NCBI RefSeq assembly: GCF_000169195.2
Contig: NC_016023.1
Location: 2,108,001 to 2,172,000, forward strand
Origin: Heyndrickxia coagulans 36D1
GTDB lineage: Bacteria > Bacillota > Bacilli > Bacillales > Bacillaceae_C
Reading direction: 5' to 3'
Length of the DNA: 64,000 nucleotides
Shown here: positions 1-64,000 of the stretch, one piece after another
How the letters are laid out: every line of letters starts with the position of its first letter
Position numbering within the stretch: position 1 is the first letter of the stretch
The notes under the pieces: model-generated
Databases searched by the model: none
The model's input: only the letters and a program-made list of their open reading frames with translations
What the model was told of the DNA's origin: nothing
Made by a program: the position numbers and the translations under genes

Positions 1-1
1 T

Positions 2-1363
2 GAAGCAAGCACGCTTGGAAAAGAACATAACGCGGTTTCCACCTTCACAAACCAAAAAACAGAAGAAGTGGTATCGGTTTATAACAAATCGTGGCTCTGG
101 TTATCACCGACATGGGAGATGCCAAAGTCGATTTACTGGGGCAAAGATGAATGGACAAAGGGAATTAAGGTTGATAAAAAAAGCTATGAATCTTACCTGT
201 ATGGTACCCAGTTCTTAAAAAAGATCCAGGTTCCTTTATCAAATACAGTTTTAAAAGAAATGTTTTCACCCATTTCGAGCGTTGAAGCGAAAAAGCATAT
301 GCGCGCGGGAAGCTTTGAACAGATTTTTGGCATACCAATGGTGCTGCCGCTGCTGGATGAAGACTCGGAACAGTACTACCAAAAGTTTTTGCGCATATTG
401 CGGACGAATCAGGATTTAAAAGAAGAAGATTTGCATCTGGAACTTCTCGCTGGCATGAAGCAGAGTATTGTTCCACGCAGCAGTGATCAGTACCGGCTGA
501 CGATTTTATATTACTCGGGCGATTTGTCACGCGGGAGCATGCATATCCGCGCAGTCATTGAAGATGTCATCCCGAGTGTGGCTTACGAAGTCCAAAATAT
601 TATTAAACAACTGCGGCGCAGACATCTCGGGCAAATACAAGCAGTATTTGAATTGGAACAACGGCCGTTTTTCCGGGTGGAATCATTGCCGTCAATTCTT
701 GCCAACGCTTACGGCCCGGGTTATGTGTGGAGCACGATGCAGGCTGTATTGCACCGGGAACCGCTGACGCTGGAGCGGGCTGTTTCTGCAACAGCAAAGC
801 GGCTGAATGAACTGGCAAATAAAGAATCTTATTGGGAAATGAAGCAGGAACTTGTTTTCTTCTACAGTTTTGTCTTCTTTTTAAACCGTTACAATGAGAA
901 AATTTTAGCGAAAGGAAAGGATGTGAAAGAATTGGCGGACTGGAAAGCTATGATTGAAAAGTACCATGCCGGTTCGGTCGAACTTGAAGATTTGCACAAT
1001 GCCGAGACGCTCGGTTTTGTATCGGGACTGCTTTTGAAACAATTTTCAAATTCTTATTATAAGAAAACCGGCAAGGATTACGTAAAACACCGTGTCATGA
1101 AATTCGGCAGCAAACTTACACCGGAAATGATTTGGAAATACGGCACACTCCGTTGTGAAGAACTGGCGCAACAATGGGATCTTAATATTTCCAAAAATTT
1201 TCATGCAGTATTGGCCCAAGTCCTGCTTGGATTTATTGAAGCAGATAAAGAGAATCTATTAATCTCACAAAAAGATGCTTTTATGACAGCGTTTTGGTCG
1301 GGCTATTTAAGCTATAAATCCAATAAAAAACAAGAGGGGGAAGAAATCAATGCCGGTGCGTAA
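2..1363 (+). CDS. cas8b: Cas8b, large subunit of type I-B Cascade (5' end outside window)
   Basis: The reading frame is open from base 2 with no start codon in keeping with its family, so the N-terminus lies left of the window; 453 codons remain. Identity rests mainly on position: it directly precedes and overlaps a Csh2-type cas7, in the usual order cas8b-cas7-cas5-cas3. The visible part is a mostly helical, basic protein without strong motifs, as is normal for the fast-evolving large subunit (Csh1/TM1802-like). In type I-B it recognises the PAM and helps open the target. The last 14 bases overlap cas7, which suggests coupled translation. cas6 is probably further upstream, because it is missing from the visible operon. 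The subtype call is inference from the neighbours and the repeat. Confidence 0.8.
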   Translation, partial: EASTLGKEHNAVSTFTNQKTEEVVSVYNKSWLWLSPTWEMPKSIYWGKDEWTKGIKVDKKSYESYLYGTQFLKKIQVPLSNTVLKEMFSPISSVEAKKHMRAGSFEQIFGIPMVLPLLDEDSEQYYQKFLRILRTNQDLKEEDLHLELLAGMKQSIVPRSSDQYRLTILYYSGDLSRGSMHIRAVIEDVIPSVAYEVQNIIKQLRRRHLGQIQAVFELEQRPFFRVESLPSILANAYGPGYVWSTMQAVLHREPLTLERAVSATAKRLNELANKESYWEMKQELVFFYSFVFFLNRYNEKILAKGKDVKELADWKAMIEKYHAGSVELEDLHNAETLGFVSGLLLKQFSNSYYKKTGKDYVKHRVMKFGSKLTPEMIWKYGTLRCEELAQQWDLNISKNFHAVLAQVLLGFIEADKENLLISQKDAFMTAFWSGYLSYKSNKKQEGEEINAGA

Positions 1364-2306
1364 TGGAGAATTATTGTTTATTAAGTCAGTAAAGGACGGA
1401 ATACCAAACCGGGATCCGTTAAACGACAGTGATGCAAGGCGGATTTTCCCGGAAGAAGACGGGCGGATTTCATTAAGTGATGTGAGCATTAAACGGGACG
1501 TTCGCGATTTTGTGATAGACTACCAGGCTGACGGAGGGTCACAGCAGAAGAATTACATATTCGTCCAGGAGAAATTTAATGAAAAAGGCAAGCTTCTGGG
1601 CAGAGGAAGCCTCGCAGAAGGAATTGCCAAAGCAGTCGGAAAAGAAAAAGAGAGCAAAACGGATATGAAAAGTGTGCTGTTGGAACATAGTTTTGATGTC
1701 CGTACATTTGGCGTCGTTTATTCGGTTAAGCCAAAATTCAACTTAACCGGGCCGGTGCAGTTCGGATGGGCACATTCCATGCATCCTGTGGACAGCCAGT
1801 ATGTACAGGGAACGGTTGTCATGCCGAGTACTGACTCCAAAGGCGATGAGGAAGGAAAAACACAAGGGACGATTTGGACAAGCTATACTGTCCCGTTTGC
1901 TGTTTTTGCGATGCCCGGGATCATCAATGCAAAAAATGCCGAGCATTCACAAATGACAGAAGAAGACCAGGAATTATTGCTCCGCGCACTCTGGCAGGGC
2001 ACACAACACCGCCAAGCACGCGGCAGGGGGCAGCAGCAGCCTTTACTGCTGGCCCACATCGAGTATAAGGATCCATTCTACCGGATCGGTTATCTGGAAG
2101 ACCTGGTGTCCTTAAAACCTGGTGAAGAAACATGGCGGAATGAAGGCCGCCGTCCGTCTTCACTAAAAGATATTACGCTTGATTTAACTGAACTTCTAAA
2201 AACAATCGAAGAACAGCAGGATAAAATTGCCCGCTGCCGGATATGGCTGCACCCTTCCGCCCAAATAGAAGGAGAAATTTCGAAATATCAGAGCCCATTA
2301 TGGTAA
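1350..2306 (+). CDS. cas7: Cas7 (Csh2-type), type I-B Cascade backbone
   Basis: A 318-residue protein of the Csh2/Cas7 family, a RAMP protein that polymerises along the crRNA. The N-terminus (NGELLFIKSVKDGIPNRDP) carries the family's typical start, with the GIPNRDP-like loop near residues 17-24. The middle contains the conserved GRGSLAEG and FGVVYS segments and the GPVQFGWAHS stretch. The ATG at 1350 follows a purine-rich GAGGGGGAAG site and overlaps the cas8b end by 14 bases. cas5 begins 12 bases after the stop. The length is normal and nothing in the frame is broken, so the protein should be functional. Confidence 0.92.
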   Translation: MPVRNGELLFIKSVKDGIPNRDPLNDSDARRIFPEEDGRISLSDVSIKRDVRDFVIDYQADGGSQQKNYIFVQEKFNEKGKLLGRGSLAEGIAKAVGKEKESKTDMKSVLLEHSFDVRTFGVVYSVKPKFNLTGPVQFGWAHSMHPVDSQYVQGTVVMPSTDSKGDEEGKTQGTIWTSYTVPFAVFAMPGIINAKNAEHSQMTEEDQELLLRALWQGTQHRQARGRGQQQPLLLAHIEYKDPFYRIGYLEDLVSLKPGEETWRNEGRRPSSLKDITLDLTELLKTIEEQQDKIARCRIWLHPSAQIEGEISKYQSPLW

Positions 2307-2318
2307 GGAAGGGATATT

Positions 2319-3008
2319 ATGGAAGCTGTCGTTTTTGATTTGAAGTCAGATCTAGCCCATTTCCGGCGTCCGGATACGACATCGACCCAGCTCACATATC
2401 CCTTTATTTCACCGACTGCTGTGAAGGGGATTGCCGGAGCCATTCTTGGTATTGAAGACTTTACAACGCGCGACAAAATCGGTATTCAACTCTTGCACCC
2501 TGTCAAAACAGTCTCGCAGCAAATGTCCATGCTTGGCAAGGATTCCGGCAGCACGTTTAACCGCCCGACAACGGTTGAACTGGTTGTAAAACCTTTTTAT
2601 CGTATCTATTATGCCGGTGATGAATATGTACGGGATCTGTACCGGTTCCTTTCTAAAGGAAGGGCGGTTTATCCGACTTATTTAGGGTCTGCCTATGCCT
2701 TAACAAAACCCGTATTGCAGGCATATTACGAACAGGTGGAACCCTTGCGTGAATGGAGTGAGCCTTTACGGACACGGTGTGTTGTCCCAACACGGCTGGT
2801 CAAAGAGATGAAGTTTGAACCGGAACGTTATTATAGCAGGGCAGGCGGGTTTATGCTGGTATATAAAGGCAGCCGTGAATTCGAAAAATCAATTGATTTT
2901 GTATATGAAAGAAATGGAGATGCCATTACCTTTTTGCCGGATAAGCGCCAGATTTCTGATGAATTGCAGATTGTTCAAATAGGGGATGAAACCGTATGCC
3001 TGTTTTAG
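2319..3008 (+). CDS. cas5: Cas5 (Cas5h-type), Cascade subunit binding the crRNA 5' handle
   Basis: A 229-residue RAMP-fold protein. The N-terminal segment VFDLKSDLAHFRRPDT is the usual Cas5 opening, followed by YPFISPTAVKGIAGAILG, the first conserved glycine-containing helix. In type I-B, Cas5 caps the 5' handle of the crRNA and contacts Cas8b. A clear AAGGAAGGG site lies upstream of the ATG. The 3' end overlaps the start of cas3 by 13 bases. The length is standard and the frame is uninterrupted. Confidence 0.9.
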   Translation: MEAVVFDLKSDLAHFRRPDTTSTQLTYPFISPTAVKGIAGAILGIEDFTTRDKIGIQLLHPVKTVSQQMSMLGKDSGSTFNRPTTVELVVKPFYRIYYAGDEYVRDLYRFLSKGRAVYPTYLGSAYALTKPVLQAYYEQVEPLREWSEPLRTRCVVPTRLVKEMKFEPERYYSRAGGFMLVYKGSREFEKSIDFVYERNGDAITFLPDKRQISDELQIVQIGDETVCLF

Positions 3009-5359
3009 TTCCTTTTGATAAATGCATTGCACGACCGGATGAAGAAGGAAAGAAGCATTTATTGAAAAACCATTTGCTTCGTGTGAAAGAATTTGCAGAA
3101 AACTGGATTTCGGATACCGGTGAACCCGTTAAAGAACTAATCGGTTTGGCTGCCATATGCCATGATATTGCTAAATCACATGCAGACTGGCAGCGCTATA
3201 TTCTCGACCCGGAAATAAAGAAAGGCCCCACACATGCTCCTCAGGGGGCCTTTCTGTTTTCTTTTCTCGGCTATCATTGGCTCGAAATAACAAGACAGTG
3301 GGAAGCGTATCGTGTGGTTTGGCTGTGGCTGGTCCGGGATATTGCAGATCATCATGGCAAGTTGAAAAAACTTCAGGATGATAACTGGCTGCAACGGTAT
3401 GATTGGGAAAAGATGGATTTTGAGGGGATTTCCAGTTTTTTAAAAGATCATTATCCGGAATTCTCCGGTCTTGAGCTAACAATAGACAGCATGGATGACT
3501 GGCTGGATGTGGCAGATGAGCAGATCGAAGAGGCAATGGATGATCTTGATACCGGATTCGGGCAAAAGAAAGATTTTGACTTGATGGTGCATCTTCAGGC
3601 ATGGCGGGCGCTTACGACAGCATTGATCGCCGGTGACCGTTTTGATGTAAAAGATACGGGCACAAGCTGGTTTGATGAGAAAACGATAGAGAAATGCGAA
3701 GCAGCTCTTGGCCGCTATTGCACAGCGAAGGCTGGGAGCCCGCTGGCACAAGCAAGAAGCCAGGCGCAGAAAAATATTATAAAGCAAATGGCCGAACAGC
3801 CGGCAAGCTGGTTTTATACACTGGAATTGCCGACCGGTTACGGAAAAACCATTACCGCACTCAAATTGTCCCTATGGCTTGGGAAACAGCGGCATTACAG
3901 AAAAATCGTGTATGTTGCGCCGTATTTGTCTATTTTGGAACAAACCAGCCGCGTCATCGGGGAAGCAATGGATATCGGCGCGCTGGAGCACCACTCTCTT
4001 GCAATCTTGGATCAAAGCAACAAGTCCGGCACGCAAGGAGAACAAAGGGCTCCAAATGATGAACTCGCAATGGAATCGTGGGCGCACTCCGTCATTTGTA
4101 CAAGTTTTCAGCAATGGTCAAAAGCCATTTTTCCAGGCCGCGCCCAGGACGTGCTAAGACGTTCATTTTTAAAAGACAGCATCATAATAATTGACGAGCC
4201 GCAAATATTTAATCCGGACGGCTGGAATTTGTTTCTGACAGGGCTGGAGGCGATTGCGAAGCAGCAACATTTGTGTGTTTTGTTTTTATCTGCCACGATG
4301 CCGCCATTTGAATACGGGCTATCAAGAAAGCCCATTCGGTTAGCGGCTTCCGGCAGCCAGGTGGAGCGTTACCAGGTGCGATTGGAAGAAAAAATGGACG
4401 AAGAAAAAATGGCTGCTTTTTTAAACGACCGGGAGGATATCAAGCAGGCCGCCATTTTAAACACGATCGAAGATGCTTACCGTGTGTATAAACAGATAAA
4501 TGGCGAAGAGGATGTTCGTTTGTTGCACGGATTGATGGTGCCCGTCCATAAAAAATTGGAGATTGCAAAAATACAGGATCATCTAGAGAAAGAAAAAGAA
4601 AAACGGCTTATAGTAATCGCCACACAAATTATCGAAGCTGGCGTAGATGTCAGCTTCCACCACGTCATCCGGGCCTTGCCAATATTGCCCTCTATTGTAC
4701 AGGCTGCAGGGAGGGTGAACCGCCATTTTGAGACGGATAATGGTATTTTGACAATTGCTCCGTTTTTCCGGAATGGAGAAAAAAATACGCGCAACAGCAT
4801 ATATGCCAGGCCATTGCAGCGTATTACGGACAGGCTTCTTTTTGAAAAAGACATATGGCTGGAATCAGAAATGGAACCGCTTGTGCGTAGATATTATGAA
4901 GAAATGTTCCGGGAAAACACGTATGAGACGGCTAAGCAGGCAATCCGGGAAGCCTACGAGGGGGACTGGCCCCAGCTTTCAAAGTATGAACCGTTCGGGC
5001 AGGACTACTTAAAGCTGCCGCTGTTTGTACCGTGGGAAGTACCAGAGGAAGATGAGAAATGGCTACCAGAGCAGTTTTTATGGTTGCGCAAGAAATTTGG
5101 GGTAACGGATGCAGCTTCTATTTATGAACGGTATTCAAACGTAAATTTCATGAATGGTTTATCTTTCGAAGAACGCAAACAATTTATGATATTATTCCAT
5201 CATTTTGTTCTCAATGTACCGGTGAAAACGGCACTCAGATTTGTCAGCCAGGAAGAATATTTGCAATCCAACAGAGTCCCTCTTTTATACAGCGAGGGTG
5301 CCTATGATCAGAATCTCGGTTTGGTTGGCCATTTTGATGAGCTGGATAATTTTATTTAG
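2996..5359 (+). CDS. cas3: Cas3 HD nuclease-helicase
   Basis: A 787-residue fused HD nuclease and SF2 helicase that degrades the target DNA after Cascade binding. The HD domain is visible at the N-terminus: His26, His56-Asp57 (CHDIAK) and a DHHG motif near residue 117. The helicase motifs are all present: Walker A LPTGYGKT at 278-285, DEPQ at 400-403 in place of a classical DEAH box, SAT at 432-434, and motif VI QAAGRVNR at 569-576. Its start overlaps cas5. cas4 follows 12 bases after its stop. All catalytic motifs are intact, so target destruction should still be possible. Confidence 0.95.
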   Translation: MPVLVPFDKCIARPDEEGKKHLLKNHLLRVKEFAENWISDTGEPVKELIGLAAICHDIAKSHADWQRYILDPEIKKGPTHAPQGAFLFSFLGYHWLEITRQWEAYRVVWLWLVRDIADHHGKLKKLQDDNWLQRYDWEKMDFEGISSFLKDHYPEFSGLELTIDSMDDWLDVADEQIEEAMDDLDTGFGQKKDFDLMVHLQAWRALTTALIAGDRFDVKDTGTSWFDEKTIEKCEAALGRYCTAKAGSPLAQARSQAQKNIIKQMAEQPASWFYTLELPTGYGKTITALKLSLWLGKQRHYRKIVYVAPYLSILEQTSRVIGEAMDIGALEHHSLAILDQSNKSGTQGEQRAPNDELAMESWAHSVICTSFQQWSKAIFPGRAQDVLRRSFLKDSIIIIDEPQIFNPDGWNLFLTGLEAIAKQQHLCVLFLSATMPPFEYGLSRKPIRLAASGSQVERYQVRLEEKMDEEKMAAFLNDREDIKQAAILNTIEDAYRVYKQINGEEDVRLLHGLMVPVHKKLEIAKIQDHLEKEKEKRLIVIATQIIEAGVDVSFHHVIRALPILPSIVQAAGRVNRHFETDNGILTIAPFFRNGEKNTRNSIYARPLQRITDRLLFEKDIWLESEMEPLVRRYYEEMFRENTYETAKQAIREAYEGDWPQLSKYEPFGQDYLKLPLFVPWEVPEEDEKWLPEQFLWLRKKFGVTDAASIYERYSNVNFMNGLSFEERKQFMILFHHFVLNVPVKTALRFVSQEEYLQSNRVPLLYSEGAYDQNLGLVGHFDELDNFI

Positions 5360-5371
5360 GGGGAAGCCAAA

Positions 5372-5881
5372 ATGGGCTATGAAATGCCGGTCACAGGAAC
5401 TGACATCTGGTACTATTTCATCTGCAAACGGGAGTCGTGGTTAATGTCACATAAAATTACGCCGGATGAGGAAGATGAGAATATTGAAATCGGGCGCTTT
5501 ATTCACGAATACCGCTACAAGCGTGAAAAGCAGGAGACTGCCATTGATACGATTAAATTGGATCGTATAAAAAAGGTAAACGGCAAGCTTGTAGTGCAAG
5601 AAATAAAAAAATCGTCCCGCTTTGAAACGAGTGCCCGTTACCAGCTTCTTTATTACCTGGACACTTTAAAACAAATGGGAATTGAAGCTACGGGCGAACT
5701 GCTTTTTCCGGAAGAAAGAAAAAAAGAAATGGTTGAATGGACGCCGGAAGAAAAATCAGTTTTGGATCAAGCTGTGGAGGAGATCCGGAAAATTGCGAAG
5801 ATGCCGGTACCGCCGAAGCCTAACAAGATTAAGTTTTGCGGTAAATGTGCTTATAAAGAATTTTGCTGGGCGGGTGAATAA
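5372..5881 (+). CDS. cas4: Cas4 RecB-like nuclease, [4Fe-4S] protein
   Basis: A 169-residue Cas4, the adaptation factor that trims prespacers and selects the PAM. Four cysteines fit the iron-sulphur cluster: Cys18 near the N-terminus and Cys156, Cys159 and Cys165 at the C-terminus (CGKCAYKEFC). The RecB-type nuclease residues include His45 and the EIKKS motif (Glu77, Lys79). It begins 12 bases after cas3 and its stop is one base from the GTG of cas1. The gene itself is intact, but its partner cas1 is interrupted. Confidence 0.93.
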   Translation: MGYEMPVTGTDIWYYFICKRESWLMSHKITPDEEDENIEIGRFIHEYRYKREKQETAIDTIKLDRIKKVNGKLVVQEIKKSSRFETSARYQLLYYLDTLKQMGIEATGELLFPEERKKEMVEWTPEEKSVLDQAVEEIRKIAKMPVPPKPNKIKFCGKCAYKEFCWAGE

Positions 5882-6073
5882 CGTGAAAAAGACGCTATAT
5901 ATTTTTAAAAGCGGAGAATTGCGGCGGAAGGACAACAGCCTGTATTTTGAAAGCGAAGAAGGGAAGAAGTATATTCCGGTTGAAGATACAAATGACATTT
6001 ATCTGTTTGGAGAAGTAGATGTAACAAAAAAATTTTTGGAGTTTGCTTCCCAAAAAGAAATTGCTATACACTA

Positions 6074-7633
6074 GAATGAATTTCATATTTCATAGTCCCT
6101 GCGCCCCAAGGGTTTCAGAGCACAAAAAAGGAAGTACCTCCCCAAGTCTTGTATAATGGTAATTGCCAAGAAAACCAAAAAGACAGGAGGGACTTCCCTT
6201 TGACCATTATACGACAAATAAGTTTTTTTGGCATCCAAGAATTATATGAAATGGAGCCTACCCACCGTTATGATGCCATTATTTCAGCTATAAATTTGGA
6301 TAAAATCTGCCATGCCATCTCTAAGAAATCCAATCTTGGCGCACCTGAAGCATTAAACTATGCAGCCATGGTGATCTCTGTTTTCATTCGGATTGTTGAA
6401 CGAATCCCAACGATCAAAGACCTTGTAAAACGGCTTAATGAAGATATTGCTTTTAAACTAAACTGTGGCTTTCTTGTATCAGACCATATACCTTCTGAGG
6501 CTTCTTATTCCCGGCTCATTACCAAACTAGAAGAGACCAATATTTTGGAAGTATCACTGAAAGAAGTGATTACACAGGCCATTTCCGAAGGATTTATCAT
6601 GGATGATACAGTCGCCATCGATGCCACGCATTTTGAAGCCCGGGACCAGGCACCACCCAAAAAAGAAAAACCGGACAAAGAGCCAAAAAAACGTGGCAGA
6701 AAGCCCAAAGAAGAACGGGAAAAATGGCTGGCTGAACAAGCTGAAAAAGAAGCAAATCTGCCCATTTATGAAAAGAAAATTGAAGCCCAACTGGATGCCC
6801 CTTTGGATGAACTGCGATCTCAAGTTCCGATAGATCCGAAATGGGGCATTAAAAAGAACAGTGAAGGCAAGAATGTGTTTTGGTTTGGCTATAAGGGCCA
6901 TTTGGCAGTTGGAGCCTCCAGCCAATATATCTTACAGACTTTGTTCTCCTCGGGGAACTTGAATGACGGAAAGGCGGCAATCCCATTGCTTAAAGGGATT
7001 CAGCAACGATTAAACTTGCCGGCTTTGCATTATACAACAATGGATGCCGGTTACGATTATGAACCGATCTATCAACAGGTTTACCGTATGGGATGCCAAT
7101 CCGTGATTGCGTACAATAAACGGAATGAACCGGAACTAGAGGGCTTTGACAAACATTTCGCTCTCACCTGTTTCAGAGAGTATTCTTATCGTTATGACAG
7201 CTACGACGCCAAGTATGAAACATTGAAGTACACCCGGCCAAAAGAATGTGCAGACTGCCCACTGGCCAATGAAGGCATCTGTCAAAAAGTGTATAAAGTA
7301 AAGATTACGACAGATCTTCGTAAATATACAGCTCCTGCCCGGGGATCTAAGGCATGGAAGAACATTTTCAAACGCCGGACTGCAGTAGAACGAGTAAACG
7401 CCTATTTGAAGGAATTCTTTCAGCTTAACAATGTTCGATACAGGACCGGCAAACGGGCAAAAGTACATTTCGATCTTGTAACTCTAATTTATAACGCATC
7501 AAAGTTAGCCGCAGACCGCATAAATGCCATGATAAAACAAACACAACAAGCTGCATAAGCATTAAAAATTTTTACAAGTTGAGAATTCTGCAGGTCTCTG
7601 TCTTTTTAAAAAGAGCAATTATGAAATTGATTC
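6074..7633 (+). mobile_element. 1560-bp insertion sequence inside cas1 (IS1182/IS5-like)
   Basis: The ends are imperfect 14-bp inverted repeats: GAATGAATTTCATA at 6074-6087 and GAATCAATTTCATA read on the minus strand from 7633. The flanking direct repeat is ACTA (6070-6073 and 7634-7637). The element has one transposase gene on the same strand as cas1. The boundaries are supported by exact restoration of the Cas1 frame. Family placement is tentative: the DDE protein looks like the IS1182 or IS5 branch, and a 4-bp duplication fits that. Confidence 0.93.
6200..7558 (+). CDS. DDE transposase of the cas1 insertion
   Basis: About 452 residues if the TTG at 6200 is the start; a good AGGAGGG site lies 9 bases before it, better than any site for the upstream ATG at 6149. 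The N-terminal half resembles the DUF772-type domain of IS5/IS1182 transposases. The first catalytic Asp lies in DDTVAIDATHFEARD, the second in TTMDAGYDYE, and the Glu in RRTAVERVNAYLKEFFQ near the C-terminus. A Lys-rich insert (KEKPDKEPKKRGRKPKEE) follows the first Asp, and a cluster of cysteines (CADCPLANEGICQ) precedes the Glu. The frame is intact, so the element could still move. Confidence 0.88.
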   Translation: MTIIRQISFFGIQELYEMEPTHRYDAIISAINLDKICHAISKKSNLGAPEALNYAAMVISVFIRIVERIPTIKDLVKRLNEDIAFKLNCGFLVSDHIPSEASYSRLITKLEETNILEVSLKEVITQAISEGFIMDDTVAIDATHFEARDQAPPKKEKPDKEPKKRGRKPKEEREKWLAEQAEKEANLPIYEKKIEAQLDAPLDELRSQVPIDPKWGIKKNSEGKNVFWFGYKGHLAVGASSQYILQTLFSSGNLNDGKAAIPLLKGIQQRLNLPALHYTTMDAGYDYEPIYQQVYRMGCQSVIAYNKRNEPELEGFDKHFALTCFREYSYRYDSYDAKYETLKYTRPKECADCPLANEGICQKVYKVKITTDLRKYTAPARGSKAWKNIFKRRTAVERVNAYLKEFFQLNNVRYRTGKRAKVHFDLVTLIYNASKLAADRINAMIKQTQQAA

Positions 7634-8460
7634 ACTATTTTAATCATTATGGCTATTATGTCGGGACTTTTTATCCGCGTGAGCATCAAAATGCCGGACA
7701 TATCATCTTAAAGCAGGCAGAGCATTATTTGGACAATGGAAAGCGGCTGTTGCTTGCGAAAACATTTATTTCCGGCTCTATTGCGCAAATGGGGCAAGTT
7801 TTAAAATACTATCGGACACGGGTCGCAAAAGGAAAAGAAGAGATTGAGAACTTGCTTGAACAATTTAATGGCAATATAAAAGAGCTGGAAAAAGGGAATA
7901 CGGTTGAAGAATTGATGGCGGTGGAAGGGCACAGCAGGGAAGAATACTATAAAATGTTTGATTTTATCACCAGTAATCCCGACTTTGTTTTCGAGAAACG
8001 GAGCAGGCGCCCGCCGCTGAACCGGCTGAACGCTTTGATCAGTTTTGGAAATTCAATTTGCTATACAACCGTATTAAGTGAAATTTACAAAACGTATTTA
8101 GATCCCCGGATTGGCTATTTGCATACAACGAATTTCAGAAGATTCTCTTTAAATTTGGATGTGGCTGAAATTTTTAAGCCTATCATGGTGGACAGGCTAA
8201 TTTTTACCATGATTAATAAAAAAATGCTGACAAAGAAGGATTTTGATAAGCATACAGAAGGGATTACGCTATCAGAAGCAGGGCGAAGAAAGTTTGTTGC
8301 TGAACTTGACAAGCGGATGAAAACGACTGTTAATCATCGTCATCTTGGCAGGACAGTATCATACAGAAGACTGATAAGACTGGAACTATACAAAATTCAA
8401 AAGCATGTAATGGAGGAAGGAAATTATGTGCCATATCATTCTTTATGGTAGGTGAGCGAG

Positions 8461-8724
8461 ATGTTTATCATTGTGGTGTATGATTTTGGCGTGAAACGGG
8501 TGGCGAAAGCATTGAAAACGACAAGGAAATACTTAAATTGGGTGCAAAATTCCGTATTTGAGGGTGAAATTTCAAATGCGAATTATGTAAAATTAAAAAA
8601 AGAGTTACAAGCATTGATGAATCCGGAGGAAGACTCTGTAATATTCTATACTTTCCGGACAAAACGATATAGCAAACGTGAAGAATTTGGACTGAAAAAA
8701 GGCGGGGATGAAAATATTATATAA
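8461..8724 (+). CDS. cas2: Cas2, adaptation subunit
   Basis: An 87-residue Cas2 of normal size. MFIIVVYDFG at the N-terminus has the beta strand and Asp typical of the family, followed by KRVAKALKTTRKYLNWVQNSVFEGE. Translation probably begins at ATG 8461, five bases after a GGTGAG site that overlaps the cas1 stop; a GTG at 8452 is the alternative. Cas2 dimers bridge two Cas1 dimers during spacer integration. The gene is intact but lies downstream of the insertion in cas1, so both expression and function may be affected. Confidence 0.93.
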   Translation: MFIIVVYDFGVKRVAKALKTTRKYLNWVQNSVFEGEISNANYVKLKKELQALMNPEEDSVIFYTFRTKRYSKREEFGLKKGGDENII

Positions 8725-8949
8725 ATATAGTTCTATGGGTGGCGAAAGCTGAGGATGTTTGAAGTCTTGAAGGAGTGTGGAACATTTCTTTAGTCTATTG
8801 TGTGGACTGCCGGGCCTCGGCACAAGATCAGCGGCACCAACAGAGGAATGAAAGCCAGCCATCGCAAATTTTCAGGATAGGGCCTTTGCCGTAATGCATT
8901 AGAGGTTTTACTTTTAAGGATTGTTTCTGAATTTTGGCCGTTATTAAAT

Positions 8950-9232
8950 AGGGCTTGCTGAATAAGCAAAAATCCTAGAGTTGTAAGGGTTCTGTCAGCT
9001 TTTGCTAAGCTTTAAATGCAAGGGTTTTTTGAAAAATGCAGGAAAAGTATTACACCTGAAAGCTGATTCATCGTAAAAGACGGCGGAATCTGGCATTTTC
9101 GCAGATGCATTTTTCTATAATATGGAGGCAGCGTTACAATTGCAACAGGACGAAGCCTCCTTCTATAATATTGAGGTAGCGTTTACTGGCAAATCGGATA
9201 CAACCCAAAATCCGATTCGTTCAGTAAGCCCT
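8950..9232. repeat. Small non-coding mobile repeat (MITE-like) between cas2 and the leader
   Basis: A 283-bp segment bounded by AGGGCTTGCTGAA at 8950 and, on the other strand, AGGGCTTACTGAA from 9232, with AAT on both flanks. It has no plausible gene. Inside are two near-identical direct repeats beginning TTCTATAATAT at about 9112 and 9161. A diverged copy in the opposite orientation lies at 30922-31145 and matches along much of its length. No transposase with these ends is in the window, so the parent element is unknown. Confidence 0.7.
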
Positions 9233-9432
9233 AATAAGATACTCGTCAAAAATGTCGTCGACCCTCATTAGCGTAGAAAACCCGGGGGATCGACGACAAA
9301 TTGTTAAAAACGGATAAGCCTTTGACACTATTGGTACGGCTGTATTCCATTGGATGTTAAAGAGATTTTTTTGAGAAAGCAGGAAAATCCCACAGTCATG
9401 GAGAAATGTTATAATATCAATCATTTTATGGG
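9233..9432 (+). promoter_or_regulatory. CRISPR leader
   Basis: The 200 bases before the first repeat, between the mobile repeat and the array. They hold a strong dyad, GTCGTCGACCC (9254-9264) facing GGGGATCGACGAC (9285-9297), and an AT-rich 3' half ending in TTATAATATCAATCATTTTA just before the repeat. The leader normally carries the array promoter and the signals for polarised spacer insertion. Its position next to cas2 and the degenerate repeats at the far end both fix the array direction as left to right. The exact promoter was not identified. Confidence 0.75.
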
Positions 9433-12400
9433 GTTTGTATTTTACCTATGAGGAATTGAAACTAGGTTACCCGCTGTCACAAACCGGATCCGGAGACAAG
9501 CGTTTGTATTTTACCTATGAGGAATTGAAACATCGCGTCCGTGAGTTTGCCCCAGTATGCCGGGTTCGTTTGTATTTTACCTATGAGGAATTGAAACAAG
9601 TGATGATCGCGACACATCCAGATGCCGATCATAGTTTGTATTTTACCTATGAGGAATTGAAACAATGAGAAGATGGGAAGTACTTGCAATGCTAAACGGG
9701 TTTGTATTTTACCTATGAGGAATTGAAACCGGTGTCGCCTTCCACGTCCAGCGCTAAAAATTTTGCGTTTGTATTTTACCTATGAGGAATTGAAACTACC
9801 TCCCGGATTCAAATCCCTTTTTCTCGATCGCTGGTTTGTATTTTACCTATGAGGAATTGAAACCGAGTGTAAACAGTGTAGACAGTACTTCCGTCTGCTG
9901 TTTGTATTTTACCTATGAGGAATTGAAACTCTGACGGTCCGAGGGCTGCCCAACGGCACAAAGTGTTTGTATTTTACCTATGAGGAATTGAAACGGGCAA
10001 AAATTTCACGAAACCGCTTTTGCATATTTCCCCGTTTGTATTTTACCTATGAGGAATTGAAACGATTGTCTTCCAGAACCGCGTTTTCCCTCAATGTAGC
10101 CCGTTTGTATTTTACCTATGAGGAATTGAAACCCTGATACTGGCGCTGTATACCAAATAGTTTCGCCTGTTTGTATTTTACCTATGAGGAATTGAAACTC
10201 ATTGAATATGATAAAATAAATGAATTGGATGTCGTTTGTATTTTACCTATGAGGAATTGAAACAAGTTGTTGGTATGCGTGACGGCGATGATGTAACGGG
10301 GTTTGTATTTTACCTATGAGGAATTGAAACACACTAAACCGGTTAGCACGTCTACCACCAGTACAGTGTTTGTATTTTACCTATGAGGAATTGAAACCAC
10401 CATGCTTTCATGACCAAAAGTTTTGCGGATGAACCGTTTGTATTTTACCTATGAGGAATTGAAACACAGCATGACAGCTATCAATTCGCAAGCGATCAAA
10501 GAGCGTTTGTATTTTACCTATGAGGAATTGAAACAGCGACAACGAACACAATAAGTCTGTATCATATCCGTTTGTATTTTACCTATGAGGAATTGAAACA
10601 TTTTTAAACAGATCTGCTATCCCCGTGACCTGCTTGTTTGTATTTTACCTATGAGGAATTGAAACTTCTGCTTCAGTATCTACATATGTACCAATGTATA
10701 AGTTTGTATTTTACCTATGAGGAATTGAAACGCGTCTTGCTTTCGTTTCCATTCCACCATATTCGCGGTTTGTATTTTACCTATGAGGAATTGAAACTTT
10801 TGGGGTGTGAGGCTGGCTGGGGGTGTGGGGGCGTTTGTATTTTACCTATGAGGAATTGAAACGCGGTATGATGGATGGAGCAAGCCGACCCTCGGAGCTG
10901 TTTGTATTTTACCTATGAGGAATTGAAACTTTGACGGACTCGTCGCAATGGATCCGCCTTTTTTCGTGTTTGTATTTTACCTATGAGGAATTGAAACACC
11001 AGGAACAGCTTGCTTTTGATTTGAATGTGTCCCCGTTTGTATTTTACCTATGAGGAATTGAAACCAAGTATTTAAAAATCCACAACTGAATACAGAACGG
11101 GTTGTATTTTACCTATGAGGAATTGAAACATTCTTCGATGTCCTCCCTTAGCTGGTCCATCCCAGTTTGTATTTTACCTATGAGGAATTGAAACCGGATA
11201 TTGTAAAGGATGAACACACATATCATAACGTTTGTATTTTACCTATGAGGAATTGAAACTGAGGAGGGGGCTGATATGGTGAACGTTTCCTTTGAGTTTG
11301 TATTTTACCTATGAGGAATTGAAACAAATACGGATAGGGTAACAAAAAAGGCGACCGCAATGTTTGTATTTTACCTATGAGGAATTGAAACCGTAATCCC
11401 CGACTTTCAGCTTCGGCGCCGTGTATTGTTTGTATTTTACCTATGAGGAATTGAAACATAGATTATGGTGTACCGGATGTACCGTTGGTAAAGGTGTTTG
11501 TATTTTACCTATGAGGAATTGAAACCGGAAAGCCGTTAAAATTCTGCAAACTGTGCCGCCACGTTTGTATTTTACCTATGAGGAATTGAAACCTGTTCTT
11601 TTGGACTCTGTATATATTGGCCATGCTTTGTTTGTATTTTACCTATGAGGAATTGAAACGCCGGTATTTCGTTTGATCGCACCGGATATGCAACGTTTGT
11701 ATTTTACCTATGAGGAATTGAAACTCTGGCCCGAAAGCAATCTTCATTTTGACCACTTCTGTTTGTATTTTACCTATGAGGAATTGAAACTACAAAATGG
11801 AGGTAAATGAATATGGCAAGTATACAGTTTGTATTTTACCTATGAGGAATTGAAACATCCGAGCCGTGATAAAATTGATACTCCCTTGCCAGTGGTTTGT
11901 ATTTTACCTATGAGGAATTGAAACTAACAATTGAGCCGTTTGGTATTGATCTCGAACTAGTTTGTATTTTACCTATGAGGAATTGAAACAACGTAAATAT
12001 CGCGCAGCTGGCGCTCAACAAGGCGCGTTTGTATTTTACCTATGAGGAATTGAAACTCGGTAGTGGTAAAAGTTATCACGCTGTCAGAGACGGTTTGTAT
12101 TTTACCTATGAGGAATTGAAACTCGTATTTCACCTCGACATTAAACCGCGCTGGCTTTGGTTTGTATTTTACCTATGAGGAATTGAAAAAAAATAAGCAT
12201 CGCAGTACATGGCGAGATGGCCGAGTTTGTATTTTACCTATGAGGAATTGAAACTATAGCTGATGTCCGCATATAATTCATAGCTGTCGTCCGTTTGTAT
12301 TTTACCTATTTTGTATTTTACCTATGAGGAATTGAAACAGCAGTGTAAACAAAAAAAAAGAAGGAGCTGAAAAGGTTTGTATTTTACCTATGAGGAATTG

Positions 12401-13845
12401 AAACTTATTTCTGTAAACCGGCTTTCCATTTCTTCGTACACTGTTTGTATTTTACCTATGAGGAATTGAAACTCGAAAAAGCAAGCGCAGGGCGTGCATG
12501 ATGTCATGTTTGTATTTTACCTATGAGGAATTGAAACAGCGTAAATCAAAATATTATTTAATGATCGTGTACGTTTGTATTTTACCTATGAGGAATTGAA
12601 ACACAAGGGGCGCGACGGCGGCGAAGGGGAGCAGTCAGAAGTTTGTATTTTACCTATGAGGAATTGAAACATGCGTATGGCGTACGAAGCAGGAAAAGCT
12701 GGCGAGTTTGTATTTTACCTATGAGGAATTGAAACCTTACATTCTGCTTTCTAGTAACCCACATGAGATTGCGTTTGTATTTTACCTATGAGGAATTGAA
12801 ACCTGTCTGTGCTGCTTGTGCTGCATCTGCAGCTGTAGCGTTTGTATTTTACCTATGAGGAATTGAAACCGGGCATTGTGCCAAGCGTTAATGCCGACCA
12901 GTCCAGTTTGTATTTTACCTATGAGGAATTGAAACTGCAACGCCCCATGCTTTTGTAGCTCCCGCGGCTATGTTTGTATTTTACCTATGAGGAATTGAAA
13001 CCGGTAATGTGTACGCCCTCTACGTGTGGCATGCGCGTTTGTATTTTACCTATGAGGAATTGAAACCACGTAAATACATTCATGCTATAATGAAATCAAG
13101 ATAAGTTTGTATTTTACCTATGAGGAATTGAAACCATCTATGCTATCTATGGTATAATAGAAGCATAAGGAGTTTGTATTTTACCTATGAGGAATTGAAA
13201 CGTTAGCTATGGCTTCTCTTTCCGCTTCCTCCTCCGTGTTTGTATTTTACCTATGAGGAATTGAAACGGCTTTGACAGGGACATAATTCCTTAGATCGCT
13301 TGTAGTTTGTATTTTACCTATGAGGAATTGAAACCGGGCATTGTGCCAAGCGTTAATGCCGACCAGTCCGTTTGTATTTTACCTATGAGGAATTGAAACG
13401 AATACGACTTCGCATGTACTGCGTTTTCCATCGCGTTTGTATTTTACCTATGAGGAATTGAAACCGCTTAAATATACGTACTCCGCCAAGTGACGCAGGG
13501 TTTGTATTTTACCTATGAGGAATTGAAACCAATACATGGGCATGCCTAAAGGGAAGTTCCCAGTCGTTTGTATTTTACCTATGAGGAATTGAAACCGGGA
13601 CTGGTCCATTGGAGCATATAACCACAATTATGTTTGTATTTTACCTATGAGGAATTGAAACAAAGGGGTATGGGCCTACAAGAAATCCGGGTGTCAAGGT
13701 TTGTATTTTACCTATGAGGAATTGAAACGTACGCCCGGTACGCATCCAAACCTATTGGGGTTTCCGTTTGTATTTTACCTATGAGGAATTGAAACTCGGT
13801 GGAATCATGGAATAACTGGCTGTAATCTTTGGCGTTTGTATTTTA
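9433..13845 (+). CRISPR. Type I-B CRISPR array, leader-proximal segment (about 66 full repeats, one partial and one cut)
   Basis: The repeat is 30 bp, starting GTTTGTATTTTACC and ending GAGGAATTGAAAC, the ATTGAAAC ending being usual for type I-B. Spacers are about 35-39 bp. The first repeat is 9433-9462. Variants: position 2 changed at 11100, the last base changed in the repeat at 12160, and a 17-base partial repeat at 12293-12309 joined directly to a full one. The spacer at 12870-12905 is repeated at 13335-13369, one base shorter. The last repeat (13834-13845) is cut after 12 bases by an insertion sequence. crRNAs would be made from the plus strand. Confidence 0.98.
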
Positions 13846-15880
13846 GAGCCTCTGCCAAAATAAAAATATACCCTTGAGCGAGGCTCTGGAAAATTAATTA
13901 TCCCGATTTTTTTGCCTTTTCATCCAGATTTTCAATTCATATAGAAGTAAAACGGTCATTTTCCTTCAAAAAAAGGGCATACGTATCCCGCCTTCACAAA
14001 ATGGGTTTTTTTCACTACCCTTTGTGGAAAGGAAACGCTCATTTTACTTATTCACATATCCACCTGTGAATAACTTAATTTGCTCTTTGCAGCCGATTGC
14101 GTGTCCATCCACAATTGGCCTTTCCTGTCTGATGGTACGCCATATTTGCCATGATATGCATAGATATCATGCATCGATCTACATGAGCTTCAACTGCCTG
14201 TTTCCCACGCTTGTGAACACGACGGAGACTGTATCCGTCTTTTAGAATGCCAAAGATTCGTTCGATGATCGTTCTGGCACTATATAACACTTCAAATGTG
14301 CGCCCATGTTGCGGCAACTCGACATCTACTTGAGGCGTTTGATCAAAGTCCATCCTAAATACTCTTCCTTGTGCTGCCCCATTACAACATTCCGCGTGAT
14401 TCGCTAGCGGGCAAGTGAGACCTTCTTGCTTGGCATTTGGATGAAATACAGGACAAGTGTAAATATATTGCCCCTTTTCCCGATCAGATCCTCTAAGTTC
14501 CATTTTATGTCCACTGATACAGATGGGAGTGCCGTACCGGTTGATTTTTTCAATCCCTCGGGCGGTAGTTGGTTTATCTTTACGGTTCCGTGGATTGATC
14601 GGTGCCACCAATTTCGCCTGTAATACATCCTTTGTCACTTTTTGATTTTCCGGCGTTTGGTAGATTCCATCTGCCAGGATAAAGCTCAACTGCTCAGCCA
14701 TTTCGGGGTGCTCTGCCTTAAACGTTTCCAATGTCGGTTCTAATGTTTTCCCATCGGGTGTATTTCCTTTAAATACTTCCCGCGTCAAAGGCAAACCGGA
14801 TCTCACCCCGCATACCATTGATAATTTATGCGCAATATAGGAGACTGCATTACTTTTACGCATTACCCCTACATTGTCGTCCGTAAGGACTTTGGGGCAA
14901 TCGCAATCACCCTCACAAGAACACGTCTTCCTTGTTTTATTCAAGGTTGCTTCTGCCTCTATATGCGATGTATCCACGGCGGCTGCTTCCTCATTCGTTT
15001 CAACCACGCCTTCCCCTTTATTATATTCAACAACCAATAGCCGGGCTTTTTCCCAAAGACCATTTGTTGTCATGATTTGATCAAAACGAGCAAAGGAACG
15101 GTAGCTCGGAATTTTCTCCGTAAATCCACACATGGTGGCAAATAGCGGGTTTGATTTCACTTGCAAATAGACACTCTCCACCATCACTTCAATATACTGT
15201 AAAGAGGCCAGTTCAAAAGCACGAAAAAAGGGCATGAAAGGATGCGGTTTTCTCCCAGTGGAAGGGAGATGAAATAATGAAGACGCAGACTTGTCTTCTT
15301 CCTCCGTTATTGAAAATAGTGCCGGTTGTATTTCATTAGAAGGATCATGTGCTCTTTCATTTTTTAGGTGCAAATATAAAAGGGTGTAGTATTCTCGTTC
15401 AATCGGCTTAAAAATCTCCCATGGGAAACACATGGCTGGAATGACAAATGGTATATCGGCATAGTCTTGCCAATTGTGGGGAATCAAATTTTGTTGTATT
15501 GAAAAGTCTCTGGTTTGTGTTAGAATAGAAATAGTCATGAAATCACTCCCTGGATATTTGGTCGTACTTATATCTTAACAAAGGAGTGACTTTCATGGCT
15601 CTTTTTTTTCAAAAAAAATCATCCTTTTCCGTTTTACAATATTTACCACAGGAATGAGTAGCTTAATCTATTGAAACCCGCCTAAAACCGACCAAAGTGG
15701 AAAAATTTAGACACTTATAATAAATAAATTTACCCCATTAAAATCAAAAACTCACAATTTCTTTTTACATTTGTCATAATGTTCCTACAAACGTCTTTTT
15801 TCTTTAGTGGAATAAATCAACGACCTTTAATTGTCTGACTGCTTACAGTTTCAGGGGATATAGCATTTTGGCAAGGGCTC
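13846..15880 (-). mobile_element. 2035-bp insertion sequence inside a CRISPR repeat
   Basis: The ends are GAGCCTCTGCCAAAAT at 13846 and GAGCCCTTGCCAAAAT read on the minus strand from 15880. The target TTA is duplicated (13843-13845 and 15881-15883). Twelve bases of the repeat lie to the left and 21 to the right; removing the element and one TTA restores the 30-bp repeat exactly. The single transposase gene is on the minus strand. Its ends are unlike those of the element in cas1, so it is a different family, not assigned here. Confidence 0.92.
14075..15538 (-). CDS. DDE transposase of the array insertion
   Basis: A 487-residue transposase. Likely catalytic residues are Asp in AAAVDTSHIEAEA, Asp in ILADGIYQTPEN and Glu in ARTIIERIFGILKDGY. 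A cysteine-rich insert (CSCEGDCDCP) follows the first Asp, and a second cysteine group (CPVFHPNAKQEGLTCPLANH) precedes the Glu. The ATG is preceded by GGGAGTG at a good distance. The frame is complete, so the element may be active. The N-terminal half has no motif I recognise, and I cannot name the IS family with confidence. Confidence 0.85.
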   Translation of the reverse strand: MTISILTQTRDFSIQQNLIPHNWQDYADIPFVIPAMCFPWEIFKPIEREYYTLLYLHLKNERAHDPSNEIQPALFSITEEEDKSASSLFHLPSTGRKPHPFMPFFRAFELASLQYIEVMVESVYLQVKSNPLFATMCGFTEKIPSYRSFARFDQIMTTNGLWEKARLLVVEYNKGEGVVETNEEAAAVDTSHIEAEATLNKTRKTCSCEGDCDCPKVLTDDNVGVMRKSNAVSYIAHKLSMVCGVRSGLPLTREVFKGNTPDGKTLEPTLETFKAEHPEMAEQLSFILADGIYQTPENQKVTKDVLQAKLVAPINPRNRKDKPTTARGIEKINRYGTPICISGHKMELRGSDREKGQYIYTCPVFHPNAKQEGLTCPLANHAECCNGAAQGRVFRMDFDQTPQVDVELPQHGRTFEVLYSARTIIERIFGILKDGYSLRRVHKRGKQAVEAHVDRCMISMHIMANMAYHQTGKANCGWTRNRLQRAN

Positions 15881-16741
15881 TTACCTATGAGGAATTGAAA
15901 CACCAACAAAATGCAGGCGGTCGAAACGGGGCAGCTGCGTTTGTATTTTACCTATGAGGAATTGAAACATAAAACAAAAACAGTAAAGAAAATTGAGAAG
16001 CGTGTTTGTATTTTACCTATGAGGAATTGAAACAATAAGCTGCTGGAACACACGCTGAACATAAAGCGAGTTTGTATTTTACCTATGAGGAATTGAAACT
16101 CATAATAAGTGACGACGGGCATTGTCACGCCGTCAAGCGTTTGTATTTTACCTATGAGGAATTGAAACATAAATGTATAATGTGTGCCATATTGATTAGT
16201 ATGTGTTTGTATTTTACCTATGAGGAATTGAAACCAGCCTGTATATTCCTAGGATCACATACATAATCCCAGTTTGTATTTTACCTATGAGGAATTGAAA
16301 CCGAGTTCGCGAAGTTCGGCCGTCGTTTTGGTGCTGGATGTTTGTATTTTACCTATGAGGAATTGAAACGTCTTGGTTTTTGGGATGTCTGGCATGTCAA
16401 ATGTACCGTTTGTATTTTACCTATGAGGAATTGAAACAGGAATACTCCAGCCTCGATGTGGTCATTGGTGCTTTGTTTGTATTTTACCTATGAGGAATTG
16501 AAACCATTATACCACCCCATATAAAATAAAGGGGTAGCGACGTTTGTATTTTACCTATGAGGAATTGAAACAGGCGGGAGCGCCCCTCGGTCAAAAACTC
16601 ATCTAAGTTTGTATTTTACCTATGAGGAATTGAAACAAAGGCCATCACCCTGGTATCCCCCTTTGGTACGCCCGTTTGTATTTTACCTATGAGGAATTGA
16701 AACCTGTTGAGTGTGGAGCTGATCAACGACGCCGACTATAA
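15881..16741 (+). CRISPR. Type I-B CRISPR array, middle segment (12 full repeats plus the cut one)
   Basis: This segment continues the same array in phase. It begins with the 3' part of the repeat broken at 13845 and continues with 12 full repeats from 15939 to 16703, identical to the consensus. The last spacer, 16704-16741, is 38 bases and ends directly at the IS3-family element. Spacer lengths and repeat sequence are the same as in the first segment, so it was one array before the insertions. Confidence 0.97.
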
Positions 16742-16789
16742 TGGACCCATAAAACTAGACACAAAATGAGGAGCTGTTAAAGTAGGTTT

Positions 16790-17080
16790 ATGAGAAAAAG
16801 TTATACGCCTGAATTTAAAACTCAAGTCGTGCTAGAGGTCTTAAAAGAAGAAAAAACGATGAACGAAATTGCTTCTGCTCATGGAATCCATGTGAATCAA
16901 ATTCGCCAATGGAGAAATGCTTTTCTTGAACAGATGCCAAAAGTCTTTGAAAAAGGCAACAAAAAAGTTGAAAAAATGAAAGCCGAGTATGAACAGACCA
17001 TTGAAAGTCTCTATGCGGAAGTCGGCCGCCTAACCACGCAGTTGTCGTGGCTTAAAAAAAAATCTGGAATTAAGGAGTAG
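16790..17080 (+). CDS. IS3-family OrfA, transposase DNA-binding subunit
   Basis: A 96-residue helix-turn-helix protein of the IS3 OrfA type (RKSYTPEFKTQVVLEVLKEEKT, then a recognition helix around NQIRQWRNAF), followed by a coiled-coil tail that in this family mediates pairing with OrfB. Near its end nine adenines (about 17052-17060) follow CTT. This is the usual slippery site where a -1 shift yields the OrfAB fusion transposase. The frame stops at 17080, 16 bases before the first ATG of OrfB. Confidence 0.92.
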   Translation: MRKSYTPEFKTQVVLEVLKEEKTMNEIASAHGIHVNQIRQWRNAFLEQMPKVFEKGNKKVEKMKAEYEQTIESLYAEVGRLTTQLSWLKKKSGIKE

Positions 17081-17096
17081 AGCAGAACGAGTTGAA

Positions 17097-17903
17097 ATGG
17101 TCGACTGGGATGACGAAGCAAAACTGCCAATTTCCATCCAGGCCGATCTTTTGAGCCTGAACCGTTCAAGCCTGTACTACAAGCCAGTCGGGCCGTCTCC
17201 TGAAGAATTGTTTATCAAACATCGGATTGATGAAATCTACACCAAACATCCCTATTACGGCTCCAGGCGCATTGCTGCTTTACTGAATGCCGAAGGTTTG
17301 GTCATCAACCGAAAGGCTGTACAGCGCCACATGAGGGAAATGGGAATCGCCGGGATCACACCTGGTCCAAACCTGAGTAAGCGCAGTCTTGAACACCGAA
17401 TATACCCGTACCTTCTTAGAAACTTGAAGATTACACACCCTAATCACGTGTGGGGTATTGACATTACTTATATCCGGCTTCAAAAAAGTTGGATGTACCT
17501 GGTGGCGCTCATTGACTGGTATTCCCGCTATGTCGTTAGCTGGGAGATAGACCAAACCCTTGAGATCGACTTTGTGCTGGAAGCAGTGAAACGGGCATTC
17601 TTAGTCGCCAGGCCAGAGATCTTAAACAGTGATCAGGGCAGCCATTTTACCAGTCCCAAATACACGGATCTGGTGCTTGAGAACACGATTAAAATCAGCA
17701 TGGACGGCAAAAAAAGAGCCCTTGACAATATCATTACCGAAAGGCTTTGGCGAACCATCAAGTATGAGGAAGTATATTTAAAAGAATACAATTCCCCTAG
17801 AGAAGCAAGGAAAGAGATTGGTAACTTTATACAATTCTATAATCACGAAAGACTCCATCAGGCCCTGGGCTATAAGACTCCTGCCTCCGTTTATGGCCTT
17901 TGA
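17097..17903 (+). CDS. IS3-family OrfB, transposase catalytic subunit
   Basis: 268 residues from ATG 17097, but the frame is open further upstream through NLELRSRAERVE to the A-run inside orfA, which is the expected arrangement for OrfAB made by -1 frameshifting. HTH_21-type segment YGSRRIAALLNAEG is followed by the rve integrase core with Asp in VWGIDITYI, Asp in ILNSDQGSHF and Glu in DNIITERLWRTIKYEEVY. The C-terminus FYNHERLHQALGYKTPASVY is typical. It appears intact. Confidence 0.93.
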   Translation: MVDWDDEAKLPISIQADLLSLNRSSLYYKPVGPSPEELFIKHRIDEIYTKHPYYGSRRIAALLNAEGLVINRKAVQRHMREMGIAGITPGPNLSKRSLEHRIYPYLLRNLKITHPNHVWGIDITYIRLQKSWMYLVALIDWYSRYVVSWEIDQTLEIDFVLEAVKRAFLVARPEILNSDQGSHFTSPKYTDLVLENTIKISMDGKKRALDNIITERLWRTIKYEEVYLKEYNSPREARKEIGNFIQFYNHERLHQALGYKTPASVYGL

Positions 17904-18032
17904 GTGATTCATCCTTCGGGTAGAGGATACTTCTCCGGGGGTGTTGTGTCAAGGGTTCGGCAAAGCCCTCGCTACACTCGCCCTTGACACAACACCCCCG
18001 GAGAAGGAAAAATAAAGCAGGATGAATCACTC
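17902..18032. repeat. 131-bp nested palindrome at the 3' end of the IS3 element
   Basis: The outer arms are GAGTGATTCATCCT (17902-17915) and AGGATGAATCACTC (18019-18032). Inside them, 17932-17955 and 17981-18004 are perfectly complementary over 24 bases, around a 25-base loop. The structure begins at the orfB stop and could act as a transcription terminator or a barrier to incoming transcripts. It may also be a separate palindromic element captured by the IS. Confidence 0.85.
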
Positions 18033-18158
18033 CAAAAAATGTGAACTGTCCACTAACTGCCTCCAATGAGCATCCTCACGCTCTATTAGTCAGTATCTGT
18101 TTTTCAGATTCTGACCCACCTTAAAAATTTTAAATTTGTGTCTTGACGATGGGGTCCA

Positions 18159-19007
18159 CCTTAGACATCGGGTTTGTATTTTACCTATGAGGAATTGAAA
18201 CGCATCTGCATCCGTTTTTGTTATCCTGGCTGCAATTGTTTGTATTTTACCTATGAGGAATTGAAACTATTCCAACCCGGTTAATCTATTCAGGCATGTA
18301 TCCGTTTGTATTTTACCTATGAGGAATTGAAACTCGATAATGTCAAGGCTGGTATAGAAGAATTGCAAAAGTTTGTATTTTACCAATGAGGAATTGAAAC
18401 AAGTATGCCGGAGATGTGGCGTGAAAAATCCATTTCGCGTTTGTATTTTACCTATGAGGAATTGAAACAATAAAGTTGAAATTTTACTGATTCGGTCACT
18501 ATATGTTTGTATTTTACCTATGAGGAATTGAAACCGCGTGTCGTCCGTATCGTCGGCGCATAAGCGGTCCAAAGTTTGTATTTTACCTATGAGGAATTGA
18601 AACGTTTCATATCCCATCCACCGCCCGTTTGCATATTAGTTTGTATTTTACCTATGAGGAATTGAAACTACGTTACATCCGGCAGCTCCAAATAATCCTC
18701 TGCCTTCGTTTGTATTTTACCTATGAGGAATTGAAACAGATATTTCTCAGCCGCGCTGCTTCCGTCCAGCTCCGGTTTGTATTTTACCTATGAGGAATTG
18801 AAACCGCCGTATTCTTCAGCTATTACTTTCAGCGTTTTCTTGTTTGTATTTTACCTATAAGGAATTGAAACAGTCGGCATGACTGAAATAATTTAGGCAG
18901 ATTTTCATTGTTTGTACTTTACCTATAAGGAATTGAAACCATTCCGGGCAAAGTTCGGAGAAATACCGGTCTGCCTTGTTTGTACTTTACCTATGAGGAA
19001 TTAAAAC
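18159..19007 (+). CRISPR. Type I-B CRISPR array, leader-distal segment (13 repeats, degenerate end)
   Basis: It begins with 13 bases of a spacer remnant after the IS3 element, then 13 repeats from 18172 to 19007. One internal repeat (18371) has CCAATGAG instead of CCTATGAG. The last three drift progressively: 18842 has CCTATAAGG; 18910 has GTACTTTACC and CCTATAAGG; 18978 has GTACTTTACC and ends TTAAAAC. Decay confined to one end marks it as the old, leader-distal end and agrees with the leader at 9233-9432. Confidence 0.97.
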
Positions 19008-19646
19008 CTGTAATCCCGCGGGTTTATATTGCCGGCAACACCTAAGCCGACATCTCCGCCGGTAACAGCTACGACTGGCGGGGATGTTGGTTATTGTTCT
19101 GTTTTCAATCGGCTGCTGTGCTCTCTCCATGTTAAGAAAAAATCGGAAAGGGAAGCGAGCAAAAACACAAGATAAATGATTAAACCGGGTGTATCTGATG
19201 CATGCGAATCGGAGAGGACCCGCGTTTTCCACTTTTTTGGGAAACATCGTTTGGTGTACCGCATCGTACTCTTTTTGCTGCCAGAAGTGCTGCCGGTAAT
19301 AATTCCGGTTCCTACTGTTCCATGCAGCCTTGCATGCAGCTGCCTGGCCAGAAAGAAAAGAGCCCAAGTCCCGCCTGCAGGAATAATAAAACAGAAGCAA
19401 GCAGCCCTGCCCAAAAAAGATTTTAAAGTTTTTCCCATTGAAGGCTTGCTGAGCGAACCAGACAAAGCTTTATCTCTGGTTCGCTCAGCCGCAAAACTGG
19501 TTGATGCCGCCTTCTTTTTTCTTTAAATCCAAAAAGAGGCGCAGATCGTGCAGGCACCAGTGACAAACCCTCTTTGTGAAATTGCCCTTGCTTTTTATAG
19601 TCCCCAGAACCGGGTCCAGGGCTTTTGCTTATTCAGCAGCCCCCGA
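19008..19646. other. 640-bp stretch after the array with no convincing gene
   Basis: Open frames of 116-137 codons exist on both strands here, but none has a good ribosome site or a family I recognise, and they overlap each other. A perfect 14-bp inverted repeat, CTGAGCGAACCAGA (19449-19462) with TCTGGTTCGCTCAG (19475-19488), is preceded by GGCTTG, resembling the end of the small repeat element at 8950-9232. It is probably decayed sequence between the array and the next gene. Confidence 0.5.
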
Positions 19647-20066
19647 TTATGTATTTTTGTCATCCTCATCGTCCAGTTCCCTGATCAAATTCCAAGTCTG
19701 ATAAATCCGGTTTGCCATTTTCTCAGGATCTTTCAGCATCATTTGATATAAATCCGGTTCATGGCTCAACGTCTCAAGCAGTTTCTTTTCCGGATTACTG
19801 ACCGCTTCATTTGTCTTCAGGCCCACATGGTTGGTAAGGCCTAAAAGATAATCAATGGATACTTTTAACACTTGCGAAATCCGGTATAACACCTTAATAG
19901 AAGGAAAACTGTATCCAGTTTCGTAGTTCGAAATGTTCCGGTCGCTTACCCCGACCCTTTTCGCAAGTTCAGGCTGGCTGTAGCCTTGAGCTGCCCGCAC
20001 TTTTTTCAAACGGGCTGCGAATATTGCTTTAACGTTATCCATGTTTTCATTCCCGTGATCGGCCAT
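19647..20066 (-). CDS. XRE-family (Cro/CI-type) transcriptional regulator
   Basis: A 139-residue regulator. The helix-turn-helix lies around residues 17-70 (RLKKVRAAQGYSQPELAKRV, then DRNISNYETGYSFPSIKVLY), and the C-terminal 70 residues are acidic and helical with no known domain. The ATG follows AAGGAG at an ideal distance. It is divergent from a plus-strand promoter at 20103-20129 bracketed by a 9-bp inverted repeat, which could be its operator. Proteins of this shape are common both in mobile elements and as Bacillus house regulators (SinR/YgzD-like). Its target is unknown. Confidence 0.85.
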   Translation of the reverse strand: MADHGNENMDNVKAIFAARLKKVRAAQGYSQPELAKRVGVSDRNISNYETGYSFPSIKVLYRISQVLKVSIDYLLGLTNHVGLKTNEAVSNPEKKLLETLSHEPDLYQMMLKDPEKMANRIYQTWNLIRELDDEDDKNT

Positions 20067-20102
20067 CGCTACTGCTCCTTAAAAAAAAATCAAAAAAAAT
20101 GG

Positions 20103-20151
20103 TTGACTTCCAAAATAATTGTGTATAATATAAGTGTATAGAAATTATTTT
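20103..20151 (+). promoter_or_regulatory. Divergent promoter with flanking inverted repeat
   Basis: TTGACT at 20103-20108 and TATAAT at 20124-20129 are separated by 15 bases; shifting the -10 to TAATAT gives 17. AAAATAATT (20112-20120) and AATTATTTT (20143-20151) form a 9-bp inverted repeat around the -10 box, a plausible operator for the XRE regulator encoded just upstream on the other strand. The transcript would enter the structured region at 20181-20301. Confidence 0.55.
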
Positions 20152-20302
20152 GTTGATGAGTGTCTGTACAAAGTTGACAAAGAGCCGGAGACACGAAGAA
20201 AATAGAGCTTCAGCAAAAAATACCCCCCTATTTTCTCATGATTCTTACTTGCAGTTCCCAAATTCAAAGTAAGAGTAATACGGTCTCCAGGCTCTATTTT
20301 TA
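20140..20302 (+). ncRNA. Candidate structured small RNA with a C-rich motif (copy 1)
   Basis: AGAGCCGGAGAC (20181-20192) pairs with GTCTCC-A-GGCTCT (20283-20295) with one bulged base, followed by a short T-run (20297-20301) as in a terminator. Inside, AATACCCCCCTATTTTC lies in a loop region; its CTATTTTC end can also pair with an upstream GAAAATAG. A further hairpin, TCTTACTT with AAGTAAGA, lies after it. No ORF fits. The same C-rich motif recurs at 31372-31392 in another apparent RNA gene. Start and function are inferred. Confidence 0.5.
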
Positions 20303-20415
20303 CAGTCTCCCTTCCAGTTTAGCATGAAAACGGTGCGGTTTTAACCCTTTTTCAAATTATAAACGATTTCATATAAAAATGGCGGGCCAATGATCCCTGC
20401 CATTCCATCTTCATT

Positions 20416-20732
20416 AATCCACATTGTTGATGAACAAATCCGTTTCTGGCTTGCCATGAACCAGCTTTCGCGTGCAAAGAGGAGTCCGGGCAAAGCGGCC
20501 AGTTTCCTTGCCAAATCCAGGCACAGCAACCCCTCAAGCAGGCAGGGCAGCTGCATGCCTTTGTAGAATCCCCGCCATTCAAATCCACATTGTTGATGAA
20601 CAAATCCGCTTCTGGCTTGCCAATGAACCAGCTTTTGCGTGCAAAGAGGAGTCCGGGCAAAGGGGACAGTCTTCTTGCCGAGACCAGAGATCGCAACCCC
20701 TCAAGCAGGCAGGGCAGCTGCATGCCTTTGTA
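20416..20732. repeat. Tandem duplication, two units of about 166 bp
   Basis: Unit 1 begins AATCCACATTGTTGATG at 20416 and unit 2 repeats it at 20582. They match closely through CTCAAGCAGGCAGGGCAGCT and CATGCCTTTGTA, with scattered substitutions and a 1-base indel. Open frames on the minus strand cross both units and contain cysteine-rich peptides, but they have no clear ribosome site and shift frame between the units. I do not call a gene. Confidence 0.8.
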
Positions 20733-20830
20733 AAATTTCCATTTCCTACGGGTTCATGCACCAACTTTGTCAGGGATTTTTGATGAAACAAATTATAAAA
20801 ACGCATCATGGCTTACGTTCATTTTCAAAT

Positions 20831-20877
20831 AACCCAGCCCATGCCGGTTCCGTTATTCAATCGGCATGGGCTGGGTT
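20831..20877. terminator. Strong hairpin downstream of the phosphatase gene
   Basis: A perfect 16-bp inverted repeat, AACCCAGCCCATGCCG (20831-20846) with its complement at 20862-20877. It lies after the stop of the minus-strand phosphatase gene. No long T-run follows on either strand, so it may be a weak terminator or an mRNA-stabilising hairpin. Confidence 0.6.
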
Positions 20878-20919
20878 CCTGTAGCAATGGGCAATCGTTA
20901 TTCTGAAAATGTCTAACCC

Positions 20920-21540
20920 TCATTTTATTGCATATAAATGCGTATTTAGATTAATGGCCAGAAATCCGGCGTTTTCCGGTGCCTCTTTGTAAATTGTAAT
21001 GCCCGTGTTGTCTTGCGGGATCATCCGGTAATTTTTAAACGGGACTTCCAGTGTTCCGGCGACGAAAAAGCGGATTGCCATGCTGTGGGCCACAACAAGG
21101 ACGGTTTCCTCCGGATGTTTTTCCACCAGCTCATTGATACAGGCACGGACACGGTTATAGACCTGGACGGCCGTTTCCCCCGTATAACCCGCATGTGTCG
21201 CGCCCGGATCTTGTAGCCATGCCTCCCAATTATCCGCATAGTTTACGGAAAAGTCTTCCTGCCGTTCTCCTTCCCAGGCACCGAAGTCCGTTTCGACAAG
21301 ACGCGGATCCTGGTGTATTTCCAAATTCCGCCCCTTCACGAGAATTTCTGCCGTACGGACAGCACGGCCCAATGTTGATGCGTAAACCGCATCAAACGGA
21401 ATGTCCTTTAAAAATCCTGCCGCCAGTTTCGCCTGCCGCACGCCGGTCTCAGACAAACCGATATCGCTTCTCCCGCAATATCTGTTCCGGTCGGCGTTCC
21501 ATTCTGTCTGGCCATGGCGCACAAAATAAAAAAGTGTCAT
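20920..21540 (-). CDS. Histidine phosphatase / phosphoglycerate mutase family
   Basis: 206 residues from ATG 21540, which follows GAGGT; an upstream GTG or ATG in frame would add nine residues without a better site. The RHG motif FVRHGQTEWN at residues 6-15 holds the phosphohistidine. The second catalytic histidine is in VVAHSMAIRF, and the Arg and Glu of the family lie in YASTLGRAVRTAEI and ETDFGAWEGE. The branch includes GpmB-like, PhoE-like and cobalamin phosphatases, and substrate cannot be read from sequence. No cobalamin genes are nearby, so a broad-specificity PhoE-like role is most likely. Confidence 0.88.
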   Translation of the reverse strand: MTLFYFVRHGQTEWNADRNRYCGRSDIGLSETGVRQAKLAAGFLKDIPFDAVYASTLGRAVRTAEILVKGRNLEIHQDPRLVETDFGAWEGERQEDFSVNYADNWEAWLQDPGATHAGYTGETAVQVYNRVRACINELVEKHPEETVLVVAHSMAIRFFVAGTLEVPFKNYRMIPQDNTGITIYKEAPENAGFLAINLNTHLYAIK

Positions 21541-21784
21541 AATGTACCTCTTTTCACAAAGTATCAACTGGTTTTATTTTAGCAAATTGAAGCGTGGAAT
21601 GCTATCTCCCGCGGATGACCAGCAAATTGATGCCGGCTATGCAACGCGAATGCGTCCCGCCCTTCGCTATAAAAAATTTATTTGCTATATTATATTAAAA
21701 TATTATATAATGGCAAAGGACGCTAAAACATTGGAGAAGGATGAGTTGTTTTTTATTTTTTAAAAACTTCATATCATCGCTCAA

Positions 21785-21941
21785 TTACATGTTTATGTAA
21801 ACGGGGGAACCAACGGGTGCTTTGGGCACCAGGGGTGAAACCTTTCATTGAAAGGTAGGGAAACTCTTTATTCCCTAATCCGTCAGCTAACCTCGTAAGC
21901 GTCTGGAGAGAACTGCGTGTGTTTTTTGGACACGCCTTTTA
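21785..21941 (+). promoter_or_regulatory. c-di-AMP riboswitch (ydaO/yuaA type) with terminator
   Basis: The conserved blocks are visible: GGGGGAACCAACGGGTGC near 21803, GGGGTGAAACCTTTCATTG near 21832, GGTAGGGAAACTC near 21854, and AATCCGTCAGCTAACCTCGT with AAGCGT near 21877-21901. A terminator hairpin follows, GCGTGT (21915-21920) with ACACGC (21930-21935) and T residues. In this class c-di-AMP binding favours termination. The next gene on the strand is the GltP-type symporter 180 bases on. Confidence 0.9.
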
Positions 21942-22120
21942 AGCAAAAATGCTGCGAAGGAATTTCTCTCTTTCGTGGTTTTTTTTTCATCCGCAAATTC
22001 GGTTTCCACATGGAAATCCGGAAACCGGTGGTATCTGCAATTTGAGTTTTACAAACAATCCGGTATGCAGCTTGCGTACTGCGCTTTTTGAAAAAATATT
22101 GGCATCTGGGAGGGACCTAC

Positions 22121-23422
22121 ATGAAAAGAGTGAGTTTAGCCTGGCAGATTTTTATCGGCCTGATTCTCGGTATTGCGATCGGCGGCATTTTTCACGGAAA
22201 TGACACCGTGGCCCATATTCTCCAGCCGTTTGGCGATTTCTTTTTGCGCTTGATTAAAATGATTGTGATCCCGATTGTCGTTTCAAGCCTGATTGTCGGT
22301 GTTGCCGGTGCAGGAGATATGAAGCAGGTTGGAAAGCTCGGCCTGAAAGCATTAATCTATTTTGAAATTGTCACGACCATTGCAATTGTAGTCGGGTTGC
22401 TGGCCGGAAACTTGTTCCATCCGGGTACAGGGGTGGATATGGGTTCGCTGGCAAAAACATCGATCAGCAGTTATGTGGAAACAACGAAAGAGACGCAGCA
22501 CAATGGCATAGTCGATACGATCTTAAATATTGTGCCGACGAACTTGTTTGAATCCCTTTCACAAGGGAACATGCTTCCAATCATTTTCTTCTCTGTCATG
22601 TTCGGGATCGGGGTGGCAGCCATCGGGGAAAAAGGAAAACCGGTGCTCCGCTTTTTCCAGGGTGTCAGTGAAGCGATGTTTTATGTCACCAATTTGGTCA
22701 TGAAAGTGGCCCCGATCGGTGTATTCGGCCTTATTGGCGTAACGGTTGCGCAATTCGGCCTCAAGTCATTGATCCCGCTGAGCAAGCTTGTTTTCACGGT
22801 TTACGGCACGATTATTTTCTTTGTGGTTGTCGTGCTTGGCCTGATTGGCTGGCTTTTCCGTGTAAATATTTTCAAACTCTTCAAGATCCTGAAAGACGAA
22901 TTGATCCTTGCCTATTCCACTGCAAGCTCAGAAGCGGTGCTGCCAAGGCTCATGGAAAAAATGGAAAAATTCGGTTGCCCGAAATCGATCACCACACTGG
23001 TTATTCCGACCGGGTACTCCTTCAACCTGGACGGCTCGACCTTGTACCAGTCGCTGGCGGCGCTGTTTATCGCGCAAATGTACGGGATTCATATGTCCAT
23101 CGGTGCGCAAATTTCCCTGGTGCTCGTGCTGATGGTCACGTCAAAAGGCATCGCCGGTGTTCCGGGAGTTTCATTCGTCGTGCTTTTGGCGACGCTGGGA
23201 ACGGTCGGCATTCCGATTGAAGGCCTGGCATTTATTGCGGGGATTGACCGTATTCTAGATATGGCAAGAACAGTCTGCAATGTCGTTGGCAATACGCTTG
23301 CAACCATTATTGTGTCAAAATGGGAAGGAAAATATGATAAAGAAAAAGGAGAAGCGTACCTTGCCGAAATCAGCGGCGGCGGGCACGATTCCAAAGATCA
23401 CAAATATGTAACGGAATCTTAA
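22121..23422 (+). CDS. gltP: Sodium/proton:glutamate (dicarboxylate) symporter, DAACS family
   Basis: 433 residues from ATG 22121, which follows GGGAGGG; an upstream in-frame start at 22088 lacks a site. The protein has the DAACS layout: about eight membrane helices and two re-entrant loops, with the serine-rich STASSEAVLPRL, the FNLDGSTLYQ motif in place of NMDGT, and PGVSFVVLLATLG. It is close to B. subtilis GltP/GltT, importing glutamate and aspartate. The c-di-AMP riboswitch in its leader ties uptake to osmotic and potassium signalling. A terminator follows at 23440. GltP against GltT cannot be decided from sequence alone. Confidence 0.9.
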   Translation: MKRVSLAWQIFIGLILGIAIGGIFHGNDTVAHILQPFGDFFLRLIKMIVIPIVVSSLIVGVAGAGDMKQVGKLGLKALIYFEIVTTIAIVVGLLAGNLFHPGTGVDMGSLAKTSISSYVETTKETQHNGIVDTILNIVPTNLFESLSQGNMLPIIFFSVMFGIGVAAIGEKGKPVLRFFQGVSEAMFYVTNLVMKVAPIGVFGLIGVTVAQFGLKSLIPLSKLVFTVYGTIIFFVVVVLGLIGWLFRVNIFKLFKILKDELILAYSTASSEAVLPRLMEKMEKFGCPKSITTLVIPTGYSFNLDGSTLYQSLAALFIAQMYGIHMSIGAQISLVLVLMVTSKGIAGVPGVSFVVLLATLGTVGIPIEGLAFIAGIDRILDMARTVCNVVGNTLATIIVSKWEGKYDKEKGEAYLAEISGGGHDSKDHKYVTES

Positions 23423-23439
23423 GATGAGCATAAAGTTAA

Positions 23440-23477
23440 AGAAGGTGCGTTGCCGGAACAAGGCAGCGCGCCTTTTT
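23440..23477 (+). terminator. Terminator of the symporter gene
   Basis: The stem AAGGTGCGTTGCC with GGCAGCGCGCCTT is followed by a run of T (CTTTTTTG). It lies 20 bases after the symporter stop. Confidence 0.85.
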
Positions 23478-23648
23478 TGTTTTCGAACGTTCTGCCCGTT
23501 GAAAGAACACCGGCAGTGTGCCCTTTTTACATGTGCCCGGAAAAAATTGTGCCTCTGTTTCCAAGGATTGTTACCGGCCGGGCTGCAATAATGAGCACCC
23601 CGGGGCACAAACTATTCACAGCATGTATTGATTTTTGGAGGGATAAAG

Positions 23649-24794
23649 ATGGGCAAAAAAATGCTGCTGTGGGCAGCGGTACTGTCCCTCGCTCTTTTTC
23701 CCCGGACGGAACATGCGGATGCGGCTTTTTGGTTTCAGCCGAAACGGGCCACTGTCGATTTGCGTTTGCTGGAGACATCGGATTTGCACGGCTATATGCT
23801 GAATTACGATTATGCCGCGCGCACTGAGGCGGAGACTTACGGGCTTGCCCTCACGGCTTCACTCATTGCGGCGGAGAGGAAAGCGGCAAAAAATACGATG
23901 CTGTTTGATGACGGGGACTTGCTCGAAGGGAGTGAAATGGCTGCTTATGCTGCCCGGCGCCCGTTAAAAAAGGGGGAAATTCACCCGTTTATTCGTGTGA
24001 TGAACCATTTAAATTACGATGCGGCGACCGTGGGCAACCATGATTTTCATTACGGACTTGATTTTTTGAAACAGACGATCAGCGGAGCAAAGTTTCCGTT
24101 TGTGAATGCCAATATATACTATAATTTCGAAAAAAATGATACAGATGACCAAAATTTTTTTAAACCCTATGTGATTTTGAATAAAAAAGTGGAAGACCGG
24201 CACGGGCATTCTCATCATTTGAAAATCGGGGTCATCGGGTTTGTCACGCCTTCTGTCATTGAATGGGAAAAACCGAGCCTTGGCGGCAAAGTCAAAGCAA
24301 AGGACATCCTGCATACGGCTGCCTGGTTTGTCCCGAGAATGAAGGCGGAAGGAGCCGACCTGATCATCGCGCTCGCCCATTGCGGTGTGGATCCGGCTGC
24401 AAAACAACCGTTTTATACAGGGGATGCCGTATATTTATTAAGCGAGGTAAAAGGGATTGATGCCATTCTGTTCGGGCATCAGCACAGGGTGTTCCCAAGC
24501 GAATTTTTTGCAGGCGTTCCCGGTGTCGATATCCGGAAAGGGACGATCAATGGCGTGCCTGCGGTGATGCCCGGCAAGTGGGGGAGCCATCTCGGTGTGA
24601 TCAGTCTCACTTTGGAAAAAAAGGGAGAGAAGTGGGAAATGACGGAGGCGCAATCCGAGGCGAAACCGGTATATGCCACCCACAATCAGCAGGCAAAATC
24701 CATTGTCAGGCCGGATCCGGATATTGTCCGGATGACCGCCGAACTGCAAAAAAACGTACTGGGATCCAAGTTTACTTTATATAGCCGAAACTAA
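23649..24794 (+). CDS. Secreted metallophosphoesterase, CpdB/YfkN-like, lacking the 5'-nucleotidase C-terminal domain
   Basis: 381 residues from ATG 23649 behind GGAGGG. Residues 1-25 form a signal peptide (MGKKMLLWAAVLSLALFPRT...ADA). The metal-binding motifs of the calcineurin-like fold are complete: LETSDLHGYM, FDDGDLLEGS, TVGNHDFHYG, ALAHCGVD and LFGHQHRVFP. Family members (2',3'-cyclic-nucleotide phosphodiesterase/3'-nucleotidase) continue with a C-terminal substrate domain of some 200 residues. Here the protein stops at a TAA directly before a hairpin terminator. It may be a truncated gene or a stand-alone catalytic domain. Substrate specificity is normally set by the missing domain. 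Confidence 0.82.
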   Translation: MGKKMLLWAAVLSLALFPRTEHADAAFWFQPKRATVDLRLLETSDLHGYMLNYDYAARTEAETYGLALTASLIAAERKAAKNTMLFDDGDLLEGSEMAAYAARRPLKKGEIHPFIRVMNHLNYDAATVGNHDFHYGLDFLKQTISGAKFPFVNANIYYNFEKNDTDDQNFFKPYVILNKKVEDRHGHSHHLKIGVIGFVTPSVIEWEKPSLGGKVKAKDILHTAAWFVPRMKAEGADLIIALAHCGVDPAAKQPFYTGDAVYLLSEVKGIDAILFGHQHRVFPSEFFAGVPGVDIRKGTINGVPAVMPGKWGSHLGVISLTLEKKGEKWEMTEAQSEAKPVYATHNQQAKSIVRPDPDIVRMTAELQKNVLGSKFTLYSRN

Positions 24795-24798
24795 TTTG

Positions 24799-24830
24799 CC
24801 CATGCCGCCATTGTTGCGGCATGGGTATTT
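24799..24830 (+). terminator. Terminator of the metallophosphoesterase gene
   Basis: The stem is CCCATGCCGC (24799-24808) with GCGGCATGGG (24816-24825), followed by TATTT. It starts five bases after the stop codon. Confidence 0.75.
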
Positions 24831-24949
24831 AAGTGAAGGAAAAAGGGGGCAAATTTTAACATCACCGGGTTCCAGCCGTGGCGTTCTACAATTTGCGGCG
24901 AAAATTATAACGGGCGTGCAGGCTCCGTTTGCCGGGAAACGGGGCGCTG

Positions 24950-25801
24950 TCATACGGTGTACGTTTCTTTTCCTTTTTGTAAAATTTCTTCGTTCGTATC
25001 TTTATATCTCAGCATGACATTGACATACAGGGTGTCGATGAGGCTAAGCTGTACGATCCGCGCGGAAAAGGAAGAAAAGCGGAAATCTGCTTCTTGTGAA
25101 ACTGTAAATAAAGGGACATCGGCTTTCTGGCTTAGCGGCGATTTTGCAAATTGCGTGATCGCGATCGTTTTCGCCCCGGTTTTCTGAACGGCCTGGAGCA
25201 ACTTCAGCATCTCTTTGTCCGCGCCCGCGTGAGAAATGAAAACCGCCACATCTTCTTTGGTGCATCTTGCCGCGCTCAACAGCTGCAGATGGGGGTCCGT
25301 ATAAGCCGTGACAGCCAAATCCGTCTGCAAAAATTTTTCGAGGGCGTCAAGGGCAATAACGGACGCACTTCCGCAGCCGTAAAACACAATATGCTTCGCA
25401 CGGCAAATCCATTCAACGGCCTCATGCAAATGTTTTTGGTTCAATGTATGGATCGTATCCTGCAAGGTCTCGATATTGGATTCAAACACTTTTATGGCAA
25501 CTGCTTTTTCATTGTCGGTATCTTTCACTGCTTCGTCCATATTTTTCCCGGGGCGGGCGGCTTCCGCAGCGAGCGCAATCTTCAACGCCTGAAATCCGCT
25601 GAAACCGATGCGCTTGCAAAACCGGAATACCGTCGCATCGGCAACAAGCAACTGATCCGCCACCTGGTTGATCGTGCTGTGGACCAAACGCTGCGGGTTC
25701 TCAAGGATGTAGTCTGCAATTTTCCGTTCTTTTGCGCTAAATTCGCTGTACATCGTTTGAATTCTATGAAGACACGGGAATGACTGCAATTGTGTGCCCA
25801 T
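24950..25801 (-). CDS. RpiR/MurR-family transcriptional regulator with SIS domain
   Basis: 283 residues from ATG 25801, preceded by GAAAGGTG; the frame is open further upstream but without a site. Residues 1-80 form the HTH_6 domain (FSAKERKIADYILENPQRLV, then ADATVFRFCKRIGFSGFQAL). Residues 125-260 are a SIS sugar-phosphate-binding domain (HIVFYGCGSASVIALD, VFISHAGADKEML, TIAITQFAKSPLSQKAD). Regulators of this class sense phosphosugars, such as N-acetylmuramic acid 6-phosphate in MurR. No sugar operon is adjacent, so the ligand is unknown. Confidence 0.9.
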   Translation of the reverse strand: MGTQLQSFPCLHRIQTMYSEFSAKERKIADYILENPQRLVHSTINQVADQLLVADATVFRFCKRIGFSGFQALKIALAAEAARPGKNMDEAVKDTDNEKAVAIKVFESNIETLQDTIHTLNQKHLHEAVEWICRAKHIVFYGCGSASVIALDALEKFLQTDLAVTAYTDPHLQLLSAARCTKEDVAVFISHAGADKEMLKLLQAVQKTGAKTIAITQFAKSPLSQKADVPLFTVSQEADFRFSSFSARIVQLSLIDTLYVNVMLRYKDTNEEILQKGKETYTV

Positions 25802-26136
25802 CTTCAAACACCTTTCTTGTTGTGTCGTACCTTCTGTTTTTATTTTAGTATAAAATCTTCCTTTTTTGAAACCGCTGCCATAAAAGGAATGGGTCAAGTT
25901 TTCTTCGCTCTTGCCAGCAAACGGGGCAACCGGCGATACTTTTGCTGCCGCTGAAAAATCAATCCAGTTGCATCCCCCCGCACCAGGCCCGGGTTTTCTC
26001 ATCATATTTTTAGGGAAAACGGACGGTGCAATCGTGTATAATAAAAATGATGCATCACGATGGGCTGATTTGCAGGCATCTTTTGAAATGGCAGGCGGAA
26101 AGCCCGCAACATTTCAAAAAAGGAGGCGTAAAAAGA

Positions 26137-27051
26137 ATGCTAAAAAGATTGGGCTTGATTTGGTTCATCGCTATGATTGCGCTTGGATTCAGCATGAACG
26201 GGGTGGCAAAAGCATCTGGCGATAATAGTACAGTGATCGATGAAAAATACGGGAAACCGATCGTTGTAACCGGTGCGGCGCTTTCTGCCTCGCAAAAGGC
26301 AGAGGTGGAAAAGGAACTTGGCGTGGACGATGCAAACAATGTGGAAGAGATTACCGTAACCGGTGATGATCTTGTCCATTACATTCCTGACGGCAACCGC
26401 AATTCGAATATGTACTCATCCGCAAAAATTACAAGAACGGATTCCGGCGGTGTCCAGGTGAATATTGTCACACCGGAGAATATTACAGAAGTGACAGCGG
26501 ATATGTATAAAAATGCGCTGCTCACTGCCGGGATTAAAAATGCGGAAGTGGAAGTGGCTTCCCCGCTCAAAGTAACCGGCCATTCAGCGCTTGTCGGTAT
26601 TTATAAAGCTTACGACGATTCAAGTAAATCCGGGGACAAACTTGATTCAGACCGGACGGAAGTGGCCAGCCAGGAACTGAGTGTCGCAACGGATCTGGCG
26701 AAAAAGGAAGGGTTAAGCAATGACAAAGTGACCCAGCTTCTTACGGAAATTAAGCAGGAAATTGCGGACCAGCATCCGGCAACAAAAGAAGATATTGAAA
26801 AAATCGTCGATGATAAATTGAAGGATTTAAACATCAATTTGAGCGATTCTGACCGCCAGCTGCTGTATGATTTATTTGACCAGATGCGCAAGCTTAACAT
26901 CAATTTTGACTCGGTCAAGAGCGAATTGAGTTCCTTGTCGGACAAACTGAGCGATAAGATCAATAAAGCAGCCGGAGACAAGGGTTTTTGGCAAAGCGTA
27001 AAAGACTTTTTCCAAAACATCTTTGACGCGATCCGGGGATTATTCCAATAA
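26137..27051 (+). CDS. ypuA: YpuA-like secreted protein (DUF1002)
   Basis: 304 residues from ATG 26137, 10 bases after a perfect AGGAGG. A signal peptide is evident (MLKRLGLIWFIAMIALGFSM...AKAS). Residues 45-190 have the DUF1002 character: VVTGAALSASQKAEVEKELG and MYSSAKITR, then VNIVTPENITEVTADMYKNALLTAG. The C-terminal third is helical and heptad-like (DSVKSELSSLSDKLSDKINK), ending in an amphipathic stretch with Phe and Trp. B. subtilis YpuA is exported and responds to cell-envelope stress; its biochemical role is unknown. A TATAAT lies at about 26036. It converges on the next gene. Confidence 0.85.
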   Translation: MLKRLGLIWFIAMIALGFSMNGVAKASGDNSTVIDEKYGKPIVVTGAALSASQKAEVEKELGVDDANNVEEITVTGDDLVHYIPDGNRNSNMYSSAKITRTDSGGVQVNIVTPENITEVTADMYKNALLTAGIKNAEVEVASPLKVTGHSALVGIYKAYDDSSKSGDKLDSDRTEVASQELSVATDLAKKEGLSNDKVTQLLTEIKQEIADQHPATKEDIEKIVDDKLKDLNINLSDSDRQLLYDLFDQMRKLNINFDSVKSELSSLSDKLSDKINKAAGDKGFWQSVKDFFQNIFDAIRGLFQ

Positions 27052-27055
27052 TGGC

Positions 27056-27105
27056 AAAGAAGGCAGTGCGCCCCTAATTTCCGGCGCTGCTGCCTTCTTT
27101 TTGTT
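27056..27105. terminator. Bidirectional terminator between convergent genes
   Basis: AAAGAAGGCAG (27056-27066) pairs with CTGCCTTCTTT (27090-27100), followed by TT. A-rich sequence on the left arm makes it work for the minus strand as well. The stop of the minus-strand gene lies inside the loop. Confidence 0.85.
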
Positions 27106-27979
27106 GAACATTTTTATCTGTGCTGCTTTGGCCGGGGGCAGTTTTTGCAGGGGTGCCATTCTGTTCCGTTCCCTGGCCGGAAGCAGGTTTTGTGCCAGTG
27201 TTGTCCGATTTTGTTTCCTCAGCATTCTTCGTTTTTGTATCATCCGCGTTTTCTGATTTTTTATTTTTATTTTGATCCGTAACCTTGCCATCCGTTTTCG
27301 CATCGTGCTGTTTTTTTGTATCCTGTGTTTCTGTTTTCGCTTTATCCTGCGTGTCAGCCTTCGCTTTATCAGCCGTATCAGACTTGCCATTTTTTTCTTC
27401 CTTGTTTTGTTCAGGAGTACCGCCCTTAAGCAGTTGTGTCAGCTGATCGGCCTGTTTTCGCAACGTTTCTTCATCGGAACCGGAAGTGTCAAAATTGGCT
27501 GCGCCGGTTTCCATCGAAAGGTCAAGGCCCGGCAGATCCGCATTGTCGGCAAGCTGTTGATGGGCAACAAGGCGGACGTTTTTCATGCCGATTTGTCCGG
27601 CTTTTTCCGGGACGTAAATGCTGCCAAAGTCCACCTTTGTAGCATCGGCCTTCATATTTTTCAATTGGATCGGGCCGGGAGCATTCATATGGATTGTCAC
27701 CGGTCCCCCGGGCGTTTGCAGCACTTTTGTGATTTTCAGTCCGTAAATGGTAACATCCGCATACTGCAGGCGGAGCATGACCTGATTTTGTTTCGTTGCT
27801 GTATCGCCTGCTGTAATCCCGGGCGGAAGCATCACGCCTTCCACGCGGTCTGCTTCAATGATGAAGCCGTCTGTTGCGGGGGATTCAGCCACTGAAATGT
27901 TTGTAAAAAAGCAAAAATTAAATGCAATAAATACGGCTGTCAATAGGAAAGATTTTGTTTTCTTCACTTGCCTCACCAT
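27074..27979 (-). CDS. Secreted protein with long Lys/Asp/Thr-rich tail, last gene of the DUF6230/DUF6114 set
   Basis: 301 residues with an N-terminal signal peptide (KKTKSFLLTAVFIAFNFCFF...SVAES). Residues 35-160 form a folded, beta-rich part (FIIEADRVEGVMLPPGI, LRLQYADVTIYGLKITKVL). Residues 185-301 are low complexity, dominated by K, D, T, Q and N (DTQDKAKTETQDTKKQ), probably unstructured or wall-spanning. The folded part resembles the DUF6230 protein two genes upstream in size and its GxL...ADVTIYGLKI-type strand pattern, so it may be a diverged relative. Start ATG 27979 has a weak site; a GTG four codons later follows GGTGAGG closely. Confidence 0.65.
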   Translation of the reverse strand: MVRQVKKTKSFLLTAVFIAFNFCFFTNISVAESPATDGFIIEADRVEGVMLPPGITAGDTATKQNQVMLRLQYADVTIYGLKITKVLQTPGGPVTIHMNAPGPIQLKNMKADATKVDFGSIYVPEKAGQIGMKNVRLVAHQQLADNADLPGLDLSMETGAANFDTSGSDEETLRKQADQLTQLLKGGTPEQNKEEKNGKSDTADKAKADTQDKAKTETQDTKKQHDAKTDGKVTDQNKNKKSENADDTKTKNAEETKSDNTGTKPASGQGTEQNGTPAKTAPGQSSTDKNVQQKEGSSAGN

Positions 27980-27994
27980 TTCTGTGTATAGTCT

Positions 27995-28417
27995 TTATCT
28001 TTCTTCTGCACTCCCTGCGGCAATTTCTTCCATCGGCCCAACACTAGCCAGCACTTCCTCCTGCCTGATCACCCGCCATGAAACAGATAAAGACCCGCCG
28101 ATGATACCGAGCAGGGTTCCAATGAAAAATCCGCCCATCGCCCCCATGATGGAAAGGACAGACAGGAAAATGGCCAAAATGCCGAACACCATATTAAACT
28201 TCGGGAAAAAATAACCCATTCCGCCGATCAGAAAAATCAAGCCGCCGAAAATAAGGCCGATCGACACCATGCTACCGGGCGCGGCTGCAATTTCAAGAAG
28301 TTGGACCGGCACATATAAAATGATCATCCCGGAGAGCAACGTAAACGTTGCCCCCCAGAATGGCCGGCTTCTTCTCCAGTTTCTAAATTTCATGCGGAAC
28401 ATATGGAACTTGCCCAT
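27995..28417 (-). CDS. Four-helix membrane protein, DUF6114-like
   Basis: 140 residues from ATG 28417, 8 bases after AAGGAG. Four membrane segments are visible (FWGATFTLLSGMIILYVPV, GSMVSIGLIFGGLIFLIGGM, MVFGILAIFLSVLSIMGAM, GFFIGTLLGIIGGSLSV) between a basic N-terminus and an acidic C-terminus. The topology and its place between two exported proteins match the DUF6230-DUF6114 pair known mainly from actinobacteria. Function is unknown; a membrane partner for the secreted proteins is a reasonable guess. Confidence 0.7.
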   Translation of the reverse strand: MGKFHMFRMKFRNWRRSRPFWGATFTLLSGMIILYVPVQLLEIAAAPGSMVSIGLIFGGLIFLIGGMGYFFPKFNMVFGILAIFLSVLSIMGAMGGFFIGTLLGIIGGSLSVSWRVIRQEEVLASVGPMEEIAAGSAEER

Positions 28418-28441
28418 TATGATCACTCCTTGAAGAAAAGC

Positions 28442-29050
28442 CTATTTTTTGACAAACTGCACTTTTAGGTTCGGAAGATTTGCGACTTTTTGGAATAGGT
28501 AATGTGTATCCAGGCTGCCGTTTTTGATCGTTAAAGTATCTGCCCCTTGTGTAAAAGCCTTTGAAGCAGCTTGAGGGTCATCGGCAGTGACATAATTTTC
28601 CGAAATATTCATATTGGTGAAGACTGCATCCCCCTGGACAAGCGCAGCTTTTTGAATCAGCCCATTAAGGTGTACAGGTGTGTTTCCGTCGCCCGCCGTA
28701 ATTTTCACCTGGTAATCGCCAAGAACCGGAATCTTAACATCTTTTGAAATAACCAAGTCCTGGATCGTCACTTTATCAATTTCATTGACAAAGACCGGTT
28801 TGACATGGTCCTCCCCTTTGGATGGATCCCCGTATAAACTCCCGTATAATTTAAACCCGGTACCTTGCATTTGTTTGAATGAAACATTGAATTTGCCAAT
28901 GCCGCCGACAGTTGCTGCAACGGCAACCCCGTTAATGCCGAGTACAGCTAAAAGTCCCCCCAAAAAAATAAGGCCTGAAAGCAGAGCGGTAAAAAACCAT
29001 TTTTTTGAAGTTCTCCCTTGTCCTTGTAAGACTAATGCCCCTTCGTTCAT
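28442..29050 (-). CDS. Membrane-anchored extracellular protein, DUF6230-like
   Basis: 202 residues with one N-terminal transmembrane segment (WFFTALLSGLIFLGGLLAVLGINGVAVAATVG) and an extracellular beta-rich domain (GKFNVSFKQMQGTGFKLYGS, VTIQDLVISKDV, ADTLTIKNGSLD). The ATG follows GGGGAGG. It is the first gene of a three-gene unit with 24- and 15-base gaps, and is divergent from the GAF-LuxR regulator at 29337. The pattern AVAATVGGIGKFNVSF is what I associate with DUF6230; this assignment is from memory. No enzymatic residues stand out. Confidence 0.7.
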   Translation of the reverse strand: MNEGALVLQGQGRTSKKWFFTALLSGLIFLGGLLAVLGINGVAVAATVGGIGKFNVSFKQMQGTGFKLYGSLYGDPSKGEDHVKPVFVNEIDKVTIQDLVISKDVKIPVLGDYQVKITAGDGNTPVHLNGLIQKAALVQGDAVFTNMNISENYVTADDPQAASKAFTQGADTLTIKNGSLDTHYLFQKVANLPNLKVQFVKK

Positions 29051-29336
29051 GTAACAATCCTCCCCTTTAAAACTTGATCATTTAAAAAAGATGGTACGCT
29101 AAAATATTTAGGTGAAAAATCCCCTCCTTTCCAAATGATATCGCTTACATTTTTCTTTATTTTATTCATTTTGGACAAAAAAATATATTCCTATTATTGT
29201 AGGGAATTCAATGGCTTATGGCCTACAAATATCGTGTCGGAAAGCCGGTATGTTTTTTTGCGCGCCAACCAGGCATGATTATGATAATATTATAGGGAAA
29301 AAGACCGGTAAGGGGTTAGACAAAGGAGGGAGAAAG

Positions 29337-30872
29337 GTGTCGCTGTCGTTAAATGCGCATATGGACATGGTCATGAAACATGGAGTGGACCTTTTGCGCT
29401 CGCACCAGCAGCAAATTATTGCGGAATGTACGGGAATTTTGCAGTATTTGAGAGAAACACATAAAGGCAGTGCGGATGCTTTTGAATTCGCTTTCAATTG
29501 TTTTGTCGCCTTTTTCCGTTCCGGCCAGCAATCGGTTGAGACGCTGATTGACGATATCCGGTCGCAATGGGTGAAGGAATTCCACCGCCCGCCGGAACCG
29601 CATGTTCTCATCTTTATTTTAACACTGATTGAAAACTCTGTTCATAAAGCCATAAAAGAAAGCACGACCCGGTCTTTTCATTTGCATCCTTCCGTCCAGT
29701 ACCTGTTTTCGAAAATCTGCGAAGAAATGCTGCTCATTTCCAAACAGGAAACTTTTCAAATGGATTCATTTTGTGAGCAGCTAACCAAATCCGAGCAGCT
29801 CAGAATCGAGTGGATTGCAAGGGTCAGCCATGTGGATGGGGGGTACCGGCTGAAGAAAGTGATCGGGATGGAGGAGAACGCGATTGACAGCGGGCTGTTT
29901 GAACGGACGGATCCTTCATGGTTTTGGCTGTCGGAAGCGCTGCTGAAGCGGACGCCGCGCCGGAAACCGGATGAAAGGCGGGATGTGTTTCCGGTTCCGT
30001 GGAAAAACGAGACGTTGATTTTTTGTATGAGCGACCAGGATGTTTCGGCCACAATCCCGTTTTTAACCTATGCGATGCATTTGTTGCAGATGGAGGAGGA
30101 ACGAAACGGAAAAGTATATGCGGGCGACCAGTGGAAAGATGCAGTCATTTTATTTAACGAATGGATTATGCGCTCCCAGGATTTAAATGAAGCGATCCAA
30201 AACATCGCTTTTGGTTACGCACAATATTTGCCGTTTGAGCGCTGTGCCCTGTTCCGTTATTCGCAGAGCGATGCCGCGGGATTCGGCCTGTTCGGCTACC
30301 ATTTTAACAATACGGCAATCCGGAATATAAAGGAGACGATCGACCGTTTCCCTTCCATTTCCAAAATATTGCTGGGGAAGGGGCAGCAGGTAAATATGGT
30401 ACAGCATTTCCAGCCGCTGTATATCCCAAAAGCGTCAGAAGAGTTTCCGATGCAGTATGTGAAGGAGTTTGAGCTGGAATCGGTCGTGGTTGCCCCGATT
30501 TATGTGCCGTCAGAAGGGGTGTTAATTGGCGGTGCCATTTTGGACCAGGGGCCGGGGAAGTTTTTTGAAGTGGACAGCAGCACATTTACGGCGCTGTTGA
30601 AATTCGGTCAGAGCGCAGGTGAACTGCTGGCCAAGTTTTTAAAAGCGAACCAGTGGGACGAAAAGCAGCCGGAACTCGTCCAGCTGTCCGCCCGGGAAAT
30701 CCATATTTTGCAGCTCTTGGCGGACGGGGCCTCGACGACGGAAGCAGCGGAAATGCTGCATTTGAGCGAGTATACGGTCCGGGATTATGTCTCAAGCCTG
30801 ATGAAGCGGCTTCACGCTAGAAACCGGACGGAAGCCGCTGTAAAAGCAATGCGGCTTGGGCTGATTCATTGA
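29337..30872 (+). CDS. GAF-domain LuxR/NarL-type transcriptional regulator
   Basis: 511 residues from GTG 29337, which follows a strong AAAGGAGG; the frame is open upstream but without a site. The N-terminal 200 residues are helical with no motif I recognise. Residues 300-430 look like a GAF sensor (AIQNIAFGYAQYLPFERCALF, ESVVVAPIYVPSEGVLIGGAI). The C-terminal 60 residues are a LuxR-type HTH (LSAREIHILQLLADGASTTE, AEMLHLSEYTVRDYVSSLMK). It has no receiver domain, so it should respond to a ligand or protein rather than phosphorylation. Its divergent position makes the DUF6230/DUF6114 set the prime target. Confidence 0.82.
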   Translation: MSLSLNAHMDMVMKHGVDLLRSHQQQIIAECTGILQYLRETHKGSADAFEFAFNCFVAFFRSGQQSVETLIDDIRSQWVKEFHRPPEPHVLIFILTLIENSVHKAIKESTTRSFHLHPSVQYLFSKICEEMLLISKQETFQMDSFCEQLTKSEQLRIEWIARVSHVDGGYRLKKVIGMEENAIDSGLFERTDPSWFWLSEALLKRTPRRKPDERRDVFPVPWKNETLIFCMSDQDVSATIPFLTYAMHLLQMEEERNGKVYAGDQWKDAVILFNEWIMRSQDLNEAIQNIAFGYAQYLPFERCALFRYSQSDAAGFGLFGYHFNNTAIRNIKETIDRFPSISKILLGKGQQVNMVQHFQPLYIPKASEEFPMQYVKEFELESVVVAPIYVPSEGVLIGGAILDQGPGKFFEVDSSTFTALLKFGQSAGELLAKFLKANQWDEKQPELVQLSAREIHILQLLADGASTTEAAEMLHLSEYTVRDYVSSLMKRLHARNRTEAAVKAMRLGLIH

Positions 30873-30921
30873 ACTCGCCATTTTCCTCCGTTATGCACTT
30901 TTTTTAAAAGGCGAAGTCATG

Positions 30922-31145
30922 AGGGCTTGCTGAACGAATCCGATTTTGAGTTTGTACCCAATTTGTCAGCAAGCCCTGTCTCAAAGTATAGAAGAATCCA
31001 TTTGCGAAAATGTGTAATTTTGTCTTCTTAATACGTTGAGTCGGTTTTCGAGTGCTAGCTTTTCCCTGGAGTTGTTGTAAAAATTTTTGCCAAAGCGGTC
31101 AGCATCCATGCCAAATTTGGGGATTTTGCTTATACAGCAAATCCT
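30922..31145. repeat. Diverged second copy of the small mobile repeat, inverted
   Basis: It begins AGGGCTTGCTGAACGAATCC at 30922 and ends GATTTTGCTTATACAGCAAA near 31142. Read in this direction it parallels the reverse complement of 9232-8950, including TATAGAAGAATCCATTTGCG and GAAAATG near 30988. It is shorter (224 against 283 bp) and has a short internal inverted repeat at 30922-30977. No coding content. Confidence 0.6.
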
Positions 31146-31327
31146 ACGTAGGTAAAAAATTGTGTGTAAAATGATCGAAGTCCGGGTAAAATACTTTTAC
31201 ATCCTAGAGTCTGCTGCAAAGTTCAAAGCCCCCGAATTTGCGGGGGCTGTAAATTTGACAAAATAAAAGTCTCCCAAAAAAATGGGAGATCTAGACAAAA
31301 TAAATCAATTTTCTTATAATTTGTTAT

Positions 31328-31448
31328 GCAGGCGTAAAAAGGTTTTCGATTAAGTGTTTAAGTTTAACAACAAAAAATACCCCCCTATTTTCGTTAAATC
31401 TTTTTTAGAAGAACGCCTGCAAGAGCAGGTTTCGGCCTGCTCTTTTTT
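31328..31448 (+). ncRNA. Candidate small RNA with C-rich loop and intrinsic terminator (copy 2)
   Basis: A promoter with TAGACA (31292-31297), 17 bases, and TATAAT (31315-31320) predicts a start at about 31328. There GCAGGCGT (31328-31335) can pair with ACGCCTGC (31413-31420). Within lies AATACCCCCCTATTTTC (motif 31372-31392) flanked by TTTAAC and GTTAAA. The RNA ends in a textbook terminator, AGAGCAGG (31422-31429) with CCTGCTCT (31436-31443) and T residues. No reading frame fits. The single-stranded C6 could bind GGGGG ribosome sites. It recalls C-rich sporulation or iron sRNAs of Bacillus (CsfG, FsrA), but I cannot confirm identity. Just upstream are hairpins at 31227-31248 and 31270-31289. 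Confidence 0.72.
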
Positions 31449-31708
31449 CTACTCAATACAGCTGGCTCTCTTCACACAATTTCTCTTCGAAATGTTTATC
31501 ACGGCGCTGAATCCGGATCATGCTTAGCTCAGTGGCGGGAATTTTAGTGAAAATGGGCTGATTCTCTGACAAATAAGAAGGAAACGGAAATAATGGGATT
31601 TTTTAAAGATTTTTTCGCCGAAAGAATTCTCCCGCACCCACAAATGTTAAGGCACTCACTTTTGCAGAAACAAAATAATTTTGTACGGATTTTGCACAGA
31701 AGAAATGC

Positions 31709-31750
31709 AAAACGCCCGCAAACCCTTGCTATTAAAGGTCTGCGGGCGTT
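31709..31750 (-). terminator. Terminator of the tRNA-Arg gene
   Basis: AACGCCCGCAGACC and its near complement GGTTTGCGGGCGTT form a long stem on the minus strand, followed by TTTTGC. It starts about ten bases after the tRNA 3' end. Confidence 0.85.
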
Positions 31751-31759
31751 GCTGTTAAG

Positions 31760-31832
31760 CGGCCCCGAGAGGACTCGAACCTCCGACGCACGGTTTAGGA
31801 AACCGACGCTCTATCCACTGAGCTACGGAGCC
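31760..31832 (-). tRNA. tRNA-Arg (anticodon CCT)
   Basis: On the minus strand, the acceptor GGCTCCG pairs with CGGGGCC with one G-T pair. The D arm is GCTCAGTGGATAGAGC. The anticodon arm CGGTTTCCTAAACCG has CCT in the loop, and the T arm is GGAGGTTCGAGTCCTC. The gene is 73 bases without an encoded CCA. It reads AGG codons. tRNA-Arg genes are often integration sites, but no integrase is next to it here. Confidence 0.96.
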
Positions 31833-32410
31833 GTAAATTGCTAATATCCGTTCGATGTCACCTTAAATATTATAGTGAATCTGTCGTTTTGTGTCAATAC
31901 CCCTGTAGACCGCTCTCTAGATGTTTGTCTCAAAGTGTACATTTAGATGATAGAGTGCCTTCCCATTTTTTTCACTCGCCTGATCCTTCGAGTAAAATAT
32001 TTTACACATACGCTTTTCCGAAAAAACATGGTTCTTCCCGCTTCAACTGCCAAAACACTTAAAGAAACAATTCTATTTCCCAATATCCAAATTCTTCCTT
32101 AAAACGCTTACGGACCAAAACAGGCGGACAACCTGTCACAAATGGCACATGCTTTACATACGATAGGATAGAGATTTGGTTCTCTGCGTGAGATAAAGGT
32201 TTTTCTACCGAAGTATTGACCCGTATTTGCAATCTGCCCCTGTCGCCTCAACTTGCCGGATGTCCGGTAAAATTTTGCCGGCCGCTTGCCATTCCGGCTG
32301 CCGGCAAAACGGATGGTTTCCATTTGTACAAAAAACAGGACAGGAAAGTAACCATTTAACTTTAAAAAAGATATGTGGAAATTGAGCATGATTGGAAAGG
32401 GGTGAAGTAT
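31833..32410. other. 580-bp intergenic region without a gene
   Basis: Between the tRNA and the amidase gene. Frames of 74 and 110 codons are present on opposite strands, but neither has a ribosome site or familiar protein sequence. I see no clear promoter or hairpin. Confidence 0.5.
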
Positions 32411-33100
32411 TTGTTTAAACTGTTTCTTGATCCGGGACATGGTGGAAAAGACCCGGGCGCTGAGGGAAACGGGCTAGAGGAAAAAGACATCACTTTGGAG
32501 ATTGCCAAACAGATTCAGGACATTTTAACAAACCATTACCAAAATGTTTCGGTAAAAATGTCGCGGACGACGGACAAATTTGTTTCTTTGGAAGAGCGGA
32601 CGGATGCCGCCAACAGCTGGGGCGCCACTTTTTTTCTTTCCATTCATATCAATTCAGGAAATGGAACGGGTTTTGAGAGCTATATTTATCCAGAATCAGG
32701 CTCTGCTACGGCAACCTACCAGAAAACCATCCACCAGGAAGTGGTGAAGCTGAATGATTTAAAAGACAGGGGCAGAAAAACGGCCGATTTTCATGTGCTC
32801 AGGGAATCGATCATGCCTGCGCTCCTTACCGAAAACGGCTTTATTGACACAGCAAGTGATGCGAAAAAAATGAAGAAAAACAGCTGGATTGAAGAAGTGG
32901 CACAGGGGCATGTCAATGGGCTGGCAAAAGCTTTCGAGCTCAAAAAGAAAAGCGGTGCAACGTATCATAAAGTCGTTAAGGGGGATACCGTTTACGCTTT
33001 AAGCAAAGAATACGGTTCGACCATCAAAGAAATAAAGAAATGGAATAATCTGGATGATGATTATACCATCCGTGTGGGGGAAAGATTACGGGTAAAGTAG
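32411..33100 (+). CDS. N-acetylmuramoyl-L-alanine amidase, CwlC-like, with C-terminal LysM
   Basis: 229 residues if TTG 32411 is used: it follows GGGGTG by six bases and aligns with the start of CwlC (MFKLFLDPGHGG). GTG 32402 is an alternative. Amidase_3 zinc enzyme: His in DPGHGGKDPG, Glu in GNGLEEKD, His in FLSIHINSG and Glu in LLTENGFID. Residues 184-229 form a LysM peptidoglycan-binding domain (YHKVVKGDTVYALSKEYGST). B. subtilis CwlC has two SPOR repeats there instead. CwlC helps lyse the mother cell late in sporulation. No signal peptide is present, as in CwlC. Confidence 0.88.
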   Translation: MFKLFLDPGHGGKDPGAEGNGLEEKDITLEIAKQIQDILTNHYQNVSVKMSRTTDKFVSLEERTDAANSWGATFFLSIHINSGNGTGFESYIYPESGSATATYQKTIHQEVVKLNDLKDRGRKTADFHVLRESIMPALLTENGFIDTASDAKKMKKNSWIEEVAQGHVNGLAKAFELKKKSGATYHKVVKGDTVYALSKEYGSTIKEIKKWNNLDDDYTIRVGERLRVK

Positions 33101-33128
33101 CCGTACAAGCGGCCTTTACCCGTTTTTT
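33088..33128 (+). terminator. Terminator overlapping the amidase stop
   Basis: GGGTAAAGTAGCCG and CGGCCTTTACCC form the stem, followed by GTTTTTTG. The left arm contains the stop codon of the amidase gene. Confidence 0.85.
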
Positions 33129-33552
33129 GTCTGAAACACCTTCCTCCTGTTTCCCTAATCTCCCCGTCTTTCAGCAGCTTATATACCCTATTATATAAAA
33201 TGAACGAAACGTGGGTTACACCGTTTCCGCTGCAAACCGTCATCATCAGCAAACCAAACTGATCCTTGGTCTTCATGTAAAAACTTACGCTCATTTTATT
33301 AGCCTAACGCCATTTTAAAATTCCCTTAAATTTCTGCTCACAAAAAAACCGGCACACAGGCCGGCTTAAAAAGGGGATAAAACAGTGGGTATTTGTCCAG
33401 CATGCTTACTGCTCTGCTGTCCTCGCTACATGATTAATTGTAAACCGGTTACCCTAAAAAACAATGAAAGCAACATCATCATTTCATGAAGTTTCGATTA
33501 AAAAATGAAGAAAACCCCGTCAAGGTCTCCGCCATGGATTTGGCGCCCGGGA
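33129..33552. other. Intergenic region of about 420 bp
   Basis: It holds a small hairpin, GCCGGC with CACA and GGCCGGC, at about 33348-33366, but no gene I can support on either strand. Confidence 0.5.
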
Positions 33553-34116
33553 TTAATTTTCGTAGCCGTTTACGATCAGATCAAGTTTCCCGGTTTCCGG
33601 GTCAATGACAAGCCCATGGACCGGCACTTTTTTGTCCATCAGCGGGTGGTTTTTAATGATGCCGACACTCTTTTTCACGCTGCTTTCGACCTTGTCGAAA
33701 CCGCTCAGCCATTCGTCGAGGTCAATCCCCGCATGAACGAGTGTTTCAATCGCATTTTCGTCAACCCCGCGTTTTTTCATATTTTCGAGCACGGTTTCGC
33801 CTTTTAACCCGGTCATGCCACAGTCATAGTGGCCGATCACAAACACTTCATCCGCCTTCAGCTGATAAATGGCAACAAGCAAGCTTCGCATCGTGCTGTC
33901 GAACGGGCTCGTTAAAATGGCGCCTGCATTTTTTACGATTTTCGCGTCTCCGTTTTGAATATTCATTGCTTTATGTAACAATTCAATGATCCTTGTGTCC
34001 ATACATGTGAAAATCACCATCCGTTTGTCGGGGAATTTGGAAGTCAGGTAAGGCTCATACGCTTTTTTCTCCACAAATTCCTGGTTAAATGCAAGTACTT
34101 CATCTAACAATGTCAT
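33553..34116 (-). CDS. Beta-class carbonic anhydrase (YtiB-like)
   Basis: 187 residues. The ATG at 34116 is 9 bases after AAAGGAG; GTG one codon earlier is possible. The zinc ligands and catalytic dyad are visible: Cys38-x-Asp40-x-Arg42 (TCMDTR), His96 and Cys99 (GHYDCG). It interconverts CO2 and bicarbonate in the cytoplasm. It is shorter than plant-type enzymes and matches the compact Bacillus YtiB group. It is single, with no obvious operon partner. Confidence 0.92.
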   Translation of the reverse strand: MTLLDEVLAFNQEFVEKKAYEPYLTSKFPDKRMVIFTCMDTRIIELLHKAMNIQNGDAKIVKNAGAILTSPFDSTMRSLLVAIYQLKADEVFVIGHYDCGMTGLKGETVLENMKKRGVDENAIETLVHAGIDLDEWLSGFDKVESSVKKSVGIIKNHPLMDKKVPVHGLVIDPETGKLDLIVNGYEN

Positions 34117-34275
34117 CACATCTCACTCCTTTAAGCATATTTTAAAATACAATGGCAGGAAATAAAAGTATACACGTTAAAAATGGGAATAAATCCTTCA
34201 CATTTTTGTTTGCGAAAAAACAAGGGGCGTGTTACATTTAATTCAGAGTTATTTTATGGGAAATGGGGGATTTGA

Positions 34276-34917
34276 TTGGGAAGGGAGTTTGACGCGCTGT
34301 TTGATGAATGGTCCCGCTCCTATGATCAAACCGTTACCGGTAATGATGCCGAATACGAAGAAGTATTCTATCAATACGATAAAATTTTGGATGCCGTCAG
34401 AGACCGGGCAACCGGTTTTGTTGTTGAATTCGGCCCGGGAACAGGCAATTTGACGGGCAAGCTTTTGGAGAAAGGGCTGAAAATAATCGGGATAGAACCT
34501 TCTGCCAATATGCGAAAAATCGCTCAAAAAAAGCATCCGGATGTTAAAATAATAGACGGGGATTTTTTGAATTTTCATGTGCAGGAAAAGGCGGATACAT
34601 TTGCCAGCACGTATGCGTTCCACCATTTAACAGACGAAGAAAAAAGGGCTGCCATATCCCTTTTCCACACCCGGTTAAAGGCGGGCGGCAAAATCGTGTT
34701 CGCCGATACGGTTTTTGAGACGGAAGAAGCAAAACAGGAGATGATCAAGGAAGCCAAAGCAAGGGGATTCTGCCGGCTTGCGGAAGATCTTGAAACGGAA
34801 TATTACACCACCATTCCCGCTTTATCTTCCATCTTTGAGGAAAATGGTTTTGATGTCTCTTTCCGGAAGATGAACCGGTTTGTGTGGCTAATGGATGCAA
34901 AAATGAAAGGAGCATGA
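34276..34917 (+). CDS. yrrT: SAM-dependent methyltransferase of the methionine-to-cysteine operon (YrrT)
   Basis: 213 residues starting at TTG 34276, with GGGGGA six to seven bases upstream. [20 protein letters not shown] matches the start of B. subtilis YrrT. The SAM-binding motif is [19 protein letters not shown], with acidic motif [12 protein letters not shown]. It heads a four-gene operon with luxS, mccA and mccB. In B. subtilis this operon is repressed by CymR when cysteine is plentiful. The methyl acceptor is unknown; the context suggests generation of S-adenosylhomocysteine. Confidence 0.9.
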
Positions 34918-34922
34918 TCATC

Positions 34923-35393
34923 ATGACAGAGATGAAAAAAATGAACGTAGAAAGCTTTAATTTGGACCATACAAAAGTCAAAGCGCCATATGTTCGCCTT
35001 GCAGGAGTAAAAGAAGGGATTCACGGCGATGTGATCCGCAAATACGATATCCGTTTCTGCCAGCCGAACAAGGAACATATGGATATGCCGGGGCTCCACT
35101 CGCTCGAGCATATGATGGCGGAATTCGCCCGCAATTACACGGATAAAATTGTCGACATCAGCCCAATGGGTTGCCAGACCGGTTTTTATTTTTCCGTTAT
35201 CAATTTGGATGATGATGGCGAGGTGCTTGACATCATTGAAAAAACGTTAAACGATGTATTGCATGCCACAGAAGTACCGGCCTGCAATGAAACACAGTGC
35301 GGCTGGGCGGCAAGCCATTCTTTGGAAGGCGCAAAGGAAATTGCCCGGAAAATGCTGGCAAAACGCGATGAGTGGACGCAAGTATTTGCCTGA
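34923..35393 (+). CDS. luxS: S-ribosylhomocysteine lyase LuxS
   Basis: 156 residues from ATG 34923, with AAAGGAG ten bases before; ATG 34932 is a second option. The HxxEH zinc motif is His59, Glu62 and His63 (LHSLEHMM), and the third ligand Cys126 is in [17 protein letters not shown]. Cys84 in [13 protein letters not shown] is the catalytic cysteine. It splits S-ribosylhomocysteine to homocysteine and the AI-2 precursor DPD. It lies between yrrT and mccA, the place taken by mtnN in B. subtilis, so it supplies homocysteine directly to MccA. Confidence 0.95.
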
Positions 35394-35411
35394 TAACAGG
35401 AGACGAGTGAA

Positions 35412-36326
35412 ATGAAGGTTGCGAAAAGCGTACACGAACTGATTGGCAACACGCCATTGGTTGAATTAACCGCATTTGATTTGCCAAAAGGCGTCCGGCT
35501 GTTTGCAAAGCTGGAATACTTTAACCCAGGCGGCAGCATAAAAGACCGACTCGGCGCTTATCTAGTAGAGCGCGCGTTTCGGGAAGGTAAGCTGAAGCGC
35601 GGTGGGACGATCATAGAACCGACGGCCGGCAACACGGGCATCGGGCTTGCGCTTGCTGCGATTCGTTACGGCGTGCATGCTGTTTTTGTTGTGCCGGAAA
35701 AATTCAGCGTGGAGAAACAGACGCTGATGCGGGCGCTCGGGGCTGAAGTCGTGAACACGCCGACCGAACTTGGTATGGAAGGCGCAATTGCGAAAGCAAA
35801 AAAACTAGTCGCTGAAACACCAAATGCGTATTTCCCGGGACAGTTTGAAAATCCGTCCAACCCGGAAACGTATTATAAGACGCTTGGGCCTGAAATTTGG
35901 GAAGCACTTGATGGCCATATCGATGTTTTTGTCGCAGGTGCCGGTTCCGGGGGCACGTTTATGGGGACTGCCCGCTATTTAAAAGAGAAAAATCCGGGCT
36001 TGAAGGCAGCCATCGTGGAACCAGAAGGCTCGATTTTAAACGGGGGCGAGCCGCGCAGCCACCGTACGGAAGGGATCGGCATGGAATTTTTACCGCCATT
36101 TATGGACCGTACATTTTTTGATGCCATCCATACGATTCCCGACGATACAGCTTTTAAACGGCTTGCGGAAGCAGCCCGGCTTGAAGGCCTTTTGATCGGC
36201 AGTTCCTCAGGTGCTGCTTTGGAGGCGAGCCTGCGCGAAGCAAAGCAGGCAAAACCGGGCACGCATATTGTCACCATTTTTCCGGACAGCAGCGAACGGT
36301 ATCTCAGCCGCAGCATTTATTCTTGA
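35412..36326 (+). CDS. mccA: Cystathionine beta-synthase / O-acetylserine-dependent, MccA (YrhA)
   Basis: 304 residues of the fold-type II PLP family. Lys44 in NPGGSIKDR binds PLP; the phosphate loop is AGSGGT, and the substrate loop is EPTAGNTGIG. In B. subtilis MccA condenses homocysteine with O-acetylserine to cystathionine. Family resemblance alone would also allow CysK. The assignment to MccA rests on the motif TAGNTGIG rather than TSGNTG and on the downstream mccB. It starts 18 bases after luxS. Confidence 0.92.
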   Translation: MKVAKSVHELIGNTPLVELTAFDLPKGVRLFAKLEYFNPGGSIKDRLGAYLVERAFREGKLKRGGTIIEPTAGNTGIGLALAAIRYGVHAVFVVPEKFSVEKQTLMRALGAEVVNTPTELGMEGAIAKAKKLVAETPNAYFPGQFENPSNPETYYKTLGPEIWEALDGHIDVFVAGAGSGGTFMGTARYLKEKNPGLKAAIVEPEGSILNGGEPRSHRTEGIGMEFLPPFMDRTFFDAIHTIPDDTAFKRLAEAARLEGLLIGSSSGAALEASLREAKQAKPGTHIVTIFPDSSERYLSRSIYS

Positions 36327-36342
36327 TGAGAAGGAGTTTGTC

Positions 36343-37473
36343 ATGCGTAAAAAAACAAAATTCATTCATGCCGGCATTAGCCGTGATCCATATACAGGCG
36401 CAGTTTCGGTGCCCGTCCATCATGCGAGCACATTCAAGCAGGATGGCGTCGGCCATTTTAAATACGAATACGCACGCACCGGCAATCCGACGCGTGAAGC
36501 TTTGGAAAAACTGATTGCGGATATTGAAGAAGGTACACACGGTTTTGCATTCGCATCCGGAATGGCCGCGATTACAGCGGTGATCCAGCTGTTTTCGGCC
36601 GGCGACCATATTTTGGCAACCGATGATGTATACGGCGGTACTTTTCGCGTTTTAACAAAAGTGATGAACCGTTTCCATATCGACGTCACTTTTGTGGACA
36701 CGAGCGATCTGGATGCGGTCCGTGCCTCGATCCGCCCGAATACAAAAGCCATCTACGTGGAAACGCCGACGAACCCGCTATTAAAAATAACAGACTTGCG
36801 GGCCATTGCCGGTGTAGCCCGTGAAAACGGCTTAACATTTATCGTGGACAACACATTCAGCACCCCGTATTGGCAAAATCCACTCACTTTAGGTGCGGAT
36901 ATCGTCGTGCACAGCGCGACGAAGTATCTCGGCGGGCACAGTGATGTGGTCGCAGGCCTTGTTGTCGTACGAAACGAAGCGCTTGCAGAAGACTTGCATT
37001 TTATCCAAAACTCAACCGGCGGCATTCTCGGGCCGCAGGACAGCTGGCTGTTGATCCGCGGTATTAAAACACTCGGCATACGCATGGAAGAAATTGAATC
37101 CAACACAAAGCAAATTGTTGATTTTCTTTCTGCACATCCTGCCGTTGAAAAGGTATATTACCCGGGGCTTATCCATCATCCCGGGCATAAAGTGCACAGT
37201 TCCCAGGCCGGCGGATTCGGCGGCATGGCCTCTTTTACAGTGCCATCCCAGGAAAAAGCCCTTGAAATATTGAAAAAAACGCGTTACTTTACGTTGGCGG
37301 AAAGCCTCGGTGCGGTGGAAAGCCTGATCTCACTCCCGCCGCTTATGACGCATGCATCCATTCCGCGTGAACGCCGTCTCGAACTTGGCATCGAAGACGG
37401 GCTTATCCGCATCTCAGTCGGCATTGAAGACGTCGAAGATTTGTTGGAAGATCTGGAAAATGCGCTAAGGTAA
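36343..37473 (+). CDS. mccB: Cystathionine gamma-lyase / homocysteine gamma-lyase, MccB (YrhB)
   Basis: 376 residues from ATG 36343, preceded by AAGGAG. Cys/Met metabolism PLP family: Lys194 in VHSATKYLGGHSD carries PLP, and the substrate-side YEYARTGNPTRE and IYVETPTNPLLKI blocks are present. It cleaves cystathionine to cysteine, 2-oxobutyrate and ammonia, completing reverse transsulfuration. It is the last gene of the operon, 16 bases after mccA, with a terminator directly after it. No yrhC-like gene follows. Confidence 0.93.
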   Translation: MRKKTKFIHAGISRDPYTGAVSVPVHHASTFKQDGVGHFKYEYARTGNPTREALEKLIADIEEGTHGFAFASGMAAITAVIQLFSAGDHILATDDVYGGTFRVLTKVMNRFHIDVTFVDTSDLDAVRASIRPNTKAIYVETPTNPLLKITDLRAIAGVARENGLTFIVDNTFSTPYWQNPLTLGADIVVHSATKYLGGHSDVVAGLVVVRNEALAEDLHFIQNSTGGILGPQDSWLLIRGIKTLGIRMEEIESNTKQIVDFLSAHPAVEKVYYPGLIHHPGHKVHSSQAGGFGGMASFTVPSQEKALEILKKTRYFTLAESLGAVESLISLPPLMTHASIPRERRLELGIEDGLIRISVGIEDVEDLLEDLENALR

Positions 37474-37479
37474 AAAGTT

Positions 37480-37511
37480 AGCCTGCTCTCATGGGGAAGC
37501 AGGCTTTTTGT
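37480..37511 (+). terminator. Terminator of the yrrT-luxS-mccA-mccB operon
   Basis: AGCCTGCT and AGCAGGCT form the stem around CTCATGGGGA, followed by TTTTT. It begins seven bases after the mccB stop. Confidence 0.9.
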
Positions 37512-37797
37512 AACGTTATCAAATGGAAAATGTTGGTACTCCATTTCCTGCCGCCTGGTCTTGACGAAATGAATGAAAAAATTTTTACCACGTTTTTGCC
37601 TGCTGTAAAACATAATCATCTTGCGAATTGGTGCGCGGCTTGGTATAAAACTTAATGCCGCCAGCCCGCAACGACAAATCCACAGTTTAAAAAAATTTCC
37701 TTTTTCACGAAACTTAAACCATTTTTAAACGTAATGATTAGTAAGCAATCATGACCGGCGTCATCTGAAAGAAAATCCCAATCAAGGAAGGGGTGTG

Positions 37798-38358
37798 ATG
37801 TTTATGGAAGTGTTCGGCGTGCCGATAGAGACGGCGTATTTGGCTGTACTGATCATTGCGGGATGCCTGACGGTGCTTTACCTTTTGTTCAATGACTTGC
37901 TTGGAGGAATGGCAGACGCTCTTCATTTTATCCATCCAGCTTTGATTTTGGCATTTTTTACTTTTTTCTCGGCAGGCGGGTATATTTTGGAAAAAGTGAC
38001 ACCGCTTTCCCACGTGCTGATTATGGTCGTTTCCGCCGTGATCGCGGTGATTCTTGATATTCTGCTCAATGTGTTTGTACTTGTTCCGCTGTCTTCGGCT
38101 GAAGAATCGCTTGTTTACACGGAAGATTCGCTGAAAGGGAGGGTTGGGAAAACGATTCTTTCGATTCCGAAAGCCGGTTTTGGTGAAGTGGTGATTGACA
38201 GCAAAACAGGAACCATCTCCAAGCCGGCAGCCAGCATACAGGACGAGGAAATTAAAGAAGGGACGCAGGTATTGGTGATTGAAGTGAAAAATGGCGTTTT
38301 ATATGTCGTGCCCTACGAAAATTATCGATTGAAAATTGAAAATTTTAGACAATTATAA
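37798..38358 (+). CDS. yuaF: NfeD-like membrane protein YuaF
   Basis: About 186 residues; start ATG 37798 behind AAGGAAGGGG, with GTG 37795 and ATG 37804 as alternatives. Three membrane helices (AYLAVLIIAGCLTVLYLLF, LHFIHPALILAFFTFFSAGGYIL, VLIMVVSAVIAVILDILLNVFVLVPL) are followed by a C-terminal OB-fold domain (LKGRVGKTILSIPKAGFGEVVI). It is encoded 12 bases before floT. The pair organises membrane microdomains and responds to envelope stress under SigW in B. subtilis. Confidence 0.9.
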   Translation: MFMEVFGVPIETAYLAVLIIAGCLTVLYLLFNDLLGGMADALHFIHPALILAFFTFFSAGGYILEKVTPLSHVLIMVVSAVIAVILDILLNVFVLVPLSSAEESLVYTEDSLKGRVGKTILSIPKAGFGEVVIDSKTGTISKPAASIQDEEIKEGTQVLVIEVKNGVLYVVPYENYRLKIENFRQL

Positions 38359-38370
38359 GGAGGGATCCGC

Positions 38371-39885
38371 ATGTTTGCGAGCGGAATTTGGATTGTCATC
38401 GGTGTTGTTGTATTTTTGGTGCTTGCCCTTATCGGCGTCTTTATTTCAAAATACCGAACTGCAGGGCCGGATGAAGCGTTAATCGTGACAGGGAGTTTTC
38501 TTGGCGGTAAAAATGTCCATGTCGACGAAGCTGGAAATAAAATTAAAATCATTCGTGGCGGCGGTACATTTGTGTTCCCGGTATTCCAGCAGGCAAAACC
38601 GCTCAGCTTATTATCGAGCAAGCTGGAAGTGACCACCCCGGAAGTCTACACCGAACAAGGTGTCCCGGTGATGGCAGATGGAATTGCCATTATTAAAATC
38701 GGCGGGTCGATCGGTGAAATTGCCACAGCTGCCGAACAATTTCTCGGGAAATCAAAAGAAGACCGCGAAAATGAAGCGCGGGAAGTTTTGGAAGGCCATT
38801 TGCGCTCAATTCTCGGTTCGATGACGGTTGAAGAAATTTATAAAAACCGTGATAAGTTTTCACAGGAAGTCCAGCGTGTTGCCTCACAGGATTTGGCAAA
38901 AATGGGGCTTATCATCGTGTCGTTCACGATTAAAGAAGTGAAGGATAAAAACGGCTACCTTGATGCGCTTGGCAAACCGCGGATTGCCCAGGTCAAGCGC
39001 GATGCGGATATTGCCACGGCAGAAGCCGAAAAAGAAACGAGAATCCGGAAAGCGGAAGCATTAAAAGAAGCAAAACGCGCAGAACTGGAGCGGGCAACTG
39101 AAATTGCGGAAGCGGAGAAGTTCAACCAGTTGAAAATTGCCGAGTTCCGCCGCGAACAGGACATCGCAAGGGCAAAAGCCGACCAGGCATACGATTTGGA
39201 AACGGCCCGGTCGAAACAGGAAGTCACCGCACAGGAAATGGAAATCAAGATCATCGAGCGGCAAAAACAAATCGAGCTCGAAGAAAAAGAAATTTTGCGG
39301 CGTGAACGGCAATACGACTCCGAAGTCAAGAAAAAAGCGGATGCAGACCGTTATTCGGTTGAGCAGGCTGCAGTTGCAGAAAAAACGAAACAAATGGCAG
39401 AAGCCGACGCCCACAAATACCGGGTGGAAGCGATGGCGAAAGCGGAAGGGGAACGCGTCCGCATTGATGGTATGGCTAAAGCCGATGCCCAGCGCGCCCA
39501 AGGGGAATCGGAAGCCGAAGTCATCCGTCTCAAAGGGCTGGCCGAAGCGGAAACAAAACGAAAAATTGCGGAAGCATACGAACAGTTCGGCCAGGCGGCT
39601 GTGCTCGATATGATTTTGAAAGTGCTGCCTGAATATGCGAAACAAGTAGCGGCCCCGCTTTCCAATATTGACCAAATCACCGTTGTCGATACCGGAAGCG
39701 GCGCAAACGGCGGTGCAAATAAGATCACCGGCTATGCAACCGATTTGATGTCGACCTTACAGGAAACTTTGAAAGCGTCAAGCGGCATTGATGTCCGGGA
39801 AATGCTGGAAGGCCTTTCCGGGATCAAACTGCAACAAACAGCTGAACCGGAACCGGCAGCTTTGGAACAAAGCACAAAAGGGTGA
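38371..39885 (+). CDS. floT: Flotillin FloT (YuaG)
   Basis: 504 residues. The N-terminal hairpin ASGIWIVIGVVVFLVLALIGVFI anchors it to the inner face of the membrane. The SPFH domain covers residues 30-200, and a long Ala/Glu/Lys-rich coiled coil (EA repeats such as ATAEAEKETRIRKAEALKEA) runs to about 400. The C-terminal oligomerisation part follows. It scaffolds lipid-ordered domains. The high Ala/Glu/Lys content creates long spurious frames on both strands, none of which is likely to be real. Confidence 0.96.
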   Translation: MFASGIWIVIGVVVFLVLALIGVFISKYRTAGPDEALIVTGSFLGGKNVHVDEAGNKIKIIRGGGTFVFPVFQQAKPLSLLSSKLEVTTPEVYTEQGVPVMADGIAIIKIGGSIGEIATAAEQFLGKSKEDRENEAREVLEGHLRSILGSMTVEEIYKNRDKFSQEVQRVASQDLAKMGLIIVSFTIKEVKDKNGYLDALGKPRIAQVKRDADIATAEAEKETRIRKAEALKEAKRAELERATEIAEAEKFNQLKIAEFRREQDIARAKADQAYDLETARSKQEVTAQEMEIKIIERQKQIELEEKEILRRERQYDSEVKKKADADRYSVEQAAVAEKTKQMAEADAHKYRVEAMAKAEGERVRIDGMAKADAQRAQGESEAEVIRLKGLAEAETKRKIAEAYEQFGQAAVLDMILKVLPEYAKQVAAPLSNIDQITVVDTGSGANGGANKITGYATDLMSTLQETLKASSGIDVREMLEGLSGIKLQQTAEPEPAALEQSTKG

Positions 39886-39889
39886 AAAA

Positions 39890-39936
39890 GCGGCGTGTTT
39901 CTGCCAAATTAAAAGGCAAAAGCACGCCGTTTCTTT
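39890..39936 (+). terminator. Terminator between floT and mreBH
   Basis: AAGCGGCGTG and CACGCCGTTT pair around a loop that itself folds (TGCC with GGCA). T residues follow on the plus strand. Confidence 0.8.
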
Positions 39937-39956
39937 AGAAAAACAAATGTGTCCGG

Positions 39957-40967
39957 TTATTTTCCGGCCCCCGCAGTCATTTTATGGATGAACTGGAGGG
40001 AGCGGCCTGCGCCGACTACGACGGATTGCAGCGGGTTTGGCGCGAGATGGACAGGCACGGAAATTTCATTGCTCAGCCATTCCTGCATGCCTTGAAGGAG
40101 GGCGCCTCCCCCTGTTAAAACAATCCCGCGGTCCACAATATCGCCGCTTAACTCTGCCGGGCAGTCTTCCAGTGTAGCCCGGACCGTTTCCAAAATTTGG
40201 AGCAGGGAATCGCGGAGCGAAGCCTGAATTTCCAACGAACTTAAGGTGATGGTTCGCGGCAGCCCTGTCACGAGATCGCGCCCGCGGACATCCAGCGTTT
40301 GTTCCGGATGGTCGACAAGGGCATGCCCGATTTCCATTTTAATTTTTTCCGCTGTCCGCTCGCCGATCAGCAGATTATACGTTTTTCTGACATGCTGCAT
40401 AATATCATCGTCCATTTTATCGCCGCCGATGCGGATCGTGTTATACGTCACGACGCCGCCGAAGGAAATAATGGCGACTTCCGTAGTGCCGCCGCCGATA
40501 TCGACAATCACGTTGGCGATCGGCTCGTCCACGGGAAGATCGGCACCAATAGCGGCAGCAACCGGTTCTTCAATCAAATGGACGGTTTTTGCCCCGCTGT
40601 TTTTGACGACATCTTCAATGGCCCGCCGTTCAACCGATGTTGCGCCTGATGGGACGCATACTACGACGTTCGGTTTGCGGATCGAGATGCCGCTTTGCTG
40701 ATTGATTTTTTTCATAATTTGTTTCAGCATTTCTGTTGTCATATCGAAATCAGCGATTACCCCGCCTTTTAAAGGGCGGATGACAGTAATTTTTTCAGGT
40801 GTTTTTCCGATCATCGCTTTGGCTTCCTGCCCGAAAGCGAGCACCTGCCTTGTCGAATGGTCAATCGCCACAACGGACGGCTCGTCTAAAATAACGCCTT
40901 CTTTTTTCGAATATACTAAAACATTTGCAGTTCCTAGATCGATCCCAATTTCATTCCCTGAAAACAT
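39957..40967 (-). CDS. mreBH: Actin-like rod-shape protein MreBH
   Basis: 336 residues from ATG 40967, preceded by GGTGAC. The actin-fold phosphate motifs are clear: [54 protein letters not shown] and [13 protein letters not shown]. The N-terminal [20 protein letters not shown] and the missing Pro/Asp features of Mbl favour MreBH over MreB or Mbl. It is also isolated rather than in an mreBCD cluster, as in B. subtilis. MreBH directs lateral wall synthesis and LytE activity. Confidence 0.88.
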
Positions 40968-41185
40968 GCATGTCACCTAACCTTCATCGTCTTTTCGCTC
41001 GGATTAACTGTAGTCTCTCCCATTTAGTATAGCTTTTTTTGTTCGTTCTGAAAGGTTACATTTTCTTCCATTCTCTTATGTTACAAAAATATGATCGCGG
41101 CAAGTCCATAAAATATGCGAAAAACAGCTTCAGCCGGCACCCCAAATTTAATCTTTTTGTAATTTTATTCACAATGGAGGACAGG

Positions 41186-41220
41186 AAAAAATTCCTTTTT
41201 GTTTCAAAAGGAATTTTTTC
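41186..41220 (-). terminator. Terminator of the thioesterase gene
   Basis: AAAAAATTCCTTTT and AAAAGGAATTTTTT pair around GTTTC. It lies just after the stop of the minus-strand gene. Confidence 0.85.
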
Positions 41221-41230
41221 TAAACAAGAA

Positions 41231-41746
41231 TCACAGCGGCATTTTTGACAAATAGCGCGCCAATTCTTCACTTTGTTGTTTCCGCAGCACCCGCTGTTCG
41301 GCGCGCTGGATAGCTGTTTGGTTTAACCATCGTTCCTCATCGGTTTCCGGGATGATTTCCGGCACCGGTGTAGGTTTTCCATCCTCATCCAGTGCGACAA
41401 AGGTCAAAAAAGAAATGGCGGCAATTTTTGTCTCTTCTGTTTTCAAATCTTCCGCACTGACCTTTACAAATACTTCCATCGATGTCCGCCCTGTCCGGCT
41501 GACCATGGCTTCTACTGTAACGACGTTTCCGACGCGGATCGGTGCGATAAAATCAACGGAGTCGGTCGAAGCCGTGACAACGGTGCATCTTGCCAATTTG
41601 GCCGCGGCGATCGATGCAGTATCATCAATATACGCCATCAGTTTTCCTCCGAACAGTGTGCCAAGATGGTTTGTGTCCGGGGGAAAAACATAACTGGTCC
41701 TTACTGTGCGGGTTTCCCGCATGTATTTCTTCGGTCTGTCTTCCAA
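41231..41746 (-). CDS. Acyl-CoA thioesterase, hotdog fold (YkhA-like)
   Basis: 171 residues from TTG 41746, with GGAGTGAG eight bases before; GTG three codons upstream is too close to that site. The hotdog signature is PPDTNHLGTLFGGKLMAYIDDTA, with Asn, His and Asp expected at the active site. It is followed by the beta strands VTASTDSVDFIAPIRVGN and EVFVKVSAED. The family (BACH/YciA) hydrolyses medium to long acyl-CoAs in the cytosol. The C-terminal 30 residues are helical and polar. Confidence 0.9.
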   Translation of the reverse strand: MEDRPKKYMRETRTVRTSYVFPPDTNHLGTLFGGKLMAYIDDTASIAAAKLARCTVVTASTDSVDFIAPIRVGNVVTVEAMVSRTGRTSMEVFVKVSAEDLKTEETKIAAISFLTFVALDEDGKPTPVPEIIPETDEERWLNQTAIQRAEQRVLRKQQSEELARYLSKMPL

Positions 41747-41885
41747 AAGTCTCACTCCAATATGTCGGCGCTGTCAAACGCGATTCAAATTTCCTTTTAC
41801 CATATAAAAATTATAGCAAAATCAGTTGGCATATACGAACAAAAATGAATAGAAAAAAGGCTTTCATCCGGAATTTTTTCAAAAG

Positions 41886-41920
41886 AAAAATCAGGCCCGG
41901 CACCTCAACCTGATTTTTGC
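41886..41920 (-). terminator. Terminator of yteA
   Basis: AAAAATCAGG and CCTGATTTTT pair around a GC-rich loop. It lies directly downstream of the minus-strand yteA stop and would also work on the plus strand. Confidence 0.8.
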
Positions 41921-41924
41921 ATGC

Positions 41925-42692
41925 TCATTTCTTTTTTTTCTCGTCTTCCACATAAGGATCTTTTTCGTTTCGGGGCAGATCCCCGAACGGCGTCATCGTA
42001 CGGGTTTCATCCAATTCTTCTTCGTATTCTTTGTATTCCTCATTTGGATAGATTTCCACGTTTTTCCCGTTGATGTCATTGCCGGAAAAGTTTTCGAAAT
42101 CTTCCACATAGCCGTCATGGTCATCCGATTCCGTATACATATCATTGTAACTGTCCGGCGGGGTTTCAAAATCGGAAGGGGACTCGGATGTGCCCCATTT
42201 TGCGACAGCCTGCCAGGCGTCTTCCGCGTCAAAAGCGACCGATTCATCTTTGCCTCCATCAAAAACGAATTTTCCCCACGGTGGATTCAGCACGTTTTCT
42301 TCAACCGGGCGGTGCTTTGGAATGGTCCGATCCGGGGTGTGCTCTTTGCAGTACAGCGTGGAAGGAAGCGTTTCAAGCCGCTCAAGCGGGATCTCTTTGC
42401 CGCATTCTTTGCATCTTCCGTAAGTGCCGTCCTCAATGGCTTTGAGGGCCGCTTTGATTTTTTCCACTTCATATTCAGCGTGGTCATTTAAAGCAATATC
42501 TTTTTCCCGCTCGAACAGTTCGGTACCGGTATCGGCGGGATGATTATCGTAACTGGACAGTTCCCCGACAGAATCGTAAGGGTGTGCCGTTTCCGTTTGG
42601 AAATGGTCATTTTTCCCGAATTCCGCTTCAAATTCTTTCAACTGCGCGGTTAAAATGGAACGGAAATGCGCCAGTTGTTCTTTAGTCAGCAT
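41925..42692 (-). CDS. yteA: YteA family protein, TraR/DksA-type zinc finger
   Basis: 255 residues from ATG 42692 behind GGTGAG; the frame is open 12 codons upstream. The N-terminal helix pair (EQLAHFRSILTAQLKEFEAEF) leads to a DksA-like zinc finger, CKECGKEIPLERLETLPSTLYCKEH. The C-terminal half is very acidic (DDHDGYVEDFENF, EEYKEYEEELDET). DksA/TraR proteins act on RNA polymerase; in Bacillus YteA the role is uncertain, though it has been linked to sporulation genes. Monocistronic. Confidence 0.88.
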   Translation of the reverse strand: MLTKEQLAHFRSILTAQLKEFEAEFGKNDHFQTETAHPYDSVGELSSYDNHPADTGTELFEREKDIALNDHAEYEVEKIKAALKAIEDGTYGRCKECGKEIPLERLETLPSTLYCKEHTPDRTIPKHRPVEENVLNPPWGKFVFDGGKDESVAFDAEDAWQAVAKWGTSESPSDFETPPDSYNDMYTESDDHDGYVEDFENFSGNDINGKNVEIYPNEEYKEYEEELDETRTMTPFGDLPRNEKDPYVEDEKKKK

Positions 42693-42812
42693 ACTCACCA
42701 CTTCTTTCTTTAAAAAAGATGGATTCAATCGTGTTAGAGTCTATTTACCACCGGGAAAAAGTCCGCAAACTTTTCTAAAACTAGTATGGTTCAAAATGCC
42801 GCTGTTCATGAA

Positions 42813-42850
42813 AAAAAGTCTGCCCGTTTAAACAGACAGACTTTTTTAGC
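42813..42850 (-). terminator. Terminator of the MFS transporter gene
   Basis: AAAAAAGTCTG and CAGACTTTTTT pair around CCCGTTTAAACAGA. It is located 29 bases past the minus-strand stop. Confidence 0.8.
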
Positions 42851-42878
42851 AAATTGTGCATGGATCGTGCCCGTTTTT

Positions 42879-44132
42879 TCAAGCAGACAGGCGTTTCTTT
42901 TCATATTGGCGAAACATCAGCACATACATCCCCGCGCTCATGACCGCAAGCACGGCCAGAATGGAAAACGTTCCTTTATAGCCGATCCAGCCGGCAAGCG
43001 GGATGGAAACAGGGGCAATTGTACGCCCGATTGTATTGCGCAAGCTGGCAGCGGCAAAATATTGCGCGCGCATTTCAGGCGGGGAAAGCTTCGAAACAAA
43101 GTCTTGCTGGATCCCCGTCACAATCAGTTCGCCAAGCGAGAACAACAGCATCGAGAAAATAAAGCCGATGCTTGAAATCCAGACACCAAACAAATAAATC
43201 GAAATGGCATACAGGAGGGAGGAAAGGACAAACACATTCCGTTCCCGGTACCTCGTCACCCATTTCGTCGCCGCTACTGAAAAAAGCGCGACAATCAGCC
43301 CGTTTTCGGATAAAATAAAACCGTACAGCTGCTCGCCGGTAAAGTGGAGCAGATGAAGCAAATCTGCTTCAGGAATGGCCTGCTTTGTAAATACCGGCAA
43401 AATTAAATCAAGCTGCATATACGTTTGGGAAATCAGGATTCCGGCCAAAATAAACAACATAAATATTTTATCTTTGACAATCACCTGGTAGCTCTTTGCC
43501 TGTTCCATCAGCGTACTGTACCATTTTTTACGAACGCGTTGCTGCCCGCCTGCCCAAACCGGTGCTGTTTCCCGCGTATATTTGACGAGCAGGACGCCAA
43601 GCAGAAAACAGGCAATAGCAGCAAAAACAAGCAGTTCAAAACGGTAATCCGCAAAAAATATCCCGCCGATTGCCGGGCCGATGACGACGGAAATGTTCAT
43701 AGATGTATAAAAAACGGCAAACACATGACTCCGGTTTTTCTCATCCACAACATCGGCAATCATTGCCTGGCTTGCCGGATAATAAAAAGAACCGAAAACG
43801 CCGGCAGCCGTAAAGCAAATAAAAGCTGTCACGGCGGAATGGAACCATGGCGAATTGGCAAATCCGAAAATGAAAAAAGACACGCCCTGCCCGATTGAGG
43901 CCACGACCATCATTTTCTTTCTACCAAAGCGGTCGGCGTAGTATCCTCCGAGCAAATTGGCAATGACGGAAAAAACTTGTGAGGCAATCAGCAGGACACC
44001 CGCAAGCCCGGCCCCAAACGCCTCGGTGAAATAAATGGTCAGAAAGGGGAAAAACATCCAAAAGGTGATATTCATCAAGGATTCCCCAAGCAGGCGGACT
44101 TTTAAATTTTGATCCCAGTCACGTATTCTCAT
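42879..44132 (-). CDS. MFS transporter, drug-efflux type
   Basis: 417 residues with 12 predicted membrane helices. The motif A loop is GGYYADRFGRKKMMV after helix 2, and helix 5 contains the NISVVIGPAIGGIFF motif C typical of exporters. A long cytoplasmic loop with KYTRETAPVWAGGQQRVRKK joins the halves. The substrate is unknown. The gene is alone and divergent from the DUF488 gene. Confidence 0.88.
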   Translation of the reverse strand: MRIRDWDQNLKVRLLGESLMNITFWMFFPFLTIYFTEAFGAGLAGVLLIASQVFSVIANLLGGYYADRFGRKKMMVVASIGQGVSFFIFGFANSPWFHSAVTAFICFTAAGVFGSFYYPASQAMIADVVDEKNRSHVFAVFYTSMNISVVIGPAIGGIFFADYRFELLVFAAIACFLLGVLLVKYTRETAPVWAGGQQRVRKKWYSTLMEQAKSYQVIVKDKIFMLFILAGILISQTYMQLDLILPVFTKQAIPEADLLHLLHFTGEQLYGFILSENGLIVALFSVAATKWVTRYRERNVFVLSSLLYAISIYLFGVWISSIGFIFSMLLFSLGELIVTGIQQDFVSKLSPPEMRAQYFAAASLRNTIGRTIAPVSIPLAGWIGYKGTFSILAVLAVMSAGMYVLMFRQYEKKRLSA

Positions 44133-44246
44133 AAAAATTTCCTCATCTGTCCAGAATTGGTATCAACCCTATGATACCAGAAAAAGCGGGGAAAACAATG
44201 AAGAAAGTTACAGGACCGGGCAAGGCATTGAAAGGGGGATTGCCAG

Positions 44247-44597
44247 ATGTACCGGATAAAACGAATTTATGAAGAGCCCGGCGGGGACGGCAAACGTGTG
44301 CTGGTCGACCGCCTCTGGCCGCGCGGCATATCAAAAGAAAAAGCGGCACTCGATGCCTGGATGAAGACAGTTGCACCGACGAGTTCCCTCAGGAAAAAAT
44401 TCAACCATAATCCTGCGCTTTTTGCTGAATTTGCTGCGCTTTATAAGGAAGAGCTGGACCGGCTGGAAGACAGAACGGAACTGGACCGGCTGATCGAATG
44501 GGGAAAGGCCGGAACGGTGACATTGCTCTACGCGGCAAAAGACGAAAAGCACAACCAGGCGGTGGTGTTAAAAGAATACCTCGAAGGCCGGGCATAA
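44247..44597 (+). CDS. DUF488 family protein (YeaO-like)
   Basis: 116 residues. MYRIKRIYEEPGGDGKRVLV with DRLWPRGISKEKA is the family's signature, followed by LRKKFNHNPALFAEFAALYKEEL and LLYAAKDEKHNQAVVLKEYL. The site GAAAGGGGG lies seven bases before the ATG. The family is widespread and has no firm function. A hairpin (AGGCGCCGC with GCGGCGCCT, about 44602-44627) directly follows as a probable terminator. Confidence 0.9.
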   Translation: MYRIKRIYEEPGGDGKRVLVDRLWPRGISKEKAALDAWMKTVAPTSSLRKKFNHNPALFAEFAALYKEELDRLEDRTELDRLIEWGKAGTVTLLYAAKDEKHNQAVVLKEYLEGRA

Positions 44598-44631
44598 TCG
44601 AAAGGCGCCGCATACGTTGCGGCGCCTGTTA

Positions 44632-44793
44632 TTATGGGTTGTGCATACGGTTTTTAAACGCTTCGTGCGGGATCATTTGCTCTTCGTCATAGTTGCTGTC
44701 TTTGTGCTGCTTTTCATCGGTCATCTGGTCTTTTGGAAAACGACCCGGATGGCCTTTTCTTTTATGGTCGAACATTTCTCCGCGTCCCATCAT
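44632..44793 (-). CDS. Small basic/acidic hypothetical protein
   Basis: A 53-residue frame starting ATG 44793 (or 44790), preceded by GAAGGGGGAACG, a good ribosome site. The sequence begins MMGRGEMFDHKRKGHPGRFP, then DEKQHKDSN and DEEQMIPHEAFKNRMHNP. It is hydrophilic, with no membrane helix. The strong site and coding-like composition support expression, but I do not recognise the family. Confidence 0.55.
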   Translation of the reverse strand: MMGRGEMFDHKRKGHPGRFPKDQMTDEKQHKDSNYDEEQMIPHEAFKNRMHNP

Positions 44794-44887
44794 CGTTCCC
44801 CCTTCCTGCCTATAGCGTCCCTTAAACATAAGGAAATATGTACCCGAATACGGTATAATAGTAAAAAAGCGAAAGGGGTGCCGACCT

Positions 44888-45262
44888 GTGGATTTCACCA
44901 GAATGACGGAAGATAAAATCCGGAAAGCGTATGAAGAAGGGCAATTTGAAAATCTGCCGGGGTACGGAAAGCCACTTCCGAAAGACCCGCTTTCCGGCGT
45001 GCCGGAAGATTTGCGGATGGCTTACCGGATTTTACAGAACGCCGGTTTTTCCCCGGAAGAAGCCAATTTAAAGAAAGAACTGCTTTCCATTGAAGATTTA
45101 ATCAAACAATCTGAAAATGAAATAGAAAAAGAAGGATTACAAAAGAAACTGAGCGAGAAACTGCTGGCGTATAACCAAATGCTCTCCAAAAAACGGATCA
45201 AAACAAACAGCGCCATTTTTAAAAATTATCAGGATAAAATTGAAAAAAAGCTGTTTGATTAA
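44888..45262 (+). CDS. DUF1992 protein (DnaJ homologue C28-like)
   Basis: 124 residues from GTG 44888, eight bases after AAAGGGGTG. The family motif is at the N-terminus: KIRKAYEEGQFENLPGYGKP, then LPKDPLSGVPEDLRMAYRIL and NAGFSPEEANLKKE. The C-terminal half is a lysine-rich coiled coil. Eukaryotic members carry a J domain; bacterial ones, such as this, do not. Function unknown. Confidence 0.88.
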   Translation: MDFTRMTEDKIRKAYEEGQFENLPGYGKPLPKDPLSGVPEDLRMAYRILQNAGFSPEEANLKKELLSIEDLIKQSENEIEKEGLQKKLSEKLLAYNQMLSKKRIKTNSAIFKNYQDKIEKKLFD

Positions 45263-45516
45263 GGGATGCCGCGAACACGACCGGAAGTGAAGCGGTTCCG
45301 TTTCAGGCAGCTCGTTAGAAAATGGGCGGCGTCCTGGATGAGGTACAGGGCGCCGTTGAATTGTAATCGCCTACTAAAGCCCAGGGAACGGAAATCAGCT
45401 GTCCCATTTACAAGGGCGTTTAAAAACCGCATCATTTTTCCCGCTTTTTTTACTATAAATTGCCGCCATCCATCCGATATAATGAAAGAAGACATTATGA
45501 TATTCAGGTGAAAAAA

Positions 45517-46320
45517 ATGGATAAATCATCAATTATTGGCGTAATTCTGGGTGTTGTGGCAATTGGTACCGGCATGGTGTTAAAAGGGGTAAGCCCGGCT
45601 GTCCTCGTCAACCCGGCTGCCCTTTTGATTATACTGGCGGGAACGGCTGCGTCCGTCATTATCGGTTTCCCAATGAGTGAATTGAAAAAAGTTCCGAAAC
45701 TGTTGAAGATTATTTTTACGGAACAAAAACTGATGAGCACGGAAGAAATGATCCGCTTTTTTTCCGACTGGGCTCAGACTGCCCGGAGAGAAGGGCTGCT
45801 GGCGCTTGAAGCAAGGCTGGATGAAGTCGATGACGCTTTTTTGAAAAACGGCCTGAGCCTTGCGATTGACGGGCAGAGCGCCGAATATATCCGCGATGTG
45901 CTGAGCGAAGAAATTGAAGCAATGGAAGAAAGGCATCAGATGGGGGCTGCCATTTTTTCCCAGGCGGGCACATATGCCCCGACACTCGGGGTGCTCGGTG
46001 CCGTATTGGGGCTGATCGCCGCTCTCGGAAATATGTCGGATACAGAAGTGCTCGGGCATGCCATTTCTGCCGCATTCGTGGCCACATTGCTCGGGATTTT
46101 TACCGGCTACGTATTGTGGCATCCGTTTGCCAATAAATTAAAACGGAAGTCCAAAAACGAAGCAAAAAACAAGGAAATTATGTTGGAAGGGATTCTCTCC
46201 ATCCTGGCAGGCGAATCCCCGCGCGTGATCGAACAGAAACTGGCGTCTTATTTGCCGAATGAAGAACGGATCAGACTGATGGAAGAGATTACAGAAGGTA
46301 GCGTGGCGACAAATGAGTAA
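45517..46320 (+). CDS. motA: Flagellar stator protein MotA
   Basis: 267 residues from ATG 45517, after CAGGTG. The sequence follows B. subtilis MotA closely (MDKSSIIGVILGVVAIGTGM, VLKGVSPAVLVNPAALLIIL) rather than the sodium-type MotP. Four membrane helices are present, and the cytoplasmic loop with FSDWAQTARREGLLALE contains the charged residues that meet FliG. The proline pair lies in YAPTLGVLGAVLG and the last helix. It drives proton-powered rotation with MotB, whose gene overlaps its stop by eight bases. Confidence 0.95.
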   Translation: MDKSSIIGVILGVVAIGTGMVLKGVSPAVLVNPAALLIILAGTAASVIIGFPMSELKKVPKLLKIIFTEQKLMSTEEMIRFFSDWAQTARREGLLALEARLDEVDDAFLKNGLSLAIDGQSAEYIRDVLSEEIEAMEERHQMGAAIFSQAGTYAPTLGVLGAVLGLIAALGNMSDTEVLGHAISAAFVATLLGIFTGYVLWHPFANKLKRKSKNEAKNKEIMLEGILSILAGESPRVIEQKLASYLPNEERIRLMEEITEGSVATNE

Positions 46321-47137
46321 AAAGCGGAAGAAAAGACAAGAAGAAGAGGGAAACAGCGAGGCATGGCTCCTGCCTTATTCCGACTTTTTAACATTGCTCC
46401 TTGCCCTGTTTATCGTCCTGTTCGCAATGAGTTCCATCGACGCCCAGAAATTCCAAAAATTTTCTAAAGTCTTAAACGGCGTGTTTGTCGGCGGGACGAG
46501 CTTTTTCGATTATACGAAGCAGACATCCGGGGATGATAACAGCACATCCGACACAGAAAAATTTCTCGAGCAAAAGAAAAATGATGCACAAAAAAACGGG
46601 GACAGCACAACGAATGGTTCAAAAAGCAACAGCACAACAGATGCATCAAATGGGCAAGGGGATGCCCAATTAAAAGAAACCCAGCAAAGAATCAACACGT
46701 ACATAGCGCACAATAAATTGGAAGGAAAGTTTGAAACGTCTTTGACAGGCGAAGGGCTTTTGATTACGATCCGCGACAATGTCCTGTTTGATTCGGGAAA
46801 AGCGGAGGTCCGGAAAGAAGATATCAAAACTGCCAAAGCCCTTTCCAATTTGCTCGTGATGGACCCGCCAAGAAGCATTATCGTCAGCGGCCATACGGAC
46901 AATGTGCCGATCCATAACTCTGTTTTCCAATCAAACTGGGACTTAAGCGTGATGCGCGCAACCAATTTTCTAAAGATCATTTTAGAAAATAAAAATTTAA
47001 ATCCAAAATATTTTTCGGCAAAAGGATATGGGGAATACCATCCGATTGCATCGAATGATACGCAAGGCGGCCGGGCAAAAAACCGGCGGGTGGAAGTGCT
47101 CATTCTCCCGAAAAATGAGAAAGGAAACGACTGGTAA
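46313..47137 (+). CDS. motB: Flagellar stator protein MotB
   Basis: 274 residues. A basic N-terminus leads into one membrane helix (LLPYSDFLTLLLALFIVLFA), with the proton-carrying Asp24. A low-complexity linker (about residues 65-120, rich in Ser, Thr, Asn, Asp) precedes the OmpA-like peptidoglycan-binding domain, which has VLFDSGKAEVR, VSGHTDNVPI and FSAKGYGEYHPIASN. Start at ATG 46313 overlaps motA. Confidence 0.95.
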   Translation: MSKKRKKRQEEEGNSEAWLLPYSDFLTLLLALFIVLFAMSSIDAQKFQKFSKVLNGVFVGGTSFFDYTKQTSGDDNSTSDTEKFLEQKKNDAQKNGDSTTNGSKSNSTTDASNGQGDAQLKETQQRINTYIAHNKLEGKFETSLTGEGLLITIRDNVLFDSGKAEVRKEDIKTAKALSNLLVMDPPRSIIVSGHTDNVPIHNSVFQSNWDLSVMRATNFLKIILENKNLNPKYFSAKGYGEYHPIASNDTQGGRAKNRRVEVLILPKNEKGNDW

Positions 47138-47270
47138 AACCACGCAAAAAGAGCGCCCGGATCCGTATTTCCAATCGCCCCATCGTTCCGTGAAGCAAAC
47201 TGTTTGTTTAAAACCGCACAAACGAGGTAAAATATAAACGTCCCAAAGATTAGAAAAGGAGATGGTTCGA

Positions 47271-47786
47271 TTGGCTAAAAAGATCGCTGTACTTGTCACC
47301 AATGAAGTGGAAGATTCAGAGTACACCGAACCGGTGAAAGCATATAAGGAAGCCGGCCATGAAATTGTCAATATTGAAATGGAAGCCGGAAAAACGGTAA
47401 AAGGGAAACACGGCACCGAAATCCATATTGACAAAGGCATCGATGATGTCAGCGTGGGTGATTTTGATGCCCTTCTGATTCCGGGTGGCTTTTCTCCGGA
47501 CCAACTCCGCGCCGACGATCGCTTTGTCCAATTTGTAAAACAGTTTATGGATTCGAAAAAACCGGTGTTTGCAATCTGCCACGGCCCGCAGCTTTTGATT
47601 ACAGCAAAAGCATTGGAAGGCCGGTCTGCTACAGGTTACAAATCGATCCGTGTTGACATGGAATATGCCGGTGCGAACTTCCGCGACGAAGAAGTTGTCG
47701 TATGCCAAAACCAACTTGTCACAAGCCGTACGCCGGATGACATCCCTGCATTTAACAGGGAATCGCTGAAACTCCTGAACGGATGA
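47271..47786 (+). CDS. yfkM: DJ-1/PfpI family protein, general stress protein 18 (YfkM)
   Basis: 171 residues from TTG 47271, ten bases after AAAAGGAG; the ATG at 47262 is too close to that site. The match to B. subtilis YfkM is strong (KKIAVLVTNEVEDSEYTEP, LLIPGGFSPDQLRADDRFV). The nucleophile elbow FAICHGPQLL carries the reactive Cys with His behind it. The family includes deglycases and PfpI-type proteases. In B. subtilis it belongs to the SigB regulon. Confidence 0.93.
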   Translation: MAKKIAVLVTNEVEDSEYTEPVKAYKEAGHEIVNIEMEAGKTVKGKHGTEIHIDKGIDDVSVGDFDALLIPGGFSPDQLRADDRFVQFVKQFMDSKKPVFAICHGPQLLITAKALEGRSATGYKSIRVDMEYAGANFRDEEVVVCQNQLVTSRTPDDIPAFNRESLKLLNG

Positions 47787-47797
47787 GCTTGTATGTA

Positions 47798-47833
47798 AAA
47801 ACTGCTGCCTCTTTCCGGGCAGCAGTTTTTTTA
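47798..47833 (+). terminator. Terminator of yfkM
   Basis: AACTGCTGCC and GGGCAGCAGTT pair around TCTTTCC, followed by TTTTTTT. It starts 12 bases after the stop. Confidence 0.92.
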
Positions 47834-47934
47834 CTTTGCGCACAATGCAAATTAGGGATATGATAAATGGAGCGGGGAAACAGAAAATGAACTTTTACAT
47901 AGAATAATGTTGCCATAATGAAAGGAAGTAGAAG

Positions 47935-48687
47935 ATGATTACACTGAAATCGCAAAGAGAAATTGACATGATGAAAAAAGCAGGCAAACTGCTTGCTGAT
48001 ACGCATAAAAAAATTGCAAAAATGATCAAGCCGGGGATCACAACATGGGAAATTGAGGAATTTGTTGACCGTTATTTAAGGGAGCACGGGGCAACCCCTG
48101 AACAAAAGGGGTACCAAGGCTATCAGTATGCGACATGTGCAAGCATCAATGATGAAATTTGCCACGGGTTTCCGCGGAAAACGCCGTTAAAGGAAGGAGA
48201 TATCGTCACGATTGATATGGTCGTCAACCTGAACGGCGCGCTGGCTGATTCCGCCTGGAGTTATCCGGTCGGAAAAGTAAGTGAGCAGACGCAAAAACTG
48301 CTTGATGTTACAAAAGAAGCGCTTTATAAAGGAATTGAACAGGCCAAACCGGGCAACCGGATCGGTGACATCGGCCACGCCATTCAGACGTATGTGGAAG
48401 CACAGGGGTTCTCGGTTGTCCGCAATTTTATCGGCCATGGCATCGGCCCGACGATCCACGAAAAACCGGAAGTGCCGCACTACGGGCTGCCGCATAAAGG
48501 ACCGCGCATCAAAGAAGGGATGGTCATCACGATCGAGCCGATGGTGAATATCGGCAGCTATGAAACGAAGATGGATGACAACGGCTGGACAGCCCGAACC
48601 ATGGACGGATCCCTTTCCGCACAGTATGAACATACCATTGCGATTACAAAAGACGGCATTGTGATCATTACGGATCAGGACGATTAA
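47935..48687 (+). CDS. Methionine aminopeptidase, type I (YflG/MapB)
   Basis: 250 residues, ATG 47935 after AAAGGAAG. All metal ligands are visible: Asp in VTIDMVVNLNG, Asp in GALADSAW, His in GHGIGPTIHE, Glu in TIEPMVN and Glu in YEHTIAI. It removes the initiator methionine from new proteins. It is not in the ribosomal cluster and lies beside yfkM, so it corresponds to the second Bacillus enzyme, YflG, rather than the essential Map. Confidence 0.93.
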   Translation: MITLKSQREIDMMKKAGKLLADTHKKIAKMIKPGITTWEIEEFVDRYLREHGATPEQKGYQGYQYATCASINDEICHGFPRKTPLKEGDIVTIDMVVNLNGALADSAWSYPVGKVSEQTQKLLDVTKEALYKGIEQAKPGNRIGDIGHAIQTYVEAQGFSVVRNFIGHGIGPTIHEKPEVPHYGLPHKGPRIKEGMVITIEPMVNIGSYETKMDDNGWTARTMDGSLSAQYEHTIAITKDGIVIITDQDD

Positions 48688-48738
48688 TGCTGCACTGAAC
48701 CCGGATCCGGCTGGAGTGCTGCACAGCGCCGGAAACCT

Positions 48739-48776
48739 AAAAAAGCTGGGAGGAATAAAGGCTCCCAGCTTTTTTA
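48739..48776. terminator. Bidirectional terminator between map and yfkK
   Basis: AAAAAAGCTGGGAG and CTCCCAGCTTTTTT pair around GAATAAAGG. It serves the map gene and, from the other side, yfkK. Confidence 0.92.
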
Positions 48777-48796
48777 CATTCCGAAACCGGCCGGCA

Positions 48797-49024
48797 TTAA
48801 TCTTTTTTCAGGCTGCCGAGCTCTTCCACGATGGCTTGCATTTCATTCGGGCTGAATGTATTTTTTTTCATCACCATTTCGTACAAATCAAACAAATCGT
48901 CATAATGGTCAATGCTAAACTGGGACGACTGCAGTGCCGCCGTGTTGACCATTTTTAATTTCGCTGTGATTGCTTGCACCATATAAGCCATATTTTGCGC
49001 TGTTTTTTCTGAAAGATCCAACAT
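48797..49024 (-). CDS. yfkK: DUF1128 family protein YfkK
   Basis: 75 residues from ATG 49024, preceded by AAAGGGTG; the open frame extends 14 codons further without a site. The two helices (TAQNMAYMVQAITAKLKMV and SFHYDDLFDLYEMVMKK-like) end in NEMQAIVEELGSLKKD, as in YfkK. Soluble, of unknown role. Its order next to yfkH is conserved with B. subtilis. Confidence 0.88.
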   Translation of the reverse strand: MLDLSEKTAQNMAYMVQAITAKLKMVNTAALQSSQFSIDHYDDLFDLYEMVMKKNTFSPNEMQAIVEELGSLKKD

Positions 49025-49146
49025 TTTCACCCTTTTCGTGTTTTTCATGTTTTTATTATACCGCATGGCGTGCCATCCGGAAACGTTTCATACGGAACGG
49101 AGAGGGAAATATAATGGTAAACCGGACGGACAGAGGGTGATGAAAA

Positions 49147-49989
49147 TTGGATAAAATTGCACTCCAGGCAGAAAAAAAACGTTCAACCATTGCGGCTTTG
49201 GTAGAGAACTCAAAACGGAACGATATTACCGGGATGGCTGCACAGTTATCCTACTTTTTTCTTTTATCTCTATTTCCGCTATTGATTTTTTTGTTTACCT
49301 TGCTTCCTTATTTGCCGATTAAATCGGATGATGTGTTGAATATGGTCAGGCATTTTGCGCCAAGCCAGTCGTTTAAGCTGATCGAAACCACCTTGAAAGA
49401 AGTGCTGACCAACCGGCACGGCGGCCTGCTTTCTTTTGGGATGATCGCGACTTTGTGGTCCGCTTCCAACGGGATGAACGCGGTCATTAAAGCATTAAAC
49501 CGGGCTTATAAAGTAGAGGAATCACGCCCGCCTGTCATGCAGCGGCTCATGTCGGTGATGCTGACGCTCGGGATGATCATCGTGTTTATAGCTGTTATTT
49601 TAATTCCTGTTTTCGGTGAGCAACTCATCCATTATGTGTTTTCTTACTTCGGGCTGCCGAATGATTTGAAAAATATGATCAATATTTTAAGATGGGTGCT
49701 CACGCCGGTCCTGCTGTTCATTGTGTTTGCCTTGTTGTACTTTTTTGCGCCGAATGAAAAATTCGGCTGCCTGACGGTTGTCCCCGGAGCCATTTTTGCA
49801 ACAGTCGGCTGGATTGTGGCGTCACTCGCTTTATCGTTTTATGTCAGCCATTTCGGGAATTATAATGCCACATACGGAAGCCTCGGCGGAATGATCATCA
49901 TGATGCTTTGGTTTTATATTAGCGGCATCATCCTCATTTTTGGCGGTGAACTGAATGCCGTTTTAAATGATAAACACAAAAATTGCTAA
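49147..49989 (+). CDS. yfkH: YihY/virulence factor BrkB family membrane protein (YfkH)
   Basis: 280 residues from TTG 49147, after GAGGGTGATG. Six membrane helices are seen. The family marks are DITGMAAQLSYFFLLSLFP, LWSASNGMNAVIKALNRAY, PGAIFATVGWIVASLALSFYV, FGNYNATYGSLGGMIIMML and ISGIILIFGGELNAV. Older annotations call it ribonuclease BN, which is wrong for this family. Transport or envelope function is likely, but not established. Confidence 0.92.
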   Translation: MDKIALQAEKKRSTIAALVENSKRNDITGMAAQLSYFFLLSLFPLLIFLFTLLPYLPIKSDDVLNMVRHFAPSQSFKLIETTLKEVLTNRHGGLLSFGMIATLWSASNGMNAVIKALNRAYKVEESRPPVMQRLMSVMLTLGMIIVFIAVILIPVFGEQLIHYVFSYFGLPNDLKNMINILRWVLTPVLLFIVFALLYFFAPNEKFGCLTVVPGAIFATVGWIVASLALSFYVSHFGNYNATYGSLGGMIIMMLWFYISGIILIFGGELNAVLNDKHKNC

Positions 49990-50303
49990 TTTGGATCATT
50001 GCTTTTATGCGCATATTAAAAAAGCGGCAAGTTACCATGACATCTTAGTAAAAAGACGAAGCATTCTAAGTGAAGAAAGGCGTTCCAATTTCCGCCTGTC
50101 TTAACAGCGAAGCGTTCTAAGTTAAAACAGACGGACAAATTTCTTCGTTAGAGGAAGGCAGTCAAAATGCCGCGCGATCTAAACGCAGAGATCCCTGGAT
50201 TAAGATCGCGGCCGGTTTTTCAGGTGGATCTTATCGCAGCCGTTCTCTGCAAAGGAGGCTGCGAAGAACGGCAAAAAAAGGCGAAGCCGGAAGCGGGCAG
50301 CTG
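49990..50303. other. Intergenic region with repeats and a terminator-like hairpin
   Basis: Two short direct repeats (GCATTCTAAGT at about 50063 and GCGTTCTAAGTT near 50112) flank a small hairpin (AGGCG with CGCCT). CCGCGATCT and AGATCGCGG (about 50171-50211) form a longer hairpin followed by CCGGTTTTT. I see no gene. Confidence 0.5.
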
Positions 50304-51479
50304 TCAGGAGTGCCGGGGAACAGCAGCGGCCGTTTTTTTGAAACGGAAAATCAAAACGGACAAAACAAGCAATAGCATGCAAATCAGCAGGAAAAATACG
50401 GGCCCTTTTGTATATTTAATGATCACGCCACAAAAATAAGGGCCGGCCATGCTGCCAAAGCTGTACAGAATGCCGCACATGATGTTGCCGGCGGGAAGCA
50501 GCGGCCGTGGCAGCAGATCGGACAGGTAACTGATCCCGAGGGAAAACGTCGAGCCGACGGCCATACCGGCAACGAAAAAGCAGGCAAACAGCGCGATGGC
50601 GTTTGATTTGCTAAAAGCAGCCCCCGCAAAACAGGCGCAGCCGATCAAAAGGACTGCAATCAACACTTTTCGCCTTCCGAACCGGTCGCTTAACATGCCG
50701 AGCGGAAGTTGAAAAACGATGCTTCCGATCGAGAAGGCAGGGATAACCATGGAAACGGCATCGACATTTATTCCGTTTCTCAATGCATAAACCGGGAAAC
50801 TGCTGTTTAAAGACGATTCCATGAATCCGTAACCGAGCGGCGGGAGCAATGCAACCCACGCCAATTTCCAGACCTTTCCAAAACGCTGAAATGTGGCCAG
50901 AAAAGAAACATTTTCCAAGTCTGCTTCCGGGTGCTCATTTTTTAAAAGAAAAACGGTCAGCCAGAAACAAAGGCTGATGATGGAGCAGGTAATAAAAGGA
51001 AGACGCTCATCCACATTTACAAGCCTTGTCATATATGGCCCGACGGCAAATCCAAGGCTGAAAAAAAGTCCGTATAGCGCGATGTTCCGCCCGAGCCGTC
51101 CTTTCCGGGAGAAAGACGTGATCCATGTCTGCGCCGAAAAATTCAGCATATGGTCTCCAATGCCGATGAAAAGGCGCAAAATAAACCAAAACCATAACGA
51201 TTTCCAGGCCGGAAATAAAAGCAGTGAGGCAAAAACGGTCAGCCCGCCTGTTAAAATAAGCGGCTTATATCCGAATTTCCGCAGCGGCGCTTCCATGAGC
51301 GGCGACGCAAATAAAACACCGATATACAGGCCGGTTGCATTTAGCCCATTCAATGATGCATCAATTCCGTCTTTTTCAAAAATAATGGAAATCAGCGGCA
51401 AAAGCATGCCCTGTGTAAATCCGGAAACAGAAGTCATCAACACCAAAATCCAAAAACGCATATTTTCATAACGATTCAT
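50304..51479 (-). CDS. yfkF: MFS transporter (YfkF-like)
   Basis: 391 residues from ATG 51479, following GGGTGAGAG. Twelve membrane helices are predicted. The motif A equivalent, GMLSDRFGRRKVLIAVLL, is in the second half; the first half has SPLMEAPLRKFGYKPLILTGG. The position next to chaA and yfkD corresponds to yfkF in B. subtilis. The substrate is unknown. Confidence 0.85.
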   Translation of the reverse strand: MNRYENMRFWILVLMTSVSGFTQGMLLPLISIIFEKDGIDASLNGLNATGLYIGVLFASPLMEAPLRKFGYKPLILTGGLTVFASLLLFPAWKSLWFWFILRLFIGIGDHMLNFSAQTWITSFSRKGRLGRNIALYGLFFSLGFAVGPYMTRLVNVDERLPFITCSIISLCFWLTVFLLKNEHPEADLENVSFLATFQRFGKVWKLAWVALLPPLGYGFMESSLNSSFPVYALRNGINVDAVSMVIPAFSIGSIVFQLPLGMLSDRFGRRKVLIAVLLIGCACFAGAAFSKSNAIALFACFFVAGMAVGSTFSLGISYLSDLLPRPLLPAGNIMCGILYSFGSMAGPYFCGVIIKYTKGPVFFLLICMLLLVLSVLIFRFKKTAAAVPRHS

Positions 51480-51600
51480 TGCTCTCACCCGGCTTGTTCT
51501 CGTTGTGCATTCGCTCTCTATAGCATAATCAGATCAGAAAAATTTGGCAAGCCAACCGATCTTTTGTAAAATTTTATAGAAAGCAGATAGGAGGATGGCT

Positions 51601-52662
51601 ATGAATAAAATGTTTGCCATTATGGTGATCATCGGGGTTCCCGTCTCGGTTGCAGGCGCACTTCTACACTGGCCGAACGTGTTGATGTTTGCCGTTTACT
51701 GCCTGACCATCATTGCGCTGGCCAGTTTTATGGGCCGGGCAACCGAAAGTCTCGCGATTATAGCGGGTCCGCGGATCGGCGGCTTGTTAAATGCCACATT
51801 CGGAAATGCGGTGGAATTGATTATTTCATTGTTTTCCCTTGCGGCCGGGCTGCACCAGGTCGTGCTTGCTTCTTTGACAGGCTCTGTGCTCGGAAACTTG
51901 CTGCTTGTTGCAGGCATGTCGTTTTTGTTCGGGGGGATCAAATACAAACGCCAAAAATTCAACGTATATGATGCACGGCATAACTCAGGCCTTTTAATTT
52001 TCGCGATTTTTGTCGCTTTTGTGATTCCTGAAATTTTTTCCATGAAGATGTCAGAAGGGAAGACGGTCAGCCTCAGCATTGGCATTTCCATTATTTTAAT
52101 CCTGCTTTACTTGTTTGCCCTGTTTTTTAAACTGGTGACACACCGCGGGATTTACCAGGACAGGGAAGCCCGGGTCAAGGAGCAGGAAGAACACGAAGAG
52201 CCGGAATGGTCAAAAGGAAAATCAATCATTGTGCTTGCCCTTGCGACGCTTGCAGTGGCTTATATCTCGGAAAATCTCGTACATACTTTTGAGTCCGTTG
52301 CAAAAAGTTTCGGATGGAGCGAAATGTTTATCGGGATTATCATCGTCGCCATTGTCGGGAATGCTGCGGAACATGCTTCGGCTATTTTGATGGCGGTGAA
52401 AAATAAAATGGACATTGCGGTTGAAATTGCATTCGGCTCCACACTTCAAGTGTCTATGTTTGTCGTCCCTGTCCTTGTGCTTGCATCCTTGTTTTTTGAA
52501 AAAGCCATGCCGCTTGTCTTTTCCATACCGGAGCTCGTCTCGATGATCGCTGCGGTCATGCTTACGATCATTTTGGCAAATGACGGCGAAACAAACTGGT
52601 TTGAAGGGGCTACTATGCTGGCAGCCTACATTATCATGGGGATCGGCTTTTACTTGCTGTAA
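51601..52662 (+). CDS. chaA: Calcium/proton antiporter ChaA (YfkE)
   Basis: 353 residues from ATG 51601, six bases after AGGAGG; an ATG two codons upstream overlaps that site. CaCA superfamily: two repeats of about five helices with the signature GNAVELIISLFSLAAG and GNAAEHASAILMAVKNKMD. The Glu residues are the transport sites. A hydrophilic linker rich in Glu lies in the middle (EARVKEQEEHEEPEWSKGK). B. subtilis YfkE is a Ca/H antiporter made in stationary phase. Confidence 0.94.
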   Translation: MNKMFAIMVIIGVPVSVAGALLHWPNVLMFAVYCLTIIALASFMGRATESLAIIAGPRIGGLLNATFGNAVELIISLFSLAAGLHQVVLASLTGSVLGNLLLVAGMSFLFGGIKYKRQKFNVYDARHNSGLLIFAIFVAFVIPEIFSMKMSEGKTVSLSIGISIILILLYLFALFFKLVTHRGIYQDREARVKEQEEHEEPEWSKGKSIIVLALATLAVAYISENLVHTFESVAKSFGWSEMFIGIIIVAIVGNAAEHASAILMAVKNKMDIAVEIAFGSTLQVSMFVVPVLVLASLFFEKAMPLVFSIPELVSMIAAVMLTIILANDGETNWFEGATMLAAYIIMGIGFYLL

Positions 52663-52853
52663 TGCCAGAAGTTGTCATGCGGCTAACCAGTTTTTTTAGT
52701 AACGCCGGAATTTTACCGGCCGTTATGGCATAGAGCGGCGAGTGCACGATGCATACAGGGATCAGGTTTTATTTGCTGGAAGCGGATATTTTAATCCGGG
52801 CAGGAAAAAATAACGGTACGTTCGTGAACCTCTTGTGAAAGGAGATAACATCA

Positions 52854-53648
52854 ATGAAATGGATGCGGACGATCCTGATTTTCCTGCTCGCCGTACTTTT
52901 TGCTGCGCCGGCGGGAGAAGCAAAGCCGACAGAAAAACAGGTGCAAATTCCACAGTCGGTCCTAAACATTACAAAAGAAAATACGTATCCGAACTCGTCG
53001 CAAGATTTGCCCTACTTGCAGCCAAGCCAGTTTACCGAAACCTTGCTGAAAACGTCCAATGTGAGAATTGAAAATCCGAATCTCGTGCGGATGTTGAATG
53101 AAACAAGCGTGAACCGCTCGTTTTTATCGCTCGGTCTGCGCGCGAAAATTTACCTGGGCGAATGGCCGCTGAATTATGAATCCAGCGAAACGTCGCCAAA
53201 CTGGCAATACCAAAAAATCAATACGAACTACTTTGATAACCGCGGCGGCGATGCCAATTATAAAATGCACTACGTCCAGGAAGCGCAAAAGATCGTGCGC
53301 GGCGGCCTGACTGCCAGGATTCCGCAAGCGGACGATGTCAAGAAAATGATGCTGTTAAAAGCAATGGAAAACTCGAAGTTGCCGCTTTCCTTTGACACGA
53401 TTATCGGGGCCGGCACGAAAAAAGGCCATGAATACAATGTCCCGAAAAAACGGCTCGGCTATTTGTATGCATATGCCCCGGCCGTGAATGAAAAAGGAAA
53501 AGTCACATACGGCGAAGTGTACCTTGTCCTTAAAGGGACGAAACGGGAAATTTTGGTTAAAAACGTCACTTCCCACGGCATTGGTGCCTGGATTCCCATT
53601 CAGGACTATGTTTCGTTCAGTTTTTCTGTGAGCGAACAGCCGAAATAA
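52854..53648 (+). CDS. yfkD: YfkD family secreted protein
   Basis: 264 residues, start ATG 52854 after AAAGGAGATAAC. The signal peptide is MKWMRTILIFLLAVLFAAPA. The mature protein has FTETLLKTSNVRIENPNLVR and GLRAKIYLGEWPLNYESSET, as in B. subtilis YfkD. Family function is unknown; expression is linked to SigB-type stress in B. subtilis. It has its own terminator (AAAGCTGTC with GGCAGCTTT at about 53738-53763). Confidence 0.9.
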   Translation: MKWMRTILIFLLAVLFAAPAGEAKPTEKQVQIPQSVLNITKENTYPNSSQDLPYLQPSQFTETLLKTSNVRIENPNLVRMLNETSVNRSFLSLGLRAKIYLGEWPLNYESSETSPNWQYQKINTNYFDNRGGDANYKMHYVQEAQKIVRGGLTARIPQADDVKKMMLLKAMENSKLPLSFDTIIGAGTKKGHEYNVPKKRLGYLYAYAPAVNEKGKVTYGEVYLVLKGTKREILVKNVTSHGIGAWIPIQDYVSFSFSVSEQPK

Positions 53649-53818
53649 AGAAGTTTATTTAGATTGGCCCGGGCAGGTTCACCGGATTTTGAGGAGGCCT
53701 GTCTCATGCCAATTTTCTATGGCAATCGCCAATAAGAAAGCTGTCTGAACGGCAGCTTTTTTCTGTGCGGAAAATGGGGTATACTATAATAAGAAAGAAG
53801 TACGTGAGGAGGATTTTT

Positions 53819-54016
53819 TTGGGGAAAGCGGTATATGACAAGGACCAGCAACTTACTTATTTAATGGAACGGCTGAATATCTTTTTGGAGGTTCTGAATT
53901 CGATTGATCCGGAAGCGGCAAGCCTTGAAGATATTGATCGGCTTATTCAAATGATCGATGAAATCGAAATGAAAATAGACCAATTCAAAAAGCGCAAACC
54001 GGCCCCTTCTTTGTAA
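53819..54016 (+). CDS. Short coiled-coil protein, SE1561 family
   Basis: 65 residues from TTG 53819, with a GAGGAGG site upstream. Earlier in-frame codons give an implausible N-terminus. The sequence DQQLTYLMERLNIFLEVLNS followed by DPEAASLEDIDRLIQMIDEI is helical. Firmicutes carry it next to pdaA/yfkD as here. A TATAAT-like box lies 30 bases before the ribosome site. A terminator (AACCGG... with a run of T, about 53996-54031) overlaps its end. Function unknown. Confidence 0.8.
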   Translation: MGKAVYDKDQQLTYLMERLNIFLEVLNSIDPEAASLEDIDRLIQMIDEIEMKIDQFKKRKPAPSL

Positions 54017-54174
54017 AGGACGGTTTTTTATCTGGCAGCGGGGAATCCGGATGTGGACCGGGGAGAATACCGTTTTGGAACGATGTTGCCCTGTTTTTCA
54101 GCACTAACAGAAACTGCCAGCATTTCCGCCTGCAGAAATGAAAAAGATAAGGAAAACAACAAAGGAGTTTGGTT

Positions 54175-54963
54175 ATGAGAAAAGTTTTTGCGACACTTTT
54201 TGCAGTGTTCCTGTTTTTTTCAGTATGCCCAGAGCGAGATGCTATTGCCATTTCCAACGCCCCGATCAACTGGGGATTTAACAAAGGCAAAAACGGGCAG
54301 CAGGCGGATGCCGGCGCCGCTTATAACGCCCTTTTGCAAAAATACGGTGTCATTTATAAAGGCAATCCGAATGACAAGTATGTGTATTTGACGTTTGACA
54401 ATGGATACGAGAATGGGTACACCCCGAAAATACTCGATGTTCTGAAGAAAGAAAAAGTCCCCGCCATCTTTTTCGTCACCGGCCACTATTTAAAATCACA
54501 GCCGGATCTTGTGAAACGGATGGTGAAAGAAGGCCATATCATAGGCAACCACTCGTGGGGCCATCCGGACATGACACAGATTTCCGATGCGCAAGTACGT
54601 GAAGAATTGGAAAAAGTGAAAGCGGAAACCGCCCGTCTTACCGGCCAGAAAGAAATGAAATATTTGCGCCCGCCCCGCGGCATCCTGAGCGAGCGGACAC
54701 TGAAACTGGGCAATGAAGAAGGCTACACCCATGTCCTCTGGTCACTGGCTTACCTCGACTGGGATGTAAACCGCCAGCGCGGCACACAATTTGCCTATGA
54801 CAGTATCATGTCGCAAATCCACCCCGGGGCCATTATTTTGCTCCATACCGTTTCAAAAGACAATGCCAACGCTTTGGAACGCGTGATCAAAGACTTGAAA
54901 AAACAAGGCTACAAATTCAAAAGCATGGATGAGTTTATGAAAACCGAAAAATTGAAAAAGTAA
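54175..54963 (+). CDS. pdaA: Delta-lactam-biosynthetic peptidoglycan de-N-acetylase PdaA
   Basis: 262 residues from ATG 54175, after AAAGGAG. Signal peptide at 1-26. NodB deacetylase domain: TFDNGYENGY has the catalytic Asp pair region, HSWGHPDMT has the two zinc histidines, and LRPPRG and ILLHTVS complete the motifs. It removes acetyl groups from muramic acid so that spore cortex delta-lactam can form, which is needed for germination. This agrees with an endospore former. A terminator follows the stop (about 54965-55006). Confidence 0.94.
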   Translation: MRKVFATLFAVFLFFSVCPERDAIAISNAPINWGFNKGKNGQQADAGAAYNALLQKYGVIYKGNPNDKYVYLTFDNGYENGYTPKILDVLKKEKVPAIFFVTGHYLKSQPDLVKRMVKEGHIIGNHSWGHPDMTQISDAQVREELEKVKAETARLTGQKEMKYLRPPRGILSERTLKLGNEEGYTHVLWSLAYLDWDVNRQRGTQFAYDSIMSQIHPGAIILLHTVSKDNANALERVIKDLKKQGYKFKSMDEFMKTEKLKK

Positions 54964-55044
54964 CCAAAGAGGGCTGCCTTAAAAGTGAAGGGCAGCTCTG
55001 TTTTTCTTGCCGGCCAGAAGAAAAAGTGCTTGCCGGGTCGAATG

Positions 55045-55071
55045 AGGGTTTGCTGCATAAGCAAAGTTCCT
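55045..55071 (+). repeat. Probable remnant of the small mobile repeat end
   Basis: AGGGTTTGCTGCATAAGCAA here resembles AGGGCTTGCTGAATAAGCAA at 8950 and runs on with a similar GTTCCTA against ATCCTA. No second end is visible, so it is at most a fragment. Confidence 0.4.
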
Positions 55072-55098
55072 ATGGCGCCGCGTTCACTGCCGCATGGG

Positions 55099-55349
55099 CG
55101 TCTAATTCGACAAATGCGCACGCGGATCTTTTGCTTTTGTCTAATTGAAAAAGCTAATTAGACAAAAGGCCGCGCCGCTCATCCGCAATTGTCTAATTGG
55201 AAACGCTAATTAGACGAATGAGCGTGCAGTCCTCCTGCAAATGTCCAATTGGCGGTTCTAATTAGACAAATGGGCGTGCCGCTTGCCTACATTTGTCCAA
55301 TTGGCAGCTCTAATTAGACAAATGACCGTGGCACTCACCTGCATTTGTC
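55099..55349. repeat. 52-bp palindromic tandem repeats, left block
   Basis: About five units, each with a dyad GTCTAATTG near to CTAATTAGAC, then a spacer such as AAATGAGCGTGC. The first unit is degenerate. The units at about 55191 and 55243 recur nearly identically at about 56536 and 56588 across the insertion. It lies between pdaA and yfjP, with no gene inside. The dyads could form hairpins in RNA or serve as a binding-site array. Confidence 0.85.
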
Positions 55350-55351
55350 TA

Positions 55352-56494
55352 TATAAGATGAACTTAAGTTTTCGACAGCTCTAATCTAACAAGCAGCCGG
55401 TCAATAATTTTCTGACTTTTTTGGCTAGCTTGTTTCATAAATTCAGCCACGTGGGACCGGATTTGATAAAACTTGCTGAAAAAAACATTATTAACGACGT
55501 CTTGCTTCAGCCATTTCCATAATCCTTCCACTGGATTCAGCTCAGGGCTGTATTTAGGAAGATAGACAAACCTCAGCCGTGGATTTTCTTTCAGAAAATC
55601 CTTGATGACTTGTGCACTTTACTATTATCCAGGACCATTACAATTTTACCTTGTGGGTATTCGCTTAAAAGGAGTTCCAAAAATCGTTTAAAGGCCGAAG
55701 AGTTGCTTTTTTCTTCTTCATAATGCGTGACTTCGCCGGTTTCATAGTTTATTGCGGCGAACAATTTAGCACCTTTATGTTGGCCATATGTCATAATCTT
55801 TCGCTGCTGACCTTTCGGAAACCAGTTATACTGCAGGGCCTGATAAGCACGGATGAATGCTTCATCTTCGAATAACAAGTGATCAATGAGACCATTCTCC
55901 AGTTCCTTTTTCAACGCTGGAAAAGTGACTTCTTTGAACTCCTTTTGTTCGTCCGGATCAGCTTTTGCCAAAGTATACGTTGCCTTAGTGTAGCTGAATC
56001 CAAGCCTGTGTAACATCTCAGAAACGCCCTTGGGAGTAAAAGACTGCTGAAACTCTTGTTGAATCCAGTCGGCAATTAATTGGAGCGTCCAAGTGTATTT
56101 TGCTTCGAAACCGACTTCTGCAGGTGTTTTATTTACGATGGTATCGGCCAACTGTTCCTGTTGTTCTTTACTTAACTTTTCGGGTTTACCTGTTGTTTTT
56201 TTCATTTGTAGCCCGGAAATTCCACCTTCTTCATAAGAATGAAAGTATGCCATAACCGTCTGCCGATTACGTCCTATAATCTTAGCGATATCCATATAAG
56301 TATGGCCTTCTAGGTGTAATAGCACAGAAAGGTAACGCTCATAAAGACGTTTATCTTTTGTATTTTTCATTGCATTTCGTAAGGATTCAATTTCATGATT
56401 TACCATTTTTTCTCCATCCTTTTTGGTATAGTTACAGACTTTATACCCGAAAAAGGACCAAGAAATTGAGCAAAGATGATTAGTTCATCTTATA
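55352..56494 (-). mobile_element. 1143-bp IS630-family element in the palindromic repeats
   Basis: Perfect 13-bp ends TATAAGATGAACT at 55352 and on the minus strand from 56494. The target TA is duplicated at 55350-55351 and 56495-56496. Removing the element and one TA rebuilds GTCTAATTGG of a repeat unit. TA target choice is the mark of IS630/Tc1 elements. The transposase on the minus strand is frameshifted. Confidence 0.93.
55364..56406 (-). pseudogene. IS630-family transposase, frameshifted
   Basis: The first 271 codons (56406 to 55591) contain a helix-turn-helix region (HTYMDIAKIIGRNRQTVMAY, then EGGISGLQ), the first Asp in LLFEDEAFIRAYQ and the second in MVLDNSKVH. The frame then breaks: after VH the true continuation lies in another frame, QVIKDFLKENPRLRFVYLP, with KYSPELNPVEGLWKWLKQD carrying the catalytic Glu, and ends at 55364. 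The break is between the second Asp and the Glu, at about 55605-55620. A shift there is not the known programmed site, so the enzyme is probably dead. Confidence 0.88.
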
Positions 56495-56496
56495 TA

Positions 56497-56781
56497 ATTG
56501 GAAATGTTAATTAGACAAATGACCACGCCGCTCATCTGCAATTGTCTAATTGGAAACGCTAATTAGACGAATGAGCGTGCAATCCTCCTGCAAATGTCCA
56601 ATTGGCGGTTCTAATTAGACAAATGATCGTGGCACTCATCTGCTTTTATCTAATTGAAAAAGCTAATTAGACAAATGCCCGCGCTGCTCGCCCACGTTTG
56701 TCTAGTTGTTGGAAGGTCTAACTGTACAAATGCCCGCGCATCCCTCCTGCATTTGTCCCATTGAAAACCTAATTAGACAGA
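56497..56781. repeat. 52-bp palindromic tandem repeats, right block
   Basis: It continues the array broken at 55351. The first unit is completed by the left TA, and about five more follow, the last two diverged (GTCTAGTTGTTGG, GTCCCATTGAAAA). The total before the insertion was about ten units. The block ends about 110 bases before yfjP. Confidence 0.85.
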
Positions 56782-56890
56782 TAACCGGCCGGGTCTCTTT
56801 ATCCTGTGATGTTTTCATGCCGCGTTGAATCGGCAATGAAAAGGGCGAGCGCTTGTGCTATAATACTTAAAAACGAATTGAGAGGACGCC

Positions 56891-57754
56891 ATGTGGGAGA
56901 AAATCGTTAAAATCAATGGCCCGTACAATTTTGACCGTGCGCTCGAAAGATTAAGCCTCGACCCGTTACAGGCGGTGGATCCGCTTAGTCGGACAGTGAA
57001 AATCCCGATATACGGCAAACAGCCGGAAACAGCGTCCATCACTGCAACCGGCACAACGGAGGAACCTGCCTTTCTCATCAAAGGCGAAAATCCGGATACC
57101 GCTGAAATCGTTGAGAAGCGGATTTTCCACCTTTTTCAGTGGGAGAAAGATATTGCAGGCATCACAAACCATTTTACCGGCACTGCCCTTGAACCGCTTT
57201 TTAAAGAACACCGCGGCACGCCGTTTGTGCTAGACTTTTCGCCATATGCCTGCCTGATCAAATGCATCATCCACCAGCAGCTCAATATGAAATTTGCCCA
57301 TACGCTGACAGAGCGTTTCGTGTACCACTTTGGTTTTCAAAAAGACGGTGTCTGGTTTTATCCGTCTCCGGAAAAAACGGCTGCATTGCAAGTTGCAGAT
57401 TTACGCGCCCTGCAGTTTAGCGAGCGGAAAGCAGAGTATGTAATCGGGCTTTCCAGATTGGTGGCATCAAGCGAACTCGACTTGGCAGAACTTGAAAAGA
57501 AACCGGATGAAGAAATCTTAAAAACGCTCGTGAAAATCCGCGGCATCGGCCCGTGGACCGTGCAAAATTTTCTCATGTTCGGGCTCGGCCGCCTGAATCA
57601 CTTTCCAAAAGCCGACATTGGCATTCAAAAGGCATTGAAAAAACTTTTCCAGCTTGAGAAAAAACCGACTTATGAAGAAATGGACGCTTACGCAAAAGAC
57701 TGGGAGCCTTATTTGAGTTATGCCTCCCTGTATTTATGGCGTAGCATTGAATAG
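56891..57754 (+). CDS. yfjP: DNA-3-methyladenine glycosylase II (YfjP/AlkA-like)
   Basis: 287 residues, ATG 56891 after GAGAGG. The N-terminal AlkA_N-like domain (residues 1-115) precedes the HhH-GPD glycosylase. The hairpin motif is [20 protein letters not shown], and the catalytic Asp lies in [15 protein letters not shown]. The region [19 protein letters not shown] is typical. It removes alkylated bases. rlmCD starts 13 bases after it, as in B. subtilis yfjP-yfjO. Confidence 0.92.
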
Positions 57755-57767
57755 AGGGACGGATTTT

Positions 57768-59147
57768 ATGCAAAAACAAGTCATTATTAAACCAAAACAG
57801 CAATTCCCTTTGACGATCAAACGGCTCGGCATCAACGGGGAAGGGGTCGGCTATTTTAAACGGACGGTCGTTTTCGTGCCGGGTGCGCTGCCGGGCGAAG
57901 AGGTGGTCGTGGAAGCCAAACGGATACACCCGAAATATGTGGAAGGTATTGTCAAAAAGGTGCGCAAACGCTCGCCCCACCGGGTAAAAGCCCCGTGCCC
58001 GGTTTACGAGCAGTGCGGCGGTTGCCAGCTCCAGCACCTTGTGTACAAGCAGCAGCTCATCGAAAAACGCGACATTGTCATCCAGGCGCTCGAACGCCAT
58101 ACAAAGTTAAAAGTGGACGAACTCGATATCCGCCCGACGATCGGTATGGATAACCCATGGCTGTACCGGAACAAAAGCCAGTTCCAGCTCGGTGAAGACC
58201 ATGGGAAAATCATTTCCGGCCTTTACAGCCTTGATTCTCACCGGCTGATCAACGTCCCGGAATGCATCGTCCAGCATCCGCTGACAAACAAAGTGACGCA
58301 AGTGGTGACACAAATTTTAAATGATTTCCATGTCCCGGTGTACAATGAAAAAACCGGGAAAGGCATCGTGCGAACCATTGTCACAAGGGTCGGCATCCAG
58401 ACCGGCCAGGCCCAGGTTGTGCTGATTACGACCAAGCGGGAACTGCCGCGCAAAGATGTCATCCTTTCCGAGATCAAAAAGCGCCTGCCGGAAGTCGTAT
58501 CGGTTGCGCAAAATGTGAACGCCAAAAAAACGTCGGTTATTTTCGGCGACGAAACGATTCATTTATCCGGAAAAGAAATCATTGAAGAACGGCTCGAAGA
58601 ATTCACATACGAACTCTCCGCCCGCGCCTTTTTCCAGCTGAACCCGATCCAGACGGTGAAGCTTTACAATGAAGTGAAAAAAGCCGCTGCGTTGACTGGC
58701 AAGGAGAAAATTGCGGATACCTACTGCGGTGTCGGCACCATTGGCTTGTGGCTCGCGGATGGCGCATCCGAAATCCGCGGTATGGATGTGATTCCGGAAG
58801 CGATTGAAGATGCTAAGAAAAACGCCGCCGCCCACAACATCCCGAACGCCCATTACTTTGCCGGTAAAGCAGAAGTCCTCCTGCCAAAATGGCTGAACGA
58901 AGGCTGGCGCCCGGACGTTGTCATCGTCGACCCGCCGCGTTCGGGCTGTGACGAAGCCCTTTTACGGACGATTCTGAAGGTAAAACCAAAGAAATTTGTT
59001 TACGTGTCATGCAACCCTTCCACTTTGGCAAAGGACTTACACATACTGAGTAAAGCTTATAACATAGCCTATATGCAGCCTGTGGATATGTTTCCGCAAA
59101 CGGTGCATGTTGAGTGCGTGGTATTGATGTCAAGGGTTGATAAATAG
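57768..59147 (+). CDS. rlmCD: 23S rRNA (uracil-C5)-methyltransferase RlmCD (YfjO-like)
   Basis: 459 residues from ATG 57768. It has an N-terminal TRAM domain ([20 protein letters not shown]), a four-cysteine iron-sulphur site ([15 protein letters not shown] with the later Cys), the SAM loop [15 protein letters not shown], and the catalytic [11 protein letters not shown] and [13 protein letters not shown] with the Cys nucleophile. It methylates uracils in 23S rRNA (U747/U1939 in the B. subtilis numbering). YefA is a paralogue, so RlmCD against another RumA member is not certain. Confidence 0.88.
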
Positions 59148-59177
59148 AAGGGCTGTAAATGCCTATAAATAAAGGGT

Positions 59178-59243
59178 TTCCAGATATTGAACTTTTCTGT
59201 AGGCTACTTTGCCGGAGGTGACAATATCTGGAGACCCTCATTT
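59178..59243 (+). terminator. Terminator downstream of rlmCD
   Basis: GGGTTTCCAGATATTG and CAATATCTGGAGACCC pair over a 25-base loop and are followed by TCATTTTTT. It is 30 bases after the stop. Confidence 0.8.
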
Positions 59244-59358
59244 TTTATTGTTTGCGGGAACATATCAACTGCCCTGAAAGTAATAGGGTTGAGTTGACAG
59301 GTTAGATAACGCTTATTTTTGTAGGGGTTGAGGAGACAGGATAGATGTAAACTTCTGC

Positions 59359-60258
59359 TTAATTTTCTTCACTGTTTTCTATTTCTTTCAATGATACCCC
59401 GTCTTTAGTTTTCCATTCTACCAGTCCATTTACGTGGCCGCCAATGACAAAAGCAGCAGCATATGATGGACTACGGAATAAGATATTTTCTTGAAGTATG
59501 CCATTTTCATCTATTTTGGCTTTTTGTCTGCGGTCTTTAATTCCAGGCGGAATACTTTCAGAATCTATCGTTTCAATATGACTGCCTTGTAAGACGACAA
59601 AACCTTCGTTCGTTTGCTTACAGCTTGCTTCAATTACTTGTCCGCTCTTACGACTTTTTCGCTTCATAAAGAGAAGTAATTCCTCTTCAGCAGATTCTAC
59701 TGTATTAGCTGGTTTAGGTTTATCTGTCAGTGGTTCGAATAATTTATGCCCAAGAGCACCCATTATAATTTTAGCGTAATCAATGAATTCTTCGAGCTCA
59801 CTTTCTTTTTCCTCGGTTATATTTCCTGGAGTAGGGTCGTTTCCGTTCTTAACCACATACCGGTTTGCCTCTACTGCAAGCCCACAAAAACGATTCTCAA
59901 GATAACTTATCTCTGTGGGACCAAAGGAGTTATTGGACGTAGTAAATACAACAGCTTCTGTCCAATAATCCTTATCTGGATTTCGCTTGTGTTCTATTAA
60001 CCGACAAAGAAGACCCTCTCCGTTTTTCCGAACACCGGCTTGCCCAATATATACCATATTGTCATCTGTTTGATCTGAAGTGCCAAATAAAAAGTAAACG
60101 CCGCTCTGGGATAAATCTTCGCGTCCTTTGCATTTATCTAGTTCAGTGCGAGGTATCTTGTAAGCAACGCCAGTCCAATTAGCCAAAGTACACTTTATTC
60201 TCCCATTTGGTGTGCCATCCATCAAAAACAGATTTATACTTTTTCCTCGTTTAGCCAT
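59359..60258 (-). CDS. GIY-YIG nuclease-like protein with DUF4357
   Basis: 299 residues. The N-terminal half is a GIY-YIG domain: GVYFLFGTSDQTDDNMVYIG carries the two blocks (GVYFLFG and VYIGQA), with Arg in LLCRLIEHKRN and Glu in SYLENRFC. The C-terminal part is DUF4357 (EASCKQTNEGFVVLQGSHIE, ILFRSPSYAAAFVIGGHVNG), often found with restriction systems. It sits 26 bases downstream of hsdR, as a last gene of the locus. A role as an accessory nuclease is possible. Confidence 0.85.
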   Translation of the reverse strand: MAKRGKSINLFLMDGTPNGRIKCTLANWTGVAYKIPRTELDKCKGREDLSQSGVYFLFGTSDQTDDNMVYIGQAGVRKNGEGLLCRLIEHKRNPDKDYWTEAVVFTTSNNSFGPTEISYLENRFCGLAVEANRYVVKNGNDPTPGNITEEKESELEEFIDYAKIIMGALGHKLFEPLTDKPKPANTVESAEEELLLFMKRKSRKSGQVIEASCKQTNEGFVVLQGSHIETIDSESIPPGIKDRRQKAKIDENGILQENILFRSPSYAAAFVIGGHVNGLVEWKTKDGVSLKEIENSEEN

Positions 60259-60284
60259 AATCCTTTACCTCCCTCCGTAACAGC

Positions 60285-62300
60285 TTATTTGTTATTTGAA
60301 TCATTGGAAGGAGTTTCAAATGGCTTTCCTTCAGGGTTATACGTTAAATTGAAAACAAGATCCGACAGCCATTTCTTAAACGAAGGATTATCATTAAACT
60401 GCTTAAATAACTCCATATTATCCGCCATTATACTAAATATAACAGACTGAAGGGCACGTTCACTTTCCATACGCGCATTTTGCTTGTCTGAATTTTTCAT
60501 TGCGTTAATATAGCGCTCGTCTTTTGTAACCATTCCTGGTATTTCTAGAATTTGGCGGCGAACATTATCAGCATCGTTCCAGTCTATATTGCCGAACAAG
60601 TCATTAAATGATGAAAGAATGCTAGAAAGCAAATCCATTTCTGGCTCCACTATGCCGCCTACACGACCAGCAGGTACAGGGCCAATCTCAGCGTCAGCAT
60701 CATCTAATACAAGAGACATAGAATCACGAGCTTCGACTCGGTAACTATCTAAATCAATTGAATCTAGTATTCCTTGAGACAAATCATCTTCTTTGGGAGA
60801 AGGAAGTTTAGGTATTAATAAATTTAAAAATATTGATAGCTTTTCCCATTCTGCATTACCGTAAGGAAGAATAGCTCCAAGAAAGCCGTATGTTCGAACA
60901 AATGCTTTTGCTGCACTTTTGAATTCAATTTTCCCTTCGTCATCAAGCTCTTTGTAAATAGCAGTACATGCATCGAGGATAGGATCTAACCTATCGCGAT
61001 CTGCACCATTTAAGTAAAGTTCAACAAGCGAATCAACATGCCCATTTTCGTATACTTGATGGGCTTCCATAATTGCTATGAGATCATAAAGCTTGTTCGG
61101 ATCAGTTTCATTAGACAGAATAGTTGTCCGATAATATTTTGAGAATGCTGCTTCAATGGTCTCTGTTTTATTTGCAAAATCAAGTACAAAAGTATCATGT
61201 TTCTGCGGATGAGAGCGGTTCAGCCGAGATAGAGTCTGAACAGCCTTTATATCAGATAGCATTTTATCAACGTACATTGTATGGAGTAGTGGTTCATCAT
61301 AACCCGTTTGGAACATATCAGCCACTATAAGAAATCGATATGGATCCTTACGGAACACCTTCTCAATTGTATTATCTGGGAAGCCATTAATTGCTGCAGA
61401 GGTTAAAGTTTTACCACCATATTCTTTTTCCCCGGAAAAAGCAATAATAGCTTTATAAGGACTACGCCTGTCAGCAAGGCATTTATTAATTGCGTAATAG
61501 TATTCGATACAGCGCTCTATACTACTCGTAACCACCATAGCTCGTGCTTTTCCTCCGATTTTCCCTTTTGAAATAACCTGATCATGAAAGTGGTTCACCA
61601 TGATTTCTGCTTTTTGTGATATGGCAAACTTATTACTTTCTACAAATTGACGGAGTTTCTTTTGTGCTTTTTTCTTGTCAAATAAAGGATCATCTTCAAT
61701 GGTTTTAGCAAGCCTGTAATAACTGTCTACAGGGGTATAGTATTTAAGTACATCTAAAATAAAACCTTCTTGAATTGCTTGCTTCATTGTATATACATGG
61801 AACGGACGATGTTTAATTTCATCTCCGTCTTGGTATGGGATACCAAACATTTCAAGGGTTTTGTTTTTAGGAGTAGCGGTAAATGCAAAATAGCTGGCGT
61901 TCTTCAGCATTTTGCGCCCTTCCATAAGACGGTTGATTTTATCTTCAAAATCTTCCTCTTCTCCAGTAACTTCACCTGATAATACAATATTCATCTTAGC
62001 CGACATGTTACCGCTTTGTGATGAATGGGCCTCGTCAATAATTATGGCGAAAGAGCGCCCTTTGTGTTCTGAGCCAATGCTATCAAGAATAATAGGGAAC
62101 TTATGTACAGTAGTTATTATAATCTTCTTACCGCCATTGATTGCTTTCCTTAAATCATCAGAGTGTTCTGCCCATGCTACTGTGCTAGAAACCTGCATAA
62201 ACTGTTTTATCGTATCCCGAATTTGTTTATCAAGTATTACACGGTCTGTAACAACTACCACAGAGTCAATGATGGCTTTGCCATTCTTTTCGAGGAGGTG
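60285..62300 (-). pseudogene. hsdR: Type I restriction subunit HsdR, N-terminal part cut off by an element
   Basis: The frame codes for about 670 residues of HsdR from LLEKNGKAIIDSVVVVTDRV onwards. The helicase motifs present are Ia (DRVILDKQI), II (DEAHSSQSG), III (AFTATPKN), and the C-terminal motifs (VADMFQTGYDEP, AVQTLSRLNR). Missing are the N-terminal nuclease domain and Walker A (normally just upstream of this point). The cut coincides with the beginning of a serine recombinase gene at 62306. The 5' part of hsdR would be expected on the far side of the element, beyond the right edge. Restriction should be off. Confidence 0.85.
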
Positions 62301-62305
62301 AGTCG

Positions 62306-63866
62306 ATGAAAAAGATAACAAAAATAGATGGGAATAAGGGTACATCAATTATCAAGCCCAAATTACGAGTAGCTGCTTACTGTCGTGTTTCTACGGACAG
62401 TGATGAACAGTTAGTGAGCCTAGAAGCACAAAAATCCCATTATGAGACTTACATAAAGGCAAACCCAGAATGGGAATATGTTGGCTTGTATTATGATGAG
62501 GGGATCAGTGGGACCAAAAAAGAAAACCGGTCAGAACTTCTTAGAATGCTATCAGATTGTGAAAACAAGAAGATTGACTTAATTATTACAAAGTCCATTA
62601 GTAGGTTTGCAAGAAACACTACGGATTGTTTGGAGATGGTTCGTAAACTGTTGGACCTTGGGATTTATATCTATTTCGAGAAGGAAAATATCAATACCCA
62701 ATCAATGGAAAGTGAGTTGATGCTTTCTATATTAAGCGGGCTTGCAGAAAGTGAGTCAATCTCCATTTCGGAAAATAACAAGTGGGCAATTCAAAGGAGA
62801 TTTCAGAACGGAACTTTTAAGATTTCTTACCCACCATATGGCTATGACAACATTGATGGACAAATGGTGGTAAACCCTGAGCAAGTAGAAATTGTGAAGT
62901 ATATTTTCGCAGAAGTACTATCAGGCAAGGGTACACAGAAAATAGCAGATGATCTTAATCAAAAGGGTATCCCCTCCAAAAGAGGTGGTCGTTGGACCGC
63001 TACAACAATTCGAGGAATTCTAAAAAAATGAGAAATATACCGGGGATGTTATACTGCAAAAAACCTATACAGATTCCCGTTTTAATAAGCGCACCAATTA
63101 TGGTGAGAAAAACAGATATTTAATAGAAAATCACCATGAGGCAATTATCAGCCATGAAGTGTTTGAAGCAGTAGAGGCTGCCTTAAATCAAAGGGCAAAA
63201 GAAAAGGGAATAGAAAAGCGTAATGATAAGTACCAAAATCGGTATTCTTTCTCCGGAAAAATTATTTGCTCGGAATGTGGTAGCACCTTTAAAAGACGAA
63301 TTCATTCGTCCGGCACAAGAAAATATGTAGCCTGGTGTTGCAGTAAACACTTAAAGCAGATAACAGAATGTTCCATGCAGTTTATTCGAGATGAGGATAT
63401 AAAGACGGCCTTTGTTACTATGATTAACAAGCTGATTTTCGGTAGAAAACTTATTCTACAACCACTATTAGATGCTTTGCGTGGAATGAGCAACTCTGAT
63501 AACCTTTCAAGAATTCAGGAATTAGAGAAGCAAATTGAAAAAAATGCAGAACAGAGAGAACTGCTTGTAAAGCTTATGGCAAAGGGTTATCTAGAACCTG
63601 CCCTTTTTAACAGAGAAAACAATGAACTGAAAATGGAAGCAGATAATTATATGGGGCAAAAAGAAGCTTTAATTCATGCTTTAAATGGAGAATTATCAAA
63701 GGTGCAGGAAGTCAGTAACTTAATAAAGTTTACGAATAAGGCTGAAATGATAAATACCTTTAACGAGCAAATTTTCAATGATCATATTGAAAAAATTATC
63801 GTTTACTCAAGGGTAGAGATAGGTTTCGTTCTGAAATGTGGAATCACACTAAGGGAAAGGATGTGA
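62306..63866 (+). pseudogene. Large serine recombinase, frameshifted at an A-run
   Basis: Residues 1-240 (62306-63031) hold the catalytic resolvase domain: VAAYCRVSTDSDEQLVSLEA with the nucleophile Ser, then SISRFARNTTDCLEMVRKL, and part of the recombinase domain (IPSKRGGRWTATTIRGI). At about 63025 seven adenines cause a stop (ATTCTAAAAAAATGAG). With six, reading continues LKNEKYTGDVILQKTYTDS into the zinc-ribbon (CSECGSTFKRR...CSKH...C) and the coiled-coil to 63866. It begins beside the cut end of hsdR, as phage- and ICE-type integrases do. The extra A could be real or a sequencing error. Confidence 0.88.
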
Positions 63867-63870
63867 GAAA

Positions 63871-64000
63871 ATGGCGCACACGCCCTATGGCTATAGGATA
63901 GAGAATGGAATAGCAGTTATCGATGAAGAAAAAGCTGAAAAAGTAAGGAATTTGTATAAGGGCTACTTATCAGGCCTTTCCTTAACGGTCGCTGCAAAGA
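63871..64000 (+). CDS. Second recombinase-family protein, partial at right edge
   Basis: Starts ATG 63871, four bases after the previous stop. The visible 43 residues (MAHTPYGYRIENGIAVIDEE, then KVRNLYKGYLSGLSLTVAAK) resemble the recombinase domain segment after the catalytic core in large serine recombinases. Such short companion genes often follow an integrase in this class of element. The rest lies outside the window. Confidence 0.7.
   Translation, partial: MAHTPYGYRIENGIAVIDEEKAEKVRNLYKGYLSGLSLTVAAK

Follow-up and report, generated by a model that had tools for sequence, protein, structure and literature searches.

Two places in a 64,000-nucleotide stretch of the Heyndrickxia coagulans 36D1 genome (NC_016023.1, positions 2,108,001 to 2,172,000; hereafter the window) carry the same C-rich sequence in non-coding DNA, and the original prediction read both as small RNA genes. 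Does the shared sequence mark two RNAs that act through it, and, if so, how are the two related? Exact matches to AATACCCCCCTATTTTC lie on the + strand at 20219-20235 and 31376-31392, within the coordinates of the original prediction. The identity extends to 22 nt, CAAAAAATACCCCCCTATTTTC, starting at 20214 and 31371 (copy 1, 20214-20235; copy 2, 31371-31392), and to 25 nt if one mismatch is admitted; a run of six C occupies 20223-20228 in the first copy and 31380-31385 in the second. Within the window there are just these two matches to AATACCCCCCTATTTTC with up to three mismatches; 100 shuffles averaged 0.28, and one of them reached two. An ungapped search allowing two mismatches found no third copy in the 3.55-Mb genome. 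The longest repeat in 20 random sequences (first-order, with the composition of the window) measured 15-22 nt, and because one of the 20 reached 22 nt, the length of the repeat is by itself only suggestive as evidence against chance. The case for the repeat rests on the strongly folded loci and the promoter-like sites found at both copies.

The exact 17-mer occurs in 19 stretches among GTDB representatives. Copy 1 accounts for one of them, in H. coagulans DSM 1; the rest come from various other phyla and from distant Firmicutes. Because length alone predicts some 30 chance occurrences (2 x 257 Gb / 4^17), we gave these matches no weight. Among 40 relatives the exact 17-mer is confined to two, G000 and G002; with up to two mismatches it is present in 27, and a reversed control is about as frequent by eye. 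Seven near-matches to the motif region were inspected and none showed a C run in a comparable closed hairpin followed by a T-run. In IMG/VR the 21-mer was found in no stretch and the 16-mer in six, and none of 77 extracted CRISPR spacers matched either locus at 65% identity.

The copies form a direct repeat of 22-25 nt with a spacing of 11157 bp and a tRNA gene near copy 2, an arrangement that could also arise from the attachment sites of an element inserted between 20.2 and 31.4 kb. In strain DSM 1, however, the DNA separating the copies is present, as are the two flanks of copy 1, but copy 2 is not: its alignment jumps from 30922 to 31672, so that a segment of ~749 bp containing copy 2 (30923..31671) is missing. 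In addition, a recombinase match was found in none of the seven ORFs examined between the copies. The DSM 1 arrangement led us to reject the attachment-site reading, which is barely conceivable.

Copy 1 falls within a candidate sRNA gene on the + strand at 20138..20302, the start being inferred from the promoter. The predicted fold of 20181-20300 has an energy of -36.7 kcal/mol (z -5.8; equalled by none of 200 shuffles) and takes the form of a three-way junction ending in a T-run (20297-20301). It is closed by a stem, P1, that pairs 20181-20195 with 20281-20295, and contains a GAAAATAG/CTATTTTC hairpin, whose loop holds the C6 with the last C in the stem, together with a hairpin bearing a CAGUUCCC loop; the second conserved C-rich loop, CAGTTCCC, lies at 20252..20259. 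The terminator, formed by the stem that closes the entire fold, is missed by the terminator scan. On the + strand a T-run follows the closing stem in this genome and in the relatives G003 and G001, which points to the + strand for copy 1; the next gene downstream that matches a family (20920-21567) has the opposite orientation. A sigma-A-like promoter at 20103..20131 (TTGACT-17-TAATAT, 9 of 12 consensus positions, with a TATAAT two bases nearer) has the same arrangement in G003 and G001. When the upstream region was shuffled, 30 of 200 sequences scored as high, and in the same scan this promoter is weaker than that of copy 2. A sigma-B-like match (9/12) was equalled by 13 of 200 shuffles.

Both C-rich loops are kept in the relative G003 while stem letters change: CAGTTCCC is identical on a different stem, the closing stem is retained with changed letters, and the locus folds with a z of -3.7 against shuffles. 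Five of 22 consensus pairs are changed on both sides with pairing kept, a count that compares just two distinct sequences; the eight pairs of the C6 hairpin are invariant. By our reading the G003 row of the alignment is shifted by one or two bases along the 3' arm of the closing stem, and the pair counts and the covariance model therefore use that arm incompletely. The 22-nt stretch itself differs in G003 by three substitutions and one deletion, leaving C5. A DNA search of 120 relatives gave some match at E <= 1 in 101, and by our reading G003 is the one relative of copy 1 beyond G000 and G002 (E 2.8e-7); among 149 genomes the covariance model of copy 1 likewise found matches at E < 0.06 only in G000, G002 and G003. 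On these sequence comparisons copy 1 is probably a small regulatory RNA gene, as the original prediction held, the support being the retention of loops and pairing in a diverged relative.

A likely regulator lies next to copy 1. Divergent from it, on the - strand at 19647..20066, is a gene for a 139-aa XRE-family repressor (Cro/CI-type HTH; Pfam HTH_3, E 1.4e-15), for which the best NCBIfam model is the RstR repressor, with a score below its cut-off. Orthologues are present in G001 (62%), G002 (99%) and G003 (85%), and none was found in G004 at E <= 1e-10. An inverted repeat, CAAAATAATT (20111-20120) and AATTATTTTG (20143-20152), spans the shared divergent promoter and is a candidate operator (20111..20152); its arms pair at 10 of 10 positions here, 12 of 12 in G001 and 8 of 10 in G003, and copy 2 has no such palindrome. 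The XRE protein probably represses both itself and copy 1 through this palindrome.

G001 complicates the picture. Repressor, promoter and palindrome are all retained there, as is a terminator stem that closes the fold and is strong but different; both C-rich loops are absent. The C6 loop is accordingly not what the G001 locus is kept for, and this counts against C6 as the core function. Copy 1 might then be an XRE-controlled RNA that now functions without C6, for example what is left of a phage-type repressor module. Copy 2, in that case, would be a fragment produced by chance or by recombination in an intergenic segment that has been rearranged. The resemblance of the XRE protein to phage repressors fits such an origin, as do the position of copy 2 beside an interspersed repeat in a segment that DSM 1 does not have, and the 22-nt repeat reached by one random sequence in 20. 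This account nevertheless has to contend with the survival of both C-rich loops in G003 despite the stem changes, and with the strong promoter-like site and the terminator that copy 2 possesses; we regard it as doubtful.

The candidate sRNA at copy 2 (+ strand, 31327..31445, ends inferred) has the better promoter of the two. Its promoter at 31292..31320 (TAGACA-17-TATAAT) matches 11 of 12 consensus positions, a score reached by none of 200 shuffles of the upstream region, and a 10-bp stem with a T-run forms an intrinsic terminator at 31421..31444; the 17-bp-spaced promoter and textbook terminator of the original prediction are both confirmed. The closing stem pairs 31328-31335 with 31413-31420, and 31328-31448 folds at -38.3 kcal/mol (z -4.8; 0 of 200 shuffles as good); the folded arms of the original prediction are thereby confirmed, as predicted structures, at both loci. 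A CcpA-like match (9/11) was equalled by 23 of 200 shuffles. Copy 2 adjoins an interspersed repeat, with the tRNA gene nearby. Some match at E <= 1 was obtained in 119 of the 120 relatives searched by DNA, yet the search gave no full-length relative, and by our reading none at all beyond G000 and G002; the strongest hit in any other genome (E 1.8e-4) spans 42 nt of the upstream part. The copy 2 segment had no match among plasmids, and phages gave two matches of 29 nt over the terminator. Promoter, fold and terminator thus agree with the original prediction of an sRNA at copy 2, all of them from one genome.

Both loci also contain open frames, and might encode small peptides rather than regulatory RNAs. 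By direct reading copy 1 is crossed by an ATG frame of ~38 codons that begins at 20156, and a 57-codon GTG frame (31354-31527) runs over copy 2. The shared 22 nt, however, fall in different frames in the two copies (again by direct reading), the copy 2 frame passes through the copy 2 terminator, and in G003 the corresponding position lacks an ATG and the C-run has lost one base. The frame difference and the G003 deletion led us to reject the peptide reading as very unlikely.

If both loci specify RNAs, are these members of one family? The covariance model of copy 1 scored copy 2 at 11.0 bits (E 2.2) and did not recover it; the resemblance is limited to the C-rich stretch. The motif in copy 2 therefore lies outside the conserved structure of copy 1, which is half of what the original prediction had named as speaking against it (the other half being an absence of transcripts). 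By this model copies 1 and 2 are not structurally related and do not form one RNA family. The C-rich loop sequence is nevertheless letter-for-letter identical, and for this reason the two may bind the same mRNAs. In the predicted folds the first five C of copy 1 have unpaired probabilities of 0.82-0.99 and the last five of copy 2 of 0.91-1.0, so that five of six are mostly open in each; in the G003 run three of five C are mostly open. As modelled, the C-rich stretch would be exposed single-stranded, as pairing with ribosome sites would require.

Identity without structural kinship is also what a linear recognition site would give. The shared 22 nt could be a protein-binding element in RNA (or DNA), with AAUACCCCCCUAUUUUC recognised in both transcripts by a single RNA-binding protein or regulator, for stability or sequestration. 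The identity covers A-rich, C6 and U-rich parts and is longer than a minimal seed, the surroundings and structure differ between the copies, and no clear mRNA partner emerged from the target searches. Set against these points are the three substitutions and one-base C deletion tolerated in G003, and the predicted pairing of the U-rich part in the P2 stem of copy 1; we think a protein element unlikely.

Pairing of the C6 loop with G-rich ribosome sites, as originally proposed, makes predictions about targets, and here the evidence is not persuasive. A perfect AGGGGGGTAT occurs in one place besides the two loci, ~245 nt upstream of an open frame and thus away from the ribosome site; we read that frame as a sugar kinase. 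The wobble-tolerant complement with one mismatch gave eight sites, two being the loci themselves, and the reversed pattern ten. The pattern RGGGGGG-N4-12-ATG gave 69 matches compared to 29 for the reversed pattern, a control that was not cleaned of repeats and duplicates as the 69 were: by our count 15 rows come from a single sequence repeated at 10 loci, probably antisense to 23S rRNA, and five more are overlapping duplicates, leaving 49. Examination of 30 loci from the 69 rows yielded one plausible partner, a LytTR-type regulator (by eye) with a G7 ribosome site and a duplex of -23.8, the run being G6 in G003. This G-run also lies within the end of the upstream gene and may thus be a coding constraint, and DSM 1, which carries copy 1, has only a 37% relative of the regulator. 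Of the proposed pairing, then, the predicted openness of the C run stands, and a convincing target was not found.

The explanation we put forward, at even confidence, is that XRE represses copy 1, an sRNA that blocks ribosome-binding sites rich in G, and that copy 2 is a younger sibling with the same seed. Copy 1 would be a trans-acting RNA of ~160 nt, made when XRE repression is lifted and folding into a three-way junction with its own terminator as the closing stem; its C-rich loops, AAUACCCCCC and CAGUUCCC, would pair with G-rich translation start regions and so block ribosome binding. Copy 2 would be a younger, independent small RNA gene with a constitutive-looking promoter, and, because it has the same 22-nt C-rich seed, would act on an mRNA set overlapping that of copy 1. 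The sequence itself gives the repeat, the promoter-like sites, the predicted folds and the terminators, and for copy 1 the retained loops, the covarying stems, and the divergent arrangement and palindrome found again in relatives; transcription, XRE binding, target pairing and common targets are what we propose from these. A broader history, which we offer tentatively and consider improbable, is that of a genus-restricted repressor-sRNA switch whose seed alone was copied into a newly assembled sRNA gene in one lineage, while in another relative the parent locus kept its operator but exchanged or lost the seed. If this were true, sRNA networks would grow by seed transplantation and not by whole-gene duplication; sister species with different RNA interiors behind one operator, and two unrelated RNA genes with a common seed, would illustrate the evolution of sRNA targeting. 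For a Bacillaceae lineage of industrial and probiotic use, the locus supplies an sRNA candidate that can be tested and comes with a likely regulator, and among the best matches of a full-text literature search we found no paper on sRNAs of Bacillus coagulans by title.

How do the candidates compare with known C-rich sRNAs? At neither site did an Rfam family reach its threshold; a permissive scan (E <= 10) gave five matches at copy 1 and 15 at copy 2, all below the family cut-offs, and RoxS/RsaE was not among the matches at either site. The suggested likeness to CsfG (RF00516) finds no support, as it is absent from both the gathering and the E <= 10 scans at both sites. CsfG is a Bacillaceae RNA with C-rich or CU-rich loops (PMC3574147, PMC4409812); the match in this genome (Rfam RF00516, ylbH; genome positions 192870-192990, 109 bits) is a different locus, with C-rich stretches that differ by eye. 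Neither promoter matched the sigma-E, -F or -G consensus above shuffles. The suggested likeness to FsrA, described in PMC4409812 as a Fur regulon member with three C-rich regions, fails at the promoters: the best Fur box scores 11/19 at both and was matched by 113 and 95 of 200 shuffles. RoxS/RsaE of Bacillus and Staphylococcus is similar in design, an independent sRNA for which pairing of several C-rich single-stranded regions with G-rich Shine-Dalgarno sequences has been proposed; RoxS is controlled by ResDE (PMC4409812), whereas the control of copy 1 looks XRE-type. The LhrC family of Listeria scored 16.7 bits at copy 2 (RF00616; cut-off 110) with no match at copy 1, and its five copies are reported to be quite similar, whereas here only 22-25 nt are in common. 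What LhrC shares with our candidates, according to PMC4132741, is several sRNAs with common UCCC-type target sites, and for LhrC, as for RoxS/RsaE (PMC4409812), pairing of C-rich single-stranded regions to Shine-Dalgarno sequences is an established mode of action.

An exact 22-nt repeat, CAAAAAATACCCCCCTATTTTC, is found at 20214-20235 and 31371-31392, and grows to 25 nt if one mismatch is allowed. The original prediction held that two plus-strand hairpins in non-coding DNA have AATACCCCCCTATTTTC in common, and both the repeat and the folds are confirmed; they belong to candidate small RNAs at 20138-20302 (copy 1) and 31327-31445 (copy 2). The genome is a single contig of 3,552,226 bases, and an ungapped search of all of it for the 17-mer, with up to two mismatches, revealed no third site. 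Longer repeats in the window, the CRISPR block aside, occur only near 20.5 kb and at 55-56.6 kb, as judged from a listing in which words occurring more than six times were skipped for direct repeats. A repeat of 22 nt was nevertheless reached in one of 20 trials with first-order random sequences, and its length alone is thus no proof; we put the chances that the shared stretch has a seed-type (target-pairing) function at about even.

Several other features of the window were recorded. The stretch 68-18939 holds type I-B-like cas genes and, after them, CRISPR arrays (repeat with 84 exact copies), with transposase genes among them (IS1182-like, 6149-7558 and 14075-15538; IS3, 17097-17903). A tandem pair of 166-167-nt units (20416-20736) lies just 3' of copy 1; H. 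coagulans DSM 1 aligns to it as two overlapping blocks, so unit copy number may differ in that strain. A c-di-AMP riboswitch (21768-21915, 95.8 bits) precedes a gene for a GltP-like glutamate/aspartate symporter (22088-23422; score just under the GltP model cut-off), and dispersed TCTAATTAGACAAATG-type repeat units (55140-56649) flank the ORF at 55591-56406 on both sides. Elsewhere, two Clostridia MAGs (L006:115-161 and L005:1330-1380) carry the 17-mer with its own complement as a near-perfect inverted repeat, a finding that is probably unrelated. At locus L042 of G025 (near 1500, minus strand) the opposite strand of a one-mismatch form of the motif directly precedes an ATG (AAAATAGGGGGATATTACGATG) and so resembles a ribosome site.

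The case for copy 1 as an sRNA is good, and it is very probably a real one. Its predicted fold (-36.7 kcal/mol, z -5.8) comprises a closing stem with a T-run 3' of it, a hairpin GAAAATAG/CTATTTTC whose 22-nt loop holds most of the run of six C (C6), and a second hairpin with loop CAGTTCCC. The promoter-like site (20103-20131) scores 9/12, a score reached by 30 of 200 shuffles. DSM 1, the nearest named relative found, is 98.6-99.2% identical around copy 1. In G003, a congeneric but diverged species (neighbourhood DNA identity 75-80%), a relative of copy 1 occupies the equivalent position; it retains ATACCCCC-TATTTTC and CAGTTCCC, and differs inside the 22 nt by three substitutions and one deletion; in its closing and second stems letters are altered and pairing is retained. 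RNAalifold shows both sides changed in 5 of 22 pairs, while the eight invariant pairs of the C6 hairpin are uninformative; this covariation and the covariance model are both built on two distinct sequences. The model matched the window's genome, DSM 1 and G003 at E <1e-33 and nothing else below 0.06 among 149 genomes (the window's own included), with filters tightened at the cost of some weak matches.

Divergent from copy 1 lies an XRE-type repressor gene (19647-20066, minus strand), with orthologues in DSM 1 (99%), G003 (85%) and the further relative G001 (62%) and none in G004 at E <= 1e-10. The common promoter carries CAAAATAATT-N22-AATTATTTTG, a palindrome perfect over 12 bp in G001 and matching at 8/10 in G003. 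The natural reading is that the repressor would repress both its own gene and the copy 1 RNA, together a probable XRE switch. G001 retains the promoter and the palindrome as well as a strong closing terminator stem (z -4.0), and both C-rich loops are absent from its locus, which argues that the arrangement of repressor and RNA predates the loops or is more stable than they are.

Copy 2 has a better promoter than copy 1 (11/12), a textbook terminator and a fold z of -4.8, and is rather likely to be a real sRNA. Beyond the motif no relation to copy 1 was found (copy 2 scores 11 bits, E 2.2, against the copy 1 model), nor was any 10-bp palindrome found upstream. It lies within a segment (about 30923-31671) that DSM 1 lacks; synteny with G003 stops at about 30870. 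The first part of this segment is a ~228-nt interspersed repeat (30920-31147) with at least 49 genome matches including itself, from 40 of 94 candidates scored and in a listing from which copy 1's own short match is absent. The other matches are 68-93% alike, and within the window the repeat has partial copies near 9232-9160; the rest of the segment is covered by itself alone among the matches listed (40 of 94 candidates scored). Missing from DSM 1 and in part interspersed repeat, the segment makes copy 2 look young. Its 22 nt match the coagulans form of copy 1, not that of G003, which suggests either that it was derived from copy 1 or that the two have recently been under shared selection. 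The original claim was that both may be sRNAs with a C6 loop; copy 1 is a probable sRNA, and copy 2 a plausible, thinly supported sibling with the seed alone in common.

The predictions leave five of the six C open in each copy. Target searches were not persuasive: the perfect complement has one further place in the genome, which is not a ribosome site; the wobble-tolerant complement is not commoner than the control (8 versus 10); and G6 ribosome sites are numerous in a count that is confounded. The best single candidate, judged by eye to be a response regulator of LytTR type, has a G7 site and is a lead only. Its G-run, which is also coding, reads G6 in G003; G001 and G004 have GGGGTG there, and the DSM 1 counterpart is only a 37% relative.

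Pairing of single-stranded, C-rich stretches with G-rich Shine-Dalgarno sequences is an established mode of sRNA action in Firmicutes (PMC4409812, PMC4132741). Neither copy matches an Rfam family at the family thresholds, and scans with relaxed thresholds yielded 5 matches at copy 1 and 15 at copy 2, all below their families' cut-offs, with CsfG, FsrA and RsaE not among them (informative for FsrA and RsaE only if the library includes them). Judged by consensus strings, neither promoter has a Fur, sigma-E, sigma-F or sigma-G site that scores better than shuffles do. Two sites are borderline: a sigma-B-like one at copy 1, reached by 13 of 200 shuffles, and a CcpA-like one at copy 2, reached by 23 of 200. 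CsfG (RF00516) is located elsewhere in the genome, at 192870-192990, and by eye its C-rich stretches are different from those of copies 1 and 2.
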